Assembly (NCBI GenBank): GCA_945871085.1
Contig: CAMBVX010000010.1
Span: 1 to 45,332 of the forward strand
DNA length: 45,332 nt
Reading direction: 5' to 3'
Source of the DNA: Opitutus sp. GAS368
Lineage (GTDB): Bacteria > Verrucomicrobiota > Verrucomicrobiia > Opitutales > Opitutaceae
In this document: piece after piece, positions 1-45,332 of the stretch
Layout of the letters: every line of letters begins with the position of its first letter
Numbering within the stretch: the first letter of the stretch is position 1
Translations under genes and position numbers: made by a program
The notes under the pieces: model-generated
Seen by the model: only the letters and a program-made list of their open reading frames with translations
Told to the model about the DNA's origin: nothing
Database searches by the model: none

Positions 1-2
1 CC

Positions 3-863
3 GACACCAAGGCCACCTACGACAACGTCACGCCGAGCGTCCATGTGAACTACCGACACTCCGATCGTCTCGTGTTTCGCAGCGCCGTGTGGACCTCCAT
101 CGCGCGGCCAGAGTATCGCTACATCGAGGCGGGCGAGTCCTACACCTACAACACGAACGGCGAAATCACCGCGATCTCCCGCGGCAATCCCGGCCTGAAG
201 CCCGCGTTCTCCACCAACTTCGACCTCGGTTTCGAATTCTACACGAAGAACGCCGGCATGTTTTCCGCGAACGTGTTTCACAAGCGCATCGAGAAATTCA
301 TCCTCTTCAACAACGGCCAAAACGAAACCGTCCCCGGCACCGCCAACGGCCTCCCGGTCAACGTCACGCAGCCCAGCAATGGCTCCGATGCGAAGATCAG
401 CGGTATCGAACTCAGTTTCCAGCACCAGCTCCGCTCGTTACCTTCGCCGTTCGACGGCCTCGGCTTCGTCACCAACGTCACCTTCCAGACCTCCGAAGCC
501 GAGACCGGCATTCCCTACCGCATCGGCAAGAAGGTGGACTTCATCAACGCCCCCGAGCGCCTCTGGAACGTCGCCCTTTACTACGAGAAATACGGCTACG
601 AGGCCCGCCTCGCTGCCACCTACAACGGCAAGTTCATCGAGGACTTTCGCACCTACGCCGTCGACAAATGGGTGCAGCCCCGCACTCAGGTCGACCTCAA
701 GTTCAGCCGCAAGATCGGCGCCCACTGGCGCGTCTACGCCGAAGGTCAGAACCTCACCAACGAGCACATCTATTGGACCACCAACGGTCCGAAGATCAGC
801 TTCCAGAAGGACTACACCGAAGTCGGCACCAGCTACATTGCCGGTCTGAGCTGGAGTCATTAA
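3..863 (+). CDS. TonB-dependent receptor, C-terminal part (5' end outside window)
   Basis: The reading frame is open from the window edge, so the 286 codons seen are only the C-terminal part of an outer-membrane beta-barrel. Seen: alternating aromatic/polar strands typical of TonB receptors, a YDNVTPSVHVNYR strand at the very start, the common NPGLKPAFSTNFDLGFE stretch, a VYAEGQNLTNEHIYW segment near the end that is standard for the last barrel strands, and a final SWSH. The plug domain and signal peptide lie outside. The gene ends 10 bases before the PbfA-like gene, so the two are probably co-transcribed. From context I infer import of a phosphorus-containing compound, perhaps a phosphonate or phosphodiester; the barrel itself does not show the substrate. 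Confidence 0.9.
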   Translation, partial: DTKATYDNVTPSVHVNYRHSDRLVFRSAVWTSIARPEYRYIEAGESYTYNTNGEITAISRGNPGLKPAFSTNFDLGFEFYTKNAGMFSANVFHKRIEKFILFNNGQNETVPGTANGLPVNVTQPSNGSDAKISGIELSFQHQLRSLPSPFDGLGFVTNVTFQTSEAETGIPYRIGKKVDFINAPERLWNVALYYEKYGYEARLAATYNGKFIEDFRTYAVDKWVQPRTQVDLKFSRKIGAHWRVYAEGQNLTNEHIYWTTNGPKISFQKDYTEVGTSYIAGLSWSH

Positions 864-873
864 GCCGCTTCCG

Positions 874-2247
874 ATGAGCGACCCATCGCCCGATCTGGCC
901 TCCGAGGGGGATATCAACTTCACCCCTCGGCGCGCGGCGTGGCAGCGCACCGAGTTGGACGAGCGCACCCGCAGTTGGCTCGCCGAAGACGCGGAGCACT
1001 TCCTCCACCAGTCGCTCTCCACGCCTTGCCTCAATGCGATCGTGGCAGCGCGCGGCGTCTACCTGGAGGATGCGCAGGGCCGGCAGATTCTGGATTTTCA
1101 CGGCAACAACGTGCACCAGGTCGGCCACGGTCATCCGCGGGTGATCGCCGCGATCAAGGCTCAGCTCGACACCCTCCCGTTCTGTCCCCGCCGCTACACC
1201 AATCGCGCCGCCATCGACCTCGCCGAGCGCCTCGGGGCCCTCGCGCCGGGCGATCTGAAAAAAGTCCTCTTTTGCCCGGGCGGCACCTCCGCGATTGGCA
1301 TCGCCCTGAAACTCGCCCGCGTCGTCACCGGCCGTCACAAAACGCTCTCGATGCACGACGCGTTTCACGGCGCGTCGCTCGACGCGATCTCCGTTGGAGG
1401 TGAAGCGATGTTTCGCGACGGCCTCGGCCCGCTGCTGCCCGGCGCGCTCCACACCCCGCCCTGCGACCCGCACCACTGCGCATTTCACTGCGCCGGCCAG
1501 TGCAACCTGCGCTGCGTCGAAGCCATCGAGCTAAAACTCGCCGCCGAGGGCGACATCGGTGCCGTGCTCGTCGAGACGGTGCGCTGCACCGATGTGCAGG
1601 TGCCGCCGCCCGACTACTACCGTCGCATCCGGGCCGCCTGCGATCGCCACGGCGCGCTGCTGATCCTCGACGAGATTCCCATCGCGCTCGGCCGCACCGG
1701 AAAATTCTTCGCCTTCGAGCACTACAACGTCGTCCCGGATATCGTCGTCCTCGGCAAAGGTCTCGGCGGCGGCGTCATGCCGCTGGCGGCGGTGATCGCG
1801 CGCACCAGGCTCGATGTCGCGCCACACACCTCGCTCGGCCACTACACCCACGAGAAGAGTTCCGTCGGCTGCGCCGCCGCGCTCGCCACGCTCGACGTGA
1901 TTCGCGACGAAGCGCTCCTCGCGCGCTCCGCCGACCTCGGTGCGCGTGCCTTGGTGCAAATGCGTGAACTCGCCGCCCGCCACCCGCTCATCGGCGATGC
2001 CCGCGGCCTCGGCCTGCTCCTCGGTCTCGAACTCGTCACCGACCGCGCGACGATGACCCCTGCGCGCGCCGCCGCCGAGGCTGTGCTGTATCACGCGCTG
2101 TCCCGCGGACTCAGTTTCAAGATCGGGCAGGGCAACGTCCTCACGCTCACACCGCCGCTCACGATCACCGAAACCGAACTCGACCGTGCTTTCTCCATCC
2201 TCGACGAATCCCTCGCCCTCGCTGCGACTCAACCCTCCGCACCATGA
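874..2247 (+). CDS. Class III aminotransferase-fold PLP enzyme, PbfA-like ((R)-1-hydroxy-2-aminoethylphosphonate ammonia-lyase type)
   Basis: A 457-residue, fold type I PLP enzyme of the class III aminotransferase family. Seen: FHGNNVHQVGHGHP near residue 85, the cofactor-binding CPGGTSAIGIALK stretch, DEIPIALGRTGKFFAFEHY, and LGKGLGGG with the probable Schiff-base Lys295. The DEIP(I/T)xLG and GHYTHEKS motifs and the HQSLSTPCLNAI N-terminus recall the subgroup annotated as PbfA, which removes ammonia from hydroxylated aminoethylphosphonate to give phosphonoacetaldehyde. That match is from memory, so other class III activities remain possible. Five regularly spaced cysteines lie at 197, 202, 206, 210 and 214. 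The start is 10 bases after the receptor stop, and the stop overlaps the next start (ATGA). No phosphonatase gene is in view. Confidence 0.65.
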   Translation: MSDPSPDLASEGDINFTPRRAAWQRTELDERTRSWLAEDAEHFLHQSLSTPCLNAIVAARGVYLEDAQGRQILDFHGNNVHQVGHGHPRVIAAIKAQLDTLPFCPRRYTNRAAIDLAERLGALAPGDLKKVLFCPGGTSAIGIALKLARVVTGRHKTLSMHDAFHGASLDAISVGGEAMFRDGLGPLLPGALHTPPCDPHHCAFHCAGQCNLRCVEAIELKLAAEGDIGAVLVETVRCTDVQVPPPDYYRRIRAACDRHGALLILDEIPIALGRTGKFFAFEHYNVVPDIVVLGKGLGGGVMPLAAVIARTRLDVAPHTSLGHYTHEKSSVGCAAALATLDVIRDEALLARSADLGARALVQMRELAARHPLIGDARGLGLLLGLELVTDRATMTPARAAAEAVLYHALSRGLSFKIGQGNVLTLTPPLTITETELDRAFSILDESLALAATQPSAP

Positions 2248-3173
2248 AACTCCGCCCCCTCCTCGGTTCGCTCGCCGTCGCGGCCCTAGCCGCGTTCACG
2301 TCCGTGTCGGCCGCGCCGCTCGCCCGCCACGTTGTCCTCATCGGTGTCGATGGCCTCAGCCCGCGCGGCATCCTCGAAACGGAAACGCCTCACCTCCGCG
2401 CGCTCGCGCAGCGCGGTGCCCACACGTGGCACGCCCGCGCCGTCATGCCCACCAGCAGCAGTCCCAATTGGGCCTCGATGATCATGGGCGCCGGCCCCGA
2501 GCAGCACGGCGTCACGTCCAACGACTGGCAGCCCGACAAGTTTGACATCGCCCCCGTGGTGAAAGGCCCGCGCGCCATTTTCCCGACAATCTACGGCGCG
2601 CTGCGCGAGCAACGCCCGGATGCAATGATCGGCATTTTCCACGATTGGAAAGACTACGCGCGCCTCGTCGAACGCGACATGGTCGACGTGATCGAGCACC
2701 CGATCAACGACGGGAAGACCGACATGGGCGCGCGTCAGACCATGGCCGCCGCCATCAAATTTCTCGGCGCGAAGAAGCCCACCTTCCTCTTTGTCCACCT
2801 CGACCATGTAGATCACGCCGGGCACCAGATCGGTTGGTTCACCGAGGAGTATTTCGCCGCCGTTCGCGTGGCCGACAAACTGATCGGCGACATGGTCGCC
2901 GCGATCAAGCAAGCCGGCCTCGAAAACAACACGATCATTTTGATCACGTCCGATCACGGTGGTGCGGGGAAAAAACACGGCGGGGCCACGATGGGCGAGA
3001 TCGAGATTCCGTGGATCATCGCCGGCCCCGCGATCAAGCCCGGTCACGTGATCACCGCTCCGGTCAACACCTACGACACCGCACCCACGCTCGCCAAGAT
3101 CTTCGGCATCACGCCGCCCACGTGCTGGATCGCGCGGCCCGTCACCAGCGCCTTTGTTCAGCCGGTGGAATAG
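2244..3173 (+). CDS. Secreted alkaline phosphatase superfamily protein (nucleotide pyrophosphatase/phosphodiesterase type)
   Basis: A 309-residue exported hydrolase. Seen: signal peptide ending near residue 23 (SVSA), a metal ligand in LIGVDG (Asp36), the nucleophile region TSSSPNWASM where NPP enzymes carry T-x-P-N (here probably Ser-Ser-Pro-Asn), HLDHVDHAGH for metal binding, and ITSDHGG. The family removes phosphate or nucleoside monophosphate from mono- and diesters; phosphonoacetate hydrolase PhnA belongs to the same superfamily but is not normally exported. The ATGA overlap with the PbfA-like gene implies translational coupling. A plausible role is releasing phosphate from organophosphates at the cell surface for the co-transcribed receptor. 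The exact substrate cannot be read from sequence. Confidence 0.8.
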   Translation: MKLRPLLGSLAVAALAAFTSVSAAPLARHVVLIGVDGLSPRGILETETPHLRALAQRGAHTWHARAVMPTSSSPNWASMIMGAGPEQHGVTSNDWQPDKFDIAPVVKGPRAIFPTIYGALREQRPDAMIGIFHDWKDYARLVERDMVDVIEHPINDGKTDMGARQTMAAAIKFLGAKKPTFLFVHLDHVDHAGHQIGWFTEEYFAAVRVADKLIGDMVAAIKQAGLENNTIILITSDHGGAGKKHGGATMGEIEIPWIIAGPAIKPGHVITAPVNTYDTAPTLAKIFGITPPTCWIARPVTSAFVQPVE

Positions 3174-3212
3174 TCGAACCGAAATTCATCCTGCCTGCAT
3201 ATTTTAGACGTT

Positions 3213-3302
3213 TGTTTGTCATCGCGAGCCCGAGGAACGAGGGCGTGGCGATCCAGCTCGGTGGATTGCTTCGTCGCTGCGCTTCTCGCAATCACAAGCA
3301 CG
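3213..3302. repeat. CATCGCG-type palindromic repeat, copy R1 (in a 336-bp gap)
   Basis: Between the NPP gene and the next gene (3174-3509) no coding frame is convincing. The gap holds a copy of a palindromic repeat beginning TTTGTCATCGCGAGCCCGAG and ending near CTTCTCGCAATCACAAG, so its ends pair, with inner GATCCA/TGGATTG arms. Related copies are at 26014, 30282 and 35812. The repeat resembles the widespread GTCATTGCGAG-type palindromes seen between genes in many bacteria. The rest of the gap, including a run of cytosines near 3380, holds nothing I can name. Confidence 0.75.
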
Positions 3303-3509
3303 GCTCGTGCGATCCGCAGCGTTTTTCCAGATCTGCTCTGAGTGTGAAATATACCGGCTAGGAACTGAACACCGGGGATCCCCCCCCCCGCGAAGGCCGG
3401 TGCTCACTCAGCACACAGCTGGCGTCTCCGAATGTTACGATTCGGTGAACTACCGGGTAGGGGTATGCCGACAGCTTGACCCCCCGGGCTGTCACTCCAA
3501 ACGAAGCGC

Positions 3510-4613
3510 ATGAGATTCGTCCGTCCGCTTTCGTCGCACTTCGCAGCCCTCCTTTTGATCGCTGTGCCTCCAGTCGCCGGTGCCAGTGCCGGTGCCGGCA
3601 TCGACACCGCCCGTGCGCTCGCCCACGCCGCGCCCGACGCAACGCTGCGGGAAGAATTGCTCCACGACGTGGCGGCCTTTCTCGCCCGACGCGGGGACAG
3701 CGCCGGAGCGCGATCCGCTGCGGCCCAACTGCCTCCGGGCCGCCAAGCCATGGTGCTGCTTGAACTCGCCGCCCACCTGCCCGACCTGCGCAGCAACGAA
3801 GCGGAGCAACTCGCCCTCGATGCCCAAACCGCCAAGGCCCTCACCACCGACTGGCGCAAAGCGCGCGTCGCCCACCTCCTTGCCGTCGCCTACGCGCGGA
3901 GGGGCAAGTTCGATGCGGCGATTGCCCTCGCCCACACTGTGCCCGACCCCGAGGAAAAAGCCTCGGCCTTGCAGGCGGTGGTCGCCCACCTGAACCGTGC
4001 CGGCGAAGTCGCCAAAGCGCGGGAGCTCGCCGCCACGATTGAGGAAAATCGCCGCTACGGCACTTATCGCCAGAAAGCCGCCGCTCTCGCGGACACCGCG
4101 CAAACTGTCCACGCGCGCGGCAATCCCGATGACGCGGCGACGCTGCTCGCCCAAGCCGAACTGCTCTTGCCCAAGAAGCCCGGCTGGAGTGACGGCGGTG
4201 CCTACCGCGACGTCGCCGTGGCCGCCTACCGTTGCGGACAAAAAGAGAAGGCCTTCGAGCTTCTCACCCGTGCGGAAGCGCTGGCCCAGCAGATCGCCGG
4301 ACCGTGGAAAGTCACTGAACTGACCCGCATCGCGGCCGCTTGGCGCGACTGTGCCGACGTCGCGCGCGCCGCCGCACGCCTCACAGAGGCGGCCGTCTTC
4401 CTGAAAACACTGCAGCCGCTGGAACGTGCGGAGGAAGCCCTCGCGCTTGCTCAAGGCTGGGCGCTCGCCGGTGAATCCCTCGATGGGAAGGCCCAAGCCC
4501 GCGCGCTCGTGACGGCCGTGCTCGCCGCAGCGGACCGTGAGGGAAATCCGGAGACGTGGCGCAAACCGCGCGTGCGCGCGCTGCTGGCGTTGGCGGAGTT
4601 GAGTGGAAAATAG
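3510..4613 (+). CDS. Exported helical repeat protein (TPR-like), unknown role
   Basis: A 367-residue protein. Seen: signal peptide (residues 1 to about 25, ending VAGASA) followed almost entirely by Ala/Leu/Arg-rich helical hairpins of 30-40 residues, for example HLLAVAYARRGKFDAAIALA and AYRDVAVAAYRCGQKEKAFELL, the pattern of TPR or TPR-like solenoids. No catalytic motif is visible. It is probably a periplasmic scaffold, but partner and process are unknown. It starts 336 bases after the NPP gene, across a repeat, so it is likely a separate transcript, and it converges on the SulP gene 34 bases downstream. An AGCCGG/CCGGCT hairpin lies in that gap but lacks a T-tract. Confidence 0.75.
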   Translation: MRFVRPLSSHFAALLLIAVPPVAGASAGAGIDTARALAHAAPDATLREELLHDVAAFLARRGDSAGARSAAAQLPPGRQAMVLLELAAHLPDLRSNEAEQLALDAQTAKALTTDWRKARVAHLLAVAYARRGKFDAAIALAHTVPDPEEKASALQAVVAHLNRAGEVAKARELAATIEENRRYGTYRQKAAALADTAQTVHARGNPDDAATLLAQAELLLPKKPGWSDGGAYRDVAVAAYRCGQKEKAFELLTRAEALAQQIAGPWKVTELTRIAAAWRDCADVARAAARLTEAAVFLKTLQPLERAEEALALAQGWALAGESLDGKAQARALVTAVLAAADREGNPETWRKPRVRALLALAELSGK

Positions 4614-4647
4614 AGCCGGCCGAACCGGCTGGCCAACCCCGCGCGGC

Positions 4648-6828
4648 CTACGAAAGTGCGTTCAGCTGGGCATTGGCCCCGGCCAAGCGTTGCGCGAGGC
4701 TGCGCACCACAAACCGGTGCAGCTTGTTCGCCAGGTCCGGCATCCGCTTCTCCAACGCCGCCACTTGGGCACCACCCAATTTGATCGCGCGGGTCGGCTC
4801 GTCGGCCACGACATCCGCGGCGCGCGGCGCGCCCGTATACAGACCCATTTCCCCGACCACGGTGCCGAGCGTAAAGGTGCGCAACCGCAGCCGCCGCCCT
4901 CCGCTATTCACGCCATCGCCGAGCCGCAGGTAGACGCTCACGCGACCCTGTTCAATAATGAACATCGAGTCGCTGGACTCGCCCTGCTTGATCAATGGCG
5001 CATCCTGGGCCACATCGATCCGCTCAAAATGCGCCACGAGATAAGCGACTTCTTCGGCGGTGAGAATGCCAGCGAGGGCGGCCACCAATTCGGCATGCGG
5101 GAGCGCTGCGGCAATCATCTGATCCTCACACCATTCAAGGGCGTGATCAATATCGGGAAACATCCGTAGTTTGGCGCCATCGGCTTCGACTCCGCCAAGC
5201 CGCAGGACCGATTCAACTGACGTCGACATGCCTGATAAGATGAGCGTGATTCCCGCCTCGGCGCAAAGCATCCGCAACTTCTTGAGCGCCACCGTCGAGG
5301 ATCCATCGACCCCGTGCACGAGGCGGAAATCCAACAGGACGAAGCGGGTTTCGCTCAGGACGGCGCGCACTTCGTCCAACAACCGGCTCGTGGTGCCGAA
5401 AAATAAGAAACCTTGCAGCGCGAAGCCCCGCATCGCGCTGCCCTGAGCCCGCAGGATTTCGCCCTGCTGCGCCGGCCGCTCCACGTTGGAACGACGATCG
5501 AGCAGGGAGAAACTATGGCGGATCGTCGGGCTCTTGCTGAGCGTAAAAACAAAGCTGACGCAGGCGGTCACCAGGCCAAGCACCACGCCGGGCCCCATAC
5601 CGAGGGCAGCCACAATTCCGAGAATCGCCAGCACGATCAGGTAGTCGCTCAACGGCATTTTCAGACGGGATTCGAGGACCCACGTCATGAGCAGGCCAAG
5701 ACCGAGAAAGAGGATCAGCCCGGTCAGAACCGGCTTGGGCATCAAACCGATCAGGCCCGGCGCGAGGAGCACCACCCCTAGAACAACCAGTGCACAAAAC
5801 CGTGCGGACCAGCGTGAGTTGGCCCCCGCCTTCAGATTCAGCATGCTCCGGTTAAATGAATTCACCGCCACCATTCCCCCACTCAGTCCGACCAGAATGT
5901 TGGCCAAACCAATCGCCTTGAGTTCCTGGTCGGCGTTGCCGTCGACGTTGGTGGCCAATTCAAGACTCGTCGTATTCAACAGAATCGTGATGACCGCGAC
6001 CATCGTCATGGCCCCAAAATCCTTGGCGTGCAGCATCAGCAAATCCCACCTGACATCGCCGTAGGGAAAATTGCCGACATGGGTCCAATCGCCCACCTGT
6101 AGCGGAGCCAGCAGCAGACCCGCCTGCCGGGCCGTCGCGAGATCAATGCCCCACGCCAATCGCGCGCCGTGAAAAAGCACCATCGCACCCACGAGAATGA
6201 GCGGTATCGTCAGGAAATGTCGGACCATGCGGGTCAAGACCAGCAACGCCGCCGCCACGATCACCACGGTGCTCCACGCCAAGGGATGCACGTCGGCGAG
6301 GAGCCCGAGATTCCCCGGACTCAACGCTTGCCCACTTAACATTTTCCACGAACCGGCCACGAGCAGGTAACCGCTGCCAGCCAGAAAGCCACCGACCACA
6401 GGGTGTGGGATGTAACGAACGTAGCGCCCCCAACCGAGTCGACCCAGCGCAAACAAGATTAGACCACAGGCCGTCGCCGAGAAAAAGAGCGACATCAACG
6501 CGGTCGGCACCAATTGGCTCGGCGCCGCCTTGGCCCCTTGCAGAATCTCACTCGACACCGCGGCGAGGGTGAACGCCAAAATGGCGGCTGGATTCGAGTC
6601 GGGCCCTCCCAAGCTGAAGAAAAAGGAACTCCGCCAGGCAAGAATCGGCAGAACGATGACGCTGCTCACGAGGGCGGCGATCACTGCCCGGCCGACGAAA
6701 GGTTCCAAAGGTCCGCCGAAAACGAGGCCACCAAAACTACCGGCATAGGCAATCGTCACCACCCCGCAAAGCGCCGCTGCGACGAGATTGGGAGCAAGCG
6801 GTTGGGGAGCGGACGCGGGCTGGGACAT
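4648..6828 (-). CDS. SulP family anion transporter with STAS and cyclic-nucleotide-binding domains
   Basis: About 726 residues from the chosen start. Seen: ten or more hydrophobic segments over residues 10-430 in SulP order, including a FSLGGPDSNPAA loop and GLANILVGLSGGM; then a STAS domain around 470-560 (VLLDFRLVHGVDGSSTVALK, with Ser at the usual regulatory position); then a cNMP/CRP-type beta-roll from about 590 (LIKQGESSDSMFIIEQGRVSVYL, TVVGEMGLYTGAPRAADVVA). SulP carriers move sulfate, bicarbonate or similar anions through the inner membrane; the cNMP module suggests ligand gating. The frame stays open to 6963, but that start would lie inside a 124-bp repeat. ATG 6828 begins a typical hydrophilic N-terminus and ATG 6873 is an alternative. 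Substrate unknown. Confidence 0.85.
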   Translation of the reverse strand: MSQPASAPQPLAPNLVAAALCGVVTIAYAGSFGGLVFGGPLEPFVGRAVIAALVSSVIVLPILAWRSSFFFSLGGPDSNPAAILAFTLAAVSSEILQGAKAAPSQLVPTALMSLFFSATACGLILFALGRLGWGRYVRYIPHPVVGGFLAGSGYLLVAGSWKMLSGQALSPGNLGLLADVHPLAWSTVVIVAAALLVLTRMVRHFLTIPLILVGAMVLFHGARLAWGIDLATARQAGLLLAPLQVGDWTHVGNFPYGDVRWDLLMLHAKDFGAMTMVAVITILLNTTSLELATNVDGNADQELKAIGLANILVGLSGGMVAVNSFNRSMLNLKAGANSRWSARFCALVVLGVVLLAPGLIGLMPKPVLTGLILFLGLGLLMTWVLESRLKMPLSDYLIVLAILGIVAALGMGPGVVLGLVTACVSFVFTLSKSPTIRHSFSLLDRRSNVERPAQQGEILRAQGSAMRGFALQGFLFFGTTSRLLDEVRAVLSETRFVLLDFRLVHGVDGSSTVALKKLRMLCAEAGITLILSGMSTSVESVLRLGGVEADGAKLRMFPDIDHALEWCEDQMIAAALPHAELVAALAGILTAEEVAYLVAHFERIDVAQDAPLIKQGESSDSMFIIEQGRVSVYLRLGDGVNSGGRRLRLRTFTLGTVVGEMGLYTGAPRAADVVADEPTRAIKLGGAQVAALEKRMPDLANKLHRFVVRSLAQRLAGANAQLNALS

Positions 6829-6956
6829 CACGCCGAACGTGAGCCCCGTGTGTGCCAAGCCAATACCGACCATGTTACATTTTCGTGACGCACCCACCGT
6901 TGACCCCAAACCCATCGACCATGATCTCGCCGAAAACTCTGCGCAAAGCAGCGCTG

Positions 6957-7080
6957 ATATCAATCGCCCAAAAGTTTCAGACTTTGATTTGCCAGATAGC
7001 CGCGAGCGCCGGCCGGTGGTGATTCGTCCACTCGCTGGCGCTCGCGGCTACCGAAACGTCCAGAGGTCAAAGGACGTGGG
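6957..7080. repeat. 124-bp hairpin repeat, copy A
   Basis: First of four full copies of the same 124-bp unit, bounded by ATATCAATCGCCC at the left and CAAAGGACGTGGG at the right. The central stem (6998-7019 with 7028-7049) pairs an AGCCGCGAGCGCC arm with its complement; this copy has three or more changes in the left arm (GGCCGG instead of AGCGAG), so its hairpin is imperfect. It lies upstream of the SulP gene in a 394-bp gap (6829-7222) that otherwise contains only the terminator at 7138. Confidence 0.9.
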
Positions 7081-7137
7081 TATGACTTCAGTCCGCTCCA
7101 GCGCGAACCCACCCAACTACATCGCTCCATCCGGGCA

Positions 7138-7166
7138 CAAAAAGGGCGGGTCAAAAACCCGCCCTC
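7138..7166 (-). terminator. Rho-independent terminator of the receptor/beta-helix operon
   Basis: On the minus strand, AGGGCGGGT and ACCCGCCCT form a perfect 9-bp GC-rich stem with a 5-nt loop, followed by a run of T. It lies about 57 bases after the stop of the beta-helix gene, as expected for the end of that operon. Confidence 0.85.
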
Positions 7167-7222
7167 CTCTAATCCTCTCGAAAACGACTTCGTCGACTAA
7201 CGCCCGTGCGTCGTAATCAAAC

Positions 7223-9019
7223 TCAGTCGACCTCGTAGACTTCGACGATCACGGCACCGGCCGCGCCCTTGCCTTTGATCTGCACGGTGTAGTTACCGGG
7301 CTGCAGGGTCTTCACGATCACGGAATCCTTGCTCGCCGGCGGCAGCGCAAACGCGCCGACCTTGGCGCCCAGGTTCGTGACTTGGTCGCCCGCCCAGTCG
7401 TCATTGCTGCCGATCACGGTCTGACCCGAGAAGAGTTCCATCGTCGGATCGGCCAATACGCCGGTCACGCCAAGCTGCGTCAGACCGGGCCCGATGGCGC
7501 GGATCAACACCGTTTGCGCCTGCGTGCCGCCGATGACAAAACCCGCCGAGACCAAGCCATTCGCGTTGAGCGTGGTCAGTGTCGAGATATTCAGCAGCTT
7601 GCTCGGGGAGCCGAGCACCACGGGTTCGTCGACGACCGTCGCGTCGGCATCAGTCAAATAGCCGAGCTGGGAAATCGCGCTCCAACCCTTGGCCCAGTTG
7701 GCCGTCTTGAAGGCACCGAGGTAATCCGTCTGCGAGAAGAAGCCGTCGGACGGAGCCGTCTTGGCGCCGGTGAACGCTGGGCTGCCGGTCGCGGGCCGGG
7801 GATCGAGCCCCTTGTTCCGCGTGCGGCTGATGCCGGTGAGACGGGGATCGGTGTTGACCCGATTGCCGGCCTTGATGTGGTCCGCCGTATAATTGGAAGC
7901 GGGGGCCGCGCCACCGGTCGTGGCGTTCGGGCTGATAAAGAGCTGGGCATCACCGGTGCCCACGCCGAACGTGCCGAAAATATTGTTCGTGATGGAGAGG
8001 TCGCCGGCCGCGAGGCGCTTGGCGCTGTCTTGCGACTGCGCGCTCTCCGTTTCAATGCGAACCGCGTAAGTGCGGTAGTCGTGGATGATCGAATTGTAGA
8101 GCTTGCCGCCAGAGTTGTCGCGGAAGATGAGACCGTTGCTACCAGCATTGCCCGACGTCGCACCGGAACCGATGAGGGTCAGATTGTAGAGCTCCGGAAT
8201 CGCGTAGGGCTGGCCGTCCTCGGGGGTCGTGCCGCCGTCCATCTCCATCGCTTGATTGCCCTTGTCGCTTGCGCCGATCGCGAACCAAAACTGGCCCTTG
8301 CCGCGAAAGCCTTCGTCCCAGTCGAAGTTATCATCATCGTTGAACGAACTGATGAGATACTTCGTGTTCACGGTACCGCCGAAGAATTCGAAACCATCGT
8401 CGTTGGCTGCATACGCATCCACATACTCGATGACCGTCCCGCGACCCACGCCACCGAGCGAAAGCGCATTGAGCTCAACGTTGGCGGCGACGATGGCGCT
8501 GCTGTGCTTGATCTGCACATACCGGAAAACACCCGAGTTGTCGTCGTCGTCCGTGCCACCGTAGATGCCCCGCGCGTCATTGGTTGCGATGCCTTCGATG
8601 TTGCCCTGGCCGCTGACCGTATTGATCCGGGCGCGGCCCAAGATCACGACACCACCCCAGAGACCGCGGTCGGACTCGGTGAGGTTGGGCTGAAGGGTGC
8701 TCAGGTTGTCGGATTCGGCCGTGAAGATGATCGGTGCCGCCACGGTACCATTCGCATTGATGCGCGCTCCGCGGGCGATCACGAGCGCGGTTGCGTCGGC
8801 GGGATTCGCCTTGGCGCGGCCCTTGATGACGGTGCCGGGCTCAATCGTGAGCAAAGCGCCGGCTTCGACAAAAATCTTAGTGTCGAGAATATAGACGTTG
8901 GACCGGGTCCACGTGGTATTGGTGGTGACGGCAGAGGTCACCACCACATCGGCGGCAAACAGGCCCGCCGGCGCCACCAGGAGCGCGACGAGTGAATTAA
9001 GGAGAACGGAGCGTTTCAT
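7223..9019 (-). CDS. Secreted right-handed beta-helix-like protein with VEVYEV C-terminal domain
   Basis: About 598 residues. Seen: signal peptide (SLVALLVAPAGLFA), then a repetitive Gly/Asn/Asp-rich region with short beta turns (FVEAGALLTIEPGTVIKG, FRYVQIKHSS, YVDAYAANDDGFEFFGGT, YNSIIHDYRTYAVRIE) typical of parallel beta-helix proteins. The last 120-130 residues form a separate domain (TVLIRAIGPGLTQLGVTG, LADPTMELF, SKDSVIVKTLQPGNYTVQ, final VEVYEVD) shared with the phytase-like protein at 12174. It lies about 50 bases downstream of the TonB receptor gene on the same strand and is followed by a terminator, so the two form an operon. It may be a surface partner of that receptor. ATG 9025 is an alternative start; no clear ribosome binding site is seen. 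Confidence 0.8.
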   Translation of the reverse strand: MKRSVLLNSLVALLVAPAGLFAADVVVTSAVTTNTTWTRSNVYILDTKIFVEAGALLTIEPGTVIKGRAKANPADATALVIARGARINANGTVAAPIIFTAESDNLSTLQPNLTESDRGLWGGVVILGRARINTVSGQGNIEGIATNDARGIYGGTDDDDNSGVFRYVQIKHSSAIVAANVELNALSLGGVGRGTVIEYVDAYAANDDGFEFFGGTVNTKYLISSFNDDDNFDWDEGFRGKGQFWFAIGASDKGNQAMEMDGGTTPEDGQPYAIPELYNLTLIGSGATSGNAGSNGLIFRDNSGGKLYNSIIHDYRTYAVRIETESAQSQDSAKRLAAGDLSITNNIFGTFGVGTGDAQLFISPNATTGGAAPASNYTADHIKAGNRVNTDPRLTGISRTRNKGLDPRPATGSPAFTGAKTAPSDGFFSQTDYLGAFKTANWAKGWSAISQLGYLTDADATVVDEPVVLGSPSKLLNISTLTTLNANGLVSAGFVIGGTQAQTVLIRAIGPGLTQLGVTGVLADPTMELFSGQTVIGSNDDWAGDQVTNLGAKVGAFALPPASKDSVIVKTLQPGNYTVQIKGKGAAGAVIVEVYEVD

Positions 9020-9070
9020 GAGCATGTTGTTTTGTTTTGGTTGGACGGAAACTGTGTCGTGGGGCCCGGT

Positions 9071-11929
9071 TTAGAAACCGTAGCCAAAGCTGAGCGAGTA
9101 GGCGCGACCGCGGGTGCGCTCGTAGCGGATGTAGTCCACTCCGCGAAAGGTCTGGAGCGCTTTCTCCTCTGAGTTCAGGAGGTTTTTCGCAGAGAATCCG
9201 ACCTTCCACCGTGCACCGAATTTCTGGGATAAAATGAAATCTAATTCCGCGGCAGGTTGCTCGAAGATATCCGGCGTGCCCGGCGGACTCACCAACGCGA
9301 GGCGTTCGCCGAAGAGATTGTAATAGATGCTCGCCGAGGTGCGCGTGCGTGGGTTCGAGTAGCTGAGATCCCCATTCACGAGGTGATTGGATTGACCGGC
9401 CAACGCGCGCTTCGACGGTGCGTCGGCTTGATAGAGACGAGCCACTCCAAGCTCGGCCGCAGAGATTTCCACGGAGGATTCGACGACCGTAAGGTTCAGT
9501 CCGAAGGTAAAGTTTTTCAGCGGCCGCCAGAGGCCGTCCAGCTTTTGCCGAAACTCGAACTCGGCTCCGTAGACGCGCCCTTTCTCCGGGTTCTGATATT
9601 GGATTTCCCCTTGGTTAATGATCAGCCCCGTTGGAGCAAAAATCGCCTTCTCAATGGGATTCTTCAGGTTTTTCCAAAACGCACTCACCGCCACGATCCG
9701 ACCCGGACCAGTGAACCACTCCCACCGTAAATCGAAGTTATCGATCAACGTCCGCTTCAGGTCTGGATTCCCGATGTAAACAAAATCACCGACGAATTCG
9801 AAGGTCTCATAAGGTGCCATTTCGCGGAAATTGGGGCGCGCGAGCGTGCGTCCATAAGCGGCGCGGAGGTTCATTTTAGGTTGCAGCTCGTAGACCAGAT
9901 TCACCGAGGGCAGCGTGTCGCGGAGATCGAGCACGCCCGGACGACGCGTCTTGTCCTGACTCGCGACGAGCAGTTCCGTCGTCTCAATCCGCGCTCCGGC
10001 AATAGCGCGCAACTTCGCCGTGATCGGCAGATCGCCCATCAGGTAAAAACCGTCGACGTCCATCGCGGCATCGTAGTTATTCCGGGGAGCCGAGGTGTCC
10101 TGCAGGAACAAGGTGTCGTTGAGAAACCGTCCCGTCGTCGGGTTGACGTTGCCGACATTGGCGGGGAGAAAAAACGTGTCGGCGTTGCCATCAAAACGGC
10201 GGCCGAGCGAGCGATAGATATATTGGCGCTCGCGGAAGCCGCGTTCGATGCGGGCCAGCGTGCCGCCCGTCTTCAACTTCGCCTCGCGCCCTTCCCCCGC
10301 CTGAAACGGCAGCGTAACATCGAAGCCGTAATCCTTCCGCGTCTCTTCGAGTTTGCGGTAATAGCGCGCGGGATTCACCAGACCCGACGTCTCCCATTCG
10401 TAGAACGTCTGGCCGCCGATCACGCGGGATGAATTATTGAAAAAACGCGTGTCGGGCTCGTCCTGCGTGTTGCGACCGTTCGAAGCCGCCCACTCGACGA
10501 GCAGGCCACGCCAGGCCGGAAAGAGATGCCGACCGGTCACCTGCACCGAGCGCAGCTCCCGCTCCGTGAACTTCAACGTGCGGGTCGTGTAGATCTGGTC
10601 GTTGTCGAGACCGCCGCCCGCGATGTAGAGACCACGCTGGACCCGCGCGACATCTTCGCCGGTGGAGTTGAACAAGCCGTTGACCGAGACTTCGTGCTCG
10701 GGGCTGAACTGCCACGAAAACTTCGCCGTCGCGCCAGCTGACGTGTCCTCGCTCCCTCGTTCATCATCGAGACTCACCGTCGTCGAAAGCGCATTGCTGC
10801 CCGTGCCCTGCAATTCATTGCGACCGATGCGACCGCCGCGATAGCTCGAATAATTGTGATCGGATGTCACCGAGGCGATCACGCCAAAGGTCTGGGAGCC
10901 CAACGTGAAGCGGTCGCCGTAGGTCGCCGAGAGCTTGCGATTCCACTTCGCCTTGCTGCGCGCGGGTGCCATCACCGGAGAAAAGAGCCGGGACAGGCGC
11001 CCGATTTCGGCATCCGGCGCAGTGCTGCGCACGGGGATCGTCTTCTCCGTCAACTCCCCGGGTATCTGCCGCGAACCGTCGTCGCGCCCCAGCCAATCCT
11101 CGGTGGCAGTATAGCCGAGAATCGATTTGCCGGTCGTCTGCGCATTAAAACTCGTCCCGATGGAGAACGCGAAAGTGCGCGTGTCAGGCAGCGACTTCGT
11201 ACGAATATCGACGTTGCCCCCGGAGAAATTCCCCGGGCGATCCGGCGTAAATGTTTTCGAGGTGACGATGGCGTCGATCAGTTCCGCCGGAAACAAATCC
11301 ATCTGCACCGCGCGCCGGTCCGGATCGGCACTGGGGACTTCGGCACCGTTCAGCGACGTCGAACTGTAGCGGTCTCCGAGACCGCGGATATAAACATATT
11401 TCCCGTCGACGACCGATGCGCCCGTCACGGCTTTCATCGCCTGCGCCGCGTCGTTGAAACCGAGCCGGCTCATTTGGTCGCTGCCGATGGAGTCACTCAC
11501 CGCAACGGCCTTCTGCCGCTCGACGAGGAGCCCGCTGCCCGAATTCCGGAGCACATCGGCGCTCACCGAAAAATTTTCGAGCCGCACGACCCCGCCGGCG
11601 ATCGGCGTGAGGACGAAGTCGAGCTTCTCCACCTCACCCTCACCGGTGGAAACGCCCGTCACGGTGAGCGGCTGAAATCCAGCCTTCGAGAGTATCAGCT
11701 CCTGCCGGCCGGCGGGCAGCCGATCCAGCCGGAAATGCCCGTTCAAGTCGCTCACCGTCGCCGCCCCGCCACCGGGGATACTCACGGCGACTCCGGAAAC
11801 CACCACGCCGTTACCGGCGCTCAGCACCCGGCCGGCAATAAAAGCCGCCGGCTGTTGGGCCAGAGAAAACAAGCCTCCGGTTAAAAAAAGCAGCGCGCGC
11901 AACGCGCCAAAAAATCCACGTGTAATCAT
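9071..11929 (-). CDS. TonB-dependent receptor with N-terminal carboxypeptidase-regulatory-like domain
   Basis: About 952 residues. Seen: signal peptide (ALRALLFLTGGLFSLAQQ), a carboxypeptidase-like beta-sandwich at about 30-110 (VSGVAVSIPGGGAATVSDLNGHFRLDRLPAG), a plug domain with YIRGLGDRYSSTSLNGAEVP and DLFPAELIDAIVTSKTF, then a long barrel ending SLSFGYGF with the usual terminal Phe. Receptors with the GLGDRYSS plug form a recognisable subgroup. The downstream beta-helix gene is on the same transcript, and a phytase-like esterase gene diverges from it, so I infer uptake of a phosphorylated organic compound. The start at ATG 11929 gives the signal peptide directly; TTG 11953 is possible but less likely. 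Four 11-nt-spaced hexamers lie about 60-100 bases upstream. Confidence 0.9.
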   Translation of the reverse strand: MITRGFFGALRALLFLTGGLFSLAQQPAAFIAGRVLSAGNGVVVSGVAVSIPGGGAATVSDLNGHFRLDRLPAGRQELILSKAGFQPLTVTGVSTGEGEVEKLDFVLTPIAGGVVRLENFSVSADVLRNSGSGLLVERQKAVAVSDSIGSDQMSRLGFNDAAQAMKAVTGASVVDGKYVYIRGLGDRYSSTSLNGAEVPSADPDRRAVQMDLFPAELIDAIVTSKTFTPDRPGNFSGGNVDIRTKSLPDTRTFAFSIGTSFNAQTTGKSILGYTATEDWLGRDDGSRQIPGELTEKTIPVRSTAPDAEIGRLSRLFSPVMAPARSKAKWNRKLSATYGDRFTLGSQTFGVIASVTSDHNYSSYRGGRIGRNELQGTGSNALSTTVSLDDERGSEDTSAGATAKFSWQFSPEHEVSVNGLFNSTGEDVARVQRGLYIAGGGLDNDQIYTTRTLKFTERELRSVQVTGRHLFPAWRGLLVEWAASNGRNTQDEPDTRFFNNSSRVIGGQTFYEWETSGLVNPARYYRKLEETRKDYGFDVTLPFQAGEGREAKLKTGGTLARIERGFRERQYIYRSLGRRFDGNADTFFLPANVGNVNPTTGRFLNDTLFLQDTSAPRNNYDAAMDVDGFYLMGDLPITAKLRAIAGARIETTELLVASQDKTRRPGVLDLRDTLPSVNLVYELQPKMNLRAAYGRTLARPNFREMAPYETFEFVGDFVYIGNPDLKRTLIDNFDLRWEWFTGPGRIVAVSAFWKNLKNPIEKAIFAPTGLIINQGEIQYQNPEKGRVYGAEFEFRQKLDGLWRPLKNFTFGLNLTVVESSVEISAAELGVARLYQADAPSKRALAGQSNHLVNGDLSYSNPRTRTSASIYYNLFGERLALVSPPGTPDIFEQPAAELDFILSQKFGARWKVGFSAKNLLNSEEKALQTFRGVDYIRYERTRGRAYSLSFGYGF

Positions 11930-11990
11930 GCGATGAACTACCGTGCGGCTCAACTTTATCGCGCAACGCGAAAGTCCCGCCGTGACCGAA

Positions 11991-12029
11991 CCTTCACCGT
12001 GGCGTCACGTGTTCGACACGTAGGTTACA
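11991..12029 (-). promoter_or_regulatory. PHO-box-like tandem repeat, site 1 (receptor/phytase divergent region)
   Basis: On the minus strand four hexamers start exactly 11 nt apart: TGTAAC, TGTCGA, TGACGC and TGAAGG. An 11-nt period of TGTCA-like units is the PhoB PHO-box layout. The site lies between divergent phosphate-related genes and points toward the TonB receptor. Found by eye; no matrix score is available. Confidence 0.4.
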
Positions 12030-12173
12030 ACGCGGCGGCGGGCGCGCACGCGTCCCCTCTCGCTCGTTTTCAAAAAAATCACCGGTGCTCGCCCGCGGAG
12101 GCGAAATGTCACACGACCGTTTCAAGATCGCCTCATTTTTGTGACCCCTGCCGGTTATCAAAGTAGCTCACTC

Positions 12174-14057
12174 ATGCATCCCACCACGCAGATTCTTCGC
12201 CTCCTCACCCTCGCGGCAGCTACGGCCACCGCTCTCACTCTCCCCGTTTTGGCTCAGCCGGCCCCGGTCACCGTCGGGGTAAACGGCCAATACTTTATCA
12301 ACAACGGCCTCGTCGGCGTGGGTCGGATTCCCGCCGCCACCAAGGACAAATTCGGCGAGACCCTCGGTTCGTTCTCGGCGCTGACCCACGACGCAAGTTC
12401 CTGGAAGCGTGCGGCCAACGGTTCCTACAGCGGAACCTTCTACATGCAGCCGGACCGCGGCTACAATAACCCCGGCACCACGAACTGGCGCGGACGTTTC
12501 TTCACCCTTGCGATTACCTTCAGTCCATCGCTCATCGGCTCCCCTGCGCAGAATCAAGTCGGCATCGCCGTCGCTGATACCACCCTGCTGACCGAAGCCA
12601 ACGGCACCCCCTTCACGGCGCTGGATACGGCGGCCGGTGCGGCCGGCGTGCGCGCGGCATCAGGCTCGCTGCCAGCGATGCCCCAGGGCTCCAACGGTCG
12701 GCTCTCGATCGATGCCGAGGGCATTGTGCGTCTGCCCGACGGCACGCTTTACGTCAGCGATGAATACGGTCCCTACATCTACAAATTCTCGGCGAGCGGC
12801 GTGCTCCAAGCCGCGATCCGCCCCCCGGCGGCTCTCATCCCCCAACGCGCCGGTGCCGATTCATTCGCGTCCAACAACCCGGCGCCCGGCCAGCCCGCGC
12901 CCGCACCACTCAACCCGACCGTCGGTCGCCAGAATAACCAGGGTTTCGAAGGACTGACGCTCTCGCCCGACGGCAAGACTCTTTTTGTGCTCCTCCAATC
13001 CTCGACCATCCAAGACGGTGGCACCGGCGGCGCGAGCGTGACTCGCTTCAACACCCGTCTGCTGGCCTACGATATCTCCGTCGCCAATCCGACCCTCAAG
13101 GGATCTTACGTTTTGCAACTTCCCACCACGCGGACGGCGGCAGGTGCCACACTAATCTGCGCCCAAAGCGAAATCCTTGCGATCAACAACACCCAGCTCC
13201 TCGTGCTGGCCCGCGACGCCGGCTTTGGTCACACCTACCCGATCGCGACTTCGAACTACCGCAAGATCCTCATCTACGACATCAGCGGCGCAACGAACAT
13301 TGCGGGCACCCGGTTCGACAATCCCGCCAATCCGGTCGCTCCCCTCGGCGTCCTCGACGCTTCGGTCAAAGCCGCGACGCGCACCGAATTCATCGATATC
13401 AACGACGGCGCCCAACTCGCCAAGTTCGGACTCCGCAACGGCCCGACCGACGACAACAACAACCTGTCCGAAAAGTGGGAGGCTATGACCCTCGTGCCCG
13501 CGCTCGATCCGTCCGCACCGAACGACTACTTTTTGTTCGTCGGCAACGACAACGATTTTATCACGCAGAGCGGCCTCCAGGACGGTGTCGCCTACGCGCA
13601 TCCCTCCGGCATGGAGAACGATTCGATGCTGCTTGTGTACCGCGTGACCCTGCCCGGTCGGATGCCGAACGTCTCCAGCCGTGCGCAAACCGGCGCCGGT
13701 GCCAATGTTCACGTCGGTGGATTCTCCGTCACCGGACCGCGCCCCAAGCAACTGCTCATCCGTGGCGTCGGCCCCGGGCTCGCCAACTTTGGCGTCGCTG
13801 GAGCCTTGGCCGATCCCACCCTCGAAGTTTTCAACGCAGCTGGCGAACTGATCCTCGCCAACGACAACTGGGCTTCGTCGGTGAACCTCGCTGAAATGCG
13901 CGCCGCGACGACTGCCGCCGGGGCCTTCGCACTGGGCGACGCCAGCAAAGACGCGGCGCTGCTCGTCCTGCTCGATCCGGGCAGTTACACGGTGCAAGTG
14001 AGCGGAGTCGCTGGCACGACTGGCATCAGCCTGGTCGAGGTCTATGAAGTGCCGTGA
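12174..14057 (+). CDS. Secreted phytase-like esterase (esterase-like activity of phytase family) with VEVYEV C-terminal domain
   Basis: About 627 residues. Seen: signal peptide (LTLAAATATALTLPVLAQP), then a beta-propeller-like body with the marks of the phytase-like esterase family: YMQPDRGYNNPGTTNWRGRF, LPDGTLYVSDEYGPYIYKF, NQGFEGLTLSPDGKTLFVLL, and KWEAMTLVPAL. The last 125 residues are a distinct domain (QLLIRGVGPGLANFGVAG, LADPTLEVF, NDNWASS, PGSYTVQVSG, final VEVYEVP) matching the end of the beta-helix protein. The family is linked to hydrolysis of phosphate esters such as phytate, but true phosphatase activity is not assured. ATG 12174 is chosen because it opens the signal peptide; GTG 12141 adds eleven unlikely residues. 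It is divergent from the TonB receptor, and its stop overlaps the next small gene (GTGA). Confidence 0.8.
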   Translation: MHPTTQILRLLTLAAATATALTLPVLAQPAPVTVGVNGQYFINNGLVGVGRIPAATKDKFGETLGSFSALTHDASSWKRAANGSYSGTFYMQPDRGYNNPGTTNWRGRFFTLAITFSPSLIGSPAQNQVGIAVADTTLLTEANGTPFTALDTAAGAAGVRAASGSLPAMPQGSNGRLSIDAEGIVRLPDGTLYVSDEYGPYIYKFSASGVLQAAIRPPAALIPQRAGADSFASNNPAPGQPAPAPLNPTVGRQNNQGFEGLTLSPDGKTLFVLLQSSTIQDGGTGGASVTRFNTRLLAYDISVANPTLKGSYVLQLPTTRTAAGATLICAQSEILAINNTQLLVLARDAGFGHTYPIATSNYRKILIYDISGATNIAGTRFDNPANPVAPLGVLDASVKAATRTEFIDINDGAQLAKFGLRNGPTDDNNNLSEKWEAMTLVPALDPSAPNDYFLFVGNDNDFITQSGLQDGVAYAHPSGMENDSMLLVYRVTLPGRMPNVSSRAQTGAGANVHVGGFSVTGPRPKQLLIRGVGPGLANFGVAGALADPTLEVFNAAGELILANDNWASSVNLAEMRAATTAAGAFALGDASKDAALLVLLDPGSYTVQVSGVAGTTGISLVEVYEVP

Positions 14058-14344
14058 GTCGTTCGGACGAAGCCCGTCTGATCTACTCGCTGCTGGATGC
14101 TGCGGAGGAAGAGCAGCGACTGCCGGACGCGGTCGCTGCGGGAAAATGGCTGGCCCTCAAGCTCAGCTTTAGTCGGGCGCGGGCCGCGCGCGCCCACGCC
14201 GCATTGCTGGCGCTGTTTGAGGATCTGGAGCGCGCCGATATTTTTATCGGCACTTGGATAGAATTCCGGTGGCTGAAAGCCAAATCTCAGCGGAGACAAA
14301 AACGCGCAGTCCGACCGCCCCGCCGCAGCGTCACGCACAAGTAA
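14054..14344 (+). CDS. Small helical hypothetical protein
   Basis: A 96-residue protein not recognised. Seen: an acidic, helical N-terminal half (IYSLLDAAEEEQRLP, SFSRARAARAHAALLALFEDLE) and a basic C-terminal tail rich in Arg/Lys. Its GTG start overlaps the phytase-like stop as GTGA, a good sign of translational coupling and that the frame is real. No signal peptide, so probably cytoplasmic. A reverse-strand frame of similar length over the same bases has less natural composition. Confidence 0.5.
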   Translation: MSRSDEARLIYSLLDAAEEEQRLPDAVAAGKWLALKLSFSRARAARAHAALLALFEDLERADIFIGTWIEFRWLKAKSQRRQKRAVRPPRRSVTHK

Positions 14345-14378
14345 CACGCCCGTCGCGAAAGCGCCACAATTTGTCGGT
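14340..14378 (+). promoter_or_regulatory. PHO-box-like tandem repeat, site 2 (alkaline phosphatase operon)
   Basis: Hexamers AGTAAC, CGTCGC, CGCCAC and GTCGGT start at 14340, 14351, 14362 and 14373, a strict 11-nt period. The first 12 bases after the initial A (GTAACACGCCCG) are identical to site 3 upstream of the glycosyltransferase operon, and CGCCAC recurs at the same spacing. A TAGATT -10-like hexamer follows at 14378, which would place transcription start close to the ATG at 14391. Found by eye. Confidence 0.45.
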
Positions 14379-14390
14379 AGATTAGTGGTT

Positions 14391-14966
14391 ATGCGCTACC
14401 TGCTCTGCCTTGGGCTCGCGACCGTCTCGACCTTGCAATCGCTCGCCGACCCCGCCCCCCGCCCCCCGCGCGGCCCCGCTGCCGCACCCGAAGCCCTCGC
14501 GTGGGCTCGCTACTCCGCCCAGTCGAAACTCGCCCTCGCCTCGCTTCAGACCACCTCGTCGGCTGCGGCTCTCTCGCCCGCCCCCGAGGGCGTCACCGAC
14601 CTCACGTTCGCTGAATTCTTCGGCCCCATCGGAGACCGGGGCTTGGACTACTCGGAGAAACTTCGCGGCCTCGCTGGCCGCCGTGTCCGCCTCGCGGGCT
14701 TTATGGTCAGAGAACAGGAACGTGCTCCTGGTCGCTACCGTCTCGCCGCCTGGCCCGTGGTGGTCGAAAGCCAAGGCCTTTGCACCTTCGATGATACGCC
14801 TCCGAGCACCGCCTATGTGGTTGTGCCCGCCGCCGGCCAGCAGCCTCCGCCCTGGCAGCCTGGGCGACTCGTCGTGACGGGCGTGCTCGAATTTGGACCA
14901 CGCGCCGAAAGCGATGGCCGCAATTCCTTCGTCCGACTCGTGCTGGATACCACTCCCACCCCGTGA
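14391..14966 (+). CDS. Exported hypothetical protein upstream of alkaline phosphatase
   Basis: A 191-residue protein. Seen: signal peptide (MRYLLCLGLATVSTLQSLA), a low-complexity Pro/Ala linker, then a compact beta-rich region (LAGRRVRLAGFMVREQE, RYRLAAWPVVVESQGLC, DTPPSTAYVVVPA, RLVVTGVLEFGP). The pattern of a chain replacing an OB-like fold with 'VRLAGFMV ... PP ... V.VTG.L' recalls DUF3299-type periplasmic proteins, but only weakly. It starts just behind a PHO-box-like site and ends 60 bases before the alkaline phosphatase start, so it is likely in the same operon; its role there is unknown. ATG 14391 is preferred over GTG 14385. Confidence 0.65.
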   Translation: MRYLLCLGLATVSTLQSLADPAPRPPRGPAAAPEALAWARYSAQSKLALASLQTTSSAAALSPAPEGVTDLTFAEFFGPIGDRGLDYSEKLRGLAGRRVRLAGFMVREQERAPGRYRLAAWPVVVESQGLCTFDDTPPSTAYVVVPAAGQQPPPWQPGRLVVTGVLEFGPRAESDGRNSFVRLVLDTTPTP

Positions 14967-15026
14967 GCCGCCCGTCGGCCCTCGGATCGCTCCGTCCCTT
15001 TGTCTCCGCCTCCACCCTTTTCCCTC

Positions 15027-17033
15027 ATGCATCATCATCCACGCCTCCTCCTTGCCGCAGCCACACTCTTGGCCGCGTCGTTCTCTCCGGCGACCGCCGC
15101 TCCGATCGTCTCGCGACTCACCCCGCCGAGCGATCTCTTCACCTTTAAGGATCCGAATCCCCCCTACATTTCGCGTTTCCTCCCGGGCCAACGTTTCGAT
15201 TTGCAGGCCACGATTTCTCCGGACGCCGCGCAAAACATCGCCGGGGTAAAATTCTACGTCAATAACACCGAAGTCCCGGGGGTGATAACACTCGTGCGCG
15301 CCACTGTCACCACGCCGGCCCTACCGACCAATACCCTCGTCGCCACGCTCCGCGCCTACAGCCACCTGGTGCCCGGCGTCCACCGCCTCACCGTCAGCGC
15401 CACGCAGCTCCCCGATGGCCAGTCCGTGATCGCCACGGGCAATTTTGAGGTCGTCAGCCTCGGCACCTCGATCGGTCCAAAAACGAAGAACATCATCCTC
15501 ATGATCGGCGACGGCATGGGCATCGCCCACCGCACGGCTGCCCGCATCGTCCTCAATGGCGTCAGCCAAGGCAAATCCATCGCCCCGCTCGCGATGGACA
15601 CGTTTCCCGTCACCGGTCTGATCCAAACTGCCTCGCTCAATTCCATCGTCACCGATTCCGCCCCCGGCGCCTCCTGCTATTCGACCGGCAACAAGAACAA
15701 CAACAACCAAGAAGGCGTGTTCCCGGACGACACGCTCGATGCCTTCGACAATCCCCGCATGGAATACATGGGCGAATACTTCGCCCGCACGCAGGGAAAA
15801 TCTCTCGGTCTCGTCACCACCTCCGATGTCTTCGACGCCACTCCCGCCGCCCAGGCAATCCACACTCAGAATCGCGGAGCGGGCACCGGCATCTGCGACC
15901 AATACCTCGACGAGGCATCCGTGAAGGCGAATCTCACGGTGCTCCTCGGCGGCGGCCGCAAATGGTTCCTGCCCTCGACCACCGCCGGCTCCGCCCGGAA
16001 CAACGCCACCGATTACGTGCTCCCCGCTGAACTCGCCACGGGTTGGGGTGCTGCCGCCGGCGCCTTGGATCCAACTCGCGACCTCCTCGCCGATTTCCAA
16101 AAAGCCGGCTTCGCCTACACCGCCAACGCGACGCAGCTCAAAGCCCTTCCCGCCAACACCGGCAAACTCCTCGGTCTCTTCGCACTCTCCAATATGAATG
16201 TCGCCGCCGACAAAATCGACGGTCGTCGTGGCAACCCCGCCGTCGTAAATGAATTCGGCTTCCCTGATCAACCCATGCTCGACGAGATGATCGACGCCGC
16301 GCTCCCGATCCTGGCGAAGAACCCCGCCGGCTTCGTGCTCATGGTCGAAGGGGCCTCCATCGACAAGCAGGCCCACAATATGGATACCGACCGATGGATT
16401 CTCGAAACGATCGAGTTTGATCGCGCCATCGCCCGCGCCAAAGCCTTCGCCGCGGCCAACCCCGACACACTCGTCTTGGTCACGGCCGACCACGAGTGCG
16501 CCGGTGTCAACATCATCGGTGCCTCCACGGTCACCCAAGCCAGCCTGAATACCCGCGCCAACTCCGGCGGCGGTGCCGCCCAGCTCCGCGACCCCGCGCC
16601 CGGCTCCGCCACTCCCGTCGTCGGCGTCTACGAACTCGCCGGCTTTCCCGTGTATGGAATCCAGCCCGACGGCTACCCCGCCACGACCAATCCCGACCGG
16701 AAGATGCTCATCGGCTACGCCGGCGGTTCCGACCGCTACGAAGACTGGCAAAGCAATCCCCGCCCCATCCGCGACACCCAACAACCGTTCAACGGCACCG
16801 CCCCCCTGAACTCACACCCGAATAATCCGCTCGACCGCAAAACGGCCGGAAACTTCCTGATCACCGGCCACGTCAACGGCACCAGCGCGGTCCACACCGC
16901 CTCCGATATCCCCATCTCCGCCTACGGCCGCGGGGCCGCCCACTTCACCGGCACGATGGATAACACGGACGTCTTCTTCCGGGCCATGAAGGCCGCCCTC
17001 GTCGGTGCCGACACCACGGTCGCGGAACGTTGA
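15027..17033 (+). CDS. Alkaline phosphatase (PhoA family), secreted, with N-terminal Ig-like region
   Basis: 668 residues, longer than the usual 450-550 because of an N-terminal beta-sandwich-like region (about 55-140; GQRFDLQATI, VKFYVNNTEV, GVHRLTVSAT). Seen: signal peptide ending SPATAA; metal ligand MIGDGMG (Asp162); catalytic TDSAPGA with nucleophile Ser211; MVEGASIDKQAHNMD; VTADHECAGV. These are the standard PhoA-family metal and nucleophile positions, so it should release phosphate from monoesters outside the cytoplasm using zinc and magnesium. The start at ATG 15027 opens the signal peptide. It is followed by a strong terminator and probably shares the PHO-box-like promoter at 14340 with the preceding gene. 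Confidence 0.93.
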   Translation: MHHHPRLLLAAATLLAASFSPATAAPIVSRLTPPSDLFTFKDPNPPYISRFLPGQRFDLQATISPDAAQNIAGVKFYVNNTEVPGVITLVRATVTTPALPTNTLVATLRAYSHLVPGVHRLTVSATQLPDGQSVIATGNFEVVSLGTSIGPKTKNIILMIGDGMGIAHRTAARIVLNGVSQGKSIAPLAMDTFPVTGLIQTASLNSIVTDSAPGASCYSTGNKNNNNQEGVFPDDTLDAFDNPRMEYMGEYFARTQGKSLGLVTTSDVFDATPAAQAIHTQNRGAGTGICDQYLDEASVKANLTVLLGGGRKWFLPSTTAGSARNNATDYVLPAELATGWGAAAGALDPTRDLLADFQKAGFAYTANATQLKALPANTGKLLGLFALSNMNVAADKIDGRRGNPAVVNEFGFPDQPMLDEMIDAALPILAKNPAGFVLMVEGASIDKQAHNMDTDRWILETIEFDRAIARAKAFAAANPDTLVLVTADHECAGVNIIGASTVTQASLNTRANSGGGAAQLRDPAPGSATPVVGVYELAGFPVYGIQPDGYPATTNPDRKMLIGYAGGSDRYEDWQSNPRPIRDTQQPFNGTAPLNSHPNNPLDRKTAGNFLITGHVNGTSAVHTASDIPISAYGRGAAHFTGTMDNTDVFFRAMKAALVGADTTVAER

Positions 17034-17059
17034 TCGGAGCCCATTCACTGATCGTCGCG

Positions 17060-17093
17060 TGGCCACGGGGAAACCCGTGGCCATTTCTTTTTT
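17060..17093 (+). terminator. Rho-independent terminator after alkaline phosphatase
   Basis: TGGCCACGGG and CCCGTGGCCA form a perfect 10-bp stem with a GAAA tetraloop, followed by TTTCTTTTTT. It lies 27 bases after the alkaline phosphatase stop. Confidence 0.93.
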
Positions 17094-17173
17094 ATCGAGC
17101 AAACGCAGTGCGCGATCGGCGTGATCGCAGCGCTGCTGCGGTCCTCCGCGCGCAGGCTCCGCCCAAAACTCCG

Positions 17174-18067
17174 TCAGTTTCTGAGCGTATCTTTCTCGGC
17201 CCGGAAGTCGGGGTGGACTTTGCGGGCCGCCGCATAGTGTTCCGCCGCGCCGGTGCGGTCCCCCATTTTTTCCAAGATATTTCCGAGTCGATGGTGTGCG
17301 CTGGCCCACGTCGGCATCCCCTCACCACTCGGTGGAGTGAGTTGCAGACACCGCTGCAACGCCACCCGGCCACGTTCCAGTTGTTCACCACTCAACGCCG
17401 CGCATCGCCCCACTTGGTAGAGCGCAAGAAAATGATCCGCGTTTTCCTGTAAGAGATCGTCGAACTGGGAAAACGCCGCCGCCGGGCGACTTTCACTCAG
17501 GCACACCGTGGCGAAGGCGATCCGGCCGCCCATCGGATCGAGCCGGCGGATCGCTTCTGCCTGCAGGGCGGCTTTGTCCCGCCCGCCGCCAGCGATGCGC
17601 GGCGCGACACAATAGAAACCCAACAAGCTCCACCGATAGGCTGGCTTGAGCGGATCGAGCTCCACCGCACGTTCGTAGGCGGCGAGACATTTCTGTGCCC
17701 ACCCCAGTTTCGCCAGCCATCCTGCTTTTTGGGCCATGAGTCCAAACGCATCACCCAACGCATTCTGGATGTGCGCCTCGCTGGGCGCCCCCCGCGCGGC
17801 CTTTTCCAGATAACTGCACGCCGCCGTCTCTTCATCAAACCACAGCGCGAGACGACCCAGATAGAAACTCACCTCCACACTCTCCGGCTGTTCCGTGGAG
17901 AGTCGCCGAAAGATCTCCCGCGCTTCGGCATAATGGCGCCCTTCGTAAAGTACCCGGGCGGCGCTGTAGTCACTCGAAAGATCGGCGGCGGCCACGCGCC
18001 CCCCCGGAAACAAACCGATGGCGAGCGCCAACACCTGCCATTTCATGACGTCGTGAGTCGTCGTCAT
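17174..18067 (-). CDS. Exported TPR protein
   Basis: A 297-residue protein. Seen: signal peptide (MKWQVLALAIGLFPGGRVAAA, after a short lead), then tandem TPR-like helices: YSAARVLYEGRHYAEAREIF, VSFYLGRLALWFDEETAACSYLEKA, QKCLAAYERAVELDPLKPAYR, HHRLGNILEKMGDRTGAAEHY. A scaffold or periplasmic interaction role is likely; no enzyme motif is present. The start ATG at 18067 overlaps the stop of the upstream small gene as ATGA, which supports this start over ATG 18046. It converges with the alkaline phosphatase gene. Confidence 0.8.
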   Translation of the reverse strand: MTTTHDVMKWQVLALAIGLFPGGRVAAADLSSDYSAARVLYEGRHYAEAREIFRRLSTEQPESVEVSFYLGRLALWFDEETAACSYLEKAARGAPSEAHIQNALGDAFGLMAQKAGWLAKLGWAQKCLAAYERAVELDPLKPAYRWSLLGFYCVAPRIAGGGRDKAALQAEAIRRLDPMGGRIAFATVCLSESRPAAAFSQFDDLLQENADHFLALYQVGRCAALSGEQLERGRVALQRCLQLTPPSGEGMPTWASAHHRLGNILEKMGDRTGAAEHYAAARKVHPDFRAEKDTLRN

Positions 18068-18423
18068 CGCGCCGGTGCGGCCGCGGCCGCTCGAAGGTTT
18101 GCGTTAAAGCAGCTGCGCGCGAGTCGGCGGAGCTTTTTCGTCGAGATCCGCACCCGCCCACGACTCCGCCACCACGTGCGATTGCGATGATCATCGCGGA
18201 CGAACGCGCGAATGGCTTCATCGATTTCAACGAGGGTCTCGCAGCGTCCCGCCTCCCCGATCAGATCGCGATCCGGAGCGAAATAGTCCCGACCCACGAA
18301 CCCGACGAACGGCGCGAACAGGACCGCGTGGCGATGGAGGCAGCGCCAAAAAACCCGCGCACCGAATTCTTTCGAGGGACAATCTGCTGCCCGGCAATAC
18401 CGTTCCGCAAATGTTTGATTCAC
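18064..18423 (-). CDS. Hypothetical basic protein coupled to the TPR gene
   Basis: About 119 residues from GTG 18423 (TTG 18459 is also open; no ATG is available). Not recognised. Seen: a segment VGFVGRDYFAPDRDLIGEAGRCETLVEIDEAIRAF, given here in two parts as VGFVGRDYFAPDRDLIGEA and GRCETLVEIDEAIRAF, followed by a strongly basic tail (RGRVRISTKKLRRLARSCF). Its stop overlaps the ATG of the TPR gene (ATGA), the best evidence that it is translated. No membrane segment or signal peptide is clear. Confidence 0.5.
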   Translation of the reverse strand: MNQTFAERYCRAADCPSKEFGARVFWRCLHRHAVLFAPFVGFVGRDYFAPDRDLIGEAGRCETLVEIDEAIRAFVRDDHRNRTWWRSRGRVRISTKKLRRLARSCFNANLRAAAAAPAR

Positions 18424-18840
18424 GCCCCCAGCACGGCAGACGACCCTCGTCGCAGGCAACCGCCGTGGGTCACGATTGGGAAAAATTGGCGCACCGTGAC
18501 CGTGACAAAAAATGAAGGCCGCCCAACCCCTTGGACGGCCTTCGCTGACCTAACCTGCACTGTGAACTACCACGGCGAAAGACGAGCCCGCGCGAATTCT
18601 GTTCAAAATCCGTTCACCCCGTGTCATAAATATTCCTTCACGCCAGCCCCGGGTGCTCCGGGAAGTGCCGCCCGTGATGGCCGTGGCCCGGGCTTTCCCA
18701 CCCCCGGTTTCCGCCGCGAGCGAGCAAGAAGTCGGCGCCGCGCCCCGCGTGCGCCGCTGACTTCGCTCCCGGTTAAAACCCCTGCCGCCCTTCGGCGCTG
18801 GGTCGTTCACCACCACCCCGCGAGCGTCGACGCCCGCCCC
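18424..18840. other. Intergenic region with one terminator
   Basis: A 417-bp gap between the small TPR-operon gene and the 3' end of the SNF2 gene. The only structure I can support is the terminator at 18505-18543. Short frames over 18550-18816 are Arg/Gly-rich with no coding signs. The promoter of the TPR operon should lie in the left part. Confidence 0.5.
18505..18543 (-). terminator. Rho-independent terminator downstream of SNF2 gene
   Basis: On the minus strand GAAGGCCG pairs with CGGCCTTC (plus a further CCAA/TTGG after one mismatch), followed by ATTTTTTG. It lies about 300 bases past the SNF2 stop, so the transcript would have a long 3' end. Confidence 0.75.
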
Positions 18841-21576
18841 TCAATCGAGCGTATAGGGCTCAGGTTCGGCCTCAGGCTCCGCGTGGACCGTCAGCGTTAC
18901 GAGGCTCCGCAACGAGCTGAAATGCTGGCTCAGATCAAAGTCACCGCCGAGACCACCGATGAGTTTGTCGAACAGATCTTTCTTCGACGCCTTCAGCGCC
19001 TGGATGCGTTCCTCAATCGTGCCGGCCGTCACCATCCGATAGACGAACACCGTGCTTTTCTGCCCGATCCGATGAACCCGATCCACCGCCTGCGCTTCGA
19101 CGGCGGGATTCCACCAAGGATCGAGCAGGAAAACGTAGTCGGCCGCGTGGAGCGTAATCCCGGTGCCCGCCGCCTTGAGCGAGACGAGCATGGCCGCCGC
19201 GCCCTGCGCCGTTTGAAAACCCTGCACCGGTTTGAGCCGGTCGAGCGTCATGCCCGTCAGCTCATAGCGCGGCAGCTCGGGAAAATGTTTTTGCAGCGCC
19301 TCGCGCACGCGACCGAGCAGCATGACGAATTGCGAAAAGATCACGACCTTGTGGCCACTGCTCACGATCTCCGTGAGTTTCTCGACGAGGAGGTTGATCT
19401 TACCGGAAGCGCTCAGCGGCGCATCGAGCCAGGGCAACATGTCCGGATCGCAGCACGTCTGCCGCAGCCGGGTGAGGAGCGCCAAAAACCCGAAACTCTT
19501 TTCGCGCATGGCCGCGCCGACGTCGTCCCCGAGCCGATCCAAGCCCTCCGAGCAAATCCGGGCATACTCCGCGCGTTGGACGTCGGTGAGCGGGCAAATC
19601 AGCTCCATCTCCATCTTGGGCGGTAACTCGGTCGCCACTTCCTTCTTCGTGCGCCGCAGGACAAACGGCGCGAGCTGGGCCCGCAATCGCACCAAGGTGC
19701 CTTCACGGTCGGCCTGGAGCGAAGCCTCAAAGGTCGCTCGTGATCCCAGCAAGCCCGGTAACAAAAAACGAAAAATACTCCAGAGATCGAGTTGACGGTT
19801 TTCCAGCGGCGTGCCCGTCACCACCACGCGGTGCCGGGCCCGGATCGCGAAACACGTTTGGGTAATTTTGGCATCCGGATTCTTGATGAACTGCCCCTCG
19901 TCCAGCACCGCGTAACCAAACTCCGCACTCGGCAACATGGCCCGGTGTTTGCGCAGTTGGGTATAGCTCGCGAGCCAGATCACCGCGTCTTTTCGCTGGT
20001 TAAAATCATGCCCGGTCTTGAGCACATCGACGGCGAGCTGCGGGAAAAACTTCGCGATCTCTTCGCGCCACACCGGCACCACGCTGGCGGGGCACACGAT
20101 CAGATGCGGCTTGCCCGGAATCGGACGGACCGCGAGCAAGGACAACACTTGCATGGTTTTGCCGAGGCCCATCTCGTCGGCGAGCAGGCCGTGGCAGCCG
20201 ACGTCGCACAGGTGGTGCATCCACTCCACACCGCGCCGCTGATACGGGCGCAACAGCTCGGGCAACACCGGCGGTGCCGGCGGCGCCGCGAGCACGCTCT
20301 GGCGCCACTCTTCAATCTCCGGGGCGAGGGTGAGGCGCAGGCGGGTGTCGCTAAACAGCGAAAAAATCAAATACGGGCAGAGTGCCCCCTGCTCTGCTGC
20401 ATCGGATCCCTGCGTCTCCTCTACATTTTTCTGCCAAGCATTAAACGACGCCCATTTCTCCGCCGGGAGCGCGACGATCCCGATGCTGGGCAGGAGCACC
20501 GGCTGGCCGTTGCGTTTCAGCAGCGCCGTGACCTCCGTTTCCGTGAGCATCCGTTCGCCGGCGCGGAAGATCCACCGCAGATTTAGCGCGGCATGTTCGC
20601 CGCCACCGGCGGTGGCTCCGTCTTTCGGCGTCGCGCGCTCCGCGACCGCTTCGATTTCGATGGCCCGGGTGCCCTTCAGCAGATTCGCCGATTTTTCATC
20701 GAGCTCGATCACGAAGAGCCGCTTCCAGGCCGGCAGCACCGTCTTCAGGAAGTTGGGCATCTCGATCAGTGACTCCATCACATACACGCCGGTGTCGTGG
20801 TGGTAGTGGAAGTGTGCCTTGCGCGCGTAGGCCGCGAGACCGATGAGTTTAGCCCGTTCACCTGAAGTCACATGACCGTTGCCGGTCGCGTGCGCCTCCG
20901 GTCCCAGCGCCAGATGTTTCGTCTTCTTGTCGGCGTCGAGCCACGCCGCCTGAAACGTCAACCCCACCGACCGAGTCTTGAACACCAGCACCAGTGCCCG
21001 CGAGGGTCCGTGATGACTGCCCACCGCCGCAGTGGCCGGCGGCGCGGGTTTCGCCGGGACCGGCCCGTGGCCATTTCCGCTCGCCGCCGCGGCCGCAGCT
21101 GCCGCTGCACCACGTCCGAAACCCTGCGGCTGGCGATGCACGAAAGCTGGCCCGGGGCTCGGATGATTCCCGTGCCCGTTACCTCCGAAATGAACGGGCG
21201 CGCCGTGGCTCGGAGCGGCCCGTGGCGGGTCCCCCGGCAACGCCGAGATTTCATCTGCCACGAGTTCCTCAATCTCGTGTAACCCGGCAACCGCGAGCGC
21301 ATGCGCCAGCTCATGGTCGGTCGAGGAGGACCGCACGCTCAACCCTTCACTGGTCCACTCAATGACGGCGTATTCGTCTTTTTTCTCGATGCGCCGATGC
21401 ACGATCGCGTCGTGATCCGTGAGTTCTAATTCTCGCACTTCGCTATCGCGATAAATCTGCCGGCCCGCTTCGAGCTGGGTGGCCGTGAAAGCCCCCGACC
21501 AGTCGTGCTCGAGTTTTCCGAACCAAAATTCGAGTGAATGAGGAGTATAGACGCGCTTTGGGCCGTGTGACTGCAT
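18841..21576 (-). CDS. SNF2 family DEAD/DEAH-box helicase
   Basis: About 911 residues from ATG 21576. Seen: an N-terminal region of about 450 residues with a Gly/Ala/His-rich low-complexity linker, then all SNF2 ATPase motifs: LLADEMGLGKTMQ (I), DEGQ in place of DEAH/DEAQ (II), VVTGTPLENRQLDLWSIF (III), VVIFSQFVMLL (IV), LKAAGTGITLHAADYVFLLD (V) and QAVDRVHRIGQ (VI). It is a DNA-translocating ATPase of the bacterial SNF2/RapA-like group; cellular role unknown. No zinc-binding SWIM cysteines are visible at the N-terminus. The frame extends to 21894, but that addition is Gly/Arg-rich and overlaps the divergent glycosyltransferase promoter, so I reject it. Confidence 0.9.
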   Translation of the reverse strand: MQSHGPKRVYTPHSLEFWFGKLEHDWSGAFTATQLEAGRQIYRDSEVRELELTDHDAIVHRRIEKKDEYAVIEWTSEGLSVRSSSTDHELAHALAVAGLHEIEELVADEISALPGDPPRAAPSHGAPVHFGGNGHGNHPSPGPAFVHRQPQGFGRGAAAAAAAAASGNGHGPVPAKPAPPATAAVGSHHGPSRALVLVFKTRSVGLTFQAAWLDADKKTKHLALGPEAHATGNGHVTSGERAKLIGLAAYARKAHFHYHHDTGVYVMESLIEMPNFLKTVLPAWKRLFVIELDEKSANLLKGTRAIEIEAVAERATPKDGATAGGGEHAALNLRWIFRAGERMLTETEVTALLKRNGQPVLLPSIGIVALPAEKWASFNAWQKNVEETQGSDAAEQGALCPYLIFSLFSDTRLRLTLAPEIEEWRQSVLAAPPAPPVLPELLRPYQRRGVEWMHHLCDVGCHGLLADEMGLGKTMQVLSLLAVRPIPGKPHLIVCPASVVPVWREEIAKFFPQLAVDVLKTGHDFNQRKDAVIWLASYTQLRKHRAMLPSAEFGYAVLDEGQFIKNPDAKITQTCFAIRARHRVVVTGTPLENRQLDLWSIFRFLLPGLLGSRATFEASLQADREGTLVRLRAQLAPFVLRRTKKEVATELPPKMEMELICPLTDVQRAEYARICSEGLDRLGDDVGAAMREKSFGFLALLTRLRQTCCDPDMLPWLDAPLSASGKINLLVEKLTEIVSSGHKVVIFSQFVMLLGRVREALQKHFPELPRYELTGMTLDRLKPVQGFQTAQGAAAMLVSLKAAGTGITLHAADYVFLLDPWWNPAVEAQAVDRVHRIGQKSTVFVYRMVTAGTIEERIQALKASKKDLFDKLIGGLGGDFDLSQHFSSLRSLVTLTVHAEPEAEPEPYTLD

Positions 21577-21664
21577 CCGCGGGAAAACGGCCAACCTAAA
21601 AAGCGCCCCCAGTGGTGCAACCCCTAAGTTGCGCCAAAATCGTCTCCGCGCGAGTTGCCCAAAA

Positions 21665-21692
21665 TGTAACACGCCCGCCACGCGTTCGCCAC
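21665..21692 (+). promoter_or_regulatory. PHO-box-like tandem repeat, site 3 (glycolipid/PlcP operon)
   Basis: Units TGTAAC (21665), CGCCAC (21676) and CGCCAC (21687) sit 11 nt apart; the last two are part of an exact CGCCACG direct repeat with a 4-nt spacer. The GTAACACGCCCG block is identical to site 2. The glycosyltransferase start is 80 bases downstream. Found by eye. Confidence 0.5.
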
Positions 21693-21771
21693 GGAGACCG
21701 CGCATCCTGCGTGCCCAACCGCCACCGCCACCACCGCCCCTTCCAATCTCAAATCCCCCCGCACCCCCGAC

Positions 21772-22935
21772 GTGAAAATCGCCCTTGTCACCGAAACATT
21801 CCCTCCGGAAGTAAATGGCGTGGCGATGACGTTCGGTGTCATCGCCCGCGAACTCGGTCGACGCGGCCATTCCGTCACGGTCTACCGGCCGCACCGCGCC
21901 GACCTTTCACTCGCTCGGGCCCAACCGGATTTCGAGGAAGTCCCGCTGCCAGGATTCCCTGTGCCCGGCTACCCGCTCTTGCGCTTCGGCCTGCCCGCCG
22001 GCCCCACGCTCCGTCGCCAATGGCGTGCGCACCGCCCCGACTTGGTGCACGTCGTGACGGAAGGTCCGCTCGGCGCGTCGGCGATCACCGCCGCGCGGGC
22101 ACTCGGCATTCCGGTGACCTCGAGTTTTCACACAAATTTTCACGCTTACACCCAGCACTACGGCTACGCCCGCCTCCATCGCCTCGTGCTCTGGTGGCTG
22201 CGGCGCGTCCACAACCGCACCGCGCGCACTTTTGTGCCCACCGTCGAACTTTGCACCGAGCTTGAGGCCGTCGGCTTTCGGGATCTCGCCGTCCTTTCGC
22301 GCGGCGTTGACACGTGGCAGTTTCATCCCGCCCGGCGCTCCGGTGACCTGCGCCTGAAGTGGGATGCGGCGCCGGAAAACCCAGTCGTGCTGCACGTCGG
22401 CCGCATGGCTCCGGAGAAAAACTATCCGCTGCTGTTTGCGTGCTTTGCCGCCATGCGGGCGGCCAATCCCCGCTGCCGTTTCGTGCTCGCCGGGGAGGGC
22501 CCCCTCAAGGCCAAACTTGTGCGCGACCACCCCGAGTGTACTTTTGCCGGGTTTTTTTCGCGCGAAGAAATTGGCCGTTACTACGCGTCCGCCGATATCT
22601 ATATCCACGCCAGCCTCACGGAGACCTTCGGTAACGTTCTCACCGAAGCCCTGTCCAGCGGCCTCGCCGTCGCCGGATTTGACTACGCCGCCGCCCGGCA
22701 GTTTGTCCAACATGGCCACAACGGTTTGGCGGTCCCCACCGACCGGCCCGACATGCTCGTGGATGCCGCGGCGCGGCTGGCGACCGACGCCCCCTTGCGG
22801 GCCCACCTCCGGGCCTCGGCCCGCGCCGCCGTGGAACCGCAGTCGTGGGAAACCGTGATCGGCCGCTTCGAATCCGACTTGGCCGAAGTGGTCGCCCGCT
22901 CTCCCTCCCCCGCCCTCCGCCCTGTCGTCGCATGA
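21772..22935 (+). CDS. GT4 family glycosyltransferase, probably diacylglycerol glycosyltransferase (Agt/SqdX-like role)
   Basis: A 387-residue GT-B enzyme. Seen: N-terminal ETFPPEVNGVAMTFGVIARE, the usual opening of the MgtA/PimB/SqdX group; SSFHTNFHAYTQHYG; LSRGVDTWQFHP; donor-binding HVGRMAPEKNYPLLF; and the E-x7-E motif in ASLTETFGNVLTEALSSG. It transfers a sugar from a nucleotide donor in the cytoplasm, probably at the membrane surface. It heads a four-gene operon with a PlcP-like gene. In other bacteria PlcP and a GT4 glycosyltransferase (Agt) are paired and replace phospholipids with glycolipids when phosphate is short; I infer the same here. The start is GTG. The donor sugar cannot be told. 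Confidence 0.75.
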   Translation: MKIALVTETFPPEVNGVAMTFGVIARELGRRGHSVTVYRPHRADLSLARAQPDFEEVPLPGFPVPGYPLLRFGLPAGPTLRRQWRAHRPDLVHVVTEGPLGASAITAARALGIPVTSSFHTNFHAYTQHYGYARLHRLVLWWLRRVHNRTARTFVPTVELCTELEAVGFRDLAVLSRGVDTWQFHPARRSGDLRLKWDAAPENPVVLHVGRMAPEKNYPLLFACFAAMRAANPRCRFVLAGEGPLKAKLVRDHPECTFAGFFSREEIGRYYASADIYIHASLTETFGNVLTEALSSGLAVAGFDYAAARQFVQHGHNGLAVPTDRPDMLVDAAARLATDAPLRAHLRASARAAVEPQSWETVIGRFESDLAEVVARSPSPALRPVVA

Positions 22936-24122
22936 AAAAAGCCCTCGTCCTCGTTCTCACCGCCGGTTTTGGCGAAGGTCACAACGCCGCCGCCCGCGCG
23001 CTCGCCGCCGCGCTCGATGCCAGCCATGGTCCGGGCACCGCCCGCTTGGTCGACGTGTTCGCTTTGGCTTCGCCGCGGCTCAACGAACTTTCCCGCCGAC
23101 TTTACCTCGGCATGATCAATCGCACCCCGCGTCTCTGGAGCGCGGTCTACGCGTGGGTCGACCGCACCGCCCTCTTCCCCGCCATGCTCCCGTTCCTCCA
23201 CCGGGAGACCCGCGTCTTGGACCAGATCATCACTGCGGAACAACCGGCCATTCTCTGCAGCACTTATCCCGTCTACGCGTTCCTGCTCGATAAACTCGCC
23301 CGTGACGGCCGGGCGCTGCCGCCGCATTTCAACATCGTCACCGACTCGATCAGCATCAACTCGCTGTGGTGGCGCACCCCGTGCGCAGGCTGGTTCGTCC
23401 CCAATCCCGACTCCGCGGAAGTGCTGCACCGCGCCGGTATTCCCGCTCGGCTCGTCCACCCGGCCGGGTTTCCCGTCACGTCGTTTTTCAGCGCCCACGC
23501 CCATGAGCTGCAACCTCCCGGGCTCGCCGGCGGCGCGACGCCGCGGGTCCTCTACATCATCAATTCCGGCACGCGCGATGCCGAGGAGACCGCCACCCAA
23601 TTGCTCGCTGAACGCGGCTGGTCCGTCACCTGTGCCGTCGGCCGCGACGAGCGCCTCCGCGCTCGCCTGGAAAAACTTGCCGCCATCCGCTCCCACCCGG
23701 CGACGATTCTGGGCTGGACCGACCAGATCCCTCGCTTGCTGCTGACTCACCACGTCGTCGTCAGCAAAGCCGGCGGTGCCACCACCCAAGAAGCTATCGC
23801 CGCTCGTTGCCCGATGATTGTGAACCAAATCGTGCCCGGGCAGGAAGAGGGCAATTATGAACTGCTGCGTCGCCACGGTGTCGGTGCCCTCGCCGAGACC
23901 CCGGCCGCCATCGTGCGGGAACTCCGCCGCGCTTTCGCCGACCAGGGCCGCGTGTGGAGCGAGTGGCGGAGCGCCCTCAGTCATCTCACCCGCCCCGAGG
24001 CCGCGCGCGATATCGCCGACCACGTGCTCGCCCACGCGGCTTGCCGCGACGAACCCGTGCCGGTTCCGCTGCAAAACCGGGCGGCGACCGCGTCAACCCG
24101 GCTCGCTACGTCGTCCGCATGA
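22932..24122 (+). CDS. MGDG-synthase-like GT28 glycosyltransferase
   Basis: A 396-residue protein. Seen: TAGFGEGHNAAARALAAAL at 10-28, the signature opening of the MGDG synthase N-terminal domain, LPPHFNIVTDSISINSLWW, and a C-terminal donor-binding part with ILGWTDQIPRLLLTHHVVVS, KAGGATTQEAIAARCPMIV and PGQEEGN. These features place it with MGDG synthases and UgtP-type diacylglycerol glycosyltransferases, which add hexose to diacylglycerol. The ATGA overlap with the GT4 gene and the ATGA at its own stop put it inside a tightly coupled operon. Together with GT4 it could build mono- and diglycosyl diacylglycerol. Acceptor and sugar are inferred. Confidence 0.75.
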   Translation: MKKALVLVLTAGFGEGHNAAARALAAALDASHGPGTARLVDVFALASPRLNELSRRLYLGMINRTPRLWSAVYAWVDRTALFPAMLPFLHRETRVLDQIITAEQPAILCSTYPVYAFLLDKLARDGRALPPHFNIVTDSISINSLWWRTPCAGWFVPNPDSAEVLHRAGIPARLVHPAGFPVTSFFSAHAHELQPPGLAGGATPRVLYIINSGTRDAEETATQLLAERGWSVTCAVGRDERLRARLEKLAAIRSHPATILGWTDQIPRLLLTHHVVVSKAGGATTQEAIAARCPMIVNQIVPGQEEGNYELLRRHGVGALAETPAAIVRELRRAFADQGRVWSEWRSALSHLTRPEAARDIADHVLAHAACRDEPVPVPLQNRAATASTRLATSSA

Positions 24123-25063
24123 AGACCTGCTTTATCTTTAACCCGACTTCGGGGCGCAACCGCCGCCGCACCGGCCTGGCAACCGACCTCCGTGACTTTA
24201 TCGAGTCCCGCTCCCTCGACGCCACGGTCGCCACCACGGAGGGCCCGGGTCATGCCACTCAACTTGCCCGCGACGCGGCCCTTTCCGGCTGCACCACGGT
24301 CGTCGCCGTTGGCGGTGACGGCACAATGAACGAAGTCGCTCAGGCTCTGTTGCACACCCCGGCCGCCCTCGCGCTCGTCCCCTGCGGCTCCGGCAACGGA
24401 CTCGCCCTCCACCTCGGCGTGCCGACGGCACTGCTGCCGGCGCTCAACCTCGTCGCCCTCACGCACGGGCGGGTCGCCCTCATCGATACGGGCAGTGCCA
24501 ACGGACACCCCTTTTTTAATGTAATGGGGCTCGGGCTCGATGCCGACGTGAGCCGCCGCTTCAACACGCTCACCTCGCGCGGCCTTCCGGCCTATGCCCG
24601 CACCGCCCTCGCCGCCTTCCGCGCCCTGCGCACTGAGCGCGTGCTCATCTCGACGGCCGAGCGTCGCGAGACCCTCGATACGCTCTTGGTCGCAATCGCG
24701 AACTCCGACCAATACGGCAACAACGCCCGCATCGCGCCCGGCGCGCGGATCGACGATGGTTCGCTCGATCTGATCGCCGTGCGGCCCGTGGGGCTCATCG
24801 GTGCAGTTACCCTCGCCGCCCGGCTCTTTTCCGGCCGGTTTGATCAAAGTGCGCACGTCTGCCGACTCCGGGGACCGAGCTTCGTCATCGAACGCGCCGC
24901 CCCGGGCCTCATCCACACCGATGGTGAAACTCACGAAACCGGCGCCACGGTCGGAGTTCTGGTCCACCCGCGCAGCCTGCGCATGGTCGTGCCTGCCACC
25001 TCGTCCGCTGTCGCAGCGAGCGACGACCTCGCGCCGGCCGGCTTTGCCTTCCAGTTGCCATGA
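24119..25063 (+). CDS. Diacylglycerol kinase family (YegS/LCB-type) lipid kinase
   Basis: A 314-residue protein. Seen: IFNPTSGRNRRR at the N-terminus, VVAVGGDGTMNEVAQ with the nucleotide-binding GGDGT at 65-69, PCGSGNGLALHLG, FFNVMGLGLDADVS, and a C-terminal beta-sandwich with IHTDGETHE. This is the DAGK catalytic domain family, which phosphorylates diacylglycerol or related lipids. Coupled by ATGA to the genes on both sides. In a PlcP operon the likely job is to return part of the released diacylglycerol to phosphatidic acid and so balance the flux; a bacterial DAGK-like protein next to plcP/agt fits this. The exact lipid is not shown. Confidence 0.8.
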   Translation: MKTCFIFNPTSGRNRRRTGLATDLRDFIESRSLDATVATTEGPGHATQLARDAALSGCTTVVAVGGDGTMNEVAQALLHTPAALALVPCGSGNGLALHLGVPTALLPALNLVALTHGRVALIDTGSANGHPFFNVMGLGLDADVSRRFNTLTSRGLPAYARTALAAFRALRTERVLISTAERRETLDTLLVAIANSDQYGNNARIAPGARIDDGSLDLIAVRPVGLIGAVTLAARLFSGRFDQSAHVCRLRGPSFVIERAAPGLIHTDGETHETGATVGVLVHPRSLRMVVPATSSAVAASDDLAPAGFAFQLP

Positions 25064-25881
25064 AAAACCTCCTCCGCGTCCGCACGGTCATCCTGTCCGA
25101 CGTCCATCTTGGCACCGTCGAATCCAAAGCGGCCGAAGTGAACCATTTTCTCCGGCATACGCGTTGCGCAAAACTCATTTTGAACGGCGATATCATCGAC
25201 GGCTGGCAACTCACCCGCTCCGGCCAGTGGACCAAAGCCCACACTCGCTTCATCCGCATCGTCCTCAAGAAACTGGAGAAACGCGACACGGAGGTTATCT
25301 ACCTCCGGGGCAACCACGACGATATCCTCGCCTCCTTTCTCCCGCTTGATTTCGAGAATCTCCGCATCGTCGAAGACTACATTCACGAGACCCCGCGCGG
25401 CCGCTACCTCGTCCTCCACGGCGACGTCTTCGACACCATTACGAAAAACTTTGTCTGGCTCGCGCACGTCGGCGACTGGGGCTACCAATTCCTCCTGAAA
25501 CTAAACCGCGCCTACAACGTGTGGCGCTCGTGGCGGGGAAAAGAATATTGGTCGCTCAGCAAAGCCATCAAGGCCCGCGTCAAACAGGCGGTCAGCCACG
25601 TCGGCGATTTCGAAACTCACATCGTCGAACTCGCCCGGGCGCGCGGCTGCACCGGCGTCATGTGTGGGCACATTCACACGGCGGCGGACAAAATGATGGG
25701 CGACATTCATTACTTGAATAGCGGAGATTGGGTGGAATCACTTAGCGCCGTCGTCGAGCACTTCGACGGGCGCTTCGAACTCATCCATTTTACGGACTTC
25801 GTGCGCGATTTCCCCCTCGACCCCGTCGACGGTGGCTACGACGACGCCGTCGACACGATCCCCGTCGCGGTGACCAGCTAG
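25060..25881 (+). CDS. plcP: Calcineurin-like metallophosphoesterase, PlcP-like phospholipase C (alternatively LpxH-like)
   Basis: A 273-residue protein without signal peptide. Seen: metal-binding motifs SDVHLG (Asp14, His16), NGDIIDGW (Asp44), RGNHDD (Asn85, His86), LHGDVFD and CGHIHT, and the C-terminal YLNSGDWVESLSAVVEHFDGR, which closely recalls PlcP proteins such as that of Sinorhizobium. PlcP removes the phosphorylated head group from phosphatidylcholine, -ethanolamine or -glycerol under phosphate limitation, giving diacylglycerol. Annotation pipelines often label this family UDP-2,3-diacylglucosamine diphosphatase. Last gene of the glycolipid operon, coupled by ATGA. The partnership with two diacylglycerol glycosyltransferases and a diacylglycerol kinase favours PlcP over LpxH. 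Confidence 0.7.
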   Translation: MKNLLRVRTVILSDVHLGTVESKAAEVNHFLRHTRCAKLILNGDIIDGWQLTRSGQWTKAHTRFIRIVLKKLEKRDTEVIYLRGNHDDILASFLPLDFENLRIVEDYIHETPRGRYLVLHGDVFDTITKNFVWLAHVGDWGYQFLLKLNRAYNVWRSWRGKEYWSLSKAIKARVKQAVSHVGDFETHIVELARARGCTGVMCGHIHTAADKMMGDIHYLNSGDWVESLSAVVEHFDGRFELIHFTDFVRDFPLDPVDGGYDDAVDTIPVAVTS

Positions 25882-26013
25882 TATTTCGCGGTTATTTTCG
25901 GCGAACAAAACCCTGTTTCCCAGCGTCAGTGTCACGTCACACGTGACCCGTGATTTGAGCGTTTATTTGGGAGGAACGTGACGGCGGAATCCTCGCCAAA
26001 AATTTTCGCCGCT

Positions 26014-26099
26014 TGATTGTCATCGCGATCCCGAGGAACGCGGGCGGGGCGAACCCGCGCGATGGAGTGCGTCGCCGCTCCGCTCCTCCTGAACCCCAG
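26014..26099. repeat. CATCGCG-type palindromic repeat, copy R2
   Basis: Second copy of the repeat at 3213, beginning TTGTCATCGCGATCCCGAGG (with one change at the second T) and followed at once by the P1 palindrome, as in copies R3 and R4. Upstream, 25930-25960 holds a small GTCACGT/ACGTGAC palindrome, which also precedes R4 in a related form. The 25882-26384 gap has no gene. Confidence 0.65.
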
Positions 26100-26100
26100 C

Positions 26101-26332
26101 GGGTTTGTCCTCGCGCAGGAGCCGCCGCGACTGCGGCAATCCACGGCGCACGGCCCGCTGATATCAATCGCCCAAAAGAGTCAGACTTTGATTTGCCAGG
26201 TAGCCGCGAGCGCCAGCGAGTGGTGATCCGTCCACTCGCTGGCGCTCGCGGCTACCGAAAAGTCCAGTGATCAAAGGACGTGGGTATGAATGGCCGTCTT
26301 CGGCAAAGCCTCCTTCGCTCTGACAAACGCAG
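26101..26332. repeat. CATTGCG-type palindrome P1, interrupted by the 124-bp element B
   Basis: Left half 26101-26160 (TTTGTCCTCGCGCAGGAG, GCGGCAATCCA) and right half 26285-26332 (ATGAATGGCCGTCTTCGG, GCCTCCTTCGC, TGACAAA) correspond to the two halves of the intact palindrome at 30369-30461. The 124-bp element lies exactly between them. Confidence 0.65.
26161..26284. repeat. 124-bp hairpin repeat, copy B (nested)
   Basis: Full copy, ATATCAATCGCCC to CAAAGGACGTGGG. The stem is perfect over 25 bp (26199-26223 with 26232-26256) around the 8-nt loop TGATCCGT, and outer CTTTGAT/ATCAAAG arms can extend it. Inserted within palindrome P1. Confidence 0.92.
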
Positions 26333-26384
26333 AGAGAGACTCAAACCGTGTTGCGCTTTCACGCCGGACTGGGTCCTGCGTCGA

Positions 26385-27260
26385 CTAGCCGCTGCACTCG
26401 CTGGCGGAAAGATCGCGGCGCAAAAGGTGAACCCAATCCTCATGGATAAAATCAGCGGAGCCTTGCCCGAAATACGGCCCCAGCTCCTGACGTAGCCAGC
26501 GTCGTGTCTCCGCCACCGACTCTTGTTGGCGATCCATCGCACCGATCAGCGAACTATGGGTGAGCAGATTGTCGACATACTCATTCAGGGTATGGCGGAC
26601 GCAGTGAGTCAGCCGCTCGCGGGCGACATCGTGAAAGCCAAAACCAATCGCCTTTTCCTCCGTGAGCACCTCGTCGTTGCGCTGCGCCTTCGGATAACGC
26701 GTGCGGAAGACCTCACGCTTCCACGTGTCAAAACCTGCATTGTTCGCAATCTTGCCCGTTGATCCGACCTTGTACAAGACGAGCCACCCCCCACCCCTCA
26801 GCACCCGCGCCGCCTCTTGCAAAAACTTTTCTTGATCAAACCAATGATACGCTGAGCACACCGTCACCAGATCGAAACTACTCCGTGCAAACGGCAACGC
26901 TTCGGCATAGCCGCTGCGATACGCGATGGCCGGAGCTTGCGCCGCTTGCGCCAGCATGAAGCGCGATGAATCCAGCCCCACCACGGAACGCGCCAGCGGC
27001 AGCAGCGCCACGGTCGAATGCCCCGTCCCGCACCCCACGTCCAAGGCTCGTTCCACGGGCAGGGCCGCACCCAGAATGCTCTCCACCAGACCAAGCACCC
27101 GACCGTGGCTCTGCGGGCGATTGCCCGCATAACGGGCCGCCGCTTCCTGCGAGTTGAAGTGATTGATGATGCGGACGTCCGTCGCCGGCCCAGCGCGCAG
27201 TCCCGTGACGGGGCCGGGCGCCTCCGCAGCATCCGTCGGGCGGTTCGGCATAGCATCCAT
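26385..27260 (-). CDS. Class I SAM-dependent methyltransferase
   Basis: About 291 residues from ATG 27260 (GTG 27278 and ATG 27251 also open). Seen: Rossmann-type motif I ALDVGCGTGHSTVALLP, motif II GLDSSRFMLAQA, a CSAYHWFDQEKFLQEAARVLR segment, and GGGWLVLYKVG, all typical of Methyltransf_11-type enzymes. The substrate is not visible. It lies between the PlcP operon and the hydrolase/GH3 pair, divergent from the latter, with a 20-bp palindrome in the shared promoter region. A link to lipid head-group methylation is possible but only by location. Confidence 0.85.
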   Translation of the reverse strand: MDAMPNRPTDAAEAPGPVTGLRAGPATDVRIINHFNSQEAAARYAGNRPQSHGRVLGLVESILGAALPVERALDVGCGTGHSTVALLPLARSVVGLDSSRFMLAQAAQAPAIAYRSGYAEALPFARSSFDLVTVCSAYHWFDQEKFLQEAARVLRGGGWLVLYKVGSTGKIANNAGFDTWKREVFRTRYPKAQRNDEVLTEEKAIGFGFHDVARERLTHCVRHTLNEYVDNLLTHSSLIGAMDRQQESVAETRRWLRQELGPYFGQGSADFIHEDWVHLLRRDLSASECSG

Positions 27261-27380
27261 GTCAAAAATGTCCGGCACGCACCCCGCTCGAGCAACCGCT
27301 CTGCGTCACGATCACGCAACAACTCCCGTCGCCACCGCCGCGTGTCGTCCGAGGAACTTATTCTCTTAACAATTACAACC

Positions 27381-27400
27381 ACGTTTCGGATACGAAACGT
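27381..27400. promoter_or_regulatory. Operator-like perfect palindrome
   Basis: ACGTTTCG and CGAAACGT form a perfect 8-bp inverted repeat around GATA, in the promoter region between the divergent methyltransferase and hydrolase genes. The symmetry and size suit a dimeric repressor site (TetR- or LacI-like); no regulator gene is adjacent. Confidence 0.4.
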
Positions 27401-27460
27401 TTTCGCGACACGGCGGGTTTGCCTTTGCCAACCGCCAGTCGGGCCCGCGCTCGTAGTCCC

Positions 27461-28579
27461 ATGCCCGTTCTCACCCTGTCTCCCGCCCTTGCCCTGCTGG
27501 CGGCGTTCACCCGCTTCTCCCCCACCCAACCCCTGCACACTTTTTTCCGCGCCGCTGGCTACAAACTGCGGCCGCCCCGGCCGCTGCCACACACGCCGGC
27601 GGTCACCCAGGCCCAAAGCGACGTCCTCGCCCGCGGCGAGGCCACCCTCAGTCAACGCGCCACCGTCCTGTGCGAGCGACGGTTCGGCGCAATCCCCACC
27701 ATCGTGCTCGGCGGCTTTGTGCCCGACTCCACCGAACAAGTTTTCCTGTTACGCGGCTACCTGCTGCGCCGGGGCAGCGTCTACTATTTCAACTACCCGC
27801 GCGGAGGATTTTCGCCCGCGTTGATTTGCGCCCAGCTCGACGACCTCGTCGCGGAGCTGACCACCGTGCACGGCCAACGGCCCGTCGTCTTGGGCGTCAG
27901 CTTCGGCGCCGGTCTGGTGCTGGACTGGCTCCGGCGCGCGCGCGCGGCCCACCGCTCCCCGGATATCCGCGGCGTGGTCCTGGTGAGCCCGGTGGCCTGC
28001 GCCGCCGACATCGTCGTCCCCGGCGAGGCCAAGGCCTCCACCTTGATCGGTCGCGCGCTCAAACCCTACCTCGATAGCCGCGCGCCGGTGGGCCCGGAAG
28101 TCATCGATCGTTCCCGCGCGATCTTCGCCAAGATCTTCGAAGCGGGAGCCCAAAATCGCGGCGCCATCCGCTCCCTTCTCACGCCGGGAGAACTGGGCCA
28201 ACTGCGCGATCGCGTCCTGGCCGCGATCCAGGATCTCGCCCCCGCCGGGGCCTGCGAACGCGTCGACGCCCTGCGCACCATGCCGCCGCTTTCACCCTGG
28301 ATTTCGGCCGGCCAACTGCCTCTCACCGAGGCTCCGGCGCTCGTGCTCTACGCCGAAAAAGAAACCGCCGTGCTCGCGGCCGGCTCGCCGACCCGCGCCG
28401 CCTTTGATTCGGCGATGAAAGCCATCTTTCCCTGCGGGGAACTCCGAGTCGTCTCGGGTGCCCCCGGCGGCAGCGTGGTGCAACACGCGTCACTTATTTT
28501 CCACTACTTCCAGTTCCTCCCGCACTTCGCGGCCTTCTATCATGGGGTGAAGTCGCACAAACTCCCGGTCGCCGCATGA
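27461..28579 (+). CDS. Alpha/beta hydrolase fold protein
   Basis: A 372-residue protein from ATG 27461 (an upstream start at 27419 adds 14 residues of low-quality sequence). Seen: GFVPDSTEQVFLLRGYLLRR, YYFNYPRGGFS, the nucleophile elbow GVSFGAG with Ser147, VVLVSPVACAADIV, and a late Asp/His region (LVLYAEKETAVL, VVQHASLIFH). The family includes esterases, lipases and acyltransferases. It is coupled to the GH3 gene by an ATGA overlap, so the two products probably act together; a hydrolase that removes or edits the amide or thioester product of GH3 is one idea. No signal peptide is obvious. Confidence 0.75.
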   Translation: MPVLTLSPALALLAAFTRFSPTQPLHTFFRAAGYKLRPPRPLPHTPAVTQAQSDVLARGEATLSQRATVLCERRFGAIPTIVLGGFVPDSTEQVFLLRGYLLRRGSVYYFNYPRGGFSPALICAQLDDLVAELTTVHGQRPVVLGVSFGAGLVLDWLRRARAAHRSPDIRGVVLVSPVACAADIVVPGEAKASTLIGRALKPYLDSRAPVGPEVIDRSRAIFAKIFEAGAQNRGAIRSLLTPGELGQLRDRVLAAIQDLAPAGACERVDALRTMPPLSPWISAGQLPLTEAPALVLYAEKETAVLAAGSPTRAAFDSAMKAIFPCGELRVVSGAPGGSVVQHASLIFHYFQFLPHFAAFYHGVKSHKLPVAA

Positions 28580-30159
28580 TCCCCAAAAGCCTCTGCACCC
28601 TCGGTGCGGCTGTCCTGTCGGCGGCGGCGAGCCGACGCCTGCGGCAAGTGGCCGCCGCCCCTGGCCACCAAGCCCGCGTTTTTTCGCGTCTCACCCGGCA
28701 ACTCGCCGCGACCTCTTATTGGCATGAGGCCGGGGTGACACCGACGATGAAGTATCCCTCCTTTCAACAACGCCTCGCCCCTCATAGCTACGAACGTCTC
28801 GCCCCCGCCGTCGAGCGGATGAAGCGTGGCGAGGCCGATGTGCTTTGGCCCGGACGCTGCACGCATTTTGCCATCTCGTCCGGCACGACCGTCGGCCGCA
28901 CGAAGTATCTTCCGATCACCGCCGGGATGCTCGACCACTTTCGCCAGGCCGGGCTCGATTCGTTACTCTATTATTCGGCGCGCACAGGGAGCGCCAACGT
29001 CTTCCGCGGTCGACACTTGTTTCTCGGCGGATCGACCGCCCTTTCGCCCCTGCCCGAGATGCTTCCGCACGAGGCCTACGCCGGTGATTTGAGCGGCATC
29101 ACCGCGCTAAACTTGCCCGGGTGGGTCGAGAAACATCTGTATGAACCCGGCGCACAGATCGCCCAAATAACGGATTGGCCCGCCAAGCTCGACGCCATCG
29201 TCCGTCGCACGAGTGGGCTCAACATCACTATGCTCGCGGGGATTCCGAGTTGGGTCTTGATTTTGGCCGCCGCCTTGCGGGCACACGCTGCCACCAACGG
29301 AAAATCGACCCGCCACCTGCAAGCGATCTGGCCCAACCTCGAGTGCTTCGTCCACGGCGGCGTCCCCCTCGATCCGTTTTCCCGGGAACTACGTTCCGCC
29401 CTCGGCCCCACGGTCAATTTTCACGAAGTCTATCCCGCCTCCGAGGGCTTCATCGCCGCGCAAGATTCCGCGCCTGAGCAGGGGCTCCGCCTGATGGCCA
29501 ACGCCGGGATCTTCTACGAATTCATTCCGATGGCGGAGTTCGATGACTCGCGCCTCGAGCACCTCGGCCCGAAGGCCGTGCCCCTCGCCGGAGTGCGGGT
29601 CGGCATCGACTATGCACTCGTGATGACGACCCCAGCCGGCCTCGCGCGCTACGTGATCGGCGACATCGTGCGTTTCATTTCCACGGAGCCCCCGCGGCTC
29701 ATCTACGTCGGACGCACCAAACTCCAGCTGAGCGCGTTTGGCGAGCACGTCATCGAAAAGGAGGTCACCGACGCGTTACTGGCCGTCTGCGGGCGCCACG
29801 ACTGCACGATTGGAAATTTCCACGTCGCCCCGATTTTCGTAGACGCCGCAACCAATCAAAAACGCGGGCAACACGAGTGGTGGATCGAACTACGCTCCGA
29901 CTCATCACCCCCGGTCACCCCTGCGCAATTGGCCAACGGCTTGGACCTCGAACTCCAACGCCTCAACGACGACTACGAAGCCAAACGCCTCGGCGGCGGC
30001 CTCGCCCCACCGTGCGTGCGTCTGGTCGCGCCCGGGACGTTTGAAAATTGGCAGCGCAGTCACGGCAAGTGGGGCGGCCAGCATAAAATGCCCCGTTGCC
30101 GCAGCGACCGCACCATCGCCGACGAGCTGGCCCGACTGACGGCCGTCGCGCGAAATTGA
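28576..30159 (+). CDS. GH3 family acyl-acid amido synthetase-like protein
   Basis: A 527-residue member of the GH3 branch of adenylate-forming enzymes. Seen: ATP-binding SSGTTVGRTKYLPIT (101-115), HEVYPASEGFIAAQ near 280, RYVIGDIVRFIS, and a C-terminal domain with LSAFGEHVIEKEV. Plant GH3 enzymes activate carboxylates as acyl-AMP and join them to amino acids; bacterial members mostly lack assigned substrates. Coupled to the alpha/beta hydrolase by ATGA. Its place between two lipid-remodelling operons makes an N-acyl amino acid (phosphorus-free lipid) product an attractive guess, but nothing in the sequence proves it. Confidence 0.8.
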   Translation: MIPKSLCTLGAAVLSAAASRRLRQVAAAPGHQARVFSRLTRQLAATSYWHEAGVTPTMKYPSFQQRLAPHSYERLAPAVERMKRGEADVLWPGRCTHFAISSGTTVGRTKYLPITAGMLDHFRQAGLDSLLYYSARTGSANVFRGRHLFLGGSTALSPLPEMLPHEAYAGDLSGITALNLPGWVEKHLYEPGAQIAQITDWPAKLDAIVRRTSGLNITMLAGIPSWVLILAAALRAHAATNGKSTRHLQAIWPNLECFVHGGVPLDPFSRELRSALGPTVNFHEVYPASEGFIAAQDSAPEQGLRLMANAGIFYEFIPMAEFDDSRLEHLGPKAVPLAGVRVGIDYALVMTTPAGLARYVIGDIVRFISTEPPRLIYVGRTKLQLSAFGEHVIEKEVTDALLAVCGRHDCTIGNFHVAPIFVDAATNQKRGQHEWWIELRSDSSPPVTPAQLANGLDLELQRLNDDYEAKRLGGGLAPPCVRLVAPGTFENWQRSHGKWGGQHKMPRCRSDRTIADELARLTAVARN

Positions 30160-30281
30160 CGCCCTTGTCCGGGGCGACCGCACCGGGCCCGGGATCCGCA
30201 TCGAGCACCCCGGTCGACCACGCGCCGCCGCCCAGCGACCGCGCCTCGGTCCACTCTGCTAGTGCGGATATTTCACACTCC

Positions 30282-30364
30282 TGTTTGTCATCGCGAGCCC
30301 GAGAAACGAGGGCGTGGCGAGCCAGCTAGTTGGATTGCTTCGTCGCTGCGCTCCTCATGAACAC
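30282..30364. repeat. CATCGCG-type palindromic repeat, copy R3
   Basis: Starts TGTTTGTCATCGCGAGCCCG and runs through TGGATTGCTTCGTCGCTGCG to CTCATGAACAC, then passes straight into palindrome P2. Lies in the 570-bp gap between the GH3 gene and the decayed kinase; the rest of that gap (30160-30281 and 30465-30729) shows nothing I can name. Confidence 0.75.
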
Positions 30365-30368
30365 ACCC

Positions 30369-30461
30369 TGTTTGTCATTGCGAAGGAGCCCGAGCGACTG
30401 CGGCAATCCACCGCGCACCCCCGATGGATTGCCGCAATCGGCCAGCCTCCTTCGCAATGAC
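30369..30461. repeat. CATTGCG-type palindrome P2 (intact)
   Basis: A 93-bp palindrome with perfect 17-bp ends (TTGTCATTGCGAAGGAG with CTCCTTCGCAATGACAA) and a perfect inner 12-bp pair (TGCGGCAATCCA with TGGATTGCCGCA). This is the reference copy for the interrupted P1 and the decayed P3 and P4. Confidence 0.85.
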
Positions 30462-30729
30462 AAGCTTGGGGAAGTTCATCGCCCCCTCCCCTCAACGGCT
30501 CGGAGGTGCTCCGCGTCCTCGCCCTGACAAGACTTCGAGTGGGTGGGGACCAGGGTGTAGCGGTTTCACGCGTGAGTGTGAAATTTTCGGGCCAGGCTAC
30601 CCGTCGCCCACGCGGCCCCAGCCTCCCCTGCGAATCGACCGAATCCCGCAGGAAAAACGCGTCAACCCGGCAACGCATCCGTGGCCCTCCCTCCTCACCA
30701 ATGCCCGCGTCCCCGCGCGCACGTCCACC

Positions 30730-31305
30730 TCAAACCTCGACCTTCAGCGGCGCCGCCGTCCGCCAGAAAGGCGCACAGACTCCGGCCAAGTCTCCGAGGG
30801 TAAGCGGCTTTCTCAGCACGGGCACACCCCACTGGGCGAGGTCCGCATCGAGCACGTTTTCGCCCCATTGCCGGTGAGAAAAATGAAGCGGCTGGCCAGC
30901 GTTGGCCGCGCCTTGCGCAGCCGAAGAAACAACTCAGTTCCGTTCATCTCCGGCATCCGAATAGCGGAAATCACGAGAGCGTATTTTTACCCCGCCAACC
31001 GCTCCAACACTTCCAGTCCGCTGTGGACGGCATCAACCTGACAGCCAAATTGAGTGCTGAGAGATTTTTGGACGAGGCGCCGAATCACCATTTTATCGTC
31101 CACCACGAGCACCCGCTTTCGATCGAAATTTCGCCCCCGTGCTGACGCACAATGCTGTAGCACACGCGGAGGCCCGGCGCGGTTCCCCGCTCCGGACCTT
31201 TCGTCGTAGAGAAGGGATCAAACACCCGCGAAATATTTTCGGGTGAAATCGCCACGCCGTTGTCCGCCACTACTCTGGCACGGCGCCCGCGCCTGCTCCG
31301 GATCA
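30730..31305 (-). pseudogene. Decayed hybrid histidine kinase / receiver remnant
   Basis: Three reading frames together give the end of a hybrid sensor kinase. First, an ATPase-domain piece (DNGVAISPENISRVFDPFST, YSIVRQHGGEISIESG); after a frameshift, a receiver start VLVVDDKMVIRRLVQKSL...VLERLAG; after another, IRMPEMNGTELFLRLRKARP...FIFLTG; then WGVPVLRKPLTLGDL. The phosphoacceptor Asp expected before IRMPEMNG is Ala. The 5' end is cut exactly at the 124-bp repeat copy C. At least three frame breaks plus the lost Asp make it a pseudogene. The sensor half is gone, so its former signal is unknown. Confidence 0.8.
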
Positions 31306-31429
31306 TATCAATCGCCCAAATGATTCAGACTTTGATTTGCCGGGTAGCCGCGAGCGCCAGCGAGGGTTGATCCGTCCACTCGCTGGCGCTCGCGGCCACC
31401 GAAAAGTCCAGAGTTCAAAGGACGTTGGG
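31306..31429. repeat. 124-bp hairpin repeat, copy C (between two broken genes)
   Basis: Full-length copy, ATATCAATCGCCC to CAAAGGACGTTGGG, with a few changes in the stem (AGGGT for AGTGG; GGCCACC for GGCTACC). The ppk2 stop codon (31415-31417) lies inside it and the kinase remnant begins at its other end. Confidence 0.9.
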
Positions 31430-32301
31430 ATCAAACTGCCGTTCGGGGAGGACGATCGGATCTCGCGCCACTTCGGTGTAGTTCACCTGGCTCAGCAGAT
31501 GATGGATGCAGTTCAACCGCGCTTTCTTTTTTTCCACCGCCGGCACGACCCACCACGGAGCCTCCGGGATGTGCGTCCGCTGCAGCATCACTTCCTTCGC
31601 CTTCGTGTAGAGTTCCCACCGTTTGCGCGACTCCAAATCCATCGGACTGAGTTTCCATTGCTTCAACGGATCATTGATCCGGCAGCGGAACCGAAATTCT
31701 GTTCCTCGTCGGAAATGGAAAACCAATACTTGATTACTTGGATGCCGGAACGCACGAGCATCTTTTCGAATTCGGGCACCGACCGAAAAAATTCTTCATA
31801 CTCCGCATCGCTGCAAAATCCCATCACCCGCTCCACGCCCGCCCGGTTATACCAACTCCGGTCAAACAGCACCCTCTCGCCCGCCGCCGGAAGATGCGCG
31901 CTATAGCGTTGGAAATACCACTGGGTCTTCTCGCGGTCCGTCGGGGCGGGCAACGCGGCCACCCGACACACACGGGGGTTCAGTCGTTGCGTGATCCGCT
32001 TGATCACTCCGCCCTTGCCGGCCGCATCACGCCCCTCGCACACAATCACCAGACGGTGTCCGGTTTCCACCACCCAGTCGTGGAGCCGGACCAACTCCCC
32101 CTGGAGCCGGAACAGCTCGGTAAAATAAACGCGGCGCGCCGCCGCATCAGAGTCCCCTTCGGTCGGTCGCGACGCGGTCCCAGGTTCCGTCGCCTCCCCA
32201 TCTTCGCGCTCCATTTCCAATTCCTCATCGAACTCATCAATCGCCTCACGGTGAATCCGCTTAAATAAGAGACTTTCGGGAGAGGGTGTGGGCTCGGCCA
32301 T
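31415..32301 (-). pseudogene. ppk2: Polyphosphate kinase 2 (PPK2), frameshifted
   Basis: The first frame (from ATG 32301) carries CEGRDAAGKGGVIKRI (Walker A), TDREKTQWYFQRY, VLFDRSWYNRAGVERVMGFC and YWFSISDEEQ, then breaks. The second frame continues at once with EFRFRCRINDPLKQWKLSPM, THIPEAPWWVV, ARLNCIHHLLSQVNY and VVLPERQF. One missing base near 31698 explains both; no slippery heptamer is there. PPK2 moves phosphate between polyphosphate and nucleotides. The last residues (about DPNVL) and the stop are encoded by the 124-bp repeat, so the native C-terminus may be trimmed too. It could be a real mutation or a sequencing error. It is divergent from btaA, with a PHO-box-like site facing it. 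Confidence 0.85.
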
Positions 32302-32401
32302 GGGAAAAATGAGGGTTGGCGGACGGCGCTGGTTCAAGTGCAGGCCGATGCAACGGTCGCCGAAATTCCCGGTCAAGCGACACGGCCGGGACTCATCCAG
32401 T

Positions 32402-32418
32402 TGTCACCTCCCCGCCAC
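32402..32418 (+). promoter_or_regulatory. PHO-box-like repeat, site 4 (btaA)
   Basis: TGTCAC at 32402 and CGCCAC at 32413, 11 nt apart; 13 of 18 bases match site 3 with no gaps. About 106 bases upstream of the btaA start. Found by eye. Confidence 0.5.
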
Positions 32419-32444
32419 AATTCGGCCGTCAAATGTCTGCGATT

Positions 32445-32461
32445 GTGGCAGGGCGGTGACA
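32445..32461 (-). promoter_or_regulatory. PHO-box-like repeat, site 5 (facing ppk2)
   Basis: On the minus strand TGTCAC and TGCCAC are 11 nt apart. Site 4 and site 5 are near-perfect inverted copies: 17 of 19 bases match between GTCACCTCCCCGCCACAAT and the complement of the second arm. Site 5 lies about 144 bases upstream of the ppk2 start. Confidence 0.45.
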
Positions 32462-32523
32462 TCTTATCGCGGCCCTGCGGTTGGACTTGTGCTCCCCCGG
32501 TGCACGTGGATCGCTCGGCGCCC

Positions 32524-33711
32524 ATGACCGCCGAACCTCGCACCACCCCGGCCCGCCGCTTCCTCAAAGCGACCCATGACCTGGTGTTTCACCACGTTCA
32601 CGGCGGCCAGTTGATCTACAACGCCTGCTGGGAAGATCCGCGCATCGACCGCGAACTCATGGCCCTCCAGGCCGACAGTCGCGTCGTGATGATCACCAGC
32701 GCCGGTTGCAACGCCCTCGACTACCTCCTCGATGGTCCGGCGGAGATCCACGCCGTCGACGTGAATCCACGTCAAAACGCGGTGCTCGAGCTCAAACTCG
32801 CTCTGATCCGCCGCGGCGACTTTGGAGATCTTTTTGAGTTTTTCGGGATCGGCTCGCACGAGCGTTTCAAACCCATCTATCGCTCGCTCCGGGCGGGGCT
32901 TTCACCTTCGGCCCGCTCATTCTGGGACGCGAAGATTTCGTTCTTCGATCCGGGCAGTCTGAAAAAATCTTTTTACTACCATGGTGCGGCGGGCATGGCC
33001 GCGTGGCTGATGGGGGGCGCTCTTTTCCGGGCGAAACCTAACATCAAGAATCACGCGCTGTGTCTGCTCGATGCCGATACGCTGGCCCAGCAGGCCCGCG
33101 TCTATGCCCTGCTGGAGCCAAAAATTTGGGGCAAGCTCAGCCACTGGCTCATCCGTCAGCGCATGGTCATGACGCTCCTGGGCGTCCCGGCACCGCAGAT
33201 CAAATTGATCGAGGACCACTATCCCGGGGGTCTCACCTGCTACGTGAAAGATAAACTCCGCCATGTCATGTCGGAATTACCGGCGCGCGAAAACTACTTC
33301 TGGCGCGTTTACATGACCGGCTCCTACACCCTTTCCTGCTGCCCGAACTACCTCCGCGAAGAGCACCTTCCCACGCTGGCCGAGCGCGCGGATCGGGTCC
33401 ACGCCCACACGTGCACGGTCTCGCAGTTCCTGCGGAAAAACCCCGGCGTATATTCGCATTACGTGCTGCTGGATCATCAAGACTGGCTGGCCTGGCACGA
33501 ACCTGCCGCGCTCGCGGAGGAATGGGCACTCATCTTTGCCAATAGCCGCCGCGGCACACGGATCTTAATGCGGTCTGCGGGTCTCGACCTCAGTTTCGTT
33601 CCTGCGGCCGTGTGCGCGCGCTTGCGTTTTTTCCCGGAACGCACCGAACCGCTCCATGTGACCGACCGCGTCGGGACTTACGGCAGCCTTCATTTCGCCG
33701 AAGTGCTATAA
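32524..33711 (+). CDS. btaA: BtaA-like S-adenosylmethionine:diacylglycerol 3-amino-3-carboxypropyltransferase (DUF3419)
   Basis: A 395-residue protein. Seen: LIYNACWEDPRID (about 30-42), VVMITSAGCNALDYLLDGPA (about 54-73), HAVDVNPRQNAVLELKLA, RSFWDAKISFF, and YMTGSYTLSCCPNYLREEHL. These are the hallmarks of the DUF3419/BtaA family. BtaA moves the aminocarboxypropyl group of SAM to diacylglycerol, the first step to the betaine lipid DGTS, in which no phosphorus is needed. The next gene is BtaB-like, as in Rhodobacter and Sinorhizobium where both are induced by low phosphate. ATG 32524 is chosen because upstream codons to 32338 cover the PHO-box-like sites and look non-coding. Confidence 0.88.
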   Translation: MTAEPRTTPARRFLKATHDLVFHHVHGGQLIYNACWEDPRIDRELMALQADSRVVMITSAGCNALDYLLDGPAEIHAVDVNPRQNAVLELKLALIRRGDFGDLFEFFGIGSHERFKPIYRSLRAGLSPSARSFWDAKISFFDPGSLKKSFYYHGAAGMAAWLMGGALFRAKPNIKNHALCLLDADTLAQQARVYALLEPKIWGKLSHWLIRQRMVMTLLGVPAPQIKLIEDHYPGGLTCYVKDKLRHVMSELPARENYFWRVYMTGSYTLSCCPNYLREEHLPTLAERADRVHAHTCTVSQFLRKNPGVYSHYVLLDHQDWLAWHEPAALAEEWALIFANSRRGTRILMRSAGLDLSFVPAAVCARLRFFPERTEPLHVTDRVGTYGSLHFAEVL

Positions 33712-33732
33712 CCCCGCGCCGCCTTTCGTTCG

Positions 33733-34386
33733 ATGAAATCCGTCGCCAACTCCCCCCGCCTTCGCGCCTCGGCCAGCTCTCACCCGCTCGTAAACTACTA
33801 TGCGCTTCACGCGCCCATCTACGATGCGACGCGCTGGACCTTTCTGTTCGACCGCAGCGTCGTCCTCGAACTCGCCCGCGCGGCCCAGCCCCGACCGACC
33901 CGCATTCTCGAAATCGGTTGCGGCACCGGTCGCAACCTCGCGCAACTGGCCCGCCTCTTCCCCCACGCCCACCTCACGGGCGTCGATCTCTCGACCTCCA
34001 TGCTCAACGTCGCCCGCCGCAAAACGGAGGCCTATGGAGCACGTATTTCACTCCTCGCGCAAAGTTACGACGCGCCCCTCGGCTCAACCGGCAACTACGA
34101 TCTCGTCCTGTGCTCTTACGCGCTCTCGATGTTCAATCCCGGTTTCGAGGCTGCGCTTGCGGCCGCTCAGGCCGACCTGACACCTCACGGGCACTTCGCC
34201 TTCGTCGACTTCCACGCCAGCCGCTGGCCCTGGTTTTCGCGCTGGATGCGGCGCAACCATGTGCGGATGGACGGCCAACTCCGCCCTCTCCTTCGCGCGA
34301 AGTTCACCCCCGTGATCGACGAACTTCATCACGCCTATGGCGGCGTCTGGGACTACTGCCTGTTTATTGGGCGCAAGAAAAACTGA
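33733..34386 (+). CDS. btaB: BtaB-like diacylglycerylhomoserine N-methyltransferase
   Basis: A 217-residue class I methyltransferase. Seen: HPLVNYYALHAPIYDATRWT, SAM-binding ILEIGCGTGRNLAQLARLFP (58-77), TGVDLSTSMLNVAR, YDLVLCSYALSMFNPGFE, and GHFAFVDFHASRWPWFSRWM. Size, order of motifs and position 21 bases after btaA support BtaB, which adds three methyl groups to diacylglycerylhomoserine to complete DGTS. It acts on membrane-bound lipid from the cytoplasmic side. Another small-molecule methyltransferase cannot be excluded from this sequence alone, but the pairing with BtaA is strong. Confidence 0.85.
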   Translation: MKSVANSPRLRASASSHPLVNYYALHAPIYDATRWTFLFDRSVVLELARAAQPRPTRILEIGCGTGRNLAQLARLFPHAHLTGVDLSTSMLNVARRKTEAYGARISLLAQSYDAPLGSTGNYDLVLCSYALSMFNPGFEAALAAAQADLTPHGHFAFVDFHASRWPWFSRWMRRNHVRMDGQLRPLLRAKFTPVIDELHHAYGGVWDYCLFIGRKKN

Positions 34387-34387
34387 G

Positions 34388-35326
34388 ATGCGGCGGGCGC
34401 GCACAGTTTGGGACTTTACGCTTTGGCCGGCATTGCTCGTGGCTTCGTGCCTCGGACTCGGATGCGGGCTGGCGCACGACTGCGGACCGCTCGCGTTCAA
34501 CCTCACTTACCTGATCCTCGCGTTGACGCTTTTTGTTTTGGAAAAAACCCAGCCCCACGAAACCGAGTGGCTCCAGTCGGACGGGCAGGAAATCCCCGAT
34601 CTCGCCCACACGCTCCTCACGAAAATCGCCGTGCAGGTTACCGTGGTCACGTTGGCGAACCTCGGCATCGCTCAACAATTTGGCGCGCGGGGTGGCGGTA
34701 GCGTGTGGCCCAGTGCGTGGCCGTTGGCGGCGCAAGTCACCCTCGGACTCGTCGCCGCGGAATTTGGCCTCTACTGGGCCCACCGGCTCGCTCACGAATG
34801 GCTGCCACTCTGGCGTTTCCACGCCGTGCATCATAGTTCCGTCCGACTTTGGTTTTTCAATACCGGCCGGTTTCACTTCGTCGATACCCTCAAGAGCATG
34901 ATTTTTGCCGTGCCCATCCTCGTGATCGCCGGCGCACCGGGCGCTGTCATCATCTGGATCAGCGGGCTGACCGCCTTCATCGGCATCCTGACTCACTGCA
35001 ATGTTCGGATGCGCTTTGGCTGCCTCAATCTGGTCTTCAACACCCCCGGTCTGCATCGCTGGCACCACAGCATGGACCTGCGGGAGGGAAACAAAAACTA
35101 CGGCGAAAACCTCGTCCTCTGGGATCAGCTGTTCGGCACGTATTTCGACGATACGCGACGACCGCCCCCCACGAAAATCGGGATTCGCGAAACGATGCCG
35201 ATCACCTTTCTCGGGCAACTACTCGCGCCTTTTGCTTGGGCACGTTTTCAACGACCCATCCAACCCAGGCAGCCGCTCCGTGGTCGACCCACTGTCGGGC
35301 CGCCATCACTTCCACCTGAACGTTGA
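34388..35326 (+). CDS. Fatty acid hydroxylase / sterol desaturase superfamily membrane enzyme
   Basis: A 312-residue protein. Seen: several hydrophobic segments (about 11-50, 78-100, 115-130, 170-205) and the di-iron histidine clusters of the superfamily: HRLAHEW (132, 136), HAVHHSS (145, 148, 149), H163, H203 and HRWHHS (223, 226, 227). It should hydroxylate or desaturate a lipid chain in the membrane using oxygen. It begins one base after the btaB stop, so it is in the bta operon. The last 30 residues are Pro/Arg-rich and not typical of the family. A betaine-lipid acyl chain is the most natural substrate by context; this combination is not one I know. Confidence 0.82.
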   Translation: MRRARTVWDFTLWPALLVASCLGLGCGLAHDCGPLAFNLTYLILALTLFVLEKTQPHETEWLQSDGQEIPDLAHTLLTKIAVQVTVVTLANLGIAQQFGARGGGSVWPSAWPLAAQVTLGLVAAEFGLYWAHRLAHEWLPLWRFHAVHHSSVRLWFFNTGRFHFVDTLKSMIFAVPILVIAGAPGAVIIWISGLTAFIGILTHCNVRMRFGCLNLVFNTPGLHRWHHSMDLREGNKNYGENLVLWDQLFGTYFDDTRRPPPTKIGIRETMPITFLGQLLAPFAWARFQRPIQPRQPLRGRPTVGPPSLPPER

Positions 35327-35544
35327 GCCGGTCGCGGGTGCGCGGGCCATGGCACAGCTGCTGTCCATCCTCACCCGTCCTCACCTCGCCCAGCGCAACC
35401 CAATCGTCACGATGATCTCACCGTCAACCGCTCAACCGGCTTCACCGCGCGACGAGTAGCCTAGGGTGAAATGTTCTGACCCACCACCTGCCGTCGCCGC
35501 GTCCAGCCGTGCAACCGAGCCCCCGGCCCGCCCAGCCTGGTTTT
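35327..35544. other. Intergenic, nothing recognised
   Basis: After the hydroxylase stop, 218 bases before repeat copy D. A frame through 35459 reads with some protein-like stretches (LSGRHHFHLNVEPVAGARAM) but has no own start or family match, so I do not call it. Confidence 0.4.
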
Positions 35545-35668
35545 ATATCAGTCGCCCAAAAAATCCAGACTTTGCTTTGCCCGGTAGCCGCGAGCGCCAG
35601 CGAGTGGTGATCCGTCCACTCGCTGGCGCTCGCGGCTACCGAAAAGTCCAGAGTTCAAAGGACGTTGG
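35545..35668. repeat. 124-bp hairpin repeat, copy D
   Basis: Full copy, ATATCAGTCGCCC to CAAAGGACGTTGG, with a perfect 25-bp stem (35583-35607 with 35616-35640) around TGATCCGT, the same loop as copy B. Confidence 0.92.
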
Positions 35669-35717
35669 TCTTACTCGGTTAAGTTCATTGCCAAAAAAAA
35701 CCGAATTCTCAGAGGGA

Positions 35718-36155
35718 GTGTCACGTAATAGGCCCGTAATACGTGACACTTTTCTGGGACGTTTTTTTGAGCGAAAATTAGCAGAGTAATACTCGCCCAG
35801 AAATTTGACTCTTGTTTGTCACTACGAGCCCGAGAAGCGCGGGCGTAGCGATCCAGCTCCGTGGAATGCTTCGTCGCTACAATACTCATGAACACCTGAG
35901 GTTTGTCATTGCGCGCCCGGCTCGGCGGGTGCGGCAATCCAGCTGCAATTCCAGCGGGATCACTCGGGCGCTGGGCTCCTCGCGATGACCACGAGGGTTC
36001 ATGGCTCCTTCCACCCCAGGCGCTGCGCCTTGGTCGAGCTCTCCCCATGAACGCATCGGGTTTGTCATTGCGCTGGAACCGAAGCGACGGCGGCAATCCA
36101 TGACGCACTGCCCGCTGGATGGCCCCAGTCGGCCAACCTCCGGCGCAACGACCCG
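35718..36155. repeat. Cluster of palindromic repeats (hairpin, R4, P3, P4)
   Basis: 35718-35750: GTGTCACGTA/TACGTGACAC hairpin. 35812-35895: R4, beginning TTGTTTGTCACTACGAGCCC. 35900-35998: P3 (TTTGTCATTGCGCGCCCGG, GCGGCAATCCAG, CTCCTCGCGATGACCAC). 36058-36155: P4 (TTTGTCATTGCGCTGGAACC, GCGGCAATCCATG, then a decayed right half). R4 and P3 follow one another as R3-P2 and R2-P1 do. The rest of the 35669-36372 gap shows no gene; the sigma factor frame is open through part of it but its extension is not credible. Confidence 0.65.
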
Positions 36156-36372
36156 CGGTGAAAATTTGCTGGCACGGTTCATTGCCCTTCTCCCCCAAGG
36201 CGCGGCGCCCGAAAACGCGCGAGCCTCTGGCGGGGTCGCGGCCGAATCCTTGGGCTCGCATGGCCCAGCCACTTCAATCACTTCACTTCCCGTTGCACCC
36301 CCGAGTACCTCGGATGCGAATTCCGCCTCGACAGCATGGGTCCGCGCGCCGCCAATCACGGGGATTCTTTCC

Positions 36373-36915
36373 ATGCCCCCGTCTGACCCCGAGACCAACC
36401 GCTGGTTTGCCGATGAGGTGCACCCCCACGAGTCGGAGCTGCGCGCCTACCTTCGCGCCAAATTCTCCGCGCACCTCGACATCGACGATCTCGTGCAGGA
36501 GACCTACGCGCGTCTGCTCCAAGCTCGCGAGCAGGCTCCGCTGCGCTCGGCCAAGGCGTATTTGTTCACCACGGCGCGCAACGCCGCCTTCGATATTTTG
36601 CGGCGCCGCAAAATTATCGCGATCGAAGGCCTAGCAGAAATCGACCTCCTGCCCGTCTTTGATGATAGGCCCGGTATCGCCGAGGCTGTTTGCCATGACC
36701 AAGAACTTCAACTCCTCGCCGAGGCCATCCAGGCTCTCCCCGACCGCTGCCGCCGCGTGCTGACCCTCCGCAAACTTCACGGCCTCTCCCACCGCGAGAT
36801 CGCGCAGCAGCTCGGCATCGCGGAAAACACCGTCAACGCCCAGATCGCCATCGGCGTGCTCCGCCTCCGCGACTACCTCCGCGCCCGCGGCGTCACCAAA
36901 GGCGGCCAACCGTGA
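36373..36915 (+). CDS. ECF-type RNA polymerase sigma factor (FecI-like)
   Basis: A 180-residue protein from ATG 36373. Seen: region 2 with DIDDLVQETYARLLQ and KAYLFTTARNAAFDILRRRK, region 4 with LPDRCRRVLTLRKLHGLSHREIAQQLGIAENTVNAQI in two parts (LPDRCRRVLTLRKLHGLS; REIAQQLGIAENTVNAQI), a helix-turn-helix for -35 recognition. Followed by a FecR-like gene with a GTGA overlap and by a TonB receptor carrying an STN domain, this is a complete cell-surface signalling set. It likely drives the receptor and the sulfatase behind it. The open frame extends to 36001 through repeat P4, which I reject. Confidence 0.9.
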   Translation: MPPSDPETNRWFADEVHPHESELRAYLRAKFSAHLDIDDLVQETYARLLQAREQAPLRSAKAYLFTTARNAAFDILRRRKIIAIEGLAEIDLLPVFDDRPGIAEAVCHDQELQLLAEAIQALPDRCRRVLTLRKLHGLSHREIAQQLGIAENTVNAQIAIGVLRLRDYLRARGVTKGGQP

Positions 36916-38027
36916 CCAAGCCACCCACCTCCCCTCGCCCACCTGACGACCGCGCGCCTTCGTTCGAGCTGATCGAAGCCGCCGCCGCCGCTTGGCTGAG
37001 CCTGCGTGACCGTGGTATGAGCCACGCTGAGACCACCGAATTTGTGCGCTGGCTTCAGCAAGACCCGCAGCACGCCACCGTCTTCGCCGAACTCGACGCC
37101 GTCTGGCAAGACTTCGACCGCCTCGGCGCTGCCCCCACCGCGACCCTCGCTACCTCCGGCACTTCCGCGCCCGACGCCGATCTCCTCGCCCCCCGCACCC
37201 GCTCCCGCCACCACCGCATGCTCACGTGGGCCACCGTCACATGCGGAGCAGCCGCCGCCGTCGCGCTCCTCGTGCTGGCGGCTTCGTCTCTCCGCCCGCC
37301 GCGCCATACTGCCGAAACCGCTGTCGGCGCCTTCCAAAAATTCGATCTCCCCGACGGCTCCGTCGCCCAACTCAACACCGATTCCGCGATCGACGCCGCG
37401 TTCACCGCCACCGAGCGCCGCATCCGCCTCGTGCGCGGCGAAGTTTTTTTCACCGTCACGAAAGATCCCTCGCGCCCCTTCATCGTCACCTCCGGCCCGG
37501 TCGCTGTCCGCGCCGTCGGCACCGCCTTCAACGTCCGCCAACGCGCCGACGCCACCATAGTCCTCGTCACTGAAGGCCGCGTCCGGGTCGACGACGCCCA
37601 CGCCGGGCACTCACTCCTGCCGGCCACCTCCGCCTCCGCCGCACCGGCCACCGAAACTCCGCTCCTCGTCGCCGGCGAACGCGCCACCGTTCTCCTCTCC
37701 TCAACCTCGTCCGCCTCGATCATTGCGCCGGCTCCCGCCACGACCGCCACGGTCGAACAGCTCGCCGCACCCGCCGCCCAACGCGCGCTCGCCTGGCAGG
37801 AGCGTCGCCTCGAATTCGACGCCGTGCCGCTGGCCGAAGTTGCCCGTGAGTTTAATCGCTACAACCGCCAGCAACTCGTGATCGCCGACACCCCGCTCGC
37901 CGCCAAACGCTTCAGCGGCATCTTTCGCGCCGACGGCTACGAATCCCTCGTGCGCCTCCTCGAAACCGATTTCGCCGTGACCGCCACCCGCACCGACCGC
38001 GTGATCGTGCTGCGGTCAGGACGTTGA
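36912..38027 (+). CDS. FecR-like anti-sigma factor / transducer
   Basis: A 371-residue inner-membrane protein. Seen: N-terminal DUF4880-like helix bundle (AAAWLSLRDRGMSHAETTEF, DPQHATVFAELDAVW), one transmembrane segment around 100-125, then the FecR beta domain (FQKFDLPDGSVAQLNTDSAI, IRLVRGEVFFTVTKDPSRPF, VRAVGTAFNVRQ), and a C-terminal DUF4974/STN-like part (REFNRYNRQQLVIADTPLAA, GIFRADGYESLVRLLE). It should hold the sigma factor inactive until the loaded receptor contacts it in the periplasm. The GTG start overlaps the sigma stop (GTGA). Confidence 0.9.
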   Translation: MTKPPTSPRPPDDRAPSFELIEAAAAAWLSLRDRGMSHAETTEFVRWLQQDPQHATVFAELDAVWQDFDRLGAAPTATLATSGTSAPDADLLAPRTRSRHHRMLTWATVTCGAAAAVALLVLAASSLRPPRHTAETAVGAFQKFDLPDGSVAQLNTDSAIDAAFTATERRIRLVRGEVFFTVTKDPSRPFIVTSGPVAVRAVGTAFNVRQRADATIVLVTEGRVRVDDAHAGHSLLPATSASAAPATETPLLVAGERATVLLSSTSSASIIAPAPATTATVEQLAAPAAQRALAWQERRLEFDAVPLAEVAREFNRYNRQQLVIADTPLAAKRFSGIFRADGYESLVRLLETDFAVTATRTDRVIVLRSGR

Positions 38028-38058
38028 TCGCTGCAGTGAACTGCTCGATCCGTTTGCC

Positions 38059-38163
38059 ACCACGGATGAACACGGATCGACACGGATTCATCCCAGTCGT
38101 TGCCAATTCTGCATCGGCTCATTCCTCGGTCGCCATCCGTGTTCATCCGTGTTCATCCGTGGT
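38059..38163. repeat. CCGTGTTCATCCGTG-type inverted repeat
   Basis: Left arm 38059-38087 and right arm 38135-38163 pair over 29 bp with two mismatches; each arm is a short tandem of CACGGATGAA-like units. The same unit is scattered in intergenic DNA of many unrelated bacteria. It separates the anti-sigma gene from the receptor gene (gap 38028-38308). Confidence 0.85.
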
Positions 38164-38308
38164 TAATCATTCCTGCAGTGGTTTATCAACCATCGCTGCC
38201 GCGACTGCGCCGCTCACCTGCCTCTTCGTCAAGTTTCTCAAAATTCTTCTAGCAGTTTTCTTCCGCCCGTTCGTCTGCCCCGGTGACCCAGCCCGTTCCG
38301 ACCACATT

Positions 38309-41300
38309 TTGACTTTGACCAACCGTCTGCCCCACCACCTCGCGCACCCGCGCCGTTCGCTTCGCCGATTTCCGGCGCGCGCCCGCGCCTCGCTGGGCAC
38401 GCTCGTGGGCCTCAGCCTGCTTTTGCCCCCAGTGCTGTCCGCGGCTGATTCCGCACCTCGCTCCTTCGATATTCCGGCCGGTGACGCGAGTGCGACCCTG
38501 AAACAATTTGCCGCTCAATCCGGCGAACAACTCCTCTACTCACCCGATGACGTTGCCGGCATTTCGACCCACGCCCTCCACGGCAATTTTACGCCGTTCA
38601 CCGCGCTCGGGCACCTGCTGACCCGCACCCCGCTCAAGGCCCGTCAGGACGAAAAAACCAAGGCCATTTCGATCACCGCCATCAGTCCCTCGCAAGCCCG
38701 GCCCGCCCCGCCGACACCCGAACGCCGGCCCGACCAAACCAAGCCCTCTGCACCCAAGGCAAGCCCTCCACTCTCCATGAATTCCCGCACACTGTTGTCC
38801 GCCCTCGTCGGCTGGCTCGCCGCCACCACGCTCACTGCCGCGCAAACGCCGACGGCCGCTCAAGCCGGCGCCGCCAAAGAAACCATAAAACTGGAGTCCT
38901 TCGTTGTCACCGGTTCCAATATCCCCACGGCCGCCGATGCGGTCGCGGCTCCGATCACGATCATTAATCGAGACGAAATCGAACGCACCGGCGTCGGCTC
39001 CAATCTCCTCGAAGTGGTGCAGACACGGATGCCCAGTTTTGCGGGCAGCGGCAATCTCGGCGCGACCAACGGCAACATCGCCGGCGGCTCCGCCACTTCC
39101 GGGGGCTCGCAACTCTCGCTGCGCAACCTTTCCACCCTCGTGCTGCTCGACGGTCGCCGCCTGCCCGACAGCGGAGCCAGCGCACGGGGCGGTCGCTCGT
39201 TTGTCGACGTGAACCAAATCCCACTCGCGGCCATCCAGTCGATGGAGGTCCTGACGGACGGCGCCTCGGCCATCTACGGCTCCGATGCCGTCGGTGGCGT
39301 CGTGAATGTGAAGCTGAAACACGACTACCAAGGTTTGGAAATCGGCGGACGCTACGCCGTATCCACGCGCGACGGCGACCACACCCAGCGCTCCGCCTAT
39401 CTCGTGGCCGGCGCCAAAACTGACCGGATGAGCCTGACCGTTTCGTTTTCCAAGTCGGACATCACCCCCTTGCTCCAGTCCGAGCGCCCGTTCTCGAATC
39501 CGCAGCGCGGAAAATCGGCGACCATCTCCGGTGCCTTGGGCCAGTCTTCGACCGCGTTTCCGACGGCGTTTCTGCGGCCCAATTTATTTTCCCCCAGCCT
39601 CGCGACTCCGACGGGCCCGGCGGCGGTTTTTGCCGACCTGAACGCCTTGGTCGCCTCCGGCATCTATCAAGCCTCCTCCGTCCAGCCGATCGCGGATACA
39701 TTCGATCTGGCTCCGTTTGTCACGCTCACCATCCAATCCAGCAAACGGGCGCTCACGCTCGCGAGCACCGTGAAACTCATCCCCGAGCGACTCGAGCTGT
39801 TCGTCGAAGCCATGGACTCGTTGAGCGAGAGTTGGTCGCAGCAGGGCGCGCTCGGCATCACGACCGCCGTCCCGGTCAATGCTCCCTATAACCCCACGCG
39901 GTCAGCCTTGTTTGCAGCGTTTCGCTACACGCCGGATGTACGACGCGCGGATAACTCCGCGCAACTCCGCCGCTTCGTGGGCGGTTTCCGTGGCAAGATC
40001 GGCGACCGTTTCCAGTGGGAAGCCGGCTACAACACCAACACCAACCGGCTCGAGAATTCATTGGGCGGACAATACTACTCCCCGAATCTCCAACTCGCCC
40101 TCGCCGGCGGCTACGATGCGAATGGCAATTCGCAGGTCGGCGGCCGCTACGCGCGGATTTTCCGCAACTACAACGCACCGGCCAACACGACCACGCTGGC
40201 GCAATGGCAGGCCGCCATCACCCCGACCAACTCCCTCGTCCAGCCCGCGATCGATCTGCTCGCGCGCCCCGAGGGAATCTCACCGTCCGTCTTCGACAAC
40301 ATCCGCGGAGCAACGGCCAACATCTTCGAGGCGGGGCTCACGCAGCTCGACGCCCGCGCGTCGGGTGCGCTGTTCGAACTTCCCGCCGGTCCGTTCGGCG
40401 CCGCGGTCGGCGTTGATTTCCGCAAAGAGGAACTCATCGGCACCCCCGATGAAAATTCCTTCAGCACCGGTCCCACCTCGCGGCGTTGGCAAAACGGCAA
40501 TTTCTTCGATCCTATCTCCCGGCGACGGTCGATCGATGCCGCCTTCGCCGAGATTCGCATTCCCGTGACGAGCGCGGAAATGAATTTGCCCGGCCTGCGG
40601 CTGCTCGAGCTTTCCGCCGCCTACCGCTACGAAAAATATAGCGATGCCGGCGCTTCTCGCGTGCCGAAATACGGCGTTCGCTGGCGTCCGGTCGGGGATC
40701 AACTCACCGTGCGCGGCACTTACTCCGAGGCTTTCGTCGCCCCTTCGCTCTTCGCGCTCTTCGGTCCCACCACGGAGGGCGCCACCGCCGCCGGCGTCAT
40801 CCAGACGGTCTTTGGCGTCGCCGGTTTCGGCCGACAGCGCTCCGGCGCCAATCCCAATCTCAAACCCTCCACCGCCAAGACCTCCTCATTTGGTGCGGTC
40901 TATTCGCCGAAGGCCCTGAAGCGTCTCACGCTCGGGATCGACTACATCGAAGTGAAGCAACTCTCCTTGGTCGGCGTGGCCGGTGCCGCCAACATCCTTG
41001 CGAGCGTCAATGCATCCGGGCCCGCTTCGCCTTTCATTTCCCAGGTGGCGATCGGCAACTTCCCGACCAATCCCGATCCGTCGCTGCCGGCGCCCACGCG
41101 GATTACCGCACCGGGACAGCTTTCCGCTCTGCTACTCTCGGGCGTAACGCCGAACGTGGTTTTCGTCACCGACTCCCGCATCAACATCGCCGGCCAAAAA
41201 TTGCAGGCATTGGATGTGTCGGCCAACTACGAGTTCCCCCGCTCCGAGTTCGGCAATTTTAACGTCAGCACGGCCGGGACGTTCTTCATCGACTACCAAT

Positions 41301-41755
41301 TCCAGGCGCTCCCGACGCAGCGCTACTATGAATACGCCGGCCATGTCACGACCCTCGCCGAAGGTCAGGGCACCATTCCAGGAATGAAATGGTTCACGGC
41401 GCTCAATTGGAGCCGCGATCGCTGGTCCGCGACCCTCAACAACACCTCCATTTCCAGCGTCGTCGACCTGGGCGCCGGCGGCATTATCTTTGCGACCAGC
41501 CCGTCCCTGAAGCGCGTGCCGGTGCCGTCCTACACGTCTTGGGACACCTCGGTTTCTTACACCTTCAAAAAGATCGGTTTACCCGGCGGGAAAAAATTCA
41601 TCTCCAGCCTGAAGCTCACCGCCGGGGTCAACAATCTCGCCGACAAAATGCCGCCGTCCGCTCCGCAGGCCTTTGGCAGCGACGTCGGCGTCGACCTCGG
41701 CACCTACCCTCCCATCGGCCGCCTCTGGTATGTGAGCGCCGGCTTGAAGTTTTAA
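38309..41755 (+). CDS. TonB-dependent receptor with STN domain and an internal second signal peptide
   Basis: About 1148 residues from TTG 38309 (TTG 38315 equal; no ATG in the region outside the repeat). Seen: signal peptide (ASLGTLVGLSLLLPPVLSAA), STN domain (SFDIPAGDASATLKQFAAQS, GEQLLYSPDDVAGIS, GNFTPFTALGHLLTRTPLKA), a Pro-rich linker, then at residue 157 a second perfect export signal beginning MNSRTLLSALVGWLAATTLT, then plug (ESFVVTGSNIP, LVLLDGRRLPDSG, EVLTDGASAIYGSDAVGG) and barrel ending SAGLKF. The STN domain is what contacts FecR-type proteins, fitting the two genes upstream. The second signal peptide means either a fusion or a separate protein starting at ATG 38777. Ligand unknown; the sulfatase downstream suggests a sulfated sugar. 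Confidence 0.85.
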   Translation: MTLTNRLPHHLAHPRRSLRRFPARARASLGTLVGLSLLLPPVLSAADSAPRSFDIPAGDASATLKQFAAQSGEQLLYSPDDVAGISTHALHGNFTPFTALGHLLTRTPLKARQDEKTKAISITAISPSQARPAPPTPERRPDQTKPSAPKASPPLSMNSRTLLSALVGWLAATTLTAAQTPTAAQAGAAKETIKLESFVVTGSNIPTAADAVAAPITIINRDEIERTGVGSNLLEVVQTRMPSFAGSGNLGATNGNIAGGSATSGGSQLSLRNLSTLVLLDGRRLPDSGASARGGRSFVDVNQIPLAAIQSMEVLTDGASAIYGSDAVGGVVNVKLKHDYQGLEIGGRYAVSTRDGDHTQRSAYLVAGAKTDRMSLTVSFSKSDITPLLQSERPFSNPQRGKSATISGALGQSSTAFPTAFLRPNLFSPSLATPTGPAAVFADLNALVASGIYQASSVQPIADTFDLAPFVTLTIQSSKRALTLASTVKLIPERLELFVEAMDSLSESWSQQGALGITTAVPVNAPYNPTRSALFAAFRYTPDVRRADNSAQLRRFVGGFRGKIGDRFQWEAGYNTNTNRLENSLGGQYYSPNLQLALAGGYDANGNSQVGGRYARIFRNYNAPANTTTLAQWQAAITPTNSLVQPAIDLLARPEGISPSVFDNIRGATANIFEAGLTQLDARASGALFELPAGPFGAAVGVDFRKEELIGTPDENSFSTGPTSRRWQNGNFFDPISRRRSIDAAFAEIRIPVTSAEMNLPGLRLLELSAAYRYEKYSDAGASRVPKYGVRWRPVGDQLTVRGTYSEAFVAPSLFALFGPTTEGATAAGVIQTVFGVAGFGRQRSGANPNLKPSTAKTSSFGAVYSPKALKRLTLGIDYIEVKQLSLVGVAGAANILASVNASGPASPFISQVAIGNFPTNPDPSLPAPTRITAPGQLSALLLSGVTPNVVFVTDSRINIAGQKLQALDVSANYEFPRSEFGNFNVSTAGTFFIDYQFQALPTQRYYEYAGHVTTLAEGQGTIPGMKWFTALNWSRDRWSATLNNTSISSVVDLGAGGIIFATSPSLKRVPVPSYTSWDTSVSYTFKKIGLPGGKKFISSLKLTAGVNNLADKMPPSAPQAFGSDVGVDLGTYPPIGRLWYVSAGLKF

Positions 41756-41794
41756 CGACTTGGCATCGGCTTCCCGCCCTGTGGACTCACTTTC

Positions 41795-43219
41795 ATGAAT
41801 AATAAAGTGGCCGCGTTCTTAGTGGCCCTCACCGCGCTCGTTTGGTCCGCCGCAGCCCTCGCCGCCGACGCGCGCCCCAACATTTTGCTCGTGGTGGTCG
41901 ACGATCTTCGGTTCGACGATTTTGGCGCGGCCGGCCACCCGTTCGCCCGCACCACCCATCTCGACCGCGTCGCGCGCGAGGGCGCGCAGTTCAAGAACTT
42001 CTTCGCGGTCACGCCGCTGTGCTCGCCCAGCCGCGCGAATATCCTCACCGGCCTTGAGACCCGCCACCACGGCATCCTCGACAACACCGAACGCAGCCCG
42101 CGCAGCCACACGCTCCCAACGTTCGCGCGCGCGCTGCACGCGGCGGGCTACCACACGGGCTTCATCGGGAAATGGCACATGGGAAACGATCCCACGCCGC
42201 GGCCCGGTTTCGACTATTGGGTTTCCATGAAAGGCCAGGGCGAGGTGGCGGACCCCGAGCTGTATGAGAACGGCCGTCTGGCCCGTGCGCCGGGTTACGT
42301 GACGGATATTTTCACGCAGCGCGCCGTGAGTTTTATTCAACAGCGCCGCACCGCACCCTTTTTACTGCTGCTCTCCCACAAGGCGCTTCATCCAAACAAA
42401 GTTCAGCGCGCGGATGGCACCACGGAAGCGATCGGCGAAGGCGGCTTCATTCCCGCCGAGCGACACAAAACTCTCTACACCGACGCCCGCCCCCTGCGCC
42501 GGGGAAATTACGCGGTGCCGCCCCAAAAAAAACCGGCCCTCGAGCGCTCCATCCCGGGCGTGAAGCCGCTGGGCTTGGACACCGTCACACCCGATGAGAC
42601 CATCCGCGACCGCCTGCGCATGCTGGCCGCTGTCGACGAAGGTCTCGGCCAGATTTTCGCCGAGCTGGAAAAACAGGGCACGCTGAACCAGACGGTCGTG
42701 ATGGTGATCGGTGACAACGGCTACTTCTACGGCGAGCATGGCCTGAGCGAAGAGCGTCGTCTCGCCTACGAGGAATCCATCCGCCTGCCTTTGCTGGTGC
42801 GTTATCCCCCGCGGGTGCAGGCCGGCTCGGAGCCCACCGGGCTGGCTCTCACCACGGACCTCGCTCCCACGATCATCGAACTCGCCGGCGCGCCGGCCCT
42901 GCCCGGCATCGACGGGCGTTCGCTGTTGCCGCTCTTCCTGCGCACCCCGGCGGATTGGCGAAAATCTTTCCTCATCGAGTATACGACCGACATCGTGTTT
43001 CCCCGGATGCTGAAGATGGGCTACGACGCCGTGCGAACGGAGCGCTATAAATACATCCGCTACCGCGAACTCAAAGACATGAACGAGCTCTACGACCTTC
43101 AAGCCGATCCCTACGAACTCTCCAATCTCATCGCCGCGCCGGCGGCCGCCCCGGTGCGCCAGCAAATGGAAGCGGAACTGAATCGAATCCTTTTTTCGAG
43201 TAGCGCTCAGCGGCGATAG
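41795..43219 (+). CDS. Secreted sulfatase (formylglycine type)
   Basis: A 474-residue arylsulfatase-family enzyme. Seen: signal peptide (LVALTALVWSAAALAA), metal-binding NILLVVVDDLRFDD (Asp36, Asp37), the formylglycine site CSPSRANILTG with Cys76, HTGFIGKWHMG, VVMVIGDNGYFYGEHGLSEER, and a C-terminal subdomain ending in the usual LYDLQADPYELSNL. It removes sulfate esters, most likely from carbohydrates, in the periplasm or outside. It needs a formylglycine-generating or anSME enzyme coded elsewhere. It lies 39 bases after the STN receptor, so the receptor probably imports the desulfated or sulfated product and the kinases behind phosphorylate the sugar. Confidence 0.92.
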   Translation: MNNKVAAFLVALTALVWSAAALAADARPNILLVVVDDLRFDDFGAAGHPFARTTHLDRVAREGAQFKNFFAVTPLCSPSRANILTGLETRHHGILDNTERSPRSHTLPTFARALHAAGYHTGFIGKWHMGNDPTPRPGFDYWVSMKGQGEVADPELYENGRLARAPGYVTDIFTQRAVSFIQQRRTAPFLLLLSHKALHPNKVQRADGTTEAIGEGGFIPAERHKTLYTDARPLRRGNYAVPPQKKPALERSIPGVKPLGLDTVTPDETIRDRLRMLAAVDEGLGQIFAELEKQGTLNQTVVMVIGDNGYFYGEHGLSEERRLAYEESIRLPLLVRYPPRVQAGSEPTGLALTTDLAPTIIELAGAPALPGIDGRSLLPLFLRTPADWRKSFLIEYTTDIVFPRMLKMGYDAVRTERYKYIRYRELKDMNELYDLQADPYELSNLIAAPAAAPVRQQMEAELNRILFSSSAQRR

Positions 43220-43413
43220 GATTTCGAAACGCTTTTCTTGGTGCTTATTTCTCGAGGAGATTGGTGGACGAACGGCAACGGTTTCTCATCGGGAAAAACA
43301 CCCTTCCGGTTCACAGTTGCGAAAAACTCATCGCGTTCGCAGTCGATCTCCCGTCATTGGCACTGGAGTGTTGGAAAAATTCTCCGACATCGTCTTCGGC
43401 CAAATCGAAAATC

Positions 43414-44289
43414 ATGCGCCCCCTATCCCTCCTTTCCTGCGGTGAAATGCTTTGGGACCTTTTCTCTGATGGCCCGCGCTTCGGTGGTGCGCCCGCGAAC
43501 TTCGCCTGCCACGCCGCGCTCCACGGCGGCCTCGTCACCATGCTCAGTGCCGTTGGCGACGATCCGCGCGGTCACGAGGCCACCGAAATTCTTCGTCGCT
43601 TCGGTATCGATACCTCGCTCATCCAAACCATCGCCACAGCTCCCACCGGCGCCGTCGGCGTGAGCGTCGATGCGGCAGGCAAACCCAGTTTCGAAATTCA
43701 CGCCAACTCCGCGTGGGACCAGATCGCGTGGACTCCCGCACTCGAAACCCGCCTCGCCGACGTTGACGCCATTTACTTCGGAACGCTCGGTCAACGCAGT
43801 CCCATTTCCCGGGCAACGATCCGCCGCGCCCTCGCCGTCGCGAAGTCGCGTGGCCTCCCGCGAATGCTCGATGTGAACTTGCGCCGTCCGTTCTTCGACG
43901 CCGCGTTGATCCGCGAATCGGTCGCGGCGGCCAGCGTGCTCAAACTCAGCGATGACGAACTTGATGAGATGCTCACGGCCTGCGGCCTCACCCCGGGGAG
44001 AGACCCGAGCGATTCCGTCCGTGCCTTGCGCGTGCGTTTCGACCTCGATCTCGTCGCGCTCACGCGCGGCCCCGCCGGAGCACTGCTCGTTTCCGCCACC
44101 GAAGTTATCGATCAACCCGGCATTCCCACAGTGGTCCGCGACACGGTTGGCGCCGGTGATTCGTTCACGGCCGCCCTCGTCGTCGGCCTGCTGGGGGCGG
44201 ACTCGTTGCAAACGATCGCTCGCGTCGCCTGCGAGACGGCGGCCGAGGTCTGCACCTATGCAGGGGCGCTCCCGGAAACACCGAAGTAA
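43414..44289 (+). CDS. PfkB family sugar kinase (fructokinase-like)
   Basis: A 291-residue ribokinase-family enzyme from ATG 43414. Seen: LSCGEMLWDLFSDGPRFGGAPANF with the GGAPANF substrate-binding signature near 24-30 (written here as FSDGPRFGGAPANFACHA), SAVGDDPRGHEATEILRRFG, and the C-terminal ATP/catalytic signature DTVGAGDSFTAAL with probable catalytic Asp249. The family phosphorylates fructose or a similar hexose in the cytoplasm. A second, very similar copy follows at 44854. Upstream codons to 43261 do not look like protein. Confidence 0.9.
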   Translation: MRPLSLLSCGEMLWDLFSDGPRFGGAPANFACHAALHGGLVTMLSAVGDDPRGHEATEILRRFGIDTSLIQTIATAPTGAVGVSVDAAGKPSFEIHANSAWDQIAWTPALETRLADVDAIYFGTLGQRSPISRATIRRALAVAKSRGLPRMLDVNLRRPFFDAALIRESVAAASVLKLSDDELDEMLTACGLTPGRDPSDSVRALRVRFDLDLVALTRGPAGALLVSATEVIDQPGIPTVVRDTVGAGDSFTAALVVGLLGADSLQTIARVACETAAEVCTYAGALPETPK

Positions 44290-44310
44290 TCCCAGCGTCA
44301 TTTGAGTTTT

Positions 44311-44360
44311 TGACTTCCAGCAGCTGCGAGCGCGAGCGAGTGGTGTTTCGGCTATCGATG
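44311..44360. repeat. Possible decayed fragment of the 124-bp repeat
   Basis: GACTTCCAGCAGCTGCGAGC and CGAGCGAGTGGTG resemble the left arm of the 124-bp element, followed by CGGCTA; the rest is missing. Weak. Confidence 0.3.
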
Positions 44361-44371
44361 AAGATCATGCT

Positions 44372-44620
44372 CTACATGTCGTAGAGATAGCGGTCGTGCT
44401 TGGCCGCCAAATCAGAGGGCGTCCGGCCAGTGAACAATTTTTTATCCGAAAGAAATGGATTCGCCGTCCGTCGGCGCGCTCGGGTCCCGACCGGAAGGTT
44501 TCGAGGCGACTCTTGTTCAGCGTCCCGGATGATCGCGGTAACTTGCCGGACGACTTTCCGGGCAGTCGCTGGTCGCCATTGCTTGAGCTTGGTGTCGAGA
44601 GTTTGGGCTATCGCAGTCAC
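44372..44620 (-). CDS. Small hypothetical protein, possibly antitoxin-like
   Basis: About 82 residues from GTG 44620 (GTG 44659 also open). Not recognised. Seen: a short amphipathic start (VTAIAQTLDTKLKQW), a basic helix (ATARKVVRQVTAIIRDAEQE) and an end reading GRTPSDLAAKHDRYLYDM. Size, charge and ending recall small antitoxin-type or mobile-region proteins, but no toxin is adjacent. Lower GC than its neighbours. It sits on the opposite strand between the two sugar kinase genes; the 44621-44853 stretch has no gene. Confidence 0.4.
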   Translation of the reverse strand: MTAIAQTLDTKLKQWRPATARKVVRQVTAIIRDAEQESPRNLPVGTRARRRTANPFLSDKKLFTGRTPSDLAAKHDRYLYDM

Positions 44621-44853
44621 GGAAAAGAGAAAAGACGTGCACCAAAACGAAGCAAGCACGGCCTTTGTGCCTTGTCGGAAGATTGGCCCGTCGTGGTCCT
44701 AAGGCCGCCCAACCAACCAACCGGGATCTGCGTTCGCGTTCGGCGTTCAACTTTCGCAGTGGTGATCTAAAATCAGCACGGTCCCGACAATCGATGAAAC
44801 TGTAAGCCAGTGATAAATCCCGCGACATATTCTCTGCTCAAAATTGGCAACGC

Positions 44854-45332
44854 GTGCACTACCCCTCCATCCTTTCCTGGGGCGAAATGCTGTGGGACCA
44901 TTTCCCCACTGGACCGCGCTTCGGCGGTGCGCCGGCTAACTTCGCTTGTCACGCCCGGCTGCACGGCGGCCGCGTCACCCTGCTCAGTGCCGTTGGCGAT
45001 GATCCGCGCGGCCACGAGGCCACCGAGATTCTTTGTCGCTTCGGTCTGGATACATCGCTCATCCAAACGATCGCCACAGCTCCCACCGGTGCCGTCGGCG
45101 TGAGCGTAGATGCGGCCGGCAAACCCAGTTTCGAGATTCACACCCCTTCCGCGTGGGACCACCTCGCGTGGACTCCCGCGCTCGCCGCCCGTCTCGCTGA
45201 CGTCGATGCGCTCTACTTCGGCACGCTCGGGCAGCGCGGTGCCATTTCCCGCGCGACGATCCGCCGCGCCCTCGCCGTCGCCACGTCCCGGGGCCTCATG
45301 CGGGTGCTCGACGTCAATTTACGCCGGCCGTT
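44854..45332 (+). CDS. Second PfkB family sugar kinase, 3' end outside window
   Basis: From GTG 44854 the frame is open to the window end (159 codons seen). Seen: LSWGEMLWDHFPTGPRFGG, GGAPANFACHARLHGG, SAVGDDPRGHEATEILCRFG and YFGTLGQRGAISRATIRRAL, nearly the same as the kinase at 43414, with long stretches of identical DNA. It is a tandem paralogue. Its catalytic GAGD motif lies beyond the window, so whether it is intact is not known. Confidence 0.85.
   Translation, partial: MHYPSILSWGEMLWDHFPTGPRFGGAPANFACHARLHGGRVTLLSAVGDDPRGHEATEILCRFGLDTSLIQTIATAPTGAVGVSVDAAGKPSFEIHTPSAWDHLAWTPALAARLADVDALYFGTLGQRGAISRATIRRALAVATSRGLMRVLDVNLRRP

Follow-up and report, generated by a model that had tools for sequence, protein, structure and literature searches.

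The window analysed here, the whole stretch of 45,332 nucleotides of Opitutus sp. GAS368 (contig CAMBVX010000010.1), contains a 503-bp intergenic block of repeats (25882-26384) between two convergent genes whose stop codons end at 25881 and 26385. Stacked in this block, all on the forward strand, are a CATCGCG-type repeat (family D3, 26009-26090), the left part of a CATTGCG palindrome (about 26103-26158), a 125-bp MITE without an open reading frame which is referred to as copy B (26162-26286), and the right part of the same palindrome (26290-26326, or from 26287 if the adjoining TGA is included), which ends in ...CCTCCTTCGCTCTGACAA. Copy B is directly preceded by one TGA (26159-26161) and followed by another (26287-26289). 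Its left end TATCAATCGCCC and its right end GGACGTGGGTA (reverse complement TACCCACGTCC) match poorly as inverted repeats, and in its core two GTAG-tagged palindromes stand in inverted orientation (GGTAGCCGCGAGCGCCAGCGAGTGG...CCACTCGCTGGCGCTCGCGGCTACC). Three further forward-strand copies are present in the window, namely A (6958-7082) flanked by TGA/TGA, C (31306-31430) by TCA/TCA, and D (35546-35670) by TTA/TTA. The limits of the element were set by comparing these four copies, and then 75 copies from the genome, which gave a 125-bp unit TATCAATCGCCC...GGACGTTGGTA with TNA at either flank. A methyltransferase ORF adjoining copy B was considered as a possible transposase and rejected, as it is not one, and an Rfam search of the window gave no match.

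A profile built from 27 copies of the CATTGCG family was searched against 71 rejoined sites of the copy B family and matched only two of them, the site of copy B itself (nhmmer E=6.9e-20) and that of a copy on contig C42 (E=1.2e-31). The match of the rejoined copy B site is far above chance, and the proposal of the earlier note that the flanks of copy B rejoin into a palindrome of this family is therefore upheld. Both forward-strand palindromes which it had offered for comparison, the intact one at 30369-30466, here the reference empty site, and the more diverged P4 at 36060-36152, which is the closest to the empty site of B, are members of that same family. What had been read as a split of the palindrome at one exact junction turned out differently once the proposed alignment of all copies with their flanks was carried out, as this exposed a TNA target and a 3-bp duplication, with TGA repeated on both sides of the insert. 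The rejoined B site has a single TGA where the intact copy (30425-30427) and P4 read TGG, so that the junction CCCGC-TGA-element-TGA-ATGG is to be compared with CCCGCTGGATGG (CCCGC-TGG-ATGG) in the intact palindrome. The C42 junction is GAGCC-TAA-element-TAA-GCGACT against a family consensus of GAGCCTAAGCGACT, and only the TAA is repeated. The two insertions are independent, both lie in palindromes whose intact sequence is known, and they read alike; such interrupted palindromes act as natural empty-site controls and give the target duplication of this MITE family with single-base precision. As an event the nested insertion is ordinary; the palindrome was there first and copy B came later.

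About 74 right-arm copies of the element were found in the 7.37-Mb Opitutaceae genome, with none for a reversed-pattern control. When copies were extracted together with their flanks, 55 of 72 had TNA on both sides; among these 55 the middle base matched in 37 and differed in 18, the shuffled expectation for matches being a mean of 14.3 and a maximum of 27 in 10,000 shuffles. Terminal inverted repeats TAYCAAYSKCC (TACCAAYG...) are present at both ends, imperfect inside, and better in relatives such as those at loci L188 and L349. Being 125 bp long, gene-less and present in many copies, with terminal inverted repeats and a target duplication, copy B and its family are MITEs. It could be argued that the canonical TA duplication of IS630 holds here and that the apparent TNA is a flanking preference only, since IS630/Tc1/mariner elements are described as TA-duplicating (PMC8533490) and the ends of most copies do begin and finish with TA. 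This reading would however predict GAGCC-TAA-TA-TAA-GCGACT as the empty site of the C42 copy, whereas intact members of the palindrome family read GAGCC-TAA-GCGACT; the intact palindromes have no extra TA, and the two empty sites thus argue against a 2-bp TA duplication. The agreement of the middle base of paired TNAs, far above chance, and the lack of TA at some ends, as in TGA-GGCCAATCG...TTGGCA-TGA at L188, point the same way, and we regard a TA duplication as the least probable of the alternatives, with next to no weight.

Relatives were scanned for paired ends, and in genome G193 an element of about 1.15 kb (locus L361), TTA-TACCAACGTCCC...GGGACGTTGGTA-TGA, its ends being also given as TTA-TACCAACGTCCCTAGATGAATAGACTA...AAGGGACGTTGGTA-TGA, encodes one ORF of 366 amino acids which is an IS630-family transposase (NF033545 E=3.5e-43, 148 bits with a cut-off of 100; PF13358, DDE_3, E=1.1e-16, 61 bits with a cut-off of 28.6; HTH_33 also present). 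Of 252 family genomes, 68 hold homologues of this transposase, and residues D197, D277 and E310 are kept across eight aligned transposases, with a spacing of 32 residues between D277 and E310. In the present draft genome the IS630-type copies, on contigs C240 and C527, are frameshifted or truncated, and no intact copy was found in it. In 14 IS copies the ends could be read; each has TNA on either side, and in 11 of the 14 the two TNAs are identical, a result reached by 4 of 100,000 shuffles. These copies have TNA in place of the TA target duplication described for IS630. Compared with the MITE end consensus, the end of the C240 relic agrees at 21 of 27 positions and the IS ends of G003, G033 and G193 agree at 20 of 27, while those of G044, G002, G026 and G161 are beyond TACCAA no better than shuffles, so that a clear match to the MITE is confined to part of the clade. 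In G061 (locus L406, around position 748) an inserted IS630-type copy abuts a MITE end, the two having one TCA in common, which indicates that insertions can reuse an existing TNA duplication. The element and its boundaries, the TNA duplication, the reconstruction of the empty site, the common ends and the relic transposase genes can all be read from the sequence, and we infer that the MITEs are probably moved by this IS630-type clade.

Two other types of transposase were weighed as movers. TNA duplications are attributed to the IS1031 group of IS5, so that a different DDE family, such as an IS5/IS1031-type one, could move the MITE and the resemblance to IS630 be coincidental. Against this, neither DDE_Tnp_1_2 (IS5-type) nor ISAzo13 (PF07592) has a match in this genome, the latter being present in four of nine genomes of the genus; 30 DDE_Tnp_1 loci in the genus lack the ends, save for adjacent MITEs at L225 and L229, and IS630 elements combine the end motif with the TNA duplication. 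We consider this explanation improbable. The MITE at L225 (2244-2356, G007) has the same ends and TGA/TGA around an unrelated palindrome (GACTGGAGGCTCGCCCGC...) and adjoins a DDE_Tnp_1 transposase gene. To the same low degree we would credit the view that the copies are REP or REPIN elements moved by a Y1 (RAYT) and not by a DDE transposase. It draws on the core, which consists of inverted GTAG-ended palindromes (GTAGCCGCGAGCG...), a hallmark of REPs, and is found alone in other genera of the family, where the flanking ends are missing; Y1 transposase genes do occur in the genus, and GTAG REPs abound in O. terrae (PMC3733652). The unit however ends at TACCAAYG repeats with 3-bp TNA duplications, which are not expected of a single-strand Y1 transposase, and the same ends surround unrelated cores. 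The full unit lies beside a Y1 gene in none of 30 genus loci, in one of which there was an isolated core and in two weak isolated end-like matches.

The ends of the 125-bp family also occur on other elements. They surround half of its core in a second family, whose members are about 95 bp long. Hybrids of the two families exist, and one at L168 (1108-1237, G000:C309), which joins a 95-bp-family left end to a 125-bp-family right end, indicates recombination between MITE families. The ends, of the TACCAACGTC type, also enclose CATTGCG palindromes at L166 (1184-1477, 291 bp, TTA/TTA) and L369 (3751-3885, TTA/TTA), so that this palindrome is both a target, as for copy B, and a cargo; several other palindromes in relatives are wrapped by the same ends as well. 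The end pattern TNATACCAACGTCNNKTGANNT, with one mismatch allowed, picked up 42 of the 252 genomes of the family and 17 of its 49 genera, and the control gave 0 matches in every genome listed. Most named records bearing the ends are MAGs of Opitutaceae, Opitutae or Opitutus. The relative G061 agrees in positions and in sequence with the Opitutaceae MAG JAUYAK01 (L303), so that the window probably belongs to that family. In one MAG labelled 'Akkermansia muciniphila' (L297, L308, L317) the MITE copies coincide in place with those of G210 of Opitutaceae, and this MAG is probably mislabelled.

The insertion of copy B had been placed by the earlier note at the centre of the palindrome, from which it had suggested that hairpin loops are the targets; neither point survived closer analysis. 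The arms of the intact palindrome, 30372-30413 and 30422-30463, are separated by an 8-nt loop, and the equivalent of the target (30425-30427) lies 8-10 nt 3' of the centre, next to the loop but in the 3' arm. The C42 copy (L098) is the one further case of insertion into a CATTGCG palindrome, and its target is some 25 nt away from the centre, so that the position of insertion within this palindrome family, seen in 2 of 71 sites, is not consistent. When 55 rejoined targets were compared with 1086 control TNAs drawn from the same flanking sequences, 21.8% of targets and 20.5% of controls fell in a predicted apical loop (p=0.86), and there was no difference in enclosing pairs or folding energy. 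A preference for hairpin loops or palindrome centres, like that of IS elements which target REP palindromes (PMC1525189), would accord with the location of copy B near the apex, with the two CATTGCG palindromes among 71 sites, and with the L012 site near the middle of a GTGTCACG...CGTGACAC palindrome. The loop frequency equal to that of controls and the off-centre positions of B and C42 speak against it, and 2 of 71 fits chance provided that most insertions fall between genes: at about 98 bp each, 45-106 CATTGCG copies make up some 0.5-1.2% of the intergenic DNA, if this is assumed to total about 0.9 Mb, and an estimated 0.4-0.8 such insertions would be expected. This preference is very unlikely in our judgement, and hairpin targeting is removed as an explanation of this nested repeat; the simplest targeting rule is the trinucleotide TNA. 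A B-family copy at L002 (G000:C65) lies inside a perfect palindrome (AACGGACTTAACTCCGATATTGGAGTTAAGTCCGTT), and it too is off-centre.

The nesting had further been taken as a sign of recent mobility. That a mobile element sits inside another repeat stands, given the target duplication and the roughly 74 relatives, but 'recent' fares less well, as copy B is not unusually young: it has 5 differences in 125 bp (96%) from the consensus of 71 copies, which is the median (rank 49 of 71). The whole 503-bp block is absent or reduced in the sister genomes G001, G003 and G008 (80-84% DNA identity), where the convergent genes abut, with a 4-bp overlap in G001 and G003 and a distance of 21 bp in G008; the block is either a pile-up of repeats specific to this lineage or a segment that the sisters have lost. 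CATCGCG-type repeats (3208-3313, 26009-26114, 30277-30382 and 35808-35913) immediately precede CATTGCG palindromes in several places, which looks like joint travel or expansion of the two repeats. Elsewhere in the window two 300-nt direct repeats (43402-43701 and 44842-45141), 86% identical and 1440 bp apart, are probably a duplicated gene segment.

The explanation that we favour, and which we hold to be highly probable, is that copy B is a non-autonomous MITE which a cut-and-paste DDE transposase would have inserted at a TGA, i.e., a TNA site, in one arm of the CATTGCG palindrome, with duplication of the 3-bp target. The transposase would have been supplied by an IS630-family clade of the Opitutaceae, its probable source, which shares the ends TACCAAYG...GACTT and the TNA duplication. 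The palindrome would have been hit through its abundance in intergenic DNA and its TNA content, and not through hairpin formation. To a broader scenario we would give an even chance, namely that a bacterial IS630 clade has switched from TA to TNA and drives MITEs across the Opitutaceae, with constant ends placed around many unrelated palindromes (GTAG REPs, CATTGCG and others), and with REP-type palindromes repeatedly captured as cargo and hit as targets. The TNA-using IS630-type elements would also tie many intergenic repeats of the Opitutaceae to one kind of transposase.

RUP, NEMIS/Correia and ERIC-like elements are IS630-type bacterial MITEs, and the family described here is like them in being non-coding and within 70-300 bp, with terminal repeats, a high copy number and a palindromic core; unlike them it has a 3-bp TNA in place of TA, and the same ends wrap many unrelated palindromic cores. 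Use of TNA is known from Zator elements. MITEs, IS630-type MITEs and mobile elements within REP palindromes are all already known (PMC1525189, PMC3733652). The putative source elements agree with the IS630 family in their single transposase ORF of about 366 amino acids (winged helix-turn-helix and DDE_3), their length of about 1.15 kb, their terminal repeats and an AT-containing target, and differ in the 32-residue spacing of D277 and E310 and in the 3-bp TNA, as the whole IS630-Tc1-mariner group is stated to duplicate TA, with the exception of Sailor elements, which duplicate TATA (PMC8533490). IS630-type elements using TNA depart from what is described as the general target rule of the group, and the TNA target is best seen as a variant within the IS630 kind, bacterial IS630-like elements here probably copying TNA rather than the usual TA. 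In the literature searched (most subscription journals lay outside its scope) no description of TNA in bacterial IS630 was found, and a search for TNA linked with MITEs or IS630 returned nothing relevant. Fot/pogo elements are IS630-Tc1-mariner relatives with a 3-bp duplication (TAA, and also TAAA, are reported for Fot; PMC7386202), but they are eukaryotic and their 3-bp target is TAA only, not TNA. GTAG REPs are abundant in Opitutus terrae, and in Anabaena variabilis GTAG-15 dimers lie inside longer palindromes with complementary ends (PMC3733652); the inverted GTAG dimer core and its enclosure are features in common with copy B, whereas copy B is defined as a DDE-type MITE by its outer ends together with the TNA duplications, and no Y1 gene is linked (30 Y1 loci in the genus). 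Finally, IS1397, IS621 and ISPpu9 are likewise mobile elements within a repeated palindrome (PMC1525189), but those elements select the palindrome, while for copy B the palindrome is an incidental TNA target.

Follow-up and report, generated by a model that had tools for sequence, protein, structure and literature searches.

The analysed stretch of DNA (hereafter the window, 45,332 nucleotides) carries three genes in tandem on the forward strand between positions 32524 and 35326. The first, btaA (32524..33711, +), was the only DUF3419 gene found in the window's genome and is predicted to encode the S-adenosylmethionine:diacylglycerol 3-amino-3-carboxypropyl transferase of the first step towards the betaine lipid DGTS (PF11899/DUF3419, E = 1.8e-99). 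It is followed, as is expected of a BtaA/BtaB pair, by a SAM methyltransferase gene, btaB (33733..34386, +; PF13649, E = 4.1e-19), for the N-methylation of the second step, and together the two putative enzymes would make DGTS from diacylglycerol. BtaA was 73–94% identical in 11 relatives, and wherever a close BtaA lay uncut on the same stretch (nine relatives), btaB came straight after btaA. The third gene, for an OlsE-like membrane hydroxylase of 312 aa (34388..35326, +), has its ATG at 34388, leaving a single base after the btaB stop codon (34384–34386), exactly the spacing and range given in the original prediction. A Gibbs search of nine btaA upstream regions returned a conserved motif (GGTGACATTT...CTTGnnCTTGtGC; 32453..32492, +) about 70 bp 5' of btaA, and with a matrix from which the window had been left out, the window's site ranked 1 of 90586 window positions. 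For the canonical Pho box (CTGTCATNNNNCTGTCAT), the best matches 5' of btaA, olsI, and olsE were no better than those in shuffles (21 upstream regions, p ≥ 0.1), and no sigma-70-type promoters were found in 32300–35700.

The only Pfam match of the third protein at E ≤ 0.001 was PF04116 (FA_hydroxylase, E = 1.3e-29), and its only NCBIfam match was the OlsE profile NF052566 (335.2 bits, E = 3.2e-100, residues 7–284 of 312). This score lies below the rhizobial equivalog cut-off of the profile (475 bits) and places the protein outside the OlsE equivalog; two rhizobial control proteins reached 550.7 and 517.8 bits, five homologues without btaAB linkage 331–388 bits, and another PF04116 protein scored from the window's genome 113 bits. 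Identity to plasmid-borne rhizobial relatives was at most about 50%. The histidine clusters predicted earlier were recovered as ten histidines (H132, H136, H145, H148, H149, H163, H203, H223, H226, and H227) invariant in all 81 aligned homologues, i.e., eight bta-linked proteins and 73 others. Nearly full-length homology, PF04116, and these clusters put the protein in a wider OlsE-like group, and sequence comparison identifies it as homologous to OlsE, which hydroxylates the headgroup of ornithine lipids; the family to which it belongs suggests di-iron chemistry. Of the alternative names first offered, hydroxylase or desaturase, the former was kept because PF04116 and OlsE were the sole matches in the respective databases; no desaturase family, such as the acyl-lipid desaturases (PF00487), was hit. 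Characterised members of the OlsE lineage hydroxylate the ornithine headgroup, reportedly at C4. In the hydroxylase tree, the bta-linked sequences formed one group with L008 and L050 (94/94, not starred), inside which the place of L008 was not resolved. Only two alignment columns were private to the bta-linked hydroxylases; four control clades had between 3 and 29 private columns, and there is therefore no sign of a switch in substrate.

Sequence searches of solved structures with the hydroxylase and BtaA as queries returned no real relative, and a Foldseek search with the AlphaFold model of the hydroxylase (mean pLDDT 82) gave no significant match (best E = 2.1). A second fold comparison ranked yeast Scs7p first (4zr1, Z 7.1, rmsd 5.5; 4zr0, Z 6.4, rmsd 4.8; 186 residues aligned at 12–14% identity), a middling score, well above the next unrelated entry (Z 2.5) and consistent with PF04116. 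Scs7p, a fatty-acid 2-hydroxylase, was the best structural neighbour in this comparison but acts on a different substrate. As PF04116 is a broad family and the resemblance to Scs7p reaches only Z 7.1, the enzyme might act on something unrelated (a sterol, a free fatty acid, or other) and be co-transcribed by chance; this is very improbable in view of the nearly full-length OlsE match, a score on that profile far above that of the other PF04116 protein scored from the genome, and a position conserved in relatives.

About 4 kb upstream of the hydroxylase gene lie two further lipid genes overlapping by 4 bp, neither of which had been noticed in the original prediction. The olsI-like gene (27461..28579, +) encodes an alpha/beta-hydrolase and putative O-acyltransferase (weak PF12146/PF07859 matches; GVSFG nucleophile-type motif; adjoining olsH in relatives), and the olsH-like gene (28576..30159, +) a GH3 amino-acid amido synthetase and putative lyso-aminolipid synthetase (PF03321/PF23571/PF23572). 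The GH3 protein scored 361.9 bits on the OlsH profile NF052613, below the equivalog cut-off of 620 bits, which was exceeded in none of 250 family genomes. The GH3 and alpha/beta-hydrolase pair was kept in the fetched Opitutaceae OlsH regions, except at the second GH3 of G000 (L214), and no OlsB/OlsF domain was found in the window's genome. The pair is a putative GH3 route to an ornithine-type (acyl-oxyacyl amide) aminolipid, with ornithine as the presumed headgroup.

Gene order and co-occurrence were compared in a sample of 250 Opitutaceae genomes, with counts and Fisher tests that ignore kinship. A close hydroxylase was present in 11 genomes, a close BtaA in 12, and both in eight, and in all eight btaA, btaB, and the hydroxylase gene lay together (on a single contig in seven; in the eighth, G385, a break in the assembly falls within btaB), which indicates adjacency beyond chance. 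The check originally suggested, whether the gene follows btaB in other genomes, had a split outcome: it does so in these eight, but G329, G443, and G509 carry the hydroxylase without BtaA, and no BtaA was found in the fetched flanks of hydroxylase homologues outside Opitutae. The hydroxylase was associated with close BtaA at p = 2e-10 and with OlsH at p = 0.012 (kinship ignored in both), the tie to OlsH being much weaker because OlsH-like genes are common (175/250). In the window's genus (nine sampled genomes), hydroxylase and btaAB were both present in five and both absent in four, and OlsH occurred in eight of nine, which was counted against an aminolipid substrate; at the site after olsH in G402 and G164, btaA, btaB, and the hydroxylase gene were absent together.

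This unit-wise presence or absence while olsIH stays, together with the one-base gap, the fixed order in the eight genomes, and the BtaA association, speaks for action on DGTS or its precursor, at the homoserine headgroup or an acyl chain, giving the hydroxylated betaine lipid originally proposed as product. In the most far-reaching form of this proposal, an OlsE homologue drawn into the btaAB operon would hydroxylate the homoserine headgroup of DGTS and so yield a new class of membrane lipid. Both proposals are rather unlikely. Joint loss is explicable by physical linkage alone, the bta-linked clade has almost no private residues, the OlsE lineage elsewhere accompanies aminolipid genes, and the two genes also occur apart: besides the three genomes with the hydroxylase and no BtaA, close btaAB without it was found in G377, G318, G231, and G483, all four without a strong OlsH. 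Among the 12 close-btaAB genomes, OlsH at E < 1e-100 was present in 8/8 with the hydroxylase and 0/4 without (Fisher p = 0.002, or 0.018 if the weaker GH3 of G231 is counted; kinship ignored); the BtaA tree was not resolved enough to tell if the four genomes lacking the hydroxylase nest among the others. In the literature searched on hydroxylated betaine lipids and Verrucomicrobia, no enzyme for hydroxy-DGTS was found. A study of amoebal bodies, in which an alga is cited too, describes OH-DGTS with the hydroxyl on an acyl chain, possibly from auto-oxidation (PMC10057378).

Several arrangements were counted in favour of an aminolipid substrate. The window, G370, and G334 have olsI-olsH-(gap)-btaA-btaB-olsE collinear and in the same direction, as does G353 across a contig break; the hydroxylase gene lay beside olsH-olsI in G509 (L008) and about 5 kb from olsH in G443 (L053, L210). 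OlsH on another contig in four of the eight btaAB-hydroxylase genomes (G385, G330, G441, G438) was counted against it. An aminolipid N-acylation gene was present in 52/52 distinct hydroxylase-bearing genomes examined and a full-length BtaA in 22/52: the 12 hydroxylase-bearing Opitutaceae all had an OlsH-like GH3 (E < 1e-100), and the 40 genomes outside the family all had PF13444 (OlsB/OlsF type, E ≤ 2e-19), a count weakened as support by the expected commonness of this domain in Proteobacteria. When the ORFs surrounding the fetched loci were clustered and the result was read by eye, no neighbour family was evidently conserved beyond Opitutae.

Hydroxylation of the OlsHI aminolipid is, on balance, probably the role of the third gene, and a betaine-lipid product is not the best reading, since the protein falls in the OlsE lineage and the olsI/olsH-like genes could supply an OlsE-type substrate. 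The GH3 route would form the aminolipid, btaA-btaB would form DGTS, and the membrane di-iron hydroxylase would hydroxylate the OlsHI product at its amino-acid headgroup; both this substrate and the headgroup as site are what we infer. We propose that the lipid modules stay linked since each of them substitutes for phospholipids under phosphate shortage, and that the place of the hydroxylase gene after btaB serves joint expression and not action on DGTS. Agrobacterium, with homologues of both olsE and btaAB, is reported to make ornithine lipid hydroxylated on ornithine and a DGTS described with no chains other than 18:1 and 19:0-cyclo (PMC3972451). A promiscuous enzyme hydroxylating the amino-acid headgroups of both lipids would fit the finding that all eight genomes combining close btaAB with a strong OlsH have the gene, i.e., its tie to both pathways, but the headgroups of the amide-linked aminolipid and of ether-linked DGTS are structurally very different, which makes this improbable. 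If the OlsHI lipid is hydroxylated, these Verrucomicrobia would be expected to produce hydroxylated aminolipids through a pathway for which experiments so far exist in a planctomycete alone. Sister genomes that differ by a single gene block offer a clean test of whether OlsE-type enzymes can act on a betaine lipid.

Compared with OlsE of Rhizobium and Agrobacterium (atu0318), the window's protein shares nearly full-length homology, PF04116, the histidine clusters, and a genome with aminolipid synthesis genes, but it scores 335 bits (cut-off 475), stands behind btaB, and has a GH3-type rather than an OlsB partner route. The OlsH-OlsI pathway of Singulisphaera acidiphila (PMC12493201) likewise joins a GH3 synthetase and an alpha/beta-hydrolase in one unit; the window differs in its OlsH score (362 of 620 bits), in lacking an OlsG gene between the pair, and in the linkage of the pair to btaAB and an OlsE homologue. 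The OlsH tree of that study includes one verrucomicrobial homologue, from Nibricoccus aquaticus. The btaAB operon of Rhodobacter and Sinorhizobium and the plcP-btaAB clusters (Phaeobacter MED193) share with the window btaA followed by btaB, phosphoesterase and glycosyltransferase genes in the region, and a phosphate-saving context, but not the OlsE homologue as third gene or the aminolipid genes upstream.

Further genes upstream on the forward strand, likewise not noticed in the original prediction, suggest that glycolipid, aminolipid, betaine-lipid, phosphatase, and phytase-like genes form a phosphate-saving island, presumably under phosphate control. These encode a phytase-like esterase (12141..14057, +; PF13449, E = 5.7e-42), an alkaline phosphatase (15000..17033, +; PF00245, E = 4.1e-75), a glycosyltransferase resembling MGDG/diglucosyl-diacylglycerol synthases of phosphorus-free glycolipids (22845..24122, +; PF06925; NF010135 at 141 bits, below cut-off), a YegS/diacylglycerol-kinase-like lipid kinase (23954..25063, +; PF00781, PF19279), and an LpxH-like metallophosphoesterase (25060..25881, +; PF00149). 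One conserved verrucomicrobial island would thereby bring together a decorating hydroxylase and three routes to lipids without phosphorus, namely a glycolipid, a GH3-dependent aminolipid, and a betaine lipid. The metallophosphoesterase is possibly a PlcP-type phospholipase C; it was 43–52% identical to plasmid proteins annotated as UDP-2,3-diacylglucosamine diphosphatase (LpxH-type). Between olsH and btaA, a polyphosphate kinase 2 gene (31415..32376, −; PF03976) is split by a frameshift, with positions 4–150 of the domain in ORF 31663–32376 and 151–227 in ORF 31415–31726.

The genome carrying the window is a draft of 7.37 Mb in 630 contigs (95.8% complete; the window is contig 10), and the nearest named homologues came from Opitutus/Opitutae metagenome-assembled genomes. 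The genes btaA, btaB and a PF04116 gene occupy positions 32524–35326, all in the same direction and separated by gaps of 21 bases and then 1 base, which confirmed the original prediction that the hydroxylase gene (34388–35326) starts one base past btaB. Its predicted histidine clusters were likewise recovered, with ten histidines conserved in 81/81 aligned homologues. The 312-residue protein, which we take to be a di-iron enzyme as is known for the PF04116 family, was modelled with long helices. A Foldseek search with the AlphaFold model (mean pLDDT 82) returned no significant match, and the top match in a second look was the yeast hydroxylase Scs7p (Z 7.1).

The sole NCBIfam match of the hydroxylase was NF052566 (ornithine lipid hydroxylase OlsE; 335 bits, E 3e-100, nearly whole length), which falls short of the curated 475-bit rhizobial cut-off. 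Against the same profile, two rhizobial plasmid proteins scored 551 and 518 bits, homologues from Verrucomicrobium, Kiloniellaceae, Dadabacteria and an Opitutae locus without bta genes scored 331–388, and another PF04116 protein of the window's genome scored 113. Judged by sequence, the below-cut-off match and these scores place the protein as an OlsE homologue outside the rhizobial equivalog. In a review, the ornithine part of ornithine lipids is given as the hydroxylation target of OlsE homologues, and olsE in Agrobacterium as needed for the hydroxylated lipid only (PMC3972451).

Among 286 genomes sampled from the class, a hydroxylase homologue (E ≤ 1e-40) was present in 6 and a DUF3419 match in 53 (50 over the cut-off), and the two were adjacent only in the window's genome. 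Of 250 genomes sampled from the family, 11 had a close hydroxylase (E < 1e-100). Full-length BtaA was present in 19, either of the window's type (12 genomes, 73–100% identity) or divergent (7 genomes, 40–44%). Whether the hydroxylase follows btaB elsewhere, a check proposed with the original prediction, was borne out in this family sample where both occur: the order btaA-btaB-hydroxylase was found in all 8 genomes with the hydroxylase and a close BtaA, in one of them read across an assembly break in btaB. Among 80 homologue loci from genome_contigs, 6 had the three genes together and 1 more had the hydroxylase with a btaB cut by the contig end, all from Opitutae; for the other 73, the flanks that were fetched showed no BtaA. 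One Opitutaceae locus (L050, genome G452, 5001–5630) holds a hydroxylase copy lacking its first 78 residues, through gene decay or misassembly, and btaB was not found upstream of it. Six Opitutaceae loci (L196–L200, L202) carry a divergent BtaA type (42–44% identity), beside which no BtaB match was found at the threshold used.

Upstream of btaAB and codirectional with it, an olsI-like alpha/beta-hydrolase gene (27461–28579) overlaps an olsH-like GH3 gene (28576–30159) by 4 bases. The sole NCBIfam match of the GH3 protein was OlsH (lyso-ornithine lipid synthetase; 362 bits, cut-off 620). A 2025 report describes OlsH and the alpha/beta-hydrolase OlsI as ornithine lipid makers in a planctomycete, and states that homologues elsewhere may take other amino acids (PMC12493201). 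The OlsB/OlsF-type domain (PF13444) was absent from the window's own genome. This genome has two GH3 genes; the second is also OlsH-like (contig C429, 740–2227; 311 bits), and the 5 kb read there showed no OlsI-like gene beside it.

An aminolipid substrate is favoured by the lipid genes that accompany the hydroxylase, surveyed in 52 distinct hydroxylase-carrying genomes (66 handles less 14 duplicates). Outside Opitutaceae, PF13444 was present in 40/40 carriers (E ≤ 2e-19) and strong OlsH in none, with weak OlsH matches in 4, while all 12 Opitutaceae carriers had OlsH at E < 1e-100 and one (G353) a weak PF13444 match. Of the Opitutaceae carriers, 8/12 had full-length BtaA (E < 1e-95), as did 14/40 of the others. 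Three Opitutaceae (G329, G443, G509) have the hydroxylase and no BtaA; the gene adjoins olsH-olsI convergently in G509 and lies ~5 kb from olsH in G443. G452 had no BtaA over the cut-off, but is just 68% complete. Among the 12 close btaAB genomes, hydroxylase and strong OlsH were both present in 8 and both missing in 4 (p 0.002, kinship ignored), one of the latter having a weaker GH3 (3.5e-62, G231). Alignment columns private to bta-linked hydroxylases numbered 2 (Q97, R257), whereas four control clades had 3–29 each.

Action on DGTS would agree with the distribution in the window's genus: of the 9 genomes sampled, 5 carry btaAB together with the hydroxylase and 4 lack them all, whereas OlsH occurs in 8. 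In two genomes (G402, G164) other sequence occupies the spot after olsH, and the TonB gene following olsE in G370, G334 and G353 is the next gene past that spot in G402; the three genes are thus gained or lost as one block. In the family sample, co-occurrence of the hydroxylase was far stronger for close BtaA (p 2e-10) than for OlsH (p 0.012), because OlsH-like genes occur in 175/250 genomes. Linkage alone would make a tight operon move as a unit, whichever lipid is the substrate. By contrast, a DGTS substrate does not account for the genomes that keep the hydroxylase but have no btaAB, or for those with btaAB that lack both the hydroxylase and a strong OlsH. DGTS is therefore considered an unlikely substrate and an aminolipid the probable one; activity on both lipids appears more doubtful still. 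In two genomes without the block, the sequence after olsH (L222 13240–14500, L221 4530–5700) is ~89% alike and, by eye, its minus strand looks as if it could code for a lysine/alanine-rich protein.

In the literature searched, which left most subscription papers outside its coverage, neither a description of an OlsE homologue inside a bta operon nor an enzyme for hydroxy-DGTS was found. One study reports plcP neighbourhoods with btaAB or glycosyltransferases in marine bacteria, and PlcP in Verrucomicrobia (PMC4796936). The kind of system is known and the gene combination is new.

Judged by gene content, positions 9071–30159 form a phosphate-saving island, in which olsI-olsH is preceded by a diglucosyl-diacylglycerol-synthase-like (glycolipid synthase-like) gene, a YegS-type lipid kinase and a metallophosphoesterase, and further upstream by genes for an alkaline phosphatase, a phytase-like esterase and a TonB receptor. 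The order is kept in G353 (73–95% identity), where one contig carries TonB, phytase, phosphatase, TPR, glycosyltransferase, kinase, phosphoesterase, methyltransferase, olsI, olsH and the btaA start, and the next begins with btaA, btaB and olsE; parts are kept in G370, G334, G402 and G164. Canonical Pho boxes were looked for and none was found, so we infer phosphate control of these genes from gene content. Nine Opitutaceae genomes share a 40-bp motif, likewise no canonical Pho box, ~70 bp 5′ of btaA (Gibbs score 333, against 225–235 after shuffling), its conservation being inflated by shared ancestry. With the matrix built without the window, the two best of 90586 window positions are at 32453–32492, before btaA (rank 1), and at 11961–12000 on the minus strand (rank 2), just before the TonB gene (9071–11953) that neighbours the phytase-like gene. 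The region before olsI ranks 11th in the window and between 1st and 25th in eight relatives, several being near copies; these olsI matches are suggestive only. Between olsH and btaA, a PPK2 gene (31415–32376) is split into two frames with a break at ~31700, as a frameshifted pseudogene or through an assembly error.
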